A stretch of 64,000 bases of DNA from Beroe forskalii (taxonomy: Eukaryota; Ctenophora; Nuda; Beroida; Beroidae): contig WFMF01000470.1 in the NCBI GenBank assembly GCA_011033025.1, positions 1 to 64,000 of the forward strand. Direction: 5' to 3'. Position numbers and translations under genes: made by a program. The notes beneath the pieces are model-generated. The model had not been told where the DNA came from. It worked only from the letters and a program-made list of their open reading frames with translations, and ran no database searches. This document shows, piece by piece, positions 1-64,000 of the stretch. Position 1 is the first letter of the stretch. Every line of letters starts with the position of its first letter.

Positions 1-921
1 AGTTGAGCATTGAGATGCTTCCTTCCACTAGCGTTCAGGAAGAACCAGAACGGAACAGTGCAGTGCTCTTCCGCTGTTTGAAGAAGAAGAAGTGATGTAC
101 ATCCTCCTTCACCCTGACAGCAAACCTGGAGCGAATCATTCCGGCAGTAACCTTATTCACAAGAATCATTAATTTTTGAGTGTTATTTATGTTATGTTTG
201 CTTATATAAATCTATAAATTTTCTGGTTACATCCGACCTACGGCCACAAGTCTAACAGTTACACACCGACACTACACAGTACACACGGGAGTACAATGTA
301 CATTGTCCCCTAGTGAGCAGGATTGTCCCCTGTCGTTATACATGCACAGCAGCATATCATACTGGTCCTGTCATTTGCTTCATCCCACCCCAATAGCCCA
401 TACTATGTCGATCAGTTTATCAAATGCTCAGCATCATCACCACTTCATGGTTCACCCTCATAAACATTCGGAGCTAGTGTGTGATATTTCAATAAACACG
501 GCCTTCCGCCTTTGTTGTAAACTATATTTGAAAATTCCTTGAAATAACGGTCAAGTACACCCTACTTTGATCTAGCAAATATCGGTCAAATACACCCTAC
601 TTCGATCTTTATCTCACGTGAACTGCAGCAAAATCTTAAGCCTTGTGGATATAAAAAAAACAAATGGGAATCCATGAGGATGGTCACGCCATACGGCGCC
701 TTCCATACAAGTATGGCCGATACAAATCGTCAACGCTCAGGGTTCCCGGGGTTTAATTTCAAAAAACCGGATATCCTTGGTCTTGTCTCACCGAGATCTA
801 TCGCTCAGGGGTTGAGCACCAAAAATTTAATTTTTTTGGTGCACCCTAGTGTCTCATGCTTTATTTAGATCTGCCTAGCTCTCTGATGAAGGCATTTCTT
901 TTATGGATCCTGTCAAAGACT
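1..921. other. non-coding stretch, no gene seen
   Basis: I see no exon with convincing splice signals or a recognisable protein. Short open frames here look random. A motif ending in TACACCCTACTTTGATC occurs twice (about 550-610), and a small palindrome of CACCAAAAA with TTTTTGGTG lies near 818-844. Confidence 0.5.
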
Positions 922-1316
922 ATGGTTGGAGTTGTTGGAGAGTTCTGTGGCTTGACTACAAAGATGACTGTATTTGTTCTACAAAGAAGATATCACCATA
1001 TCTTCCATTATAAAAGTTACCATTAAAAACAAAACAAAGAACAGGCAGAAAAATAAACAATTCTCTATGAGATGCACTAGTGCTTTAATTTTGATGGAAT
1101 GCTGAGTTGAGTGAGCAATTACTGGGCAAAATTCTTGGCAGCATAGCTGTAGTAGTAATTAGTAAAGTGGAATGGATTGGAAGGGAATAATTTTGACAAC
1201 ATTACTAAAACGATAAAATTTGTTTAAAGTGAAACACAAAAATTCTCAATTATATTTGGGATACAAATACAGTCATCTTTGTACAGTCAAGCCACAAAAC
1301 TTTCCAACAGCTCTTT
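922..1316. repeat. foldback (inverted-repeat) element
   Basis: About 55 bases at 922-978 recur as a reverse complement at 1260-1316 with a few mismatches; both arms contain GATGACTGTATTTGT. The spacer of about 280 bases has no coding signal. This is the form of a non-autonomous foldback element or MITE. I could not define a target-site duplication. Confidence 0.55.
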
Positions 1317-2790
1317 CTCAAATATGAAATCAATAAACAGACCCATTCACTTTGCACCACTATTCAACTGTCAGTTTCGAGATAAATCTTCAGGAACTCC
1401 ATAAGGTGTGACACAAAATTCTGAGATTATGATAGTATGGTGATATATAGAAATTTGAAAACCATTCAGGAGGATGTTAAAACTTTAAAAGCATCACACA
1501 GTCAATGATAAATGAACATAATAAATTAATAAATTAACCAAAGGTGATATTATGTGAAACCATGGGAAATACAAAATTTAATATAAACTATAAAATACAA
1601 TTTATTGGTAAATATATCAAAATCATGACAGTTCAAGCTTATTAACACAATGATGGTGCTGACTTGACAATGAGAATTAATACAAATGAATCAATAAACC
1701 AATGAATCAATAAACCAAATCTTTAATATAAAGGAAAGAGGCACTTCTACGTTTGTATGTGAATAACTAACCCAAATGGAGCTAAAAAGTCGCGATTTTT
1801 CGCAAGGTGGTAGAAAATGTCTAAACTTAAAAGATAGCATGGCCAGAATTTTGATTTAGGCTTTAGATTTTTCGTAAATAACGTCGAAAGTTCGAAAAAT
1901 CGACCCTAAAAAGAAGATCGCGTTATAGGTTAAATTCACCAGTTGCGCGCGTCGCTATGGTGATTGGTGATTGCGCGCGCTAAACTGCACGTGCATTTTA
2001 ACGAAGCATCTGGCATTTCATTACTGTGTACTTTGGAAACGTTTCAACTGTTTACAGTCATAATTTACGTTCTCAATGGAAGTTTCGTAAAAAGTTTATG
2101 ACATAACACCATCAACTCTAATCACTATTGTAGGACTAGGAGCAAAGGTAAGACTTGAACATCTTGTTCCATTGTGAAAATCAGCGATAATTGTTTCGTA
2201 AGATATTGGTAGTTTCGATGGTTTGCTGCGAAAATTCGACAAAAGAAGAAGGAATTTATTATTACTCAAGTTAGAAGTGGGTTCTAAACAGATGAAAATG
2301 CGCGCAATATTGATTTCAATGAGCTTGGATTCAAATTTGTTGCCCATCTTTTCTCCGAATCTAAACTTTGGATTAGAAAACGGTCATTGTTCTTGAGTTC
2401 TTCTCATTTACTGTTATGTGTCCTTGACATTAATTTGCAATGGCGAAGTCTGCAATATATTTTGATTCATATTAAAATCCTATGTAAATATTTCGTAATT
2501 TCCCTACGTTGCACCTCTACCCCCAGTAACAAAAAATTGCATCAATGACTTCGTTCAATTTATTGTACGTCCAACTGAATATATACGTCCAATTAAAGAG
2601 AAAACCCAACGGGTTTTCTCGTTAAATATATAAAAAAGTATTTGAATTAAAAAGAAATATTTAAAAAAAAGTATAGCATAGTATAAAAACTTTTTGCTTT
2701 ACAGCAACACGGTTCCACAATTACAACAAAGTACAAACTCTTCACAACACTACATGGTTCATTTCAACACATGTTACAATGTGTTGCCAC
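1317..2790. other. AT-rich non-coding stretch
   Basis: No supported gene. A minus-strand open frame of 83 codons at 2096-2347 has no recognisable motif and no clear splice context. Two GCGCGC runs lie at about 1945-1980 in otherwise AT-rich DNA. Confidence 0.4.
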
Positions 2791-2909
2791 TTGCCAGGCG
2801 TTGCCTGGCCCCCTCGCGCGCGAAAATTAGCGTGGGCGCCCCGACTCTGCGAGTCGGGGCGCGCGCGCCTCGCGCGCGCGAGGCCAGGGGGCCAGGCAAC
2901 GCCTGGCAA
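2791..2909. repeat. GC-rich nested-hairpin element, copy 1
   Basis: A GC-rich island in AT-rich DNA made of several palindromes in a row. GCCAGGC/GCCTGGC pairs sit at both ends and can also pair with each other. CCCCGACTC pairs with GAGTCGGGG across a three-base loop. An alternating CG run follows. A related copy with the same GAGTCGGGG, alternating CG and terminal GCCAGGCAACGCCTGGC parts occurs at about 51189-51270, so this is a dispersed element and not a single-copy palindrome. Confidence 0.7.
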
Positions 2910-3099
2910 CAGAGTAGGTATAGGCAAGACAACGTCTTGCAAGTGATGCGTCTAAAAATTTGAAATAAGGGGTCTTTGAGCGCATCTCTAGATCGACGGA
3001 CGTTGCCCCGTCTATTTCTTCTGACTGGATGGCTATCAAAGTGACGTCCAAATGTGGAACGTTGCGCCGCGCGTGAGGGTAGGGTAACATCCTACGAAT

Positions 3100-4665
3100 C
3101 TCTAGAGCTTTAAGCGCACCTCCAACATTTTTAAGCGCATCTCTATAGTGCTTTAAGCGCATCACAATCGCTTTAAGCGCATCACAATATCGCTTTAAGC
3201 GCATCTCTAGCGCTTTAAGCGCATCTCTAGCGCTTTAAGCGCATCTCTAGCGCTTTAAGCGCATCTCTAGCGCTTTAATGTTTAAGCACATCTCTAGCGC
3301 TTTAATGTTTAAGCACATCTCTAGCGCTTTAATGTTTAAGCGCATCTCTAGTGCTTTAAGCGCATCTCTAGCGCTTCAAGCGCATCTCTAGCGCTTCAAG
3401 CGCACCTCTAGCGCTTTAAGCGCTTCAAGCGCACCTCTAGCGCTTTAAGCGAATCTCAAGCGCTTTAAGCGCATCTTTATTGCTTAAAGCGCATCTCTAG
3501 CGCTTTAAGCGCATCTCTAGCCCTTTAAGCGCATCTTTAGCGCTTTAAGCGCATCTCTAGCGCTTTAAGCGCATCTCTAGCGCTTTAAGCGCATCTCTAG
3601 CGCTTTAAGCGCATCTCTAGCGCTTTAAGCGCATCTCTAGTGCTTCAAGCGCTTCAAGCGCATCTCTAGCGCTTCAAGCGCATCTCTAGCGCTTCAAGCG
3701 CACCTCTAGCGCTTTAAGCGCTTCAAGCGCACCTCTAGCGCTTTAAGCGCTTCAAGCGCACCTCTAGCGCTTTAAGCGCTTCAAGCGCACCTCTAGCGCT
3801 TTAAGCGAATATCAAGCGCTATAAGCGCATCTCCACCACTTTAAGCGCATCTTTAGCGCTTTAAGCGCACCTCTAGCACTTTAAGCAAATCTTTAGCGCT
3901 CCTCTAGTGCTTTAAGCGCATCCCTAATGCAGAAGGTGCATCTCTAGCGCTTTAGGCGCATCTTACTTTAGCGCTTTAAGCACATCCAGCTCTAGCGCTT
4001 TGAGCGGATCTAAATCTAGCGCTTTAAGCACATCAAGCTCTAGCGCTTTAAGCGCTTCTGGCTCTAGCGCTTTAAGAGCATCTTTAGCGCTTCGAGTGCA
4101 GCTCTAGTGCTTTAAGTGCATCTTTAATCGCAGCTGTAGCGCATTGAGCGCAGCTGTAGCGCTTAAAGCGCTTGATGCGGTTGAAGCGCTAGATGTGCTT
4201 AAAGCGCTAGATGTGCTTAAAACGCTTGATGCGCTTAAAGTGTTAGATGTGCTTGAAGCGCTAGATGTGCTTAAAGCGCAAGATTTGCTTAAAGTTCTTG
4301 ATGCGATTAAAGCGCTTGATGCGCTAGATGCACTTAAAGCGCTAGATGCACTTAAAGCGCTAGATGCACTTAAAGCGCTAGATGCACTTGAAGCGCTAGA
4401 TGCGCTTGAAGCGCTAGATGCACTTGAAGCGCTAGATGCGCTTAAAGCGTTAGATGCGCTTAAAGCGTTAGATGTGCTTAAAGCGTTAGATGCGCTTAAT
4501 GCGTTAGATGCACTTAAAGCGCTAGATGCCCTTAAAGCGCTAGATGCCCTTAAAGCACTAGATGCGCTTAAAGCGCTAGATGCGCTTAAAGCGCTAGATG
4601 CGCTTAAAGCGCTAGATGCGCTTAAAGCGCTAGATGTGCTTAAAGCGCTTGATGTGCTTTTTTGT
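3100..4665. repeat. large minisatellite with an orientation switch
   Basis: From about 3100 to 4110 the unit is close to AGCGCTTTAAGCGCATCTCT (20 bases), repeated some 45 times with variants. After a short degenerate centre (about 4110-4190) the array continues to about 4665 as the reverse complement with an 18-base unit, AGATGCGCTTAAAGCGCT. The two halves can pair, giving a potential hairpin of several hundred base pairs. The 18-base unit keeps a frame open on both strands, producing Ala-Leu-Asp-Ala-Leu-Lys or Ser-Ala-Leu repeats; I regard those as by-products. Confidence 0.9.
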
Positions 4666-5487
4666 CTGTAAATTGTAGACAATTGAGAGTATGTACATAG
4701 TTAAAACATTTTAAAATCAATTGCAGTTGAAGTGCAGTGCATTTTACATTGGCATATTATAACGTCATGTCGTCATATATTTAAATTCTAATTGATGCAT
4801 ATCGTATTTGTTAGATTACCTATGCAAATATGTCTTTACTTAAGTAACATAAAGTTTCGTAATTTAGATAATAAATACAAAAAAAATAATCATTTGGAAA
4901 CGTTTATTACAATGCAAAGTGCATTGCCAATCGCCAAAAATAATTTCCATGTCTGTGTTCCATGGCTAGGTTCAGTTATCAGCTATTAACGTTGTGTCAC
5001 ACTGCCAATTGCCAAAGCTTCACCTATACGATTTTGGATAATACATAAACCTTGATTATTTTAATTAAGTTGAAATAGCAAAGTCTATTGATCAACCTAA
5101 ATAGTAGATTCAAATTTAATCGAAATATCAAGCAACATAATCAACATATTGAATCTTCTGCCACAAAAATACATTTGAACTTATCCATGAAATGTAAAAC
5201 AAGTCAAAGTTAATTTCAATTCATTAACAAGCATTTAAAGCATTATTCAATCCTGCAACTTCCACGCTATAACACCAATGTCCCTTTCGAATTTTGATTG
5301 AGAAATTATGTGACGATGGCATAATGTCATAATAATTTAAGAGCTCATTTTATATTTCGATTCAATGCTTACGCTTCACTCGACAGAACACAATTTCACA
5401 AAACAAACTCTGTACTTCACACTCACTGTCACAACTCAAGATATACACAAGAACACCGTGTTCTTTTCCAATAAATAACCAACTCTA
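4666..5487. other. AT-rich stretch downstream of the homeodomain gene
   Basis: No gene seen. On the minus strand this holds the expected 3' UTR of the gene ending at 5488; an AATAAA-like hexamer on the minus strand lies near 4900, too weakly placed to call with confidence. Confidence 0.35.
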
Positions 5488-8400
5488 CTATCTCGCACTG
5501 TCATTACTGCTCTTCACAACCCCATTGAAGACCTGACTAATGTCCCGGGAATCTGATCCTAAGAGTCCGTTGCTGAAGATCAGTTCGCCAGAGAAGGGGC
5601 AGGCGGCGGTGGTAACTGGGAACTGGGAGGAGAGGGGGAAGGAGGGGGTGAAGGTGTGTTGCTGCTCGGAAGAGAAGGAGGAGGAGGAGGGGGGAAGGAG
5701 GGTGGTGGAAGTCACAGAGGAAGAGGAGGTTATGATGGGGGCTGCTGTCAGGGTGCTAGATATGAACTTGCTGATGTCCGGAGTGGAGCTGCCCCCAGAG
5801 GAAGGTTCGGTTTTAATGAGCGAGTCGGTGGGGAGTTTGAGGTCGGTGGGAGGGTGTTTGTCCGAAGGTGTCAGGGACACCCGGTCCAAAATGTTGGGAC
5901 TGCTGCTGACACTTGTAAAGGCGCTGCTGTGCAATGGTTCCTGAAGGGTGAAGTTTGCAGATGTCGGAAAAACAATATTTATACAGTAGATATTGCACCA
6001 AATAAAAATAATTAAAAAAACACATAAAAACATTAAAAAATAAAGAAAAGAAAAATAAAAAAAGGAACACAGAAAGGTACCAATGCAAAACCACCAACTT
6101 GGTAAAGAAAACCCACGAACCTGGTCGGGAGTAAGGAGGGGGAGGGACAGGGCGGATGAGTGGATGGGGAGGTTGTACTGGAGCCCGGCAGCCCCGGTCA
6201 GCCCTTGCAGAGAGAAGGCATCATTCCTGGAGTCTCCCAGCGCTTGGATAACCTGAGAGAGGGGAGAGTTAGGTCAAAACGTAAGACTGACAGTTTTTAG
6301 GTATAAATTCTTGCTTTTTAAATGTACAAAACAATACTAGATGTTTAAAACAATATTTCATGGTGCAGTGCCCAGTTGGCCACTGCCCACACGCTAGAAA
6401 AAGGCACTTAATAAAATTGGAAATATCATATTGCTTGAGCTGCAAATGCACTCTGAATAATATGTGTGCAACTTATGCCGATTGCAGCTGCCGATTGCAG
6501 CTACAGAATTGTACTTAGGTACAAACCCACCTTGCTGAGGTCTCTAGAAGGAAGGAAGTTCTTGGTATCTTTGAGATATGGGTGTGGTACGTAGGAGGAC
6601 GAGCTCTTGCGAGGTCGGTGGTTATTCATCCAGACCTGGACAAACAGTCATGGTTATCATTGGGGAGTTGGGGACGTGTGAATGACTATCATGTAGAGAT
6701 GTGTCCCAACGTATTAGTCAATTGTCTGTCCGAAATAAACGCTATAAATGCTTTAAATTTGCTAACAGGTAGCTTTTAATGGTTCGGTAAAAATAAAACA
6801 TTAATAAACATGAATTTGGGGTATTGATTATATGTCCAAAAATTTTAAAAACTTCTCATACCTTGACTTGGTAAAATGTGAGGTTGTGTTTCTGAGCGAA
6901 TTCGTTGATTTTCTCGCTTTCTCCTCTTTTCCAGTTGATGCTGTTGGCAAACTGTTCCAATGCAAGTGTTGTTGCAGGACTGAACGCAGTTCTTTTCCGC
7001 CTAGAAAGTGAATATTCAATAGAACTCTATTAGCTATCCAGGAAATAGAGCTAAAATTAGTCACTTATAGGCCATAAACTCTGTAAATACATTCTTTGAG
7101 AGGTTTATTCATTCGGCTTATCTTAGACGTCTTTCAAGGTGACTGCAAAAGCACTCAAATGATGAAAACACCCAGAAAAAAGCTTAAATGGATGTAAAAT
7201 AACGCGTGCGCGGCTTCAAAACGTTAACGAAAGCATCCAAGATCTCACTTTTAGTCAAATAAATGTTTAAGCGCCTTACGTGAATCTTCCATTTTAGTAT
7301 GACCCCACTAAGACCTAAATCATAAATGTACCAAAAATACTGCAGAAAGTCAATATTTTGACTTAAACAATATTTTGGTACAACGATTACTCGAATTTCG
7401 AAAACAAGTCATACGTTTCCAAATTCGAGCAATCGGAGTACCAAAATTAAGTAAAAATCACAAAATAACATTTCCTTGTGTTTGGGCATAACTCGAAAGT
7501 GATGCTTGGTTGAATCACCGACCATAAATAGTGTGTGGCAATGATCACAAGTCCTCAAAAACTTACTGCGAAAATGTGTTACAAAATGTAACCAAACTGT
7601 AACTAATGTGTTACAAAATGCAATCAAGTATTCTGAGCCATATATAGCTATTGGAAGCGGTCACAACACACATTAACCTATTATTCATGGCCCATAGCAT
7701 CTAAATGCATCTAAAAAGTGAAAGCCAATAGCAATTTCTGACTCAAAACACTAGGTTACACTTTGTTACAATTTGTTCCATTTTTTTCAGTTTTGTTCCA
7801 TTTTTGCGAAAACATTAACTCAAATTCCCACTACTGTGCTGAACCGAGGACATTTAAATACCAGCTTATCAGCTTTAACCTAAGTCCGATGGAGTAAACC
7901 ATCAATAATTTGAGCCGGATGTTTAGCAGACACTTTAAATCCAACTGCAGGACTTGATAAAAGCAATGCTGTGGCTAATTATTTCAACTTTATTTCCCAT
8001 TTAAAATGTCCCGAAGTGGCTATGTATTTCATAAACTTCTGCATAAATTGACTGCCGCCAAAGTTTCGTAACTTATTTCAAAGTTCAATTATCAATTTAC
8101 GCCGTTCCACATAGCAAAAAAGCTCTCATATTAGGCATAGGCTTTAATCCACGAACATTCGGTAATCATGTTCGATTCTGCACAGAAATAAAGAAAATTA
8201 AGCGAAAAGAAAAAAAATATTATCTGAAATTTCATACCAATCTTCAGATCACATGATAAATCAAATGTGTTCAGTGTTTCGCAATAATCTCAATATTTTC
8301 GAATTTCGACGCCTCGAGTACTATTTTGATTCTCAGCAAACATTTTCACATCAACTCATATGCCAGGCAAGCTGGCAAGCGACAGTCCACTTTAATTCAA

Positions 8401-9164
8401 ATTAGCTCGATTGTTCAGAATATTTCAATGGGTGTGAGCGCACAGAGTGTGTTAAATGAATCTTTTGAAAGTATTTAAAACGTCGAGTCTTACAAATTTA
8501 TTGCTTTGTTTTCTTTATAACTTATCATTTTGAGTTAATTAAAAGCTCAAATAAAGCTTCAAGCTTATAAAAACTTGTTGCAGCATCACAACTTTACAAA
8601 TTATGTTGGTCAGAGGTACAATTTCTAGAATTCACTGTAAAAAGTTTGTGAGACAACAGAATTGGGCTGAGTAACGTTCAGAAATTGACTTCCTGTATGC
8701 CCCAATAAAGGTACCTAACAGAGCAAAATTAATTGCGAAATTGACCAATTATAACAATCAATAATCTGGTAACGATGGAAAATCATTTTCAGTCCAAGTG
8801 TATATTTGCTTAATCCGTCAGCAGCTCTAACTTCCAATTTCTTAGAATACAAGTTATCAATTTAAACGAACAATTATTTCAAAATTCAAGAACCACAGTC
8901 ACAATAATATGGCCCCATGAGAAATAGGCAGTTAAGATGACGTCCTTGTCATAGCGTAATGCAGTGAATTGATGACCTTGAACCGCCTATTTTTCTTACG
9001 CGTCAAGTCTGTACTCACCTTTGTCCAGTCGGAGCTCCGAAGTGGTGGTACTTGGCTGCTATGAGCTGAGCTGCTGTAGCTCTGTCGTTAATCCTCCATG
9101 AGAGCGGGTATTCCAGGGACCGGGATAAGATGTTGGAGTTATTCACGTCATGCTCTCCTGTTAT
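5488..9164 (-). CDS. divergent homeodomain protein (five 3' exons)
   Basis: Predicted exons, in transcript order: 9164-9019, 7000-6862, 6635-6531, 6252-6121, 5940-5488 (stop). All junctions are GT-AG and the phases agree. Exons two and three encode a homeodomain. It begins RKRTAF and has a helix-three motif VKVWMNNHRPRK, keeping the canonical Trp48, Asn51 and Arg53 but with Met for Phe at 49. That helix resembles plant zinc-finger homeodomains (KVWMHNNK) more than ANTP, PRD or POU classes; from motif memory I cannot assign an animal class. The tail is Ser/Thr/Pro-rich, like an activation region, and contains IKTEP, a sumoylation-type site. The first exon listed starts in phase 0, so more exons lie upstream; the PB1/zinc-finger exons at 21.3-23.5 kb join in phase. 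Introns, including 7001-9018, show no other gene. Role inferred: nuclear DNA-binding regulator. Confidence 0.75.
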
Positions 9165-10429
9165 CTGAAAAACAAGGTTTTGATAAGGTTGGTATTGGAT
9201 TGGAACAAGTTGGAATCAGAACTCTACATTCGATGCAAATATGCTTATTTGAATCTACTGAAAGTAAGAAGGGATAGATTTTATTTTTTTAGCTTAAAAT
9301 ACTATGGGCCCTCTCCTTCGACATTTTTTAATTATTCCATGAATTTGCATAAACTATAGTTAGGGAGAGGAATTTAAGCGCTCATCAAAAAATGAGCGCA
9401 ATTCTTTATTGAGATTTGACCAGCATACGTCTGGTCCCCAAAGACCGTGTTTTCTTAACATTTTCGCTGTAATTTTAAAAACTCGCACATTTCTTACATT
9501 TTGGACACTAGCCAAAAGGGTTTATCGTCTGGAGTGTATGCATAAATCAGTGCAATTAACAATGAGGCCGAAAGCCGAAGTGTTAACTGACACGATAAAT
9601 GCATAAACTTCGGTCGGTAGTCGGTACACACTATTTAACCATGAGCTCAACGCTTAGACCAAAACCGAAGGCTATGTCGGTGTGTAGTTCGGGGGAATGG
9701 TTAATAAATGCTAAATTACCCTCCAAAGACTTCTTGATTCAAGAATTTACCCACGCATCCCCTTCCTGTCTATGGTATCAACATGAATTAATTTATTGAC
9801 CATGGTACAAACAATACGCAATGTAATGCACCGTGATTTATTACGTGGGAATACGCAGCAAACGGTGAGGCTTAATTGCACCAACAATCACCAATTCAAG
9901 CCTTATCAGGTCAAATCAATGGTCATGTTAATCGTACGCACATGAGTTGTGAATATTCAAAATTTTAAATCTATTTAATAAATATGTTTTTAGCTCACGA
10001 ATTAACATATGAAAGCGTTAGTTTTATAAAGTCAGAATCTGATTAAATAAGAAGAAAAGGGTGGTGTGAATTTTATTTTTCAAAAATAAGAAAATAAGTA
10101 AGTGAATATATTTGTACCCATGTCATTAAAACTTCGTTCAGTATGTACCAATGATTTTGAGAAGTTTGAAGCTATTTTATTATTTTAGCCATTAAAAGAA
10201 CGACGTACGACGCTCTCAAATGAAAATTAATCAATTTTTATCAAGCCATCAGAATCACCTGATAAACTTGTTTATTTTCACCGTTTATTACAAATTGTAA
10301 CGTCGACTGGGCGGCCCAATTCACCATGACGTGAGAATTTGAAGATTGCTTTAAGTTCAAATTTAATTTGGGGTAAAGTTTAAAAGTTTCAGAAAGTCGC
10401 GGAACTATTAGCACTCGGTCTGTACCAGG

Positions 10430-10830
10430 CACTGGATATCACGTGATGTGCCCACGTGACCTTATCTCGTTACCACGAGACCCAGAAGGACCAAGGAGTC
10501 TGTACGCCGTTGTAATGCACGTGACGCGAGAGCAGTACTCTGATTGGACGATGAGGGGAGGAGTTAATTCATGCGATTGGACAAAGGAGGGAGTTTAATT
10601 TATCAGTTGATCACACAAAATGTTGTTTAGGTGAACATATATCAAGCATTATCTGGTACACATATAACGACCATACCCGAGCTGTCAACCCACTCATTGG
10701 GCACTGCACCCTGCCGAGCTCTTAACCAATCAGAGAACGCCATTCTAAGGCTCGTGACCAATCAAAACTCATCTTTATCAAAAATATATAACCTTTAATG
10801 CGCGTGTGTCAGATTATTGCAAGTATCACC
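10430..10830. promoter_or_regulatory. promoter-like cluster (CCAAT, CACGTG, TATA-like)
   Basis: On minus, ATTGG occurs at about 10541 and 10576. On plus, CCAAT occurs at about 10725 and 10761, followed by AAAATATATAACC near 10782. CACGTG-type boxes lie at about 10439, 10453 and 10519. The arrangement could drive transcription both ways; on the minus strand it would give a short isoform that contains only the homeodomain exons. This rests on motif content only. Confidence 0.35.
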
Positions 10831-10888
10831 GAAGAAGATAATAAAAGTATTATCGGCCACAATCGATTAACAGACGATTTTAAGAAAT

Positions 10889-13745
10889 CAATTCACCATA
10901 CTAAACCCTGATAATGACGTTACTCTCAACCGCCTATTATGAGCGTATGACACACTTTTATCCAGTGCAGAATTATGAATAGCGTCACCCCGCAATTAGC
11001 AGCTATAAGCTTTTAGTATAATACAAATTTATAGATTTACTAAAATATTTATCAACTTTTGAACGGTTACGCTATAATAAATTTAACAATAAAGTCTTAT
11101 TGGTTATAATAATAATGATAATAATAATATGTGTTCTCGTACTTAATGATAGAAATCACCAATCGTTGCAAATTATTGAAAGCGCGCGTTAATTGTACGT
11201 GCTGCGAAGGGATAAATTACAATTTATATTATTCATCGACGCAGATATTACAGCTGATAATAATCAACAAAATAACACACGAAAAGCTTACGCGCGCTTT
11301 GATACGTCATCATCTCACTACTTTATCCCGTGATAATGACGTCACTTAGAACCGCCCGCTTCACTCAATGTCCACAATATCCACGCATGATGTTAGGAAT
11401 AAAAGTGTTCCGGTAGCGAGGATCCGTCATTAGGTACTTACAATTATAACTCTAATGTTTCCAAATAATAATATGTATTATCCCTGGACGAGATCACCAT
11501 GCTAATCACGTATTAAATTTACAGAAATTATAAAATTTATGTGTATCGCTAGATCGCGGAGATGATGATGATCATTGATCATCGTATTATAGCAGCTTGA
11601 ATACTTGAATATTTGGTCACGTGCATCCGGTAGGCAATGGGAGGTCGACAGTTTTACACTTATATTCCTGATAAAGAAGTCACCTTCAATGAAACATAGC
11701 GGCTATTTTTTGGAAGTGATAGATATTGAATATATGAGTACTATTTTTCTATTATTTCATAACTTCCGTGAGAAAAAAGGGAAGGATGAACCTGAAGAAA
11801 GAAGAAGAAGAAACATTTCCTTTTACCACGCTGGATGATGAGGCAGTATAATTTTGAGAATAATAATAATAATAATAATCGCTCGAGAGGAGGAAATAGT
11901 ACTACCACCAACATGATCATCACTATCATGCCACCAGCATTATTATATAGCGACAATTATAATGATACTGTGCGCGATAGATTGCAATAACTTTCACCAA
12001 AGTCTAGCAATTAGTACGGTAGTTCCGAAATCTCGTGCTTCGTGCTAAACGGAGACATGATATCCTGGGAAATTTAGATGCATACACAGAGCAAAAAGAT
12101 TTCTGCATTATTTAAATTTTAGAACTTTTTGGAGGACTAAACAGAATTTAATGCCACATTTTGCACAAAAACTTATCATGACCAAAGTGCTAAGCGTTGC
12201 AATATGTGGGAGATACAAAACCAGCTCAGCCATTCGTTTGCTCCTTCCATTGAAAAATTGGCCGCGCATCTAAAACTTCAATTGAACGAATTGTTACGTC
12301 GGTGGTTTTTGGATGAGTGCAAAATGGATGCCAATCTGGCACCAGACAGGTGTGACACTGGTGCGAGAACAAGGGTCATGGCGTGAGACTGGTGCAACAT
12401 CGAGGGGCATGGCGTGAAACTGGCGTGAGAAAGAGGGGCATGGTGTGAGAATCGCATCGCATTCTCCAAAGATTATCGTATCAATATATCGTCTCCATGC
12501 TTTATTGCTTTACATACTTTTCATATCATGCTGGGTGATGCATTCTTCAAATTGTTAACTGTCCCTGGACCAAACTTATCACAATCTTGAAAGCAGGCTT
12601 TGGCACTATCAGTCCATTTTCTGTCTTAACAAGGCATAGAACGGCATATGGACTTAAAACTGGGTCTAAAATGTCATTTTGTGGTGAGTCATCCAAACAC
12701 ATAGATACGTTTGTCATGCCCAAAGCTCCTCGGTGCAAATAGACAGATGATCAGCTCAAAAGTAGGAGGTCTGACGCCATAAACTCACCATTGTAACCCT
12801 TGATAATGACGTCACTGTCACTGCTCCTCACTCGTGCGCAACCAATAATTTAAAGATTATATTATGTCAATATAAATATATGAGATTATGCATGCATAAT
12901 CATCAAACGCTAATTAACATTAATCATGATGCTAATTCTCGAGTAATTATTCTTCAATACAAATTGATTAAAGAGTGATTTTACGCCATGCGAATTCTTA
13001 ATCAAATGAACTACATTTGTGTTGGAGCATGAATATTGGATAAATTCATTATTCTTATGAACGGAAGGCTAACTCATGTCGCACTCTGGCGCACAGAAAT
13101 TTATTAACTAATAAATTTGGTGATTCAGTTATTCCATAGATATAAATACAATTTTGGGCCTTTTACTGGAACATCGCAGAATATGATTGATCGTTCTGTT
13201 AAAGCATCTAATATTGATTTTACGGGTGAGGTTCTCTGAAATTATTTAAGACATTTTCGGAGGCAAGCGTTAATCATGAATTTACACGTAGTCTTGAACC
13301 ACATAGCCACAATCATATATTCGAATATTCGAATGCCACAGAGTCACAATTCCCAATACTTCGTAGAATTTGCATAACCATGTCACCTTACAACTAAAAA
13401 CGTGACTGGAGACCCTCGAACTATAAGAAAAGCTACTTTGTCACGATCACGTGAACAACACGTGCACAAGCCACAAATCCCACGTGACGGGACGGTAAAA
13501 TCACGTGCCACAAAAGTGAGGTTCATGCATCGAGACTCCTAAAATCCTAGGCTATAGGGCACAAATTATAGGATCGCGTATGAACAAAGATCACTTGATT
13601 CGCTATATAATTTCCCGAGCACTCGTAATACTACTTGTAACACAAATACTTACAGACCACGCGTCGATACCTTGGCGACCCGGCGCCAATACGCCATCAA
13701 TTCACCATATTAAAACCTGATAATGACGTCACTCTGATCTGCCAC
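10889..13745. repeat. dispersed CRE-containing repeat family (four copies)
   Basis: A motif of 40-60 bases recurs at about 10889, 11310, 12783 and 13697. The better copies (10889, 13697) begin with AATTCACCATA, then C/T, TAAA. All copies continue into CTGATAATGACGTCACT or a one- or two-base variant, and some end with AACCGCC. The core TGACGTCA is a perfect CREB/ATF site, changed to TGACGTTA in the first copy. Weaker relatives occur near 46724 and 55887. The shared flanks show these are copies of one sequence and not independent sites. Confidence 0.6.
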
Positions 13746-15989
13746 CCCTCCTCCCCCAACTCATTATATATTATATTCATAATTATATTGTCGAAAATGT
13801 TGCTGATGATTCTGTGGACCGGATACTTCACATTGTGACAACCTTGACATCAATTATTATTACTATTATTATTCATATATTACATAAATATTTGGCAGGC
13901 TAATGAATTGCAGGTGATATTTTATGCTATAATTCGTCAATATGAGATATTATTATTGTCCGAACAAGCATCACACACGGTGGAAAGTGAGGGTTTCAGT
14001 ATCCAAATCCCCCAAAATCCGGAGATTTATAAGGAAAAAATGAATTCCTTGCCATTTTCCATATCAGAAAGCTAAATAATCATAGGTTTTTCATAATCAG
14101 ATATTTGAATATTTAACCTAATCCTGATTCCACTTACTGCAGCTTTTAATCAGCTAAATACTTGAAGCCCTGACCATGACACTAATTGATATTGTTCAGT
14201 ATATCTCTATGATATCTCTTTATTTTAAGCTAATTGAACTTTTTGATAGTTTTATCGTATTGCGATATTACTCATCAATTTGTTATGAACTGGAGACAGC
14301 ACGATATTATGAGTATTGTCTTAAGTACCCTAAATGATAAACCAACAGGAACCAATAGCAACGATAATTTACACTTATCTTAGCGCTAAGGGTAGCTTTA
14401 TTATGAAGGATGTTCAAGTGATAAGATACTATGCCTTTACAATTGTTTTAGTCTATCAAGAGAGTAACGTAATGAAACTGCTTTCCAACTTTGACTAAAA
14501 AAACATTTTGATTTATGCATTTCGAATTTCAGGCCCCAAATTCATCATTTTATAAAGTATGAACATAAGGGTGGTTCAAAAATCATTTTTCTCTTCAAAT
14601 CATTATCAATAGGAGCAAAGTCAATCAGAACCTACTATTCCAGGTCCCTTAAGATTCCAGAATATCCTAAATCCAAAGGTCCTAGTATCCTAATATTCCA
14701 TTGTATCCTATAAAGATTGAAAGATTCCACTCTATCCTAAGATCCTAATATTCCACTGAATCCCAGGAATGTAACATTCCCCTGCACCCTACGATCCTAA
14801 GATTGTAGACAAAACCCCATCCCACGTGAGGCCTAGTATTTTGGCAGGAACGAATGAGATGTCGCGCTATAAACCCAATCCAGACTCTCCACATTAACTG
14901 AATAGGTTCCACTGGGCTGGTCTAATGGGGGAATTAAATTAATAATAATTTAGTAATTCCAATAATCTCCCTCGTTACCTTACACATGCAGGGCAGCTTC
15001 AGATTGCGCCGTGATTCTAATTATCATCTCGTACACTTATTAATTAGGGCGCAATTAACTATTAAGGTAATGACAGATATCAAGATTAATCAAAATAATA
15101 ACCCTTTCCGTGATTAAATAATTAATAAATACGTCCTCCGCTTCTCAGGATTTAGATAATATATATTTGACTGCATACTTGGGAGAATAATAGTTTGAGA
15201 TTTGCAGGGACTAAATATTCTTTAATCCGGTTACCATTATGAGGCTAACTGGAAACTATATGAGGGACTAATCGACTATCATTAGAACAATATATGTATG
15301 TGAATGATAAACGTCTAATTGCTCAGGTATGCCGACCTTCAAATATAACTGTCTATGAGGTAGTGTCTCGAAATAAAAACAGTGAGGACCGTAGACACAT
15401 CCACGGGTCATGGATTTAGTGGGGGACGTGGTATGATTTTAATTCAGCACCAATACAATGAATGCATGTCTACTATATTTCAAGGATATCTTCATTCGTT
15501 ATTCGTCTATTGGCATGCCAAATCCTCGTTAATTCAATTGGATATTGGATCCATAAATGAAAATTAAAAATCGGCAAAAATGTTGATTCACTGCCTGTTC
15601 ATTAACAATCGACATGCTTGAGCCGGCCAAAGTGGAGAGAATAATAAGAACTCATTATTCAAACTTTTTAAATCGTGTTGACATGGTAATCACGGCCAAG
15701 ATAGATAGTAAATCATCATACCATTACGGCGTGTATCAATGTGAACCAATCACAGCCCGGCACGACGATCACGTGTCCCTATTCTCCCGCTCCCACGGCA
15801 CTTCCTTAACGATCGTTGACAGGAAAATTAGCAAAAAATCACGATCATTTTTAAAAAGTAGTGCTGGAAGTAGGGCGTGCACTCAAAATTAGTTGTAAAA
15901 CATTTGACAGACGCCGGCGCTGTGTACGCCGTGTTCTATGAGCTGCATTATCGAGTGTTTAAGTGCAAGTCAAGGACTCCCTCACACAC

Positions 15990-16075
15990 CAGTCACGTGA
16001 CTGGGTTTTGGTGTCACGTGACCGAGCAACAACCCACGTGACAGGTACCGTTTTCATGGAAAAACCACGTGCGCG
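15990..16075. promoter_or_regulatory. cluster of CACGTG palindromes
   Basis: Four CACGTG boxes lie within about 80 bases: AGTCACGTGACT (an exact 12-base palindrome), TGTCACGTGACC, CCCACGTGACAG and ACCACGTGCG. CACGTG is the core bound by bHLH-zip factors such as USF, MITF/TFE and MYC/MAX. No coding exon overlaps. Confidence 0.45.
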
Positions 16076-19000
16076 GCGCGCAACGTTTCGGATCGAATGG
16101 TGGTGCTTCACGCTACTCCGCAGTACTTTGATGCTACTTAGAGCTCCGAAGGGATATATAGCACCGAACACAGATATATCCCGTCAAAAAGGAAAACCAG
16201 CCGTTTGACATGATGTCATTATTACATGGTTTGCAAGAAGAATTGACAACGTGGAACCGCCTAGTTTTCGTTAGCAGCCTCTAAGTTCTATATATAATTT
16301 GGGCGTACTAGATAATAACACCAATTAACTAACGCACTCGAACAGAAATGATCAGCATGGCAGGACTGGTTATATTTCATTTTCAAATCCTACTCTGGTT
16401 TGAATAATGGGTTTAGTAAAAAGTAATAAAAGTTGTTTTTCATCGATATATTCTTGCCGATGATAACCCATTGGAATCCGCCACTCTGTACTATATTTTA
16501 CTATGGCATGTCAAGTGGGTATACTGAACATGAATGTTCAATTTTATTTGAATGCTTGAATATTCGGCTAATCAAACTTTCATACCAAACGCCTGTTTTA
16601 GGTGTACTGAATTAAATTGCCCCTGCCCATGGTTTCCATTCAAATACTTGTCAAATAGAAGGATTTGCATTTGCTATGTACCCTTTCAATGTGCACCAAC
16701 CACGAACATGTTCATTTCCATTTCAAATCTCTCTGGTAATAAAACGGGTGAGCCAAAAATTCTGGGAATAGTCAGAATTAGAGATCTGGTTTAGCGTAAT
16801 AGTTTCTGTTTATTGGGGGAGACACGAAGTCGTATTGGACTGGCAATAAAGCCTAATTCGTGAAATTATTAGCAATCTCGTTATTATAATTTTAATACTA
16901 TTAGAAGCATTTATACGGATTATTAAGAGCCTTCTGGCGTCAACAAAGACTCCCCGGATCAGTTTGAACAAGCAGTAATATTCGGGGTTCGTTGATTGGT
17001 TCTTCTGCAAGCACGTGACATTCGGGGCTCCCTGATTGGTTTTCCAGCGGTCACGTGATACGTTTTGAAGGAAGGCATAGGCTATCCACCTAGCGTGATC
17101 AGCACCCAGGTTTAAACACGCTTATTAACCTTACTAATCCCGTCCTATTAATAATTTTATGTGCATTTTTATATTTGATGGGTATATTTAAAGTTAGCTA
17201 ACAAATTTTCTTGGCGCACAATGGCCAGTCATGTGGCGTTGTTCACAGCTAACGCCCCGGCAGGGAGACGCGACCCGGTCATAACCAATGATTGGACACA
17301 ATGACACGGGCGACACACAACCTCCAGTTCCTGCTCACAAAAAATCGCCCAACTTAATCTCACTAAAATATTGTGTCGTAATCTCACACAATTTGTAATC
17401 TCACAAAAAGTTTTGAATTAATAGTCGAGCCCATTTCTGAAATGAAAGGCAATTGCTGAATAGAAAAGAGGAAGATTAATAAGGTGAATTTGGTGAATTA
17501 AAGGTAATTTCGGATAAAAGCTGACTGTCCCCGTTTAGAAATAGGTGCAAAGTTTTACCTTCTATTCACTCGTCAGCATGCTTTTTAGATTTGCTAAAAG
17601 GGTGAGGTGGTAAGTCATTGCATAATAACTCTTCTTAGCAACACTGGAAGGGTCATTAACGGGAGGGTCGTTTGACCTTTTCACTTTTTGCAGCAAGAAA
17701 GTGGGACAGAATCGTAAGCTTTTCTTACCATGAGCATACCCTCGGGTTTTTCAAGTTTTTTCTTTTAAATACCTAATTGCTTAATTGACCGCGCACGGTT
17801 TTGAATGCAAACGAAACAAAAGAATTGAAATACAGGAATTAGATGCTAGTTCGCCATTTTCACGCTATAATTGACACATTGTTCGCATCGTCGATTGCAT
17901 TGTTTTAACTTAGTTTGGAGAAAATGCCTTTAAAAAGTTAAAAGTATTAGATTTAATATAGCCCGGTCCGTTACTATAGAAGTGCTTTGCATTCCATTAT
18001 TATATCGCATATTGGATGGGCAATTAGTTGCCCTACTGGGTCACCTGACTCCTTTTTTAATGATTTTCAGAAATTTGAGTATTTAGAACCCGTGACGCAA
18101 GTATCCAATAAAATAATGAAAAAACGGCATACAAAATGAAAATGAAATAAAAAAAATTGCTTACAACATAGGTAAGTGATACCTATTTGCAAAAACAAAT
18201 ACTGCAATGAAATAAAAGTTCGCTTTTCGGATTTGTTGGAGGTAAAATACTACAACTCATCTTAAGAAATAAGATGGCCGTAAATAAGAATCTTAGAAAT
18301 ATATCATTGCTCAGTGAGCAATGAGCAGTAAAATTGCTTATTAATCGAAAATAAAACCTTGTTTGAATTTGATTCCTTATTAAATCATTTAACTACTTTC
18401 AAATTGCACCATATTCACAATATCACCCGTCATGCCCCAATGCTTTTCAAGTTGCACTTTGCCTCCTCCTGCTACGTAACTTTAATCCAAATTTACCAAG
18501 TTACCCATATAATAATCATAATTTGAAGTCTACCCTAATTCAGTAAATTACGTGGCGTCAAGCACGTAATAATTTGAGATTTAGTGCATTTTCTTGATCA
18601 AATACTGAGTTTTGGATAGACTGAGAATTTAAACAATTTTGAACTTTAGAGAGCATCTGAAGAATTGAAGATTTCAACAATTTAAGAAAAATTATTCCAG
18701 TGAAAATTCCGTATAATGCCTTTGAGAAGTCATTAAAGTGTTTGAAAAAATAATTTGACTTGGATTGGCGCTGACATCTGTATCCTTCCCTCTAACAAGA
18801 CATCTCAAGCAAATGATTTCTCACGCTCTGTGTTTTACAGGGAAAACGTGTGATCAATCAAGTAACTGCAAAGTACTTGGAAATTGCACCATATCTACAA
18901 CTTCATTTTTTGATTCATTACCCTGCAAAGCTTTCATTAAAAGTTTCTTAATTGGAAATCCTAATATGATTGGTTTTGAATCAAAAGTATTTATTAACTG

Positions 19001-20548
19001 AATACCAATATGTCAAAATGTCCACAATTTGATATATATTTTGAATATTACTCCGTGTTGAAATAGGTAAAGGACGTAAACGTTTTAATCCTGAACAATA
19101 AATGCATTGAGATCATTTGTTTCTACTTTTCAGGGGTATATTGCGAAGATTCTCATGAATTTGTTAAAGATATTGAATATTCATGGGTTCATTAAGCGAA
19201 ACAAAAAATGGTACCAGTACAGGAATTGCTAAATTCCATTAATTAAGATTGTAAGGTAATTGATAAATTTCATATGCCATGCTAATGAATTTCATTTTCG
19301 ATCAATAGCTTTTTGGAGTATGAAATATCAAGCTATTTTTATCAAATCTCTGCAATCCAAAGTCCATTTTCATTGCAAATTATCCCAGTTTCGCTTATCC
19401 GAGTAGCTTCGTAGGTAACTTATCAGTGATTCCAGTAAACAGCTGAACTGGACTGAGTTGGATCCTCCAGGCACCTAATTCACGCATTATTATGAAATTC
19501 TCCAGTACTCGTCTGAGCAGCTTCCGAATTGGAAGTACTTGAGAATTGTACTGAAACCAATAAAGCTCCTTAGCCCCCATCATTAGTTGTTTAATACTCT
19601 TCATTAGCCGCTTGACTGGTACTAGTGCTCACACGAGCCGGATTTCTAATTATTATTATCGGAACAAAAACTTTTATCCGCCAAATTTCATTAGTACAAC
19701 TCAGCAATTCACAATTTTTCATAAATATATAAACTAGCTCGTGGATACTTTTAGAAATCAATATATTTCCGTATATAATATGAATTGGTCTGAATGCCAT
19801 CAAAATATTATTATGTTCTTAGAACGGGCTTATTAGTAAGTTAGCATTACGAACCGAGAGCGAGAAAGAAAGAAAGGAATGATTTGAATTTAAGTGCTAC
19901 GTCGTACCAGTAGCTTACTTGGATAACACACCAGCTTTACCCTAGCACCGGACCTCATAAAAATCTTACAAACCTGGGTAATAATCTGGCAAGTAATTTG
20001 CCAATGAAATTCATTTGGAGAGACTTGTGTATTAGTTATGTGCAATTACGATGGAAATTTAAATATATATATTTGATAAAGAAGTACTTCTTTTTAAAGT
20101 AAATTTCCGAATCAGTATATATAAAATATTTGTAAGATGGCTCGCGAGGGTTGATGTCATCTACCTATAGGTGTTATCAGTTGAGCGCGTTTCAAATTTA
20201 AAACACAGACACCAAAGCCGCGTGATAATTTGGCTAAAATCAATTTTGCAGCTCATAATAATAATATAAATACTCGGTATGTATTGGAACATATAAAATA
20301 AGCTAATTTGGCTAATTAAGTGGGATTCATTGAATTAGATGATATGATATAATACATATTGGTGTTGTGGGGTATGAAGTGGGCTATTCACGTGACACAT
20401 CCCATTGTTTTGGGAATATCTCCTTCTGGATTTACTGATGACTTTGTTACTTTTAATATATCCTAAAACAGAGATTTATACCACACCTAGCACCTCATTA
20501 CGGTTCGAGACATTCCCTTGGATCCATCAATCATGGTTCATGCGATAT

Positions 20549-20597
20549 ATCTTTTATTCATATCAATGCTAAACTAGCATTGATATGAATAAAAGAT
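20549..20597. repeat. perfect 23-bp hairpin
   Basis: The 23 bases at 20549-20571 are the exact reverse complement of 20575-20597, separated by only AAC. The loop is too short for a standard microRNA precursor. It could be a recent foldback, a tiny palindromic insertion or a cruciform-forming site. Confidence 0.85.
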
Positions 20598-21203
20598 AAG
20601 CTAAGACGTAACATGTAGTATCCTTATGATGCAGTATCTGTAACTTCCAAATGAGAAATTGGCAGTAGAAATAACGTAAATATCATAGCATTAAGTGGTG
20701 TAAACGTGACGTCAGACCACATATGTTTTCCAAAACGAATCTAGTGAATTTAGACTGCGAGATATGGCGTTTTAGTAAACAGTAAGTAGGGAGGATCTTC
20801 ATTGCTGTCAGGTGGATACAAGATGATAAGATATAATCAAATTAGATTCAAACGTGTGTTTTGCCCTATTTTATCAAGATACGACGCATGTTTCAATTAA
20901 TTTCAATTACAAATTGCCCCAGCAGTATCAATTGCAGAATGACCTAACTGATATTGTGCAAATTAATCAATTATATCACAGTTAGAATATCGAATTAAAA
21001 ATGGCCTTTACCCCAAATAGGCCATAAGTACTAGATGATATTAATCATGATCAGAGATCTAAAGTGTCCAAAGTAGATACCTCAGTAAATGTGGGTACTA
21101 GCTTAGAAGGTGCGATTGCACCATTTCCCTGCGCTAGGATTTGGAACAAGAGTGCCAGAGGAAGGCAAAGCTTATTACGTTTAAGAGCGTTTTATTGAAC
21201 CCC

Positions 21204-21320
21204 CACCCGGATAATCCCGAAAACTTCCTAATTCCAGATAATTCCGACAACATCATACTCCCGGATAATTCAGACAACTTCCTAATTCAGTAATTCCAGA
21301 TAATTCCGACAACATCCTAC
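21204..21320. repeat. short imperfect direct repeats beside a splice donor
   Basis: Several copies of a unit containing GATAATTCCGACAAC lie in tandem with variants immediately downstream (in the minus sense) of the predicted exon donor at 21324. The stretch looks like local slippage or duplication. Confidence 0.5.
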
Positions 21321-21324
21321 TCAC

Positions 21325-23518
21325 ATGATAAGTCAGTTGTTGCTGGTGAGTTTCCGATCTGCCGTGAGCTCTGAGATTGCTGAAGTCGGTGGTGGGTTTG
21401 GGACATTTTGGAAGAGGGCATATCGTGCACGACACCCCATTGCCTCCAACCTGGGGTAAAGAATAGGTCAAGCATGTTTTTAAAGTAATGCATTCAAAAA
21501 TGCTAGGCGCTAGACATGATCATTTGTCCTAAACTGAGATTATTCTGCATTGATGATATGCTACTAATGATCAATATATGATCAATGATCGCGAGATATA
21601 TTTCCCAGTAGACCAACCTCAAATTGTCTCATGACTTTGTTGTCGAACGTCGTGAAGATATTCGGTACTGTGATTTTCTCATCACTCGCAGATTTTCCGC
21701 GACGGAGCCCAGCAATCGGGAAATTCTAAAATTTGTTGAGGAGGAGACAAAAGCGATCATATTGGGATTGCAGGATGAATGGAAGAAAAATTTGTTCTTC
21801 AAATCGGATAAAAGTGCAAATCAAAAACATTTCCTTGCGTTTGACTATTACCAGTAACACGCTGATCGACTTCGCTCTGGAGCTGGGACATCTGGGTCTC
21901 TTCTAGCATTGCATTCAGCACATGAGTTGGAGTCGTGTTTGAGACGCTGTTATACAAGCTCGGTTGCTGGAAATAAAGATTGAGTCAGAGTTTAGAAGGT
22001 CCAGGGACATTTTAAGCAAATTATTTCAGAATATTCCCATCGAAATTCGAATAAATTATTCGATCCAGTGCAGAGAAAATAGGATTCATCGATAATCAAA
22101 GTTTTAAAACCATGATATTCTGATTTGCCCACAAACCTCCTTAACAGGACTGCTCGGCTCGCTCGTATCTGACATTGACTCCCCTCTGACATCCTTGACA
22201 CTAAACTTCAGGATCTTGACTCCACTGCCACAACTCTGGATGGCATCCAAGACTTCCCTGTTCGAACTCACTGTGATTTCGTCTCCATCCTCGTCTTTGT
22301 AGCTGAGTCGCACCAAACCCGACACCTGCGGGGATGAGACTTGCAATTTCCGTCCTTTGTTCATCGAAATCCACCTAAAATACAAAGACCCGTTCTTTGA
22401 CGGATTTCAGTTATTTTGTTTACTCAAACTCACCAAGAATCCACTAATCTTTACCCTAAGTAGCTGATGGGAGGCCGATATGATGGTATTACAGTATTAC
22501 GTGATCTTGGTACCTGGACCACACAGAAATATAGGGCAGGGTCGATCAATTGTTAACTGTTGATTAAGGAATAGATATGTAGGAAGTATTCAATTACTGT
22601 GCAAGGTTACCATCTGCAATGAAATTTCATGGCTTTACTATAAGTCATAATTCGCAAGTTGATGATTCGATAGTAATTAATATATGATTGAACAACAACT
22701 AGAGAACTAGTAGCAAAAGCAAAAGTCTGAGGTTTTCCAGTTTCCTTAAACCCAATTATCAATAAGAGAATATTATAACTCGTTATTAAATAATTTGACG
22801 GTTTTGCATGAGGCGAATTCGAATTGGTGTTTCACTTTTCAACTTTCGAAATGAGGCAGTATGACCAACTCAATACTTCAATGATTTGATAATTTCGGGA
22901 CATACCACAAATTGGCTCTCCACGAATTTGACCATCTCCTCATAGGGTGAAATAGACTCGGTGATTTTGAACTTCCTTATTTCTTCACGAAACACCAGCT
23001 TGACGAACACCCCTGAGGATTAAACAAAAATTAAAATCGCGTGTTATTCTATGATCTTTTATTGTAAGATATTGATGCCAAGTATGAGTAACAGACTTCA
23101 ATTAATAAATGTGAACAAAAATTTTTGAAAAAAACAAGAACAATTGCACTTAGAACAAAAAGTGTATGTGAAAAGTGTAATGGCCATGAATCGTCAATCG
23201 TGATGGTTTAAGTCGTAATAAGTTTATTAACTGATGTCAATTATTGCCAGGTGAGACAAAAAACTTACGATCGAATCAATTTATTGTACCAAGTGCTCCA
23301 GATGAATCGCAAATAGTTATTTCATATTCAAATTTTAATGGCTACATAAAAATCTCAAAGGAGCACGGAAGTATACAAGTATGGCCGCATCAGCCACAAC
23401 CGATCGGATCTGTTCAAGTGAATTTTACCCAGATTTATAAGACTAACTAACCTGCACCGTCAGTGTCGTGCGGTGAAAAAGGGGGTCGGTTACTTCTTAC
23501 TTCCTCTGACATGGTCAT
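21325..23518 (-). CDS. PB1-domain exons with a C2H2-like zinc finger
   Basis: Predicted exons: 23518-23452, 23012-22906, 22325-22137, 21966-21852 and 21443 (or 21450)-21325, all GT-AG. The start is two in-frame ATGs (M-T-M-S-E-E). Exons two and three form a PB1 domain: VKLVFREEIRKFKI supplies the basic first strand and its lysine, and YKDEDGDEITV the acidic OPCA loop, so both binding faces are present. PB1 domains pair head-to-tail in signalling and autophagy scaffolds such as p62, TFG and MEKKs. A short helical stretch (ETQMSQLQSEVDQRV) follows. The fifth exon, entered at the second of two AGs seven bases apart, reads CTICPLPKC...F..L..H-x5-H, a finger of C2H2 or BED type; the upstream AG gives another frame. 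The exon ends at a perfect GTGAGT donor in phase 0, which matches the first homeodomain exon at 9164. An independent small PB1 gene remains possible. Confidence 0.65.
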
Positions 23519-24070
23519 TTCACAGTTACCTAGACAGTTATTTCAGGATAAGTCAAGAAGAAATTCAATGTCGAAGCTACACGAAAATACCTCTATATTG
23601 TGAAACCGTCTGATTTTTACAAGTGAACCTCAGTGAATTCTCGCAGTACTTGATAGTGCAGTGGGGCGCAGCACAAAACGCCAAATAATATCATTACTGC
23701 AATAAGGCATCGAGCAAGTTCGTTTAAATGACTTGAGGGGGCACGCACACGGTTAATGAAATATACCAAAGCAATTCATACTGGGCAGAAAAACGCGCAC
23801 TAAATTACATATAAAGGTCAGCGAGAAATGAATGGAGAGTTTTATATATTAATATATTATTAAATATCAACCAATCAGTCCGACCAATCGGAGGAGAAAG
23901 GGCCGTTCTGATCAATCACAGAGACCTTCAGCCGAAAAGTCGCCGTTCGTTCGACTACCAAAGTTTCATTGGGTAATCAGAGTTTCTAACAGAAATGCAA
24001 CGTACTAAATCAGTTTCTGTAATGAGATTAAACAAATTGGGGCATCTAGATATCGGCACGTGCCAAGCGA
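23519..24070 (-). promoter_or_regulatory. probable promoter/5' region of the PB1 gene
   Basis: Upstream of the PB1 start lie CCAAT-type boxes near 23871 and 23883, an ATCAATCAC near 23913 and a palindromic GGCACGTGCC near 24057. A possible 5' UTR splice site just precedes the ATG. No TATA box is clear. Confidence 0.4.
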
Positions 24071-26369
24071 ACAAAGTGAAGCTCACTCGGATGATTGGAA
24101 CTAGTCAAGCTGTTGCTGGTGCTCTTTTATTATCAGCTCGCTCGAGGCAGAATGCTTTGGTTATATATTATTACATGCATGCGTCAGCATATATAATATA
24201 TAGGTGCTATCCATGGGGCCGCAAGTGACCCACAAAATAATCCCTTGGTCCATTAGAGGCATCGTGGTAACAGATGGTCATTGATAACATATCAAATCAA
24301 AAACATTCAAACCAACAAGCACACGTGATGCATGCAAGAGCACCCCAAATTTTCCGTCTTTTCAGCTCTAGCAATAGCAACTCTGACAATATTCCGACAT
24401 CCATAATTTGACATGGTGCTCAAATTATTAACTGAAAGGGCTATTAGGGGGGTCACTGGACGTTTAGGAACCAATTATCCTCTACTGTCAAGTACAGCTG
24501 GCTCAGTCTCCTCTAATCCAGGTTAAGTGCAAACTGTCAAATATATACTAGCAGTCCTGTTGGGCCTGCAAATACAAAGCTCACTCAGCTTTCGATACTG
24601 TGTCACATCACAGCAGATTCAGGGGGTCATTAGTTCACCGATTTATTGCATGAGCATCAGAGACCAGATTAAGATTGATCAAAGTTAATCGATCTTTGAA
24701 ATAACTAAAGCAGAGAACATAGTTAGAACTCCAACAGAGTGATTAAGGTGCCATATTAAATTATTGGAGCTGCCAGATCTGATTTGTGTGGTTAATTACC
24801 AACTAAGTACAAATACTACTTACAATACTAAACTTCCAGTATTTAATAAAGTGCTGTAAATCCTAATTTTGGATGATAGACTGATTACCATTGACATTTT
24901 AACTCTATGTGGCCTATGAAAGAAGCCCTGTAACAATGATCTCTATCATATTATTTAACTCACGGCCCATTTGCAGAGTTTGAAATCCAGAGCAGCCTCC
25001 TAACCTTTGCTCGGATCATTAGATAACATTGTTACTACACACTATATCGGTGTGAATTTTCCATATTCCACTCGGCTTCTCCTCAAGGAATATTCACCAA
25101 TCCACACCTCTATAGTCTATAGTGAGTAGCAACAACATATCATATCATTACCCAAAGAAACACCAATTAAAAGATCATCCCTGTACTCTTAATTTTCAAA
25201 GGCTATAACATCAGCAAAATTTATACAAGGACTATTATTCATAAAGAGAAATAAAATATATTAAAGAACATGTCACGAATAAGACTTGTTAAACTACAAT
25301 AAATAAAAATATAAAGCATATGTGCATAACATATGCCACATGTAACATTTAACCCATGGAAAATTATAATTCTTTATTATTCAAGATAATTATTGAGTAG
25401 GTCTCATACCATATGGTGCACCAAATGATGACCCTATGATAATTATTACACCTAATGGTTCCTGAGTAAAACTTATGCACATGAAACAATTGAATGCAGA
25501 ATTAGAATTAATAGATACTACACAGCTATGCATAAAATACAAAGAATAGAAATACTGTTCAAAGTTGAAAGAAATTCAATCTATGATTATCAAAACTTAT
25601 GCTGCACTAGATTATTCATCTTCCAAGCTTTATGAGCTTATATGCTAAGAATTCAATGTTGACCATAAGAAGAAGGCTGGCCATAAGTAAAAGAATTACT
25701 CCAGATTCCTTGATTTAGCACATAACAAGGAGTTATGAGTATGTAAATGCTTGCTAATGAAGCATGAAATATCACTACAATAGTGATTTTTTTTTTCATT
25801 TAATTTTCAAAAAATTATTTATTAGGTAGAATATAGACCAACTAACTTTGACATATAACACACACAAAACCTTATCAATTGATTTATTAGCCATGTAGGT
25901 AGTTATGTTATGCTCTTTGTGCTTTTCGTTATAATTTGTAAAACTTAGCACTAAAACTTTTAAAGTTGAACATGGTATTTTCAGAAGTTGTTAATTGTTA
26001 TCAGCAAAAATTTTTTAACATTTCTTTTCCTAAGTAAAGATGGATATCACACAAGGCATCAGCCAAGTTTGACAATTTTTGATAACACATGATCCATGAG
26101 TTAGTTGAAAGTATTGTATAACTCCCATGCAGATTACTACCATACAATTATTTTAAGAGTTAACTGTTTGTGTTGCACTTATTGCACTCGGCTGACACCT
26201 CCTCATGATAATTAGTGTAATAATCAGCACTCGGCTTTTCCTCAGGTGCTTTGTACATTAATTGGCACTTGGCTTCACCTCATGCAATTATTGCACTATT
26301 AGATTAGCATATATTATCACCTTGACTAGGTCTAGATGTTTGTGTCTTACCATGCTGACAGGAATTTCA
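24071..26369. other. AT-rich non-coding stretch with degenerate repeats
   Basis: No gene seen. A motif close to CACTCGGCTTCTCCTCA recurs at about 25069, 26187, 26229 and 26268 with variation, possibly an old repeat. Confidence 0.4.
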
Positions 26370-27200
26370 TATTAGATAGGTCAACTAATGGCAACTCAAA
26401 GGTAGAAGAAAACAAAGTTACAAATGAAGAAAGAAGATGTTGGTCTGAAATAACCTCTGAAGAGATCCTACAATGGTCACATGAAAAAACCTAGAACCTT
26501 ATGAAGTTGACAACATGTCTGTAAATGAACTATGGTCCATAATTTTTGAGAAATTTAATGTTATGTCAGATAGGGTACCTCTTCAAAATATCACAAATAA
26601 TATTGATATAACCTTGGGTGAATAGGTCATTGAATAGGTCACTGAAAAGGGCATCAAAACAAAAATGAAGCCTAAAAACAAAAATAAAGCCTGCAATATT
26701 CTTGATGTAAATCCTAATGTAAGAATCTGGAGTTTAGCAACAATTATTTGAAAAGTGTGAATCCAAAACATGAGTCAACTATGAGAAAAAGGCTACCAAA
26801 GACCTCAAGATAATTCATGCGCTTTTTTCTCCTAATATTTCACATCGTGTAACAAATTTAAGGATATTGATGAAAGGCTAACCAAACCTGATGGCTCAAA
26901 CACAACTAAGGTCAAGGAAACAGCTGAATGGTTGGCTGATGCTTTCAGTTAAGTTCTTTTGTGGGGCTTCATGGCCTAATGCCCAAAGCTTGCTTTGTGA
27001 AGCAATGTGAAAAATGAATATCTGACAATTTATGATGTGCATAATTGAATTAAAAAGAAATCTCACTTCAAGACATTATGATGTGCATAATGAGTTAAAA
27101 AGCTTGATGTCTACAAAAGTTTTGGCCCAGATAAGATTCATCCAAAGCTTTAAGCTAATAGTTATTTTGTAAGATTGATTTAAAGCCCCTGAAAGTATTA
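26370..27200 (+). mobile_element. LINE fragment, degraded
   Basis: Broken plus-strand reading matches, piece by piece, the LINE at 51.6-53.5 kb: NEERRCWS, SVNELW and SDRVPLQ against NEERRCWS, SVNDMW and SDRVPLQ. A later piece reads like FGPDKIHPK, the start of a reverse transcriptase domain. Frames are interrupted repeatedly. Both copies lie in the same orientation, just outside the two arms of the large inverted repeat. Confidence 0.7.
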
Positions 27201-28027
27201 GAACATTTCTTTTTAATAAATTTGCAAATTAAGCAAATATTCCCAACATTTGGAATTTACACAATAATATGTAACATTTTACATTATATCAATACTACAA
27301 ATAAGGGACTTAGTTTGTTAACCGAATACCACATAGAACATATGAGCACATCAAAGAAGGGAATTTAATCTATTGACCAGACAACACATTACAATAATTT
27401 AATCAAATAATTGAATTGATCTTTAATGTGATCCTTCATGATATCAAGTGAATGAGATATGAGTGAAACTCAATGATGATAATGAATGGAATGAATCTAA
27501 CAATTTCACACAACCACGCAAATCTACTGACAGTTTCGGAATTTATTAATATTCCATCTTCAGGATCTCTGTGTGAATGTTAATCATCCTCAGTTAGTTA
27601 ATTTAATATGTGTTGTGTTGTAAGTTTAAAAATTGAATTGAATAATAAAAATCATAAAATAAAAACAAATATGTATAAAAATCATAAAATTGATCCTTAC
27701 ACTACATAGCATGTGCCATGTAGCATTATCTAAGCATATCAAACTCGGGAATTTATGCCCAATACTATAACTAACCTGGGGTTGTGTCGAAAAATAAAAC
27801 ACGCTTTATATTACTGCATTTGACTCAATAGTTCTAGTTGCTCGGACTTAATAAGAACTTAAAAGCTTTGGAAGTAAGTATCTATACTCAACAAGTGGTT
27901 TTATTTTACTAAATTATTCAAAAATAATTCAGCTGTGTCGAACTTTTGCCAGAATTAGAAAACACGTTGCTAAACACGAATATCCCTGTTTGCGTTGCAG
28001 TTGCACGGCGCGCAATTGTTGTCGTAC

Positions 28028-28110
28028 GATGTATGACCCGCTGGCGAAGCGGTTGGCGAAGCGGCTGAGAATCAGCGCCGCGCGCGCGGCGCTGATTCTC
28101 GAGAGGGTCT
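28028..28110. repeat. GC-rich hairpin in the left arm
   Basis: CTGAGAATCAGCGCCGCGCG is followed by its near-perfect reverse complement (about 28066-28102), preceded by two copies of TGGCGAAGCGG. The right arm carries a different GC-rich hairpin cluster at the equivalent position (51140-51300). Confidence 0.65.
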
Positions 28111-28831
28111 GTCAACGTCAGACAAGGATTAAGCTAAACGATGCGCACGTACGCACACCTATGCACATGCAGGCTTATGAAATAAACATTAATATCTATA
28201 TCCCATCGTTGCCGCGCCGCGCCGCGCGCACTCCATGCGCAGGCCGCAGAACCAGGGCTTTGGTTAAGGCAACTTTGTTCGTGCTTAACTTCCGATCTTT
28301 ACCACGCCGTATGTTATAGTTAAATTAAATGTCCATGTTTGTTCACGCGCGCAAAACAAGTGCAAGGCTCTCTCAAAACTTCTATTTGCTTACAGGTAGT
28401 ATGTATATTGAATCTTTGGCAACTTCTTTTCTGTAGATCAAAGTAACATGAATTAAGTAACTTATTGTAAAATATCAATTCATGAAAAATTATACTGGTA
28501 CAGAAGAGTACATTTGCAAGTTATGTATAAGACTATGTACAGCATAGCATATAGTTTCAATAAGCAGCATTACGCATTTTTGTGCAGACTTCTTGATTGG
28601 CAGAGGCTGGATAAAGACATGCAGATAAGCAGACTTCCTGAGCTGTGTTTGCTTCAAATTTACAAATAAATTCCGTCAAAAGCACACAATTTGGCACGTC
28701 TGTCTTTATCAAGCTCTTTTTTAATCGAGTGGTCTGCACATATGTATGTAAACTATTGTCATTTTGGAATTAACAGAATTTGAATGCAAAATGGTAATTT
28801 GAATATGCTTCATGAAACAATAAGGAGAATA

Positions 28832-29082
28832 TATTTGAATTAAAAAGAAATCTTTCTTCAAGACATCAATCTGCAAGACTTTTCTCCAACTCCGTACTTG
28901 AACACCAACATGATTCCTTTAGGTAATGCAATGTGGAGAGCAGTAGGATCTTAATGAGTCACACCAAGATGAGTGGTGTGCAGGCATCTTCAGTCCAATA
29001 CCTACCTCAGCTTTCGGGGTGTTTAAATTGCGAGAGCTTTTTATGAGGTAGGCCCCCCAGCAGTCACCCCCTGGTACCAGGG
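28832..29082 (+). mobile_element. short non-LTR-like insertion with target duplication
   Basis: The insert is flanked by the 11-base direct repeat TAAGGAGAATA (28821-28831 and 29083-29093). The right arm has a single copy of that sequence and no insert, so this is a filled site against an empty site. About 200 bases of the insert recur at 48894-49095 in another place. The start, TTGAATTAAAAAGAAATCT, also recurs near 27046 and in variant form near 2640. Variable-length target duplication suggests a LINE tail or a SINE. Confidence 0.75.
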
Positions 29083-29181
29083 TAAGGAGAATAATAAGCT
29101 TTATTTCTATTTGATCAAAACAATTCAAATAATGATAAAATGAAAAGCAATATCCCAATTCACACAGTTCAAGATACAATA

Positions 29182-29802
29182 AAGGGGGGGGGTTTCACTG
29201 TCCCAATTGTCCCAAACTCAAGAAAAAGTGGATTGGGACAGGGACAATTGGGACAAATGGGACATTTGGGACAAATGGGACAATTGGGACAAATGGGACA
29301 GTAAAAATGGAACAAATGGGACTCAAAAAAGTGAAAGTGGACTGGGACAATTGGGACATTTGGGACAATTGAGACAATTGAGACAAATGGGACAGAGAAA
29401 ATGGAACAAATGGGACTCAAAAAAGTGAATGCAGACTGGGACAAATGGGACATTTGGGACAAATGGGACATTTGGGACAATTGGGACAAAAGTGAGAGAC
29501 AACTGAAGCTCAAATAGTTGTGTTTTTTTGCTAGGGACGTTGGAACACTTAACTACTGCAAACAAACACAACCAAAATATGTATTTAGTATAGTGGTATG
29601 AATATAACTTTCATGTCAATGATAGAAAAACTTGTATCAATGTAAAAAATGAAAAATGACTGAATTTTTCAACTTTTTGTTTGTCCCAATTGTCCCAAAT
29701 GTCCCAGTTGTCCCAATTGTCCCAAAAACCAGTCCCAAACTCAAAAAAAAGTAAATTGGGACAGGGACAATTGGGACAATTGGGACAGTGAAACTCCCCC
29801 CA
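29182..29802. mobile_element. terminal-inverted-repeat element with internal GGGACA minisatellite
   Basis: The ends are inverted repeats: G-run plus TTTCACTGTCCCAATTGTCC at the left, and its complement plus a C-run at the right. The interior is an array of 9-base units (GGGACAATT, GGGACAAAT, GGGACATTT) running in both orientations. The right arm lacks the whole block: the flanks GATAC and AAACCATTCC are contiguous there. An AATA-like duplication flanks the insert. No protein is encoded; open frames in the array are repeat by-products. Confidence 0.7.
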
Positions 29803-30069
29803 ATAAACCATTCCTAATATGTTTGGTTTTATACATTAGGTATATAATTTACATAAATCTAAAGTTCAATATCATAACGAATAATACTTTTTGATAATCC
29901 AAGAATCAATCATCATTTGGGTATGATTATCTGCCAAAATTAACTGGTTAAAAGGGTAGTCATTTTGGAATTGTTTTCATTTAAAATGTCCCATTTACAA
30001 AATTCATATATCCAATAAATTATCCCAGAATTTGTTTAAAAAATTATCCCATAATCAAATTTGAGGCCA

Positions 30070-33000
30070 ATGGATAATGTACCAATAAATGAAGGAAACA
30101 ATATAGATAGTCGCCCTTCATCTTCACTCTCTCATAATAGTAATAAAAGTTCTGATAATTCTAAAGACACAGGAGTCTCTGAGAATGATAATGTGACTGC
30201 TCAAAAGTCACAAGATAGTCCAAGATCAAGCTCAGCCAATTCTAATCAAAGGAGTAGACCAACATCTGCTTCATCAACAGCAAATGGAACCAGACATACT
30301 TCTGCCACCTCAGCAGCTAATGAACTTAGACCTTCTTCTGCCACATTAGCTAATCAACAAAGACCAAATTCTGCCACTTCAAAAGCAAATGGTCCAAGAC
30401 CAACATCAGCTACCTCAGCAGCAAATGGACCAAGACCAACATCTGCTACCTCAATGGCAAATGGACCTAGACCAACATCAGCTACCTCAACAGCAAATGA
30501 ACCTAGACCAACATCAGCTACCTCAACAGCAATTAATGGTTCTAGACCAACTTCTGCAGGCTCTAAAGCCAAGGGTTCTAGACCAAGCTCAGCAACTTCT
30601 ACAGTCAAGGGATCTAGACCAAATTCTGCTAGGTCTTCTGGAACAGCATTGGATATAGAAAATGATGATATCATATCTGTAAGTTTCAAAATTGACTACA
30701 GCAGGTAAAATTATCATTTTTTGCAGTGATAGGTACTTATTTCAGAATTATTGAATTTTTCATATTAAAATTAATTTGTTGCTATGATCACTTCAGTTTT
30801 CCTGACTTGTTTCATAGGTTATTATCCTTAGGGCATCTTTGTACCTGACATTGCTCCCTTTCCCACTGTTCCTGATGATGACAACCTTTTTGTCATTGAA
30901 GAAGAAGTTGAAGAATTGCCACCAATTGATGTTTATGCCAATAATATGGGCAGTAAGTGATACCAATAGGCAGTAATGCAGTACCTGTGTATGCATAAAT
31001 TACATCAAATCATCACATCAAATAATGCTATCAAATCTCAGAAACTAGTTACTCGAAGTTGTTTTCAAAATGTAAATATGCTAGATCCTGATTTCAATTC
31101 ATAGGGGAGATACCATGAAGATACAGTCACTATACCATTATTTCAGAGCCAGGGGAGGAGATAGAAACACCACGTGATGAGGTTGATGTTCCCCAGCTTC
31201 TAGAGGAGCTGCACAGTGTACCCACACAGCTTGCTGCAACTGAACCACCCAAGGTTTCTCTTAGTTTCTTACTGCTGTGTGATGAATTTGTTCTTATGAT
31301 TTAAAGAAAAAACACTTTGTAAATCGAAATTTGAAGCCCAAAATCGCCCCGAAATTTTGGCTGACCATAATATGGCCAAATCCTCTGCAATTAACATTTT
31401 ACCACTATAATAATTCCGACTATATCCGACTTTATTGGAGGTGAAGGTGATCTGTATAGAAATCCCCTAGCAGTCTACAAATAAGTGAAATCCCATCTTT
31501 CAAAGTTTATATTTAAATGTCAAGATGTTCTGATCGTAGTGCTTCCAGGATATATTTCCTGACAAAAGACTGCCAGAAATTTTGGAAAGACAGCTTGAAA
31601 TTCCTGATCGGGATGATTATTTGACTGACTTTGATGCAGAAGCCAGACAGGATGTTCTGTTGGTTGGAAATATTTCACTTGAAGATATCAAGGTTTGGAG
31701 CTGGATAGTTTTTTATTGACAAAGAACTATCTGTTTCTACTTTACAACATATCATGATCATTAGCATTTAGCACTGAGAATTCTTTTACTGAGTGAAAGA
31801 CCAGCTGGTTAACCCACTGTTCTATCTAACCCTGAAACCCTCTTTTGACCAGCTTTTCAACCCACTGTTCTCACAAACCCGAAAACCTTCTTTTGACCTG
31901 CTTGTGCACCCCCACTGTTCTCACTAACCTTGAAACCCTGACCAGGCAGAGGAGCAAAGGCTGAGGGAGGAACACATCCGGTTCCAGGACCAGGAATCAA
32001 GACTCCATGCAGAGAGAAAGGACCAGGTGGTCCGACAAACTGAGTCAGCTAAGGGAGAGGTTACTGACTTAGCAAGGAAGAAGAGGAAGGAACTCACTAT
32101 AAAAGAGGTGAGTTGCCTACTTACATGTTTTTCCAGGATTTAAACTGGAATTCTTTATTCCCGGCTTCGTGATGACCATAGACCGTTCAATCGTAGCAGT
32201 TTCATACCTTTAAACCACCGCATATTGATTTCTGTTCCCCAGAAACAACTAGCTGCCAAGAGGAGACTTTACCATAACGAGGTCCAGACAGCCTTCCGTC
32301 GGGCTCAGTCTCAGCTTATGTATGCTGTGAAAACAAGACGTGCAGAGGTCGAGGTAAGTTTCACTGAAATTCTATAATATAGTTTCCAATCACCTGAGAC
32401 GTATATTTTGCTGCACAAAAACCTTAAAAACTTTAAAAGGTCAAAAATGGCTAAATTTCATTCAGTCTGCTATCAATGGCTTGATTATAATAAAGTAGGT
32501 ATCTCAAAATTCAATATTCTTCACAAGACTCTGGAATGTTCCTTGTAACTCTGCCCTCCTCAGACCATGTTTGGAGATCTGGTATTGGCGGACTCCCAGT
32601 ACGGAGGCAACAGTGGAAGAAGGTGGAAAGTGGACTGGAACAGAGCTCCACAACCAACTCAGATCAAACTCAGGTCGCTCAGAGGTAGGTTCTTTTATTT
32701 GGACTCTGAATGTAAGAATATCAAATCTTGCCGGAAGATTTGTCGGTCTTTCCAGTCTAGCAGTTTGGATAAAAATAAAATAATTCATGCCATAAGATGT
32801 AAAAGTTATGGATAATTTCGGAAAGTATGTGCTACCCAGACGCAAAATTCTGCTTCACCCCCTAAAAGGGGTTTTAGTGGGGCTTTTGGGGTACAAATCT
32901 TGTATTCATAAAATCTGAATCTATTACTTAGATCCCGCCAATTTTATGAGCTTTGCTTATCATCAGCCAGCATCATGAATTATTTCACTAACTAACTAGA

Positions 33001-36000
33001 CACTAGACAGACAATTGTTTTGACAACTAATTGAGGCTTTTAAGCTTTGAGGGTTATTTCATGGAACCTTAATTAGTCTTTAGATAAACAAAAGCAAAAC
33101 AGATAATGGTTTCAATATCATACAGTAATATCTTCTTAATTACAATAACAGCAAGTAATGTATACTGTACCTACTCAATAGGTACTTGAATATTGTAGTG
33201 ACAGTTGTGCATCATGCTTGTCATTTGATTTCGTCGTTTGATCTTTTCAAGATTCCCTCTCGACCTCTACAGTTTTGGTAAAGTGTTCCGCTTTCTTTGT
33301 CGTAGGTATTATTATGTGCCTTGATACTTTTATAGTCCATTTTTCATGTTTTTCCCGTATGAACATTAATTGATTTTGAATTAGATTTTGCCCTGTGGTT
33401 GCGACGGTTTCTGGCTCCCGTCCAAACACCCGGAACCACTCAAAACAGTAATAAATGTATCACTAAATCGCTAACTATATTTTGCTCTATATGCCGATGA
33501 TTATACGTCACAATTAATGCTGTTACTGTACGCTAATCAGCTCCCTTGGTCACACACTAAATTACACCTTCTTACAAATGACGGCATTATCATCGCTCTG
33601 AACGGAGAGTTAACGACGCACATTCGAATACTTTTCAAATCCGACCTGCAACACCAATTAGTAGGCTGGGATCTGATAAATGGTTGCCATGGAAACATCT
33701 ACGTGTGCTCACATACCAGCCTAGCATTACCCTGAATTACTGCATCATGATGATGTCACAACTATAGTGTGTGAGATTGTGGTCTTTGTGATTTATTACT
33801 GGGATTACAGAAAGCGAGCCTTGATAAACTTCCAGTGTGTGAATTGTGAGCCGTCGTATGGGCCGAACCAACGGGGCGCGCAATGAACCAAGCTATAAAC
33901 TGTTCATGGATTGAACTGCATAAGTGCATATTAGAGTAGAACTATAGTGTCTTTGATACCTATGTCTGAAATGCATGTATTTGTGGAATTGTGAAAACTG
34001 ATTGATCAGTGAATAAAATTTTTACAATTTTACAAAGTATTCCAACAAGAGATATCAACTGTCTATTCATGAACTGGAATTCCACTAAGAGATTGTAGAC
34101 TGATAGTAGACTTGCATTAACTAATGGTGGACTTCCTAACCCCCTAACCCTAACAGTAACTCTTAATGGAAGTCTACTACCTCTAAGTGGAATTCCACTA
34201 ACTCGATAGTGGAATTCCACTAAGTGTGTCGGGCTACTTGAATACTGCCCCTGTTCAATGATACACTGGTGTTTGATGTGAGTGTAGAATACTGCACGCA
34301 GGTGCTACCTGACTAGAAAGACTAGGAGAGTTATTAGACTAACCTGTGGCCGAACGTTTCAACTCGCGGTTCATGAACCAGAGGTTCAGTTGGGGGTCAG
34401 TAGGGATTCACCAAGGGGTCAGTAGAGGTTCACCAAGGGGTCAGTAAGGGGTCAGTAGGGGTTCACCAAGGGGTTCATCAGAGGGTCAGCAGGGGTTCAC
34501 CAAGGGGTCAGTAGGGGTTCACCAAGGGGTCCTGGGGTCAGTTGGGGTCAACAGGGGGTCAGTAAGGGGTCATCGGTATACTTTCATACGACTAGTATTA
34601 CTGCTACAGTTGTCCTCACAACTTCTCCACTTTGGCACTTTGACAGATGGAATGAATGTCTGTTCCTTTACTCCTTCAGCTCATTGTGACTAATGAGCTA
34701 ATGAATCATCAGCTCATCTTTTGTTTAAATAAAGAGCCATCATTTAAAACATGTTTTGCATTATTTTTCCATATTCTTCATACCTATTCACCATCCTACC
34801 AGTGACATAACATTACATTATTACAGTTTAGTGGTTCATGACTAAATTATCATATATGAATACCTTTCCTTTCATTCGGAACAATAACCCTCAATAATTT
34901 CAATAAATTATGAGTGGCCTGAGCCCTGTCGTCGTTTAGGGGAACAATGACCATCGTTATTTATTATTCAGACACGTCTCTTGTCCATAAAACCTACCAG
35001 CTTTCTTCCCCACTTAAAGTGCAAGATCTCATTGTGTTCATTACTATAAATTATTTATTGCCAAAACGTTTAGTAATAATTTGGGAGAAGAGAGCAGGGG
35101 TCCTTTACTTGAGCTCACATATATGCGCGTGTTCGTTTTCTCTTTTGACACCTCTGAAATAACCGGATGATCAATTATCATGGCCATTAAAACGCCACTT
35201 ATACCCCCAAATTACCAAAGCACCACCTCTTCCCGTCTCTCCAGTCATTTTGCCATGGTTCTCTCGTCACTATATATTACTATCATGGGGGTTATATATA
35301 ATTGCTATTTAGTGTTGCACGCAGAGACGCTTATCTGCCCCAGTCCTTATATGTTCCTGTAAGTTCCAATAGTAGGCACTTGGGGATCAGATCACTAACA
35401 TGCACTAGAGTCGTGATTCAGCGCCAACACACCGCCTAATGTGTGTCTACAACTCCATATTACGATGGGAGAATGGGTGAGTGTTTGCTAAAAGCTGGTG
35501 CCACCCGAGCCTGGGCAGATGGAGCAGCAGCATCAGCAGCCCCTGCCTGGTTTAAACTTTTTGGTGAATAGTCATTATCGCGGTCCGATCTGTAGTGTCG
35601 GTTTCACTCGCGAGTACTATACGCCAGCAGCCCCACTCTCTACTCACATGGCTTTTCAATACAATTATACTCCATCTGGGACAGCCCAATCGCTGTCCAG
35701 CAAATCCAACACGTGGGCGTTACCCGCCCCTCATTGGTCGAAAAATATTTGCTGTACCAAGATCTATGTTATAGAGAAAACAGAGAGGAGGACACCAGAA
35801 TTAGGAATCGGTCACGTGAGTGGGTCATGTGACGTGACCCAACAGAGTAATCTAGCGACCACGTGACGCGTCATGTTAGGTTTTGTAGAACCATCCAAAG
35901 GATAAAGTCTAGCATCACTATGCCGCAATCTTTACCTTGGTCTTTGTCATGACTATTTAGTGAAGTTTTCGGCAGAAAATAAGGTTTTTGTTCTGCTCAC

Positions 36001-39000
36001 CTATATATTGATTCCTGTCATGGATGTTTTTTCACTTTCATCTGAATTAGGCAAGTGTGATTCGCGGTGCCTGAAACATTTGCTTTTTTAAATGTCTATC
36101 TTTTATTTTTTTTAAACTTGCTTCGTTCGTCATACTATTTAACTGGTATTGCTGGAATGGTATGTAATGCGAATATTTAGGTTTAAAATGAGGAAAAATA
36201 AGTGCATATTGCGTCATTAGGTTCATTTTTCACACGAAACGTTAATGTAGGTTACTTTAATCTTTTTATAATATTTGTGCCCTTATTATATATTTTAGAA
36301 CATATATTTCAAATATATATATTTTGCAGTTCTAGAGTTTTCAAGCTTTGCTTTGATGTTTGATGAAATTTTTTCGATTTCTTAATTTGATGTATAGATT
36401 GTTCAGTAGCTTATTTGCTGTCGACCGATTGATTCCCCCTTATCTAACTCTCACTCCAGGCTACACCATGAATTACTCCCTAAATCCCCCCTTATCCAAC
36501 TCTCACTACAGGCAACACCATGAATTACTCCCTAAATCCCCCTTATCTAACTCTCTCTACAGGCAACACCATGAATTACTCCCTAAATCCCCCTTATCCA
36601 ACTGTCACTCCAGGCATCACCATGAATTACTCCCTAAATCCCCCTTATCCTAATCTCACTCCAGGCATCACCATGAATTACTCCCTAAATCCCCCTTATC
36701 CTACTCTCACTCCAGGCATCACCATGAATTACTCCCTAAATCCCCCTTATCCAACTCTCACTCCAGGCATCACCATGAATTACTCCCTAAATCCCCCTTA
36801 TCCAACTGTCACTCCAGGCATCACCATGAATTACTCCCTAAATCCCCCCTTATCCTACTCTCACTCCAGGCATCACCATGAATTACTCCCTAAATCCCCC
36901 TTATCCTACTCTCACTCCAGGCATCACCATGAATTACTCCCTTATCCCCCTTATCCAACTGTCACTCCAGGCATCACCATGAATTACTCCCTAAATCCCC
37001 TTATCCTACTCACTCCAGGCATCACCATGAATAACTCCCTAAATCCCCCCTTATCCTACTCTCACTCCAGGCATCACCATGAATTACTCCCTAAATTCCC
37101 CTTATCCAACTCTCACTCCAGGCATCACCATGAATTACTCCCTAAATCCCCCTTATCCTACTCTCACTCCAGGCAACACCATCAATTACTCCCCATATCC
37201 CCCATTTCCAACTCTCACTACAGGCTAAATGATGAATTACTCCCTAAATCCCCCTTATCCAACTCTCACTCCAGGCATCACCATGAATTACTCCCTAAAT
37301 CCCCCTTATCCAACTGTCACTCCAGGCATCACCATGAATTACTCCCTAAATCCCCCCTTATCCTACTCTCACTCCAGGCATCACCATGAATTACTCCCTA
37401 AATCCCCCTTATCCTACTCTCACTCCAGGCATCACCATGAATTACTCCCTTATCCCCCTTATCCAACTGTCACTCCAGGCATCACCATGAATTACTCCCT
37501 AAATCCCCCTTATCCTACTCTCACTCCAGGCATCACCATGAATAACTCCCTAAATCCCCCTTATCCTACTCTCACTCCAGGCATCACCATGAATTACTCC
37601 CTAAATTCCCCTTATCCAACTCTCACTCCAGGCATCACCATGAATTACTCCCTAAATCCCCCTTATCCTACTCTCACTCCAGGCAACACCATGAATAACT
37701 CCCCATATCCCCCATTTCCAACTCTCACTACAGGCTAAATGATGAATTACTCCCTAAATACCCCCTCATCTAACTCTATCTCCAGGCAACACCATGAATT
37801 ACTCCCTGAATCCCCCTAATCTAACCGTTACTCCTGACTCCAGGCAACACCATGAATTACTCCCTAAATCCCCCTCATCTAACTCAAATTTGAGGCATCA
37901 CCATGAATTACTCCCTGAAGTCTGAGCCCTCCCCTCCCGCTGCAATGGAATGTACGATCTCCACCACCACCTACCCGGACACCACCACCCCCGATACCTT
38001 CCCCAACTTCACCGTGGAGCAGGTCGCCAGTGTCTGTGACTCCCTGGAAACCAGTGGGGACATTGACCGTCTTTCCCGGTTCCTGTGGTCGCTGCCCCTC
38101 ACGCGCATGGAGGAGTTCAACAAGAACGAACGGATTCTCCGGTCCCGGGCGGTGGTTAGTTTCCACCGACAGGAATACCGGGAGCTGTACTCGATCATTG
38201 AGAACTGGCGGTTTACTCGGGAATCCCACGAGAAGTTGCAGGTTCTGTGGAACGAGGCGCACTACAACGAGGCAGAGAAACTGCGAGGCAGGGCTCTCGG
38301 GGCTGTGGATAAGTACAGGGTTCGGAAGAAGTTCCCGCTGCCTCAAACCATCTGGGACGGCAAGATCCAGAACCACTGTTTCAAGGAGAAGAGCAGGGCA
38401 ATCCTCAAGGAGTGGTATAGCAAGAACCCCTACCCCTCACCGCACACTAAACGCGAACTAGCCACCACAGCCGGCCTGACCGCCACCCAAGTCAGCAACT
38501 GGTTCAAGAACCGGAGACAGCGAGACCGGGCGAGCAAGAGCAAGAACATTCTCCAGATAGCGTCCTCTTCATCCCCTCGCCGAGGGGCCGGACTCTCCTC
38601 GCCCCCTCCCCCCTCGATCACAGCTGCCAGAGTGTCGCCCTACACCGCGTCCTACTCGAGTCACATGAGTAGTCACGTGACTTCCACCACTCACGGCCTG
38701 CTCGCCCCCTCCATCCTGACTCATTCCCCCTACGCAGCTGGCTTCATGACGTATGCAGCTACAGGGCATCCTGAGGCGGTGTAGACGGGGGTCAGAGGCG
38801 CGGCAGGAGTGCGGTTTATGTCAAAGTGGGGGACCAAAGCAGGTGGAGTTTGAGAAGTGGGGACCAGGTGGAGTTTGAGAAGTGGGGGACCAAAGCATGC
38901 GGAGTTTGAGGTACAGTTGGGATCATGGTGTACTGGTGCAGATCTGCTGGTTGAGAAAAGGCGATCGGAAGAATAGGATTGCAGAAGAAACTTTAGAAAT

Positions 39001-42000
39001 TCAGAAAGATTAATATGAAGGAGTGCGTGATGTATTTCAGGACTGCTGGCATTCGAATATCATGTGAATTGTGGGACTATAAGAGTATGTGTTACTGAAT
39101 GATGACAATGAGGTAGTGATTTCAAAGCTACGAAAATCGCAGGCTCGAACATTATTCAGTGATCAATTACGAACTCTTGATACGAACGGACATTAATATC
39201 GGACTTTTCTTCCTTATTTCGTAATAAATTTTAATTTATGCCATCAATAATTGTCTAAAGTTGAAAATTTTATTAATAATTGTTTCTTATATGATATTTA
39301 TGCCCACCTTGAAATTGACCAACATTTTTGTTCGGTTCGTGTTTTCGTCCGGAAAACGCGGTACAGGAACATTGATTTTTATCTAATATTAGAATTTATC
39401 ATAGTGATGTTCAATGATCTATTGATTGATCTAAACAGTTTCAAACCTCACATCCATTGATATTTGATAATGAAGAATGAATATCTATACCTATTGCCTT
39501 TCAGATAATGTGAATTCTGTTGAAAGTTCGTGTTTTCCTTCTTTCCTTGTACAATTTAAACCATTAGAAATTGCAGCAGTTGATTATATATCTCAGCTCC
39601 AAATTCTTAATTCACTTTTTAGATCCTGCATCCTTTCGAATTCTGAAGCAACAAAAAGGCAATTGCCGCCCGCCACATTACATCCTTAGCAAGCCCACTC
39701 TAAGCACTGACTCTAAGCTCTGACTCTAGACTGTGACTCTAAGCTCTGACTCTAGACTGTGACTCTAAGCTCTGACTCTAGACTGTGACTCTAAGCTCTG
39801 ACTCTAAGCTCTGACTCTAGACTGTGACTCTAAGCTCTGACTCTAGACTGTGACTCTAAGCTCTGACTCTAAGCTCTGACTCTAGACTGTGACTCTAAGC
39901 TCTGACTCTAGACTGTGACTCTAAGCTCTGACTCTAAGCTCTGAATCTAAGCTCTGACTCTAAGCTCTGACTCTAAGCACTGACTCTAAGCTCTGAATCT
40001 AAGCTCTGGCTCTAAGCACTGTTTCTAAGCTCTGACTCTAAGCGCTGACTCTAAGCGCTGACTCTAAGCTCTGACTCTAAGCTCTGACTCTAGACTGTGA
40101 CTCTAAGCTCTGACTCTAGACTGTGACTCTAAGCTCTGACTCTAAGCTCTGAATCTAAGCTCTGACTCTAAGCTCTGACTCTAAGCACTGACTCTAAGCT
40201 CTGAATCTAAGCTCTGGCTCTAAGCACTGTTTCTAAGCTCTGACTCTAAGCGCTGACTCTAAGCGCTGACTCTAAGCTCTGACTCTAAGCTCTGACTCTA
40301 GACTGTGACTCTAAGCTCTGACTCTAAGCGCTGACTCTAAGCTCTGACTCTAAGCTCTGACTCTAAGCTCTGACTCTAAGCTCTGACTCTAAGCTCTGAC
40401 TCTAAAGCCCCTATCCCGGCAGGTATAAAAGACAAGCTGCCCGCGGGCAGGTACGTGGTCCTTGTGTCCATGTACGACCGAGTTGGTGGTCACGTGATGC
40501 GGTGGAGCTCGCTAACTGGGCAGCAGTGGAGTGGCAGCACACTGCCGCTCAACCACGATGGAGCCTTCAACAGCATCGAGCTGACGGTACGTGTTTTATA
40601 GTGTTTTAACAGCAGTGAGTTACAGAGTTGATAAAAGTACGTGTTTTAACAGCAGTGAGTTACAGAGTAGATAAAAGTACGTGTTTTAACAGCAGTGAGT
40701 TACAGAGTTGATGCAGCACGTGTTTTAAAAGCAGTGAGTTACAGAGTTGATTACAGTACGTGTTTTAACAGCAGTGAGTTATAGAGTTGATAAAAGTACG
40801 TGTTTTAACAGCAGTGAGTTACAGAGTTGATAAAAGTACGTGTTTTAACAGCAGTGAGTTACAGAGTTGATTGCAGCACGTGTTTTAACAGCAGTGAGTT
40901 ATAGAGTTGATAAAAGTACGTGTTTTAACAGCAGTGAGTTACAGAGTTGATTGCAGTACGTGTTTTAACAGCAGTGAGTTATAAAGTTGATAAAAGTTCG
41001 TTTTTAACAGCAGTGAGTTACAGGGTTGACATCAGTACGTGTTTTGATAACATCGAGTTAACCGTGCGGGATTCGGAGGAAGGAAGGTTGTCGTGTGCGA
41101 GAAGTCAGCGCTGAAGTTCGTCATCAACACGCCATTCCAAACATTGACCATAACGCCACTTCTAGCATTCTGTTTGCATCTGTTCATCAATAGCGAACGA
41201 CCAGTAACCATTTCGTAAGAATCCGGTTACGGTTTCGGTTTCAGTTGGCTTAAACGCTCGGTTAACCGGTTTAACATATAAGTCATATAATATGTGACTG
41301 ACCATTAACATATGTGTATATGTCTCAACCCACCTCACTCTAGGCCCGTGCCTAAAACACGCACTAAGTTGCGGGAAACATTAATAATGTTGAGGTTATT
41401 ATCACTGATAAATTATGTTGAGGTTCATGGCTCATGTTAATTATGTAGTGAGGTAGGACTGTGACCAGTGGGCTATACTTCTCATCATTCCTCGCTCGTA
41501 CAGCCTCCTAGCACCGATTATAGAGTGGGAGGGGAATCAGGAATTCCTGTCCTGTTAAGTAACTCACGTTTCACGTGGGAACTTGGGATCATAAATTCCC
41601 CGGAGTTCTGACGGGTAACAGTAAAGTAATGCAGTGCACTGGAATACACACCATGGGACAGATACACAATACTGAAAATAGGAAAAGTGAGTTTCCCAAG
41701 GTTGGGACGTTAGGTTGGCACGTTTACCCCTTTTAGCCACTTCTAAGCCACTTCCAAGCCACTTTCTAAGCTTATATCACGAGGAAGAGAAAGGAACGTG
41801 AGATCAGCATGTTTATATCCCCACTCCCGCGTCTAAATGATCACAACCAAGCAGCGCTAGTACTTTTCTTGTTATTAAGTTGTTACCCCTGGATTTGTAA
41901 CCTCACCCCCTCCCCAGGTGGATCAGTCAGTGTAACCTGACCCCTCCCCAGGTGGATCAGTCAGTGTTCACGGTGTGCCCCTCTGTCCCGGACATCCGAC

Positions 42001-45000
42001 CCAGCATGGTGTTTATATTTGAAGTGTTCCTGCTGCGTGGTCCCATGGTACCCACTGATAGGGTGGTAGCGTGGGGGGCTTTCCCCCTCTGTGACAAGGA
42101 GTGCAGGTACATTCATCACAATCATAAAACAGATCATTTATTTGAAACATGGAAACTAACTTAAGTAAGTGTACCATATCCTTTTGAAGTTTTGCGGCCA
42201 TTTTGACCAAAGTGGTCAATCGAATGGCGCTATTCCTTCCCCTAAACTCTGACACCCCAGTGTTGTAGAAGGGAAGTACAAATGCCCCATGTTGCGGGGG
42301 GAAGTGGATAACAGGGTGCAGTCTCACGATAAGATCGAACGTCTGATCGCCTCGGACCTGGATAACTGGCTGTGCAACCTCTACTTTGAGGTTATCAAGC
42401 TACCCCGCTACATGGCCGGTCAGAAGGAGTTTGAGGTGGAGTTGCAGTTCACAAGCTCACTACTCGGCTACCCTGATAGGCTCCAGGTTAGTTGGAATTT
42501 GGATGCATCATCGATGCATAAATGCGTGCGTGATTCGCCTTTCAGCCTTTGAGCAATCTCAAACGCCTTTTATTCTTGCGGCAGCTTGGCTGCCTATGAA
42601 TTAACCAATTATGATTGCCGTACTTTTTTGAGTACTATGGATTTGCTCACCCTTTTTCGCAACCTTTTCTCAGGACGCCGATCCCCCGAAGGACGGCAAC
42701 CCCCCGCTGATAGAGGGCGAGGACGGAGAATCGGAGCTAGGCTTCGACCACACCCGTGACATCTCCACCACTGAGGACGGGAGCGAAGAGAAAGCGATGC
42801 TAGAGCCCCTGGTGGAGGACCAGGGTACCACGCGGCGTGGTAGCGATACCACGCGGCGTGGTAGCGACAACACGCTCCCAGGGCGTGCTCCGAGCACGCC
42901 CGGGAGCGTGCACGCCACGAACCAGATAGCACGCCCCTTCACCGCACTCGATGATATGCGGAGCGAGGTTTGTAAAGCTCACGCATTCTCAGTTCCTCTT
43001 CAGACATGGGACCGTTTTGTCTTTCTGCTTATTGCAAGATGTCTGGTGATACCCAAACGTCAGTTGAATTTCAATACTTTCCTATTGACATTTATGATTA
43101 ATGCCTAAATTTTTAATTGCTTAATTGATAGCAGTCAGCCAGTAATCTATAAGTCTATAATGGTTAGAAGGGTCAAAGGAAGGAATCGAGTATTAAACGC
43201 TTTTCAACAAGAAATTAAAAACATGCGATCAATCCAATTCACGTGCTTCAATTCAGTGTAAAACTGTGACTCTATTTAGAAAAAGCTACAAACAAAAAAT
43301 GATAAAAGAAATAAATGAGTTTCGAGTTTATAAACATGAAATCGGTATCCAAGCGTCCAGCTCTCCGTACAGTAGTACAGTACCTAATGGTCACTGGAGC
43401 TTCTAGTAGCAAATGATATTATAAAATGATATTATAACTTTATAAAAACTTATAAAGGGTTTTATACAGCCAAGTTTTAGATTTCATATCATGTAAACAT
43501 GAGTCTCATGTATTTTGTACGTACGAATCACGACTATCACCAGTCCCACGCAAGTCAGATAAATTTGATATAAACAACTGGCCTTAAATTGAAAGAGGAA
43601 AAGTCCCAACGCCCCCACTTATAAATTTTACCTCTGTAACCACACGAAGCATTCAGCAACTTCGGGACCCCTTGCCAAGTTACAGGAACTTCGAATCCCT
43701 TGTCATTAGAGATGCCAGAGATGGTAAAGTGCATGTTAGTCACGGACAAATGCTCTGCGTGGAAATGTAGATCAATCGGGTAATCCTCGGGTTTTGTTAG
43801 AAGTTTTATATCAAATTTCTTCTCTCCATTCACACCAAGGCCTGAGGACTTTAAAATGAATCCACACTTTCCACTTCTATCACAACAGAGTTCTGGAGGC
43901 TTATCATCAAAAACGAACTTAAAATCATTATCTTCCTCGAAAAATTGCAGGGAACTATATACTGAACTTGAGCATTCCCGAACATACCCATCTGAAGTTG
44001 TTAGATTAACTGCTCCACTATTCTTCAGACTTTTAACTAAACTTTGCATTTTACTACTTATTAATAACTTGGTGATATAAGGTAAATATAATGGAGACAA
44101 ATTCTGTTCTGCTATAGCTTTACCTAATGCAGCTTTAAAAATTTCAGAGTTGATTGGTTCATTTTCGAACCTTGTCAAATAATACGCAGCATCAAAAATC
44201 ATCAGACTGTTGCATTCAATAGGAGAAGCCTTCAGAGTTTCAACGAAATAAAATTGTTGCAAAATATCTCCATTCTGAAAAAGATTGGGAAGTTTGAACT
44301 TTGTAATTGCAACACTTTCATGTAAAATTTCTTTTGAAGGACGAGAAGCATAATGCTTAAACAGTTGAAGCACCAATCTACAATCTTCCTCGGAAGATAT
44401 ATTGACAGTTTCAAGGCAGTTAACCAATTTCAAATACAATGCATTATTTTTCTTGGAACATGGAAAAGCATTGATATTTTTCAGCAAGTATCTGCTATTG
44501 GCATCAAGTTTATTAGAATTTCTTTCAAAATTAGCAATCAGTGATTCTAATATAATACCTTCCGGATCTCCTGCTATCTTCATCACAAAATTCAATTCAA
44601 CCTGTGTTCTTGCCGGAAAATCACATAGGAATTCCCTGAGGAAAAAAGTTTCACTTTTTGTGATTGCCTGAGAGAATTTCTTGATCGTCATATCAATAAG
44701 TCTCATTTTCTTGAGAATAGTTGAAACCCATAATGCTTCCTTGACAACAAACAATTGATCTTCATAGGCCCCCAAATCAACTGAATTGAGAAATTCAAAA
44801 CATTTGTCAACCAGCCACGACACTTCAAAGACAGTGGACATCTTGTTCATTCCTCGGAAGTTATCCTTAGAACTTTAGAAATATTCTGAGGTTCTCCAGA
44901 ATAGCAGGAATCTATGAAGTTCTGCACCACTTCTCTAGTGAAGTCCTGGACATCTAGGGAGGAGCTCAGTAGTGAGCTTATCAATGACAGGACTGTTGTA

Positions 45001-46682
45001 AGACACAATGACAGAGTTGGCAGCAATTGCTTCGCCGTCAGAAAGACAAAACTTTAGGTTACCATGAGAGGGTGATCCGAGGTACTTTATCCCAAAATCC
45101 ATGGAAACTTGCACTTTTGGTGCCATTGCTACCTGGAAAACAGATAATGAATGTATGAAAAACGCTAGGTCGTGGTGCCACAACCTAGTTTACACTACAT
45201 TATACTCAGGTGTTACGCAGCCTTGAGCCTATTATGGTTTTCCACGAAACTAATTTTTTCCTGATCCCAATCGCGTTTTTGTTTTACAAAAAGGCAAATG
45301 AGAGGGTTAGCAGAGATCGTGTCTGTGGGGGTTGTGTACATACTATCTTTATGCGTACTGTTAAATCTGAAATAGGTGGTGGTGCTGCGCGCGACCAAAT
45401 TTGGTATGTCGTATGTCACTTTTTCGATCAGTTTCATTCATTCAACTGCTCCTTTATAATATCACTCGCGCCAATATAGTTTGGTGTAGTGGCATCCTGT
45501 GCAGTATGCACTGCAGCCAACAGTTATTCGGGTTCTATGCTCTGTTCATCCTATTTCGTAATGTAGAAACTTGAAAATTGATTCTTTTTCAAAATTCTTC
45601 AAAATTCTTCAATTTCATCAAACTTTTCAATGATAAGAGGTGCATGAATGTCTATCGATTTTCTTGGAATTTTCCATCAAATTTTGTCTTTTGATTGGGT
45701 TTCAATCAAATTATCATTTTCTTCAAGCAGGAGGCAATAATTGACAATGAGCAATAGAGTTCGATGATTCGATCAATGATGATTGACCTTAGCAATTTCG
45801 CTGAGGAAAGTAAGAGATGAAAATTGTTCCAAGTATCTCATGCAAGATCTTCAATCTTGGCTAGTAATCCTTCTTTTTATCTTCAAGTTGGCACAGTTGA
45901 TCCTGAAATCACAAATTTCGACGCCCAGGAAGAATATTGCATTTGGTTGAATTATGAATATCTACTCAATAGTCGCCATGAGTATTGCACAATCCTCGAT
46001 CAAGTGAGCTCTCAAGAGCTCTGGCCTCTGACTGTGGTATCTGAGCAACGTAACATCAAACTGCAGAAACTTGTAAGAACAGAAAATAATATGATTTCGT
46101 ATGATACAATTATTTTCATCAATGGAAATTGGAAACACTTGATAATGCGCAACGCTTGATATGGACACGAGACGTCACACAAAACTCAAAAGGAAACAAC
46201 CAAGAATGAATGCGTACGCGCGCAAACAGAACAATATGGCAGGTGTTCTTGATTTAATAATACCTCTCCCACCTCAGATTGTGCGCTGTGAATGCGCTAA
46301 TACCTCTCCTACCCCAGATAGTCTGCTGTGAATGCACTAATACCTCTCCTACCCCAGATAGTCTGCTGTGAATGCACTAATACCTCTCCCACCTCAGATT
46401 GTGCGCTGTGTATGCGCTAATACCTCTCCCATCTCAGATTATCTGCTTTGAATGCGCTAATACCTCTCCCATCTCAGATTGTCTGTTGTGAATGCACTAA
46501 TACCTCTCCCACCTCAGATAGTCGAGGAGGCTGATATCAGAGAGGCAGGAGGGGACCCTGATAACGACTACGAGAACGAGTTTAGGGAGGTTTCAGATAA
46601 AGCGGGACTCTACTACAAGGTTCACAGGGAGAACCCCATGCAGGAGTACCAGAGTACCCTCTACAAGATGCTGCCCAGGTAG
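30070..46682 (+). CDS. large 12-exon gene with C2-like C-terminal half (792 aa predicted)
   Basis: Predicted exons: 30070-30678, 30832-30952, 31147-31253, 31549-31692, 31946-32107, 32243-32353, 32564-32684, 40423-40586, 41952-42106, 42261-42486, 42674-42967, 46518-46682 (TAG). All sites are GT-AG and every phase agrees; the total is 2379 bases. Exon 1 is low-complexity with 12-residue Ser/Thr/Pro units ([12 protein letters not shown] type). Exons 5-6 are charged helix, probably coiled coil. Exons 7-10 look globular and conserved: [49 protein letters not shown]. These alternating strands suggest a C2-like fold. The wording faintly recalls OFCC1-type proteins, but that is memory only. The last exon could instead splice at CCCAG|GTAGAG. 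Intron 7 holds a SIX gene and intron 11 a minus-strand BTB gene. Exons 1-6 are duplicated, inverted, downstream. Exons 1-4 are AT-rich, later ones GC-rich. Confidence 0.8.
31801..31945 (+). repeat. splice-acceptor array before exon 5
   Basis: Units of about 48 bases, each holding CCACTGTTCTCACTAACCCT and ending in TTTTGACCAG or a variant, lead up to the true acceptor CCCTGACCAG at 31945. AG positions are about 31804, 31852 and 31945, with one unit mutated to CTG. The inverted copy has the same array (about 47742-47890) with its units ending in CCAG, so the array predates the duplication. Confidence 0.75.
34070..34230. repeat. GTGGAATTCCAC palindrome repeats
   Basis: TGGAATTCCACTA or AGTGGAATTCCACTA occurs at about 34074, 34190 and 34211, with a spaced relative (GTGGACTTCC, GGAAGTCTAC) between them. 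The ends are inverted relative to each other, which fits a small degenerate foldback element. Confidence 0.5.
34370..34585 (+). repeat. G-rich minisatellite (GGGGTCAGTAGGGGTTCACCAA)
   Basis: Alternating GGGGTCAGTA and GGGGTTCACCAA blocks repeat over about 200 bases. The regularly spaced G4 runs could form G-quadruplexes. It lies about 3.4 kb upstream of the SIX coding exon. Confidence 0.75.
36420..37902 (+). repeat. 51-bp array copying the SIX acceptor and start codon
   Basis: About 28 units of 51 bases run up to the SIX start. Each holds a pyrimidine tract (CCTTATCCTACTCTCACTCC), AG, GCATCACC and ATGAATTACTCCCT. The last bases equal the first codons of the SIX frame (ATGAATTACTCCCTGAAG), and the AG falls where a 3' splice site would precede the coding exon. 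A 510-base block of ten units is itself duplicated (about 36720-37228 and 37229-37738). Because 51 is a multiple of three, long frames ([17 protein letters not shown]) stay open; none runs into the SIX frame. Confidence 0.9.
37903..38784 (+). CDS. SIX: SIX-family homeobox transcription factor
   Basis: A single coding exon of 293 residues with a SIX domain at about 36-148 ([20 protein letters not shown]) and a homeodomain at about 150-210 ending [17 protein letters not shown] proteins bind DNA, often with Eya co-factors, and control sensory and mesodermal programmes. The SIX domain has Six3/6 features ([19 protein letters not shown]), while the homeodomain start, CFKEKSR, and YPSP are like Six1/2. 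The loop after WSLP is intermediate in length. So it could be a pre-duplication type; I do not assign a subfamily. The first six residues (MNYSLK) match the tandem array upstream, so this ATG is one of many identical contexts. The exon is GC-rich and lies inside intron 7 of the large gene on the same strand. AATAAA lies 440 bases after the stop. Confidence 0.95.
38810..38915 (+). repeat. short 3' UTR direct repeats
   Basis: GTGGAGTTTGAGAAGTGGGG and close variants occur three times just after the SIX stop. They probably belong to the SIX 3' UTR. Confidence 0.5.
39223..39228 (+). promoter_or_regulatory. probable SIX poly(A) signal
   Basis: AATAAA, 439 bases beyond the SIX stop, in AT-rich sequence. 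It is the first canonical hexamer I see after the coding exon. Confidence 0.4.
39690..40405 (+). repeat. 13-bp branch-point-like array before exon 8
   Basis: About 55 units of 13 bases, TCTAAGCTCTGAC alternating with TCTAGACTGTGAC, end only 17 bases before the exon 8 acceptor (CCCTATCCCGGCAG at 40422). CTGAC and CTAAG fit the metazoan branch-point pattern yUnAy, and the array is pyrimidine-biased. Larger blocks within it are duplicated. Confidence 0.85.
40587..41060 (+). repeat. 40-bp array copying the exon 8 donor
   Basis: About 11 units of 40 bases start at the exon 8 donor itself: GTACGTGTTTTAACAGCAGT then GAGTTACAGAGTTGATAAAA. The part TTTAACAGCAGTGAGTTAC is a diverged copy of the exon 8 end, TTCAACAGCATCGAGCTGACG. 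The final unit, with AACATCGAGTTAACCGTGCG, is even closer to it. GTACGT, the donor, recurs in most units. Confidence 0.85.
41898..41965 (+). repeat. 34-bp duplication of the exon 9 acceptor
   Basis: A 34-base unit (GTAACCTGACCCCTCCCCAG plus GTGGATCAGTCAGT) occurs twice in tandem. Both copies have a good pyrimidine tract and AG (41917 and 41951). Use of the first AG gives GTGGATCAGTCAGTGTAA, an in-frame stop; the second gives the long exon. Confidence 0.9.
43555..45126 (-). CDS. BTB-domain protein nested in intron 11, reading frame interrupted twice
   Basis: The start ATG at 45126 follows an acceptor (TTTTCCAG, exon from about 45135), so a 5' UTR exon is likely. The N-terminus ([20 protein letters not shown]) is a BTB/POZ half. 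The second half ([19 protein letters not shown]) lies one frame away, and from 44850 a 431-codon frame resumes with [14 protein letters not shown], the end of the BTB fold. The two shifts, near 44957-44968 and 44850-44857, compensate (one base extra, then one missing) and both fall in short repetitive runs. The 431 remaining codons are intact, which points to consensus errors or a very recent lesion more than to an old pseudogene. The C-terminal region is unrecognised; a BACK-like helical part and a beta-rich end are plausible. BTB proteins commonly dimerise and serve as Cullin-3 adaptors. Confidence 0.7.
46258..46517 (+). repeat. 40-bp splice-acceptor array before exon 12
   Basis: Six decoy acceptors plus the real one lie at an exact 40-base period (AG ending at 46277, 46317, 46357, 46397, 46437, 46477 and 46517). 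Each unit is TAATACCTCTCCCACCTCAG followed by ATAGTC or ATTGTC, then GCTGTGAATGCGC. It copies 20 intron bases and about 6 exon bases. Because 40 is not a multiple of three, using the nearest decoy would shift the frame into a stop. Confidence 0.9.
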
Positions 46683-47306
46683 AGTGCGGGGGATGTGTGG
46701 TCATGAACTGTTCATTTTAAACTATGATAATGACGTCATCACTTCATAACTCTTGTCAACTTATAAGCGAAAAGTATAAAACGTTTCTCGATAATTCGTG
46801 CATTATAATGACGCACTAACACTTGCACCGAATTGACGCATGATATCAGCTGTAATAACCCTCTCCCTATAACCCTCTACTAAGTACTAATAACCCTATT
46901 CTAATAACCCGGCAAAGTTACAAGGCGTTCTTTATTGTAAAACTCATGATATAAGAAAGAACGCGACGGTTAAAACTGCTGCAACGTGTACCAATTTTGG
47001 TGCGATTGTGACCACAGAAAGTTACCCAAATTTCGACGTGAAATATGGCCAATCCATGAAAATATACAGTTGGGGGCTGGCAAGCAAAGTTACAAAAACT
47101 CACTTCCGATGCTCGGAGGCTCATCTACTGTTAAGGTCGCCGTCTGACAATGCTCGCACTCGGGCTTGCAAACCGCCACTGGGGGCTTTCACGGGCAATT
47201 TCACGACATGAATCTTATACTTGAGGTAAGGCAATAAATTCCAATTTCCATGTCAACCACCTATTTATCGACTGATACAATATTATGGAATTTCAGCGAA
47301 ACTTAC

Positions 47307-49716
47307 CTCGACCTCTGCACGTCTTGTTTTCACAGCATACATAAGCTGAGACTGAGCCCGACGGAAAGCTGTCTGGACCTCGTTATGGTAAAGTCTTCTC
47401 TTGGCAGCTAGTTGTTTCTGAGGAACAGAAATCAATACGTGTGGGGTAGTTTGAAGGTATGAAACTGCTACGTTTATCCGATTGAATGGTCATCACGAAG
47501 CCAAAAATAGATAATTCCAGTTTAAATCCTGAAAAAATGAAAAAAAAAATCCTGAAAAACATGTAAGTAGGTAACTCACCTCTTTTATAGTGAGCTCCTT
47601 CCTCTTCTTCCTCGCTAAGTCAGTAACCTCCCCCTTAGCTGACTCAGTTTGTCGGACCACCTGGTCCTTTCTTTCTGCATGGAGTCTTGATTCCTGGTCC
47701 TGGAACCGGATGTGTTCCTCCCTCAGCCGTTGTTCCTCTGCCTGGTCAGGGTTTCAGGGTTAGTGAGAACAGTGGGTTGAAAAGCTGGTCAAAGGAGGGT
47801 TTCAGGGTTAGTGAGAACAGTTGATTGACAAGCTGGTCAAAAGAGGGTTTCAGGGTTAGTGAGAACAGTGGGTTGACAAGCTGGTCTTTTACTCAGTAAA
47901 AGAATTCTCATGATCATGATTTGTGGTAAAGTAGAAACAGATGGTTCTTTGTAGATAAAACAAACTATTCAGCTCCAAACCTTGATATCTTCAAGTGAAA
48001 TATTTCCAACCAACAGAACATCCTGTCTAGCTTCTGCATCAAAGTCAGTCAAATAATCATCCCGATCAGGAATTTCAAGCTGTCTTTCCAAAATTTCTGG
48101 CAGTCTTTTGTCAGGAAATATATCCTGAAAGCACTTACGATCAGAACATCTTGGCATTTAAATATAAACAAATCACCTTCACCTCCAATATAGTCGGATA
48201 TAGTCGAAATTATTATAGTGATAAAATGTTAGTCACAGAAGGTCTGGCCATATTATGGTCAGCCGAAATTTCGGGGCGATTTTGGGCTTCAAATTTCGAT
48301 TTACAAAGTATTTTTTCTTTAAATCATAAGAACAAATTCATCACACAGCAGTAAGAGAAACCTTGGGTGGTTCAGTTGCAGCAAGTTGTGTAGGTACACT
48401 GTGCAGTTCCTCTAGAAGCTGGGGAACGTCAACCTCATCACGTGGTGTTTCTATCTCCTCCCCTGGCTCTGAAATAATGGTATACTGCTATCTTCATGTT
48501 ATCTCCCCTATGAATTGAAATCAGGATCTGGCAAATTTACATTTTGATTTTTGAAAACAACTTCAAGTTACTAGTTTCTGAGATTTGATAGCATTATTTG
48601 ATGTAATGATTTGATGTAATTTATGCATACACAGATACTGCATTACTGCCTATTGGTATCACTTACTGCCCATATCATTGGCATAAACATCAATTGGTGG
48701 CAACTCTTCAACTTCTTCTTCAATGACAAAAAGGTTGTCATCATCAGGAACAGTGGGAAAGGGACCAATGTCAGGTACAAAGATGCCCTAAGGATAATTA
48801 CTTATGAACAAAGTCAGGAAAACTGAAGTGATCATACCAACAAATTAATTTTAATAGGAAAAGTTCAATAATTCTGAAATAAGTACATATCGCAATTTAA
48901 ACACCCCGAAAGCTGAGGTAGGTATTGGACTGAAGATGCCTGCACACCACTCATCTTGGTGTGACTCATTAAGATCCTACTGCTCTCCACATTGCATTAC
49001 CTAAAGGAATCATGTTGGTGTTCAAGTATGGAGTTGGAGAAAAGTCTTGCAGATTGATGTCTTGAAGAAAGATTTCTTTTTAATTCAAACATATCACTGC
49101 AAAAATGATAATTTTACCTGCTGTAGTCAATTTTGAAACTTACAGATATGATATCATCATTTTCTATATCCAATGCTGTTCCAGTAGACCAAGCAGAATT
49201 TGGTCTTGATCCCTTGACTGTAGAAGTTGCCGAGCTTGGTCTAGAACCCTTGGCTTTAGAGCCTGCAGAAGTTGGTCTAGAACCATTAATTGCTGTTGAG
49301 GTAGCTGATGTTGGTCTAGGTCCATTTGCCATTGAGGTAGCAGATGTTGGTCTTGGTCCATTTGCTGCTGAGGTAGCTGATGTTGGTCTTGGACCATTTG
49401 CTTTTGAAGTGGCAGAATTTGGTCTTTGTTGATTAGCTAATGTGGCAGAAGAAGGTCTAAGTTCATTAGATGCTGAGGTGGAAGAAGTATGTCTGGGTCC
49501 ATTTGCTGTTGATGAAGCAGAAGTTGGTCTACTCCTTTGATTAGAATTGGCTGAGCTTGATCTTGGACTATCTTGTGACTTTTGAGCAGTCACATTATCA
49601 TTCTCAGAGACTCCTGTGTCTTTAGAATTATCAGAACTTTTATTACTATTATGAGAGAGTGAAGATGAAGGGCGACTATCTCTATTGTTTCCTTCATTTA
49701 TTGGTACATTATCCAT
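47307..49716 (-). CDS. inverted partial copy of the large gene (exons 1-6)
   Basis: Exons: 49716-49144, 48787-48667, 48468-48362, 48124-47981, 47741-47580, 47417-47307. Lengths equal those of the left copy exactly (121, 107, 144, 162 and 111) except exon 1, which is 36 bases shorter. All frames and GT-AG sites are intact. Amino-acid changes are few and scattered (for example NIDSRP to NRDSRP, SARSSG to SAWSTG). The conserved C-terminal half (exons 7-12) is absent on this strand. If expressed it would make a short protein of the low-complexity and coiled-coil part, with an unknown end; it could also produce RNA complementary to the main transcript. Intact frames suggest a recent origin or constraint. 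Confidence 0.75.
48894..49095 (-). mobile_element. second copy of the short non-LTR-like insertion
   Basis: About 200 bases nearly identical to 28832-29033 lie within the exon 1-2 intron of the inverted gene copy. They are flanked by GATATG on both sides; the left-arm intron lacks the insert. So the same family inserted independently in each arm after the duplication. Confidence 0.75.
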
Positions 49717-50672
49717 TGGCCTCAAATTTGATTATGTGATAATTTTTTTCAACAAATTCTGGGATAATTTATTGGATATATAAATTTTGTAAATGACACA
49801 TTTTAAATGAAAACAATTCCAAAATGACTACCCTTTTAACCAGTTTATTTTGTCATATAATCATACCCAAATGATGATTGATCATAGATTATCAAAAAGT
49901 ATTATTTGTTACAATATTGAACTTTAGATTTACGTAAATCATATAATGCATAAAACATAACATATAAGGAATGGTTTATAGTATCTTGAACTGTGCGAAT
50001 TGTGATATTGCTTTTCATTTTATCATTATTTTAATTGTTTTGATCAAATAGAAATAAAGCTTATTATTCTCCTTATTATTTCATGAAGCATATTCAAAAT
50101 ACCACTCTGCATTCAAATTCTGTTAATTCCAAGATGACAATAGTTTACATATACATGTGTGCAGACCACTCGATTAAAAAAGAGCTTGATAAAGACAGAC
50201 GTGCCAAATTGTGTGCTTTTGACGGAATTTATATGTAAATTTGAAGCACACACAGGAAATCTGCTTATCTGCACGTCTTTATCAAGCCTCTGCCAATCAA
50301 CTTCAAGCAGTCTGCACACAACTGCGTAATGCTGCTTACTTAAACTAAATGCTATGCTGTACATAGTCTTATACATAACTTGCTTGCTAAACACGTATAT
50401 CCCTGTCTGCGGGCTTAGGAAATAACTTGCAAATGTACTTTTCTGTGCCAGTATAATTTTTCATCAATTGACATTTGACATTTTACAATAAGTTACTTCA
50501 TTCATTGTTCATGTTACTTTGTTCTACAGAAAAGAAGTTACTTAATTCACATTACTAATTGCTAAAGATTCAATATACATACTATCTGTGGGCAATTAGA
50601 AGGTTTGGAGAGAGCGTTGTTTTGCAGCACGCGCGAACAAACATGGACACGTAACTATAACATGTGGTAAAG

Positions 50673-50690
50673 ATCGGAAGTTAAGCACGA
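50673..50690 (+). repeat. 5S rRNA-like fragment
   Basis: GATCGGAAGTTAAGCACG resembles the box A region of eukaryotic 5S rRNA genes (GAAGTTAAGCA is exact for many). It is present also in the left arm (about 28291-28308, opposite strand). The remaining promoter boxes are not recognisable, so this is at most a relic, perhaps of a 5S-derived SINE. Confidence 0.3.
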
Positions 50691-50694
50691 ACAA

Positions 50695-51029
50695 GGTTGC
50701 CCTTATAACCACTCCCCTAACCAGGGGCGTCGGTGTGTCGCGAAACGACGCGCGACACCCCTATATCTGACCGGACCAATACAAGCTTTCTTGAGTACGT
50801 GCGCGTAACCAGGGTCCTGGTTAGGGCAGCCTTCCTAAGCCCGCATAGGTGTGCGTACGCGCGCCGCGCTACCCTACGGGACACGCGCGCAACGCAGACA
50901 GGGATATACGTGTTTAGCAAAGGGCAACCTTGCCCTAACCAGGACCCTGGTTACGCGCACGGAGTGCGCGGCGCGGCAAGCGCTAAAACCCCCGTTTCGC
51001 GACGCCCCTGGTTAGGGGAAAGGGCAACC
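50695..51029. mobile_element. 335-bp GC-rich foldback element, right arm only
   Basis: Inverted ends: GGTTGCCC...CCCCTAACCAGGGGCGTC at the left and GACGCCCCTGGTTAGGGG...GGGCAACC at the right, continuing inward through GCGAAACG/CGTTTCGC. Inside are further CCTGGTTAGGG/CCCTAACCAGG pairs and CGCGCG runs. The left arm has an uninterrupted GGTTAAGGCAACTTTG here, that is, the empty site. No coding capacity. Confidence 0.7.
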
Positions 51030-51139
51030 CAAACCAAAGCCCTGCGGTTTTAGTTCTGCGGCGCGGCAACGATGGAATATTTATAATTATAATATAAATG
51101 TTCATTTCATAAGCCTGCACAGGTGTGCGTAGGCGCGCG

Positions 51140-51300
51140 CGCGCGTACGCAAACGCCGCGCGCGCAGCGTTTGCCGCTAAGTTTCCTAGCCAGACGTTGC
51201 CTGCCCCATATATTCTGCGAGTCGGGGCGCGCGCGCTTCGCGCGCGCGAGGGGGCCAGGCAACGCCTGGCAAAAGTTTCCCTTCGGGAAATTGCGCGCCG
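51140..51300. repeat. GC-rich nested-hairpin element, copy 2
   Basis: It shares GCGAGTCGGGGCGCGCGCGC and the terminal GCCAGGCAACGCCTGGC with copy 1 at 2791-2909, and adds ACGCAAACGC/GCGTTTGC and TTTCCCTTCGGGAAA palindromes. It lies at the position where the left arm has an unrelated GC hairpin. Confidence 0.65.
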
Positions 51301-51559
51301 TGCAACTGCAACGCGAACAGGGATATTTGTGTTTAGCAACGTGTTTTCTAGCAAAAATTCGACGCAGCTGAATTATAACAAGTGGTTTTACAAAATTATT
51401 CAAAAATATATTTTTGAATAATTTTGTAAAACCACTTGTTGAGTATATATACTTACTTCCAAAGCTTTTAAGTTCTTATTAAGTCCGAGCAACTTACAAC
51501 TAGAACTATTGAATCAAATGCAGTATATATAAAGTGTGTTTTATTTTTCGACACAACCC

Positions 51560-53540
51560 CCAGGTTAGTTGGGTCTTGCTGGTATAAGGCAAAACAGTGT
51601 TGATAATCTCTTGTCATGGAAATGCCACTCTTGTTTCAAACCTAGTTTTGAATTTAGTCTGGTCAAATCTGCTGAAGTTGATTTTAGATCCATTGTTCAG
51701 GAAGAAGTTGAATTTGCATGCTCAACAATTGTCAAGGATTTGGTGGTCAATGCCACTCATGAGGCAGTAGGCAAGGCTACAAAGGGTCTTGTGGAAGAGG
51801 TCTCAAGAAGACTAATGCATCTGTAAAGACATTTGCTGAGGTGACTATGGGCAAAATCAAAGAACAGCAGCAACAGATGATCCAAGATGTTAGGAAGCTA
51901 CTGCATCAACAGTGGTTATAGAGGAGGTATGCAGGAAGATAGACAGTGACCAGGCTCAGAGGGAGCAAAGAAAACGTAATGTTATAATAAATAAGGTCCC
52001 TGAATCAAGAGGTACAGGCAAAGAAAGACAGGATGATGATGTTAAGTTTTGTGTGAGAATTTAGGCATGAATAGCAAAGAAATCAAAACATGCTATAGAG
52101 TTGGACAATCCAGAAAAATTCTGAGGAATCATCATGCCTAGACCATTGTGGTTGTTATGAAAGATGAAGAAACAGCACAGTACTGGCATGAATATGGGAA
52201 GAGGATACCATGTCAGAGGAACTGATTTCTGGGTTAATCAAGACTTGTGCAGAGCAGATAGGGCATACCAATTTTTTAGTCCGAATGGAACGGAGGAAAC
52301 GTTTTGAAGGCAGCCTCAGCTTCACCAATGCCACAAAATCAAAATTAACATCAAGCACTTCAAAATTGAATAAGAAGATGACTAATGATGCTGATGAATG
52401 TCTTCTATAGTAATGCCTGCTGCTTAACAAATAAAATGGCTAATTGGGAACATCATATTGTAGCTAATAAACTATGACTTTGTCTGTGTCTCAGAAACCC
52501 ATTTCAACAATGAATTGTCTAGAGCTGAGACTGAAATTCCAGGCTATATTACATTTCGTGCAGATAGAGATTTTAAGTTGGACAGAACCATGAATAATAA
52601 TACAGTGAGTGATTGTGGTGGATCTGTGATTTATGTGCACCAACGAATCGAAATCACTGAAACCATCATAGGGCCTGAATCCATTGCACTCTGCTTTGAA
52701 TGTAATATTGGAAAAGTTGCAATAGCATTTATAGATCACCCTCACTCAATAAACAGCAAGACAAGCAACTGCTCAATTTCATTAGAAGAATTTTTGAAGA
52801 TGAAACCATTCATGCAAAGTTCTGTTTTGGTGACTATAATCTTTCTCATGTTTCCTGGATCTCAGGTACTATCTTGGGCCAAAATAATTCTGAGAATGGC
52901 ATAATCCAAAGACAACAACACTACTTAGAACTTATCCATGAACTAGGACTATCATGGCTCCTGACAACTGGTCACTTGAGACGACTTAATAATAGCACTG
53001 GTGAAATGCATGAAAGTCTTCTAGATCAACTTTTATTCACGGATGATAGTCTTGTAAATGATTTCAAACTAGGCAGTCATCTTGGTAAGAGTGATCATGC
53101 TACTATCAGTGTGGAGCTCAGCTTGCCTCACCTATCATCACTTGAAGAGGACAAGGTTGTCAATGAAGAACGTAGATGCTGGTCCAAAATCAAAAGTGAA
53201 GAGATTTTGGAATGGTCTAAAGAAATAGACTGGGACTTCAAACCCAATGCTATGGATAGTTTTTCTGTTAATGATATGTGGACAGATATATTTAATAAAC
53301 TGAATGTGTTATCAGATAGAGTACCTCTACAAAGTACTCAGAGTAATATTGATATTAACTATAATACCCTTGGGTGAACAGATCGTTAAAAGAGCTATAC
53401 GAGGTAAAAATAAGGCATGGAATGATTTTGATATGAACCCTAATAAAGTAAACTGGACTATTGCTTTAGAAAACAGCAAATTTTCGAGAATTGTGAGTGT
53501 GATTCTAGGATCAAATTTGAAATTAAGAGAACCCTTTGAG
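51560..53540 (+). mobile_element. degraded LINE (ORF1 and endonuclease part)
   Basis: Plus-strand pieces in order. First an ORF1-like stretch with LSWKCHSCF, a PHD-type zinc-binding half. Then helical and coiled sequence. Then an endonuclease with FVCVSETHF, an internal GGSVIYVHQ, and GKSDHATI (the SDH motif of AP-type LINE endonucleases). Then the linker with NEERRCWS. The frame is broken several times and the reverse transcriptase is missing; sequence turns into a homopolymer-rich stretch after 53540. Related to 26370-27200. It begins right at the outer edge of the right arm. Confidence 0.75.
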
Positions 53541-54000
53541 TTTCTTATTTTTCATTTTTTTTTCCCCAAATTTTTTAAACATCCCTTGTTTGTTTTATCA
53601 TGACCAAATGTTTTAATTTGTTATTTTAAAGACGCAAAAAAAAGATTTCTTATTTTAATTTATTTAATCTCCTTTTACATGGAACTTTCTTTTTAAGATT
53701 TTTGAACCTTTTTCCCCTTTACCATTTTAAACTTTTTACTGAACCTTTTAGAGTTTTCACTTTTTTTTCAATGAATTTTTTTTAAATTGTAAAAAAAATA
53801 TTTTGTTAAAATGAACCCAAATTTCAAATTCTTTTAAAAAGGGGAATTTGGGAAAAAATTTTTCGTGTTAAATCTTAAATGAATTTTGATTTTATAATTT
53901 TATTGATAAAACTTTTAATTCAATTTTTTTTGTTTTTTTAATTTAAAAATTTTGATGGAAAAAGAAAAAAAAGATGATACTCTTAAAATTTTAAACATGT
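53540..54000. other. homopolymer-rich stretch, possibly unreliable sequence
   Basis: About 460 bases in which nearly every base occurs in runs of two to nine (T, A, and also C and G). This is unlike the AT-rich DNA on either side. It replaces the expected continuation of the LINE. No feature can be read in it. Confidence 0.5.
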
Positions 54001-54861
54001 ATTATGCTTTAGCATTTCGTTTAAACTATATCTTAATATATCATGGGTATGAAATATATCACTGATCCAATATACCACGGACTTGTATACTGTTCATGAT
54101 ATCACGTTAAATAATATCACGGGTCAAATATTCACTGGAATATATCACTTACTAGAGTACCTAAAATATTCATGGACAAATAATTTAATGCTTTTCATAG
54201 CTTTAGAAACAAGTCCTCAGTTGAGATTTCAATGGTCAATGTAACCCTGCAGAGTAATTAATACCTTGTACTAAGAATCTGCTGAATGACTAAAATGCCA
54301 TGGTAATTTCAACAAATTGACTGAATGGTGACAAAGTGATTACTTACTACAAATGGTATGTATAATATTAATAAGTACAATCCTTTAATAATTTGCATCG
54401 ATAGTCACTTACTGATATAACATTAAACATGATATGCACAAGTCTAGATGTTCTCCGTAGCATTTTGAAATCATTTTATGTGAAACACATTTGATTTTTA
54501 GAAAAATACACTGGTTTCTAATGATCCCTATAATGTATACTAGGATAATTGATGACAGTTGTTTAAAGATATCCACCTGTTATGTATCTTGCTTTATAAC
54601 AAGATATAAAGTAGATATTAAAATTATTGACATCAATGGTCCCGGAGAATCATTTCAAAATCAAAGCTAGGTACATAAAAATTATACTGTAATTAGAAAT
54701 TTAATATCCTTTATAATATATAATGATCATTTTTAATAGATACGTAATGGTTCTGTTTCCCTAGGTATATGATATCACTGGAATAAAGATATATTCTGTA
54801 AAATTGATAGAAATGTAGTATAAATAATATGGTAGCAAATAAGTGGTACTAATATTACTGG
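54001..54861. other. AT-rich non-coding stretch
   Basis: No gene seen. Degenerate ATATATCACTG / ATATCACGGG motifs around 54045-54150 look like diverged relatives of the array that follows. Confidence 0.4.
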
Positions 54862-55050
54862 GTACTAAATGATATCACTTGGTAAATGATACATGGTATA
54901 AAAGATATCACTGGGTACTGAAATGATATCACTGGGTACTAAAATGATATCACCCGCGGGTACTAAAATGATATCACTGGGCAATAAAATGATATCACTG
55001 GGTACTAGAATGATATCACTGGGTAATAAAATGATATCACTGGGTAATAA
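54862..55050. repeat. 21-bp minisatellite with GATATC core
   Basis: About eight units close to ATGATATCACTGGGTACTAAA in tandem, with occasional CAATAAA or TAATAAA endings. Each unit contains GATATC. Open frames through it on the minus strand are repeat by-products. Confidence 0.85.
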
Positions 55051-55984
55051 AAATAACGTTGGCTGAATGTGGCTTTTCATAGCTCTTTTGTAGAAACCCA
55101 GTCCTATCAAGTTCGGGTCACGTGACTTTTGAAAAATGGTGTCCAATCGGTAACTCCTGCAGAAGATATACACCAACAGCCATTACGGCTTTGGGTACTT
55201 TCAGCACATCATTGCTGGAGATGACCTGGCAATAATGGCCATTGGTCTACATTTTCTGCAGGAGCCACCAATTGACTGGAAATGTTGGACAAAAGTTGAC
55301 TTTATACCTTCAACCAAAGAAAAATATTTGGTTGTAGTTGTCAGTCAATTAGATTCAAACGAACAGAAATTATCACAAATGACTCTCATAAAACTTATAT
55401 TTTCTGCAGTCGGAATAGCCACACTTACCTCGATAGGTATTAACACTGATACGTAACACTGATATGCATCAGAATGTGCTCAGGGTACTTTGGCTTTCTC
55501 CGATTAGCATTTTTGTTGAAATATTCAATCTTTTATGGTGAGAAAGCACAATTTGATGTGGTTTAGACAGTTTACAAAATACAATGAGTTTCATCATAGA
55601 TGCCCTTTATTGAGGTTTAGTAATGACATAAGGATAATTTGTATTGTAACAAGTTTGGTTTGAGCAGGTTCGAAGCTCAGCACCTGGCGTTCTTGACAAC
55701 TTGATATAACCGAGTTACATGTATAAAGTGACATCTTTCTAAGAGGAATTTAGTTTGCACATCCATGGTCACCTGAGCAGTGCATTATTCAAAAGTCAAA
55801 GCTTGGCAGGTACATTTTTCAAAAATTCAAAATTTCCGTGAAGTTTCAGAAATGAATTCATCATAAAAACCCTTTATAAACATATAGTAATGACGTCAAT
55901 GTCTACTTAAAGTAGATGACGTAATAATTCCCGCGTTTTGACCTGCCCTCGGGCGGGGTATGGGGGTCACGATCATATTTGACA
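55051..55984. other. no supported gene
   Basis: A 73-codon plus frame at 55235-55456 has no recognisable motif and no splice context I trust. A CACGTG box lies at 55118 and a CRE-like ATGACGTCA at about 55891. Confidence 0.35.
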
Positions 55985-56095
55985 GTCATGTGATTGGAAA
56001 AAAGTCACGTGACCTTGATTGGGGGCTGCTAATAGTAAATGTGGGTCACGTGATCAAAATCAGGGGCTAGGAATGGTTAATGTGTGTCACGTGAT
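55985..56095. promoter_or_regulatory. cluster of CACGTG / CATGTG boxes
   Basis: GTCATGTGATTGG, AGTCACGTGACC, GGTCACGTGATC and TGTCACGTGATC lie within 105 bases, two of them in related GTGGGTCACGTGATCAA contexts, suggesting local duplication of a bHLH-zip-type site. Confidence 0.4.
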
Positions 56096-56345
56096 CAATA
56101 TGCTAATTATGCACATAAATGTGCGTCATTAAGCCACTTGGTGAGGTATATTCACCGGTTTATATTTTCTGCCTTATCTACATTAAAGGTGCATGGGCAT
56201 ACCACAAACATAACTACAAAATACTTAATACTACATATCTTATATCGTATTTCTGCTCTTACGTACCTACATGGGTACCTACCAACGTTGTAAGTATATC
56301 GTTTGGTTGGGTACTGATCCCATAAAACCGGTCAGCGGAGTGAAA

Positions 56346-56495
56346 AACGCCGGTATGTAGAGATCTTCATCTTCACTAGATTAACGCCGGTATGTAGAGA
56401 TCTTCATCTTCACTAGATTAACGCCGGTATGTAGAGATCTTCATCTTCACTAGATTAACGCCGGTATGTAGAGATCTTCATCTTCACTAGATTAA
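56346..56495 (+). repeat. four perfect 37-bp tandem units
   Basis: AACGCCGGTATGTAGAGATC plus TTCATCTTCACTAGATT repeats four times with no visible mismatch. Each unit carries CGGTATGT, which resembles a 5' splice site, but no exon is evident. Confidence 0.9.
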
Positions 56496-56959
56496 CGTAG
56501 AGGTCCATAACTACTCCTGAACAATTCAACAAATCATTTAGTCTCATCATACATTATGAAATCAGGAAGTCATCAGGCAAATAACTGGTCGATTCTATCA
56601 TTATCATAGACTAGTAAATCTCTGATGGCATAAACCGCAAAATGTTGGTATCGTCATTGCAATTTGCAACAAGGGTGCTAAGAAAATATACGAGAGAATA
56701 TAGGTAATTGTAAAACGGTTAAACCTGGCCAGGATGGTGCTGAAAATCACACCAAGTAAAGCAGCTCCTTCATGACACAAACTATAATGCCGCTGCTTCT
56801 GAGCCGAGCAGCTGCAGTTTTGGCGGGAATGAAACAGCAACAACTTCGTTGGTATATACTACTTATCATGCAATTTTCAGTAAACGACCATTTAAAGGTC
56901 AATTAGCTATTTGGTCACTCGCAAATAATTCTAACTTGGTGTACCTTTCTAAGCAAAAG
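56496..56959. other. no supported gene
   Basis: AT-rich. A 79-codon minus frame at 56604-56843 has no recognisable motif. Confidence 0.35.
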
Positions 56960-57239
56960 TTCCGGTTTTGGCCAAAAAGTGGCAATTTTTAAGTGCAATC
57001 ATGTGTTGCTCCCTTATACCCAGCAACGAAATTTTTGCCTTGCGCGCGCAAAGTTATTTCTAGGCAACTAGAAATTTACTAGGCAACTAGAAATTTACGG
57101 CATGTATTACATGCCGTAGTTGCCTAGAAATAACTTTGCGCGCGCAAGGCAAAAATTTCGTTGCTGGGTATAACTATAAGGGAGCAACTAGGGGGTGAAC
57201 GGGAAATCCTAAACATGCTCTAATCTGCCCAAAACCGGT
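56960..57239. mobile_element. nested foldback element (MITE-like)
   Basis: The outer inverted ends are CCGGTTTTGG (about 56962) and CCAAAACCGG (about 57229). The inner foldback runs 57005-57189 with ends GTTGCTCCCTTATA and TATAAGGGAGCAAC and long arms containing GCAACGAAATTTTTGCCTTG and GCGCGCAAAGTTATTTCTAG. The right arm has an extra ACTA near its end. The centre is a third palindrome, GGCATGTATTACATGCC. No coding capacity. Confidence 0.75.
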
Positions 57240-59530
57240 TGATATCTACTATGTATAATGTCTGCTGCCGGAAAATAAAAAATTTGGGCAAATTTTTTTC
57301 GCCCGATCACGTGGTTAGGTCACGTGACTTTTTCGCCAGTGCGCGCGCAGTGAAATTTTGTACGCAGCATCTTGTCTCGATCATTTTCTCTACTTGTATA
57401 ATCGAGCGCTATTTACGTAGCTGCCTTCTGATTGGCTGCTTCGATTGTGCGAAGGGACCAGAAACGCGTTATTGATGTGGTAACACTTACTCCTAGTGAT
57501 ATGTTTCCTATGGCTATGTTGAGCTGCGAAAATGATTGATGACCCTGTAATCTTGATCTGTGTTGAGAAAACACACTTCGTATAAAACCAACAATAACTG
57601 CTCGGATATTATTTTCATTTTTCCGTATTAATTTATTATTAACTCATTAAGAAGCTTTTAGCAACTTTAAAGTCTTCCCGGTTCAATAAATTTCGGTTTT
57701 AGATTCCTTTGGTTGTCTTTTCGTCTCATTGAGTTTTGTTAGACTGTTTGTTTAGCTGTGCCATACCATAAAATTTTTAAGAGCGTTTTTATATTTTATA
57801 GTGAATAGTCATATTTTCCCCTTGGCTAATTTAGAGGAACGGACCTTTGACCAACGACAATTCACCTGAACACAACACCTTTATCTTATAGAGTTATAGG
57901 GTCTGCAGGGTACGGTTAGGGTCAATTGGTAAGATCAAGAGTCAAAGCTTTGTGTTACTGTTACTCTGTTATGGTTAGGGTCCTGGGTCAAGAGATTAAC
58001 TGGTAAGTGCTGTGAAGTGAATTGTCGGGTGAAATGTCGGCCCCTAATTTATATTCATTACCAATTTTATAAAATATTCATAATCCCATCTGCTCATTAT
58101 TAGGCACTGCATGTTCGACTCAGATATAGCAGATAAGATCTGGGGAAGTGATATGGGACCTGATTGAAAATGACTCACTGACTCAGTGACGTTTAGTCTA
58201 GCTGACGGCTCATCTGTAGCCCTGTAGCACTAATAGCGAGGTAACTGTGTATTTTGTTAAACTATATATATAATGATCTGAAGACTGAAATATCCTAACT
58301 TCCTAAGATCATCTGGTTAGATTTAGTGGTAGGATGTCATTGACCAATTATGCAAAATAATATGTTTATTAATCACGCTAATCCAAAATTAATTTTTCAG
58401 ATATCAAAGATCTTTCGGTATCCGTCGAATGACGAGGGGAGGCTGATTGATGTTCTAAAATTCTGAATGAATTAGCTTATTTGCAGGTACAGCTATACAT
58501 ACTTTCGTTAATTTGTCTCTTAACGCAGCATATTATTCATCACTCTCTGATCACTACTTCACTATAAGTCACTCACTTGCAAATCATCCACCCACTCACT
58601 GATATGATCATGTTCTCACATACTCTGTCAATGACTCACTCATTCAACCATTGCTAACTTACCATGATCAGTTACTGATCAATCACGTTCTATACCTTTG
58701 ACCCGATAACTCACTTCGTCCTTCATTGATCACTTGCTTGATCAACGTTCGTCCATGTAAAGCCAAATATTTTCACAGGCACTATTTTTCTTTAAAGACG
58801 GATTAATTTCATGGTTTTAATTTTCACGCATTACAAAAAATCCCCAAACATGAACCATGGTGCTTTTGTGGCCATTAATCATTTCCGCTAATTGCTGCCA
58901 AACTTGAGAACTCTCTTTACAAATTGGCAATAGCCCGGTAATGAGCTGTCTTGTTCATGATCTTCATCTATGTTAACATAAGTGTGTCTGTGTGTCACAC
59001 AATTAAACAGCCTGTCATTCGTTAACGATCCTGATTAGGACACGTTCAAAAATAACTGCTGTGAAATTCTTTTTTTGGTTCTGTGCGTTTTAAAGGCCTA
59101 AGATGAAGAATAAATTGGTGGAAGGAAAGTTTTTTTGTAGGATGAAACTTTATATTTCATGATCCTGAAATCACGAATATTTTATCTCAATCAGATCCTG
59201 AGATATGATGCTTTAAAGTGAAATGATACAGAAATCAACAAAAACCATTTCTAGAATTGATACTACATGCCATAGAAACTTAACCAATCAATGAAATTGT
59301 CTGAAAATTAAGGAGGATGGGTGACCCCAATTATATACCCATACCAATCGAAATTTTTGGTCTGGGGTTAAAGATGATACAATAGTCACAGTTTTTGTTT
59401 TGAAATTTACTGAATTTCACCATGTGATTTAGGTATCTTAAATCTATTTTCGAGCACTTCTTGGTCTAATGGAAATATTTGACTACTATTAAACATATTT
59501 AAGTAATGTGGATATCTTTTTCAATCAAAA
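57240..59530. other. non-coding stretch
   Basis: No gene supported. A pair of CACGTG boxes lies at about 57307 and 57319. Near 57890-57990 are two copies of GGTTAGGGTC. Repeated CACTCA-type words at 58540-58740 are low complexity. A truncated transposase begins at the right edge. Confidence 0.4.
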
Positions 59531-60232
59531 TTGATACAAAGGTCTGACAGAGAGGCAGAGAGGAGGCCTGGAGTTACTGCCTGTAAGAGGTTACGAGGAC
59601 TGAAGAGCGTAATACACAAGATTTGGTTCAGTGACGAATCATGGTTCCACAGTGATGGTATAGCCCAGAAGAAGAATCAGTTTTTCTGGGCATTGAACAA
59701 GGATGCCGTGAGGCCCATAGAAAGTCAGCTGACACCTATTAAAGTCATGGTTTGGGGTGCTGTAAGCTCCAAAGGCCTCATTGGTCCTTACTTTTTCCAC
59801 GAAAATGGTTCCCAAATCAGGGTAAATCAAGATACTTACTGTGTCTGTGTGTCTTGGTTTGTTCGCCAGCTGAAGCAGAAAAAGATGCTGAAGTCGTCAT
59901 GGTTCATGCAAGATGGCGCAACGCCTCACACTGCCCTCAAAAGTCGGGAACTTATTGACAGGCATTTCCCAAGAAGAGCAGTGGGGAAGCATTTCCCCGT
60001 GTCATGGCCTCCCTACTCCCCAGATCTGACTCCCGCCGATTTCTGGCTATGGCCCACACTCAAGAGGATCATCTTCAACGGAAGACAGGAGCCGTTTACC
60101 TCCATCAGTTCTCTGAAGCGAGCCATAACGTGGGGATTCAAGAAGCTACGAAGGGGGAATTTCGCTCATTTGACATCTGCAGTTGAGAGGCGCTGGACAA
60201 GATGTATTGACAACAATGGTCATAGGGGTTGA
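59531..60232 (+). mobile_element. Tc1/mariner-type transposase, 5'-truncated (DD41D spacing)
   Basis: An open frame of 233 codons covers the catalytic core: WFSDESWF (first Asp), MQDGATPHTA (second Asp) and PPYSPDLTPADFWLW (third Asp). I count 41 residues between the second and third Asp, which fits the group described as DD41D rather than mariner DD34D or Tc1 DD34E. The N-terminal paired helix-turn-helix part (about 100 residues) is missing; upstream DNA shows no match. I did not find terminal inverted repeats. The open core suggests recent loss of activity or partial capture. Confidence 0.85.
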
Positions 60233-61193
60233 TTTTCTATAGTTCATCTTTTTGCTCTGTAATGACGTGTTTTATTTGTCCAAAAATTGATATTATCTAG
60301 GGTAACTAGCGAATTGAAATTTACGAACTTAAACGGGACATAGTATACATATGAAATGACCTTGCATAGCTACGTTATCTATGAATGCACTTTGCACATT
60401 GTCATATATTGGTTCAATTTATGTTACCTTTCTAACCCTGAGATATGCACGGTCCAAACTACAGCACTTCTGTACTGTAGTTTGTAGATTAAAATACATG
60501 TAGCCTGTACGCGCTTTTGTAATATTAATAATAATACCAATTATTACTTAGTAGTGAAAATTATAATCGCATTTGAGTAATTCAATAAGAAATTTTGTAA
60601 CTTGAATCTTGATGATAAAATTTGAAGAATAATTTGGAACGGGAACCAAACAGTGAACCCGATGCAAGAGATTATTGTTGTGAAGTTGTGAGAGATTATT
60701 TTAATCTACAAAAAAAGTACAAAGTTTCAGTGATTCGGACAACTCATGTCTCTGTGTTTTTGAGTAATTTAATATCAAAACGCAGCATTCAATTATAAAC
60801 TTGGTGCAGAGGTGCTCACATGAGTACATGTGCACTGCAGTGCAAGTGTATTAGTGAGTGCCCACTGTTTGGTACAACAGTGTTCTATAACGCTGCCATT
60901 GTGTACAATGAAATCTGTGGTTGATGAAAAAGAGCACCATGTCACTTATGGTCACGGTTCAACACAATGCAATACATCGGTTGGCATTCGTTTGTGTGAA
61001 AATAGTGGGACCAAAGTAAGAATAATGTATTATGTCTGCTACGGTTTAGGAGGTACAAAGTGGAGAGTTGTATGCATCAGAGAGGATTAGAACGCCACTG
61101 TTATTATATTTTAAAATCATAGAAACCCAAACAGCAAGGACACTGTGCACTACAAACTTATAACTTTATAAACTACACTTATCTAGTACTCAC
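60233..61193. other. no supported gene between transposase and carboxypeptidase-like gene
   Basis: A plus frame of 86 codons at 60830-61090 has several cysteines but no family I recognise. On the minus strand this should hold intron and later exons of the carboxypeptidase-like gene, since its second exon ends in phase 1; I could not identify them. Confidence 0.35.
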
Positions 61194-62564
61194 CATATGA
61201 TATCTCAATGTCGTAAGTTTGAGGAGAAAGTGGAATCCAGAAGTAACCCCCATCTCTGGAGTAAGTGGTGTGTTTGACTCCTTGACTCTCGACAGCAGTG
61301 ACACTAGCCCCCACCACGCCAGTACCATCAGGTGTCACGACCTGGCCATGCAGGCCCTTGTCTGCTGCACTAATCAGCTCCAGTAACACGTCCTTATTCT
61401 CACTGTACGCATCAGTGGAGGCGTCCCTTGAACAGGAGATATCCAGGTGGAAAGTGAGGATGCTGTACTTCAGATATATGTAGTCCTCGAGAGAGCCCCC
61501 GGCATCAGAGGGCGCTACCTTGGATCCTTGCCCCACACCCACACTGCACCCTGAGCTAGCTAAGCCGGGGTTGCGAGCCCACGCTGCCTTGCTGGTTTCA
61601 CGGTGAACCTTGTCATCGATGATTCCTTCATGTTTGTCGAGAGTGTGGTAAAGGGGAAAAGTTAGTCCAGTTTGGTTGTCACCGATGATGATCACCGCTT
61701 GGAACTGTTCTTTCTCAAGGAAATCAATTATGGAGTTTACTTCTGGCTCATTTTTAGTTTTATCGTAATCACTGTTAGATCTTAAGTTCGGAAACGCATG
61801 GTTGAGATCGATATCATTAGCATTTTCGTTAGCATTCGTTGGGTTTACAAATGCTGTCGCTAAACCATCAACATTCAAAGTAGGAACAACATGGACATTG
61901 ACTTTTGATAACGTAGGATTTAAATTCTTCTGAATCAGAGCATCGTTAATGAAGCTCATGCAAAAGTTAACAGTGGTCAATGAGTTGCCAGCAACGTTAC
62001 AAATAATGCCAACACGGGGCTTTGATGAGTCACTTTCTGATACTGTCACATGGTTGATTGGCACACCACCCGCTGATTGACCGATCTGTGTAGCATTATA
62101 GGAAGTGCTGATGTCTGAAAAACTTTTCAAGGATACTATCTGAACTGCAGACAGAGCAGCTGATACAATCTGAAATGTATATGATTGGTTTCAACTTCAA
62201 ACTTTCAAAGAGTTTCTTGAAAAGTTGGAAATACCATTGTATGATTTACTATAACCATCAAGACATCATGAAATATCAAATATCCATACATCTATTTGGA
62301 AATGGGTTAAAATCATAGATATTAAATTTTGACTGGTTAATAATGAAATTTTTATGAATTTGGCAAAGGAATATTTCACAGTCTATGCTAATTCTGGTCA
62401 CTGTTGGTGGAACCAATGACTCAAAAATAGTGAAATTGATTTCTAGTTACATAAGCAAATAAGGGGCACTAAGGTAGCCACATTGATGGAAGAACTGATG
62501 CATTGAAAATTTATTAATTAGTTTGTAACTTTACCTGTAATATGAATAATAATATGATCATCAT
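61194..62564 (-). CDS. secreted carboxypeptidase D/M14B-like pseudoenzyme (two 5' exons)
   Basis: Exon 1 is 62564-62535 (MMIILLFILQ) and exon 2 is 62169-61194, joined GT-AG in phase 0. Together they give a signal peptide (MMIILLFILQIVSAALSA). The body follows the M14B layout: VHVVPTLNVDG matches the xxLLPSxNPDG strand, and NDIDLNHAFPNL matches GVDLNRNFPD. A transthyretin-like domain closes exon 2 (GLHGQVVTPDGTGVVGASVT ... GGYFWIPL). The zinc and catalytic residues are gone: the HGNE position reads AGNS, the LHGG position reads IGDN, and the ELxxG glutamate position reads FHLDIS. So peptidase activity is unlikely, as in the third domain of carboxypeptidase D or in AEBP1/CPX proteins; a binding role is inferred. 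Exon 2 ends with TATG|GTGAGT in phase 1, so later exons are expected but were not found. Confidence 0.8.
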
Positions 62565-63387
62565 TTAGAACTGCTGAGTATTTCTGGAAAGAAGGAGCAT
62601 GTTGTTATGACAGGCTGGAGGTGGCCCCCTGCATCCTCAACAGGAATGGAGCATTAAATAAATGATTTAAGAGGAAATTTATTTATATTCAAGAGTAATT
62701 ATCAATTATCTCGTCTTTATAAACATTGCATATGATATTTGGTCATATAATATCTTGCATCACAAGACCTAAATATAATTGTAGCATTCGTGATTTGAGT
62801 GATTTGGAAAGAATTACCTGCACAATTTCAATCATCAAACTGATGCGCATTCAACCCCAAGGATTTTAAATTTTTAACTTTCAGTGCAGTAACTACTCAG
62901 TTTCATTATCTAATCACATTAAAATTAATGCAGAAAATTATAAAACAATTTTCTCAGAAATACAAGTCACAGGATCATGATTTGGAGCATAAAGAAGATC
63001 AACATATAAAAGTTTACAAAATCTCAGTACAATTATAGCATTATGCAATGATGCATTACCTTAATTAACCAATCAAGAAATCAATCAATAAATTAATTAA
63101 AAACCTACTTCTCAAAATTACATCACATACAGAACAAAATTATAAAAAATTAAAGTAACCCATTTTAAGATTAAAGGTATTTAAAGATAAACCATGAACT
63201 GAAAAAATATAAATCACAACAAAAATTGATCAACTGTCATTGACATTAGCAATTAAAATCAGCACCATATCACAAAACATTGTAAGTTAAATATACAATG
63301 TCTTAATTTTATACAAAGTACATAATATATTTTAATTATACATAGTTTAAAAAATGACATGTAAAAAATTTAGGTATCTCACATTGA
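62565..63387. other. intergenic AT-rich stretch
   Basis: Lies between two minus-strand genes. It should contain the promoter and 5' UTR of the carboxypeptidase-like gene and the 3' UTR of the GH65 gene. No gene seen. Confidence 0.4.
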
Positions 63388-64000
63388 TTAGCCCATGTGA
63401 ATCCAATATTTTCCATACTCTAAAGTGAGGGTTTTGTTTGTAGGTAGAGCCCACTTCCCACTTCCATTTTCAATATACCACATTTCATAAGCACTCTCAG
63501 ATGTTCTACAAATCTCAAATGTATCTTTTGAAACAACAACATTAAATCTTTGTGAGTAATAGAATATGCCAGTATATTTAGCATAAGAACAGTCAGGAAG
63601 CAAATTAGGGCATATAAGAAGACCATCTTGAAGAACACGAAGACCAAGGTAACCACTGAGGAGGCTCTGGAGAAAACCACCAACAGCAGTAAGAAAATTC
63701 GAAACTCCACCTCCTGGATATTCATTCCATATCCTGAAAGGAGTTCCTACATTTTTTAGTTGAATTTTGAAAAGCTCTTCAGCTAAGTCAGTATTTCCAA
63801 GCTCCAACATTCCAATACTGTACATACTATATGTCATGCCTGGACCTCTACTTGTACACTTTTCATATTCAATTATGTCATTTTTCCTGACATCATCATC
63901 CATTTCAACACCAAGAGGATAACCAAGTAATACTACAGAAGCCTGTTTTATTGGTGTGCCTTGTACATATCCATCAAACTCTGGGTGATATCGAAGATCC
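63388..64000 (-). CDS. PGGHG: PGGHG-like glucosidase (GH65 family), last exon, partial
   Basis: The coding sequence enters from the right edge and ends with TAA at 63390-63388; about 203 residues are seen. HPEFDGY, IKQASVVLLGYPLG, GPGMTYSMYSIGMLELG, NFLTAVGGFLQSLLSGYLGL and TGIFYYSQRFNVVVS follow, in order, the C-terminal part of animal protein-glucosylgalactosylhydroxylysine glucosidase (ATHL1/PGGHG, about 740 residues). That enzyme removes glucose from the disaccharide on hydroxylysine of collagen. The GH65 catalytic acid lies upstream, outside the window. It is transcribed in the same direction as the carboxypeptidase-like gene. An alternative would be another GH65 member such as an acid trehalase, but the wording fits PGGHG better. 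Confidence 0.85.
   Translation of the reverse strand, partial: DLRYHPEFDGYVQGTPIKQASVVLLGYPLGVEMDDDVRKNDIIEYEKCTSRGPGMTYSMYSIGMLELGNTDLAEELFKIQLKNVGTPFRIWNEYPGGGVSNFLTAVGGFLQSLLSGYLGLRVLQDGLLICPNLLPDCSYAKYTGIFYYSQRFNVVVSKDTFEICRTSESAYEMWYIENGSGKWALPTNKTLTLEYGKYWIHMG

Follow-up and report, generated by a model that had tools for sequence, protein, structure and literature searches.

Gene G, a predicted 12-exon gene in the window (the whole stretch of 64,000 nucleotides analysed here), carries five intronic tandem arrays no more than 17 bp from a splice junction, one at a donor and four at acceptors. We read these arrays, with a probability of about two in three, as mirage-type minisatellites, which are tolerated, lengthen the introns and have no product of their own. 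Mirages, as described in lancelets, are minisatellite-like tandem duplications lying over 5′ or 3′ intron–exon boundaries (PMC3087553, PMC3902484), and gene G is likely a mirage-like locus outside lancelets, of an already described kind. The coordinates of the gene, its arrays and the neighbouring features are collected in Table 1.

The gene G exon edges proposed in an earlier, sequence-only reading of this DNA fit the 12-exon model in frame, phase and GT/AG ends and are upheld here; the frame stays open when the exon-facing splice sites are used. The gene extends at least to position 46678, with its 3′ end lying beyond. No Pfam match at E 0.01 was found for the full predicted protein or at E 1 for the 204-aa part encoded by exons 7–10, and a PDB sequence search with the 464-aa part from exons 5–12 returned no match at E 1. 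Intron 7 contains a SIX1/2 coding frame whose product shares 114 of 178 positions (64%) with human SIX1, and 42 of 59 around the homeodomain. A lancelet Six1/2 would be expected to stand much nearer to human SIX1 than this, so that a lancelet host is unlikely. Contig searches with a 76-aa SIX query gave 10 pattern matches in viral contigs and 115 in genome contigs, among which there was no confirmed locus, and found no relatives that could date the introns of gene G. On the opposite strand of intron 11, a 439-aa open frame (43555–44874, −) has no Pfam match.

Table 1 Gene G, its tandem arrays and neighbouring features, in coordinates of the window.
Feature	Position	Strand	Basis
Gene G, 12 predicted exons	30070..46678	+	791-aa open frame, GT/AG ends, consistent phases
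Gene G predicted exons 1–4	30070-30678, 30832-30952, 31147-31253, 31549-31692	+	
Gene G predicted exons 5–8	31946-32107, 32243-32353, 32564-32684, 40423-40586	+	
Gene G predicted exons 9–12	41952-42106, 42261-42486, 42674-42967, 46518-46678	+	
48-bp array, three units, ending at exon 5 acceptor	31799..31945	+	TRF 31799-31939; to AG by eye
13-bp array of 54 CTGAC-bearing units, gap of 17 bp to exon 8	39697..40405	+	TRF
40-bp array from exon 8 donor	40587..41066	+	TRF 40601-41045; extended by eye to donor and 41066
34-bp duplication spanning exon 9 acceptor, 16 exon bases inside	41896..41967	+	TRF
40-bp array spanning exon 12 acceptor, 6 exon bases inside	46258..46523	+	TRF
51-bp array, 29 units, spanning SIX1/2 start codon	36434..37916	+	TRF
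SIX1/2 homeobox coding frame, nested in gene G intron 7	37903..38784	+	Pfam SIX1_SD and Homeodomain
Arm B (inverted) copy of the array at the exon 5 acceptor, not an independent case	47748..47886	-	TRF
Repeat from +3 of putative exon 6 donor (21324), PB1-domain gene, possible further mirage	21206..21324	-	

Arrays with all the periods given by the sequence-only reading (48, 13, 40, 34, 40 and 51 bp) are present in the TRF results. It had placed at least six of them at splice sites; five stand, at the acceptors of exons 5, 8, 9 and 12 and at the donor of exon 8, but the array at SIX1/2 does not. A mirage spans or abuts a boundary, and the five cases differ in how they do so. The arrays at exons 9 and 12 span the boundary. 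At exon 12 there are seven acceptor copies, the seventh of which is the true one; all seven keep the register of the junction and carry CAG, as do both copies at exon 9. Two more arrays, that of the exon 5 acceptor and that of the exon 8 donor, reach the boundary by eye, the former running up to the AG with GACCAG as its last bases at the junction, the latter beginning at the GT and repeating GTACGTGTTTTA. Exon bases, which had been thought to form part of several units, are indeed present at exons 9 and 12, while the exon 5 array includes none. Similarly, a combination of donor and exon-end copies had been proposed after exon 8: the donor copies do run from the GT, but the likeness of the exon 8 end to the last units of the array is degenerate and rests on a gapped alignment whose score is matched by 2 of 1000 shuffles. 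Beyond this array, positions ~41049–41066 may hold an older copy of the exon 8 end (by eye only). The fifth array, before exon 8, stops 17 bp off the exon. Its 13-bp units and their CTGAC are present as described, and the last A of this motif lies 23 bp from the exon 8 AG by hand count; judged by the consensus, the motif is branch-point-like.

The sixth candidate, the 51-bp array, was rejected as a splice-site array: it covers the SIX1/2 start codon, the copy nearest the gene has GAG at its end in place of CAG or TAG, and no intron is evident there. Its last four units depart from the consensus at 7–10 of 51 positions, and one inner unit also does so at 8 of 51. Most of its units carry a CACCATG start context, which would supply many upstream start codons if the array were transcribed unspliced.

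The sequence-only reading knew of no described system of this kind, a statement that does not hold in view of the lancelet mirages (PMC3087553, PMC3902484). These have been described in Adh3, the globin genes BflGb6 and BflGb9, troponin C and PGBD5 (PMC3087553, PMC3902484), and in the literature reached by our search the term is found in this sense only for lancelets. Many lancelet units carry AG or GT, the Adh3 units measure 10–72 bp, and end units are described as escaping homogenisation, divergent end units being reported for the BflGb6 globin mirage (PMC3087553). As in these mirages, donor as well as acceptor boundaries are affected in gene G, and the units of 13–48 bp fall within the Adh3 range. 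The end units of the gene G arrays give a mixed picture, being the most divergent ones in the array of the exon 8 donor and, on the gene side, in that of exon 12. What differs is that five arrays occupy one gene here and that the host is probably not a lancelet. The divergence is visible unit by unit: the end units of the exon 8 donor array are 12/40 and 14/40 off consensus as against 0–6/40 inside, and the last unit of the exon 12 array is 9/40 off (partly because it is exon) as against 2–4/40 in the others. The three units of the exon 5 array in the gene itself are 5, 4 and 11 of 48 off consensus, and a unit-by-unit comparison of the 13-bp array found no divergent end unit on its exon side.

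Two other kinds of boundary duplication resemble the gene G arrays in part. Human segmental duplications contain internal tandem repeats at exon–intron boundaries that alter intron structure, and these are described as found between recent paralogues with alternative transcripts (PMC2812944). The gene G arrays likewise sit at boundaries and alter intron structure, whereas the duplicated part of the gene includes only one of the five. In intron gain by tandem genomic duplication, as in the Rogers model and potato RdRp, a duplication also crosses an intron–exon boundary (PMC4974935); the gene G copies, in contrast, sit inside existing introns, and no new intron is evident. A role in intron growth, which had been suggested, does find agreement insofar as the arrays make the introns longer: they account for 141 of 253 bp in intron 4 and for 445 of 1365 bp in intron 8.

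In the mirage reading, a short tandem duplication would cover or abut a splice junction. Slippage or unequal exchange would then expand it and homogenise its units. The copy that faces the exon would remain beside it, which would keep the normal junction, while the intron-side copies would leave with the spliced-out intron. Splicing would thus proceed normally, with exon definition choosing the exon-facing site, and the additional copies would be neutral.

Part of the locus is present twice in the window, as exons 1–6 of gene G and upstream sequence (arm A, 27769–32386, +) recur as an inverted segmental copy (arm B, 51570–47274, −) that may represent either a truncated duplicate or a haplotype put in the wrong place. 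Between the arms, pS is 0.059 and pN 0.009 in exons (pN/pS ~0.15), 750 of 807 aligned positions are identical in introns 1–5 outside the array, and 128 of 145 are identical in the exon 5 array. Lancelet mirages are described as polymorphic in length, among haplotypes or among somatic cells. The exon 5 array has three units in both arms, with no change of copy number in this single comparison, and therefore probably predates the inverted copy. In exon 1, a coding 36-bp repeat of the RPTSATS type is found in both arms (30255–30629 and 49192–49530), arm B being without one unit (36 bp). If arms A and B are misplaced haplotypes, the assembly itself comes under suspicion, and a lancelet globin mirage is reported to have been misassembled in a draft genome (PMC3087553). 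It is nevertheless highly improbable that collapsed or expanded repeats, or joined haplotypes, produced the appearance of arrays in gene G, given that the units differ from one another along the arrays, that the unit number at exon 5 agrees between the arms, and that resequencing is reported to have confirmed such repeats in lancelet PGBD5 (PMC3902484).

The placement of the arrays was compared with shuffles in which each array was moved within its own intron, an overhang of 20 bp into exons being allowed. Among the 15 arrays in gene G introns (merged TRF rows with a score of at least 45), five lie within 17 bp of a junction against 0.92 expected (p ~3e-4) and three lie within 6 bp against 0.66 expected (p 0.015), the p values here and below being optimistic because the gene was chosen post hoc, after its arrays had been seen. 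When the set is confined to the ten stronger arrays (score of at least 70), five are within 17 bp, with p at 1e-4 or less at four overhang settings from 0 to 30 bp, and after removal of the intron 4 array four of nine remain so placed, with 0.27 expected (p 6e-5). Two of the ten strictly span a junction, for which p runs from 1e-4 to 0.08 according to the overhang setting. Over the whole window, which offers 45 junctions in four genes, 5 of 39 arrays are within 17 bp against 1.16 expected (p 0.007), and for arrays scoring at least 100 the count is 5 of 14 against 0.34 expected, reached in 0 of 3000 shuffles. In this whole-window count, overlapping TRF rows had been joined by hand, the exons of minus-strand genes had been picked by eye, and the exonic TRF arrays starting at 5628, 30255, 42672 and 42826 as well as the arm B arrays (47274–51570) were left out.

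A test by junction gives a different picture. Of the 23 gene G junctions, two lie in a strong repeat (score of at least 16), no excess over the 14% of sampled non-coding positions in the window or the 30% of gene G intron positions that do so; at a score of 14, 3 of the 45 junctions of the four genes do, again no excess over a null of 16%. This null contains random points that often fall in the interiors of long arrays, which a junction cannot. The result is what would be expected if minisatellites are simply abundant in gene G introns, so that a few land at intron ends by chance and the gene was noticed for it. Consistent with this, 10 of its 15 arrays lie at least 180 bp from any junction, and all five cases are in this one gene: for the 22 junctions counted in the window's other three genes, TRF gave no array as near as 17 bp. 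We consider chance an unlikely explanation, though one with weight: array edges cluster at junctions beyond the shuffles, also when the short intron 4 is set aside, and at exons 9 and 12 the units keep register with the junction and take in exon bases. The earlier claim that array edges lie at intron ends above chance is accordingly borne out by the gene G shuffles and, more weakly, across the window, but not by the test per junction. Splice-motif content was discarded as evidence, because a unit-wise score finds splice-like motifs in 2 of 5 arrays at gene G junctions but also in 7 of the 25 scored elsewhere, the SIX array being one of them; it is the register with the junction that counts instead. 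This scoring took in 25 of the 34 other arrays, nine short ones being omitted.

Decoy sites within the arrays were scored with thresholds of our own, at least 8 of 14 pyrimidines plus CAG or TAG for acceptors and at least 6 of 9 matches to the consensus MAG/GTRAGT for donors. Many of them equal the authentic site: the exon 12 decoys reach 11 of 14 pyrimidines, as does the true acceptor, and several GTACGT copies after exon 8 match the donor consensus at 7 of 9 positions, as does the true donor. Use of a decoy leads to a premature stop in 41 of 41 scored (21 acceptors and 20 donors). Therefore neither productive isoforms from alternative splice sites nor the rescue of lost splice sites, both put forward by the sequence-only reading, is supported as a present role. 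The copies might instead have a selected function, as decoys or alternative sites that tune the splicing of gene G, for example via degraded transcripts, an idea that gains from the scores of the decoys and from a human precedent. In the minisatellite of IFI6 (6-16), repeat units at the exon end are described as providing several splice donors (PMC4526556); gene G similarly has tandem units with donor sites at an exon end, but the IFI6 units serve as donors whereas the scored decoys of gene G give premature stops. We regard such a function as improbable. The stops are no sign of selection, because intron sequence usually gives them, and they are as expected of unselected intron sequence; published mirages, moreover, are reported not to disturb regular splicing (PMC3902484, PMC3087553).

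Beyond the reading of gene G as a mirage-like locus, we suggest tentatively, at odds clearly short of even, that junction-directed duplication also operates in an animal lineage remote from lancelets, with a high number of arrays per gene, intron ends being general hot spots of minisatellite birth in some animal genomes. Were junction enrichment to hold genome-wide in this animal, what looks like a lancelet oddity would turn out to be a more widespread process that lengthens introns and supplies material from which new splice sites and introns can arise, and the reason for duplications beginning at intron ends could be addressed directly. Were there no such enrichment, the gene G locus would be an ordinary array-rich gene.

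A further possible mirage lies in the PB1-domain gene on the minus strand. The repeat at its putative exon 6 donor comprises 58 aligned columns with one 8-bp gap, and the TRF count missed it, as the edge that TRF assigns to it stands 38 bp off the junction. It is possibly a second mirage, or a coding repeat (by read-through) before a stop. The exon at the repeat has a weak C2H2-like match, and in the model of this gene the exon 2–3 and 4–5 joins are not phase-consistent.

Other observations concern the remainder of the window. A homeobox gene of at least five exons (5560–9164, −) shows no TRF array as close as 17 bp at any of the nine junctions examined; a 13-bp repeat lies 28 bp inside its exon 3 donor. 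At 3098–4659 there is a large array with units of ~18–20 bp, whose two halves match in inverted orientation; the single tRNA-Ser called by ARAGORN lies inside it and was rejected as probably spurious, and a search of Rfam at the gathering score gave 0 matches. The GC-rich palindromes at 2780–2910 and 51210–51290, with GCCAGGCGTTGCCTGG-like ends, resemble small fold-back elements by eye. A fragment at 52706–53377 (+) matches a non-LTR retrotransposon endonuclease, and one at 59507–60232 (+) matches a DDE transposase slightly under the Pfam cut-off. At 56346–56497, about four copies of a 37-bp unit are 100% identical, which points to an array that is very recent or under exchange.
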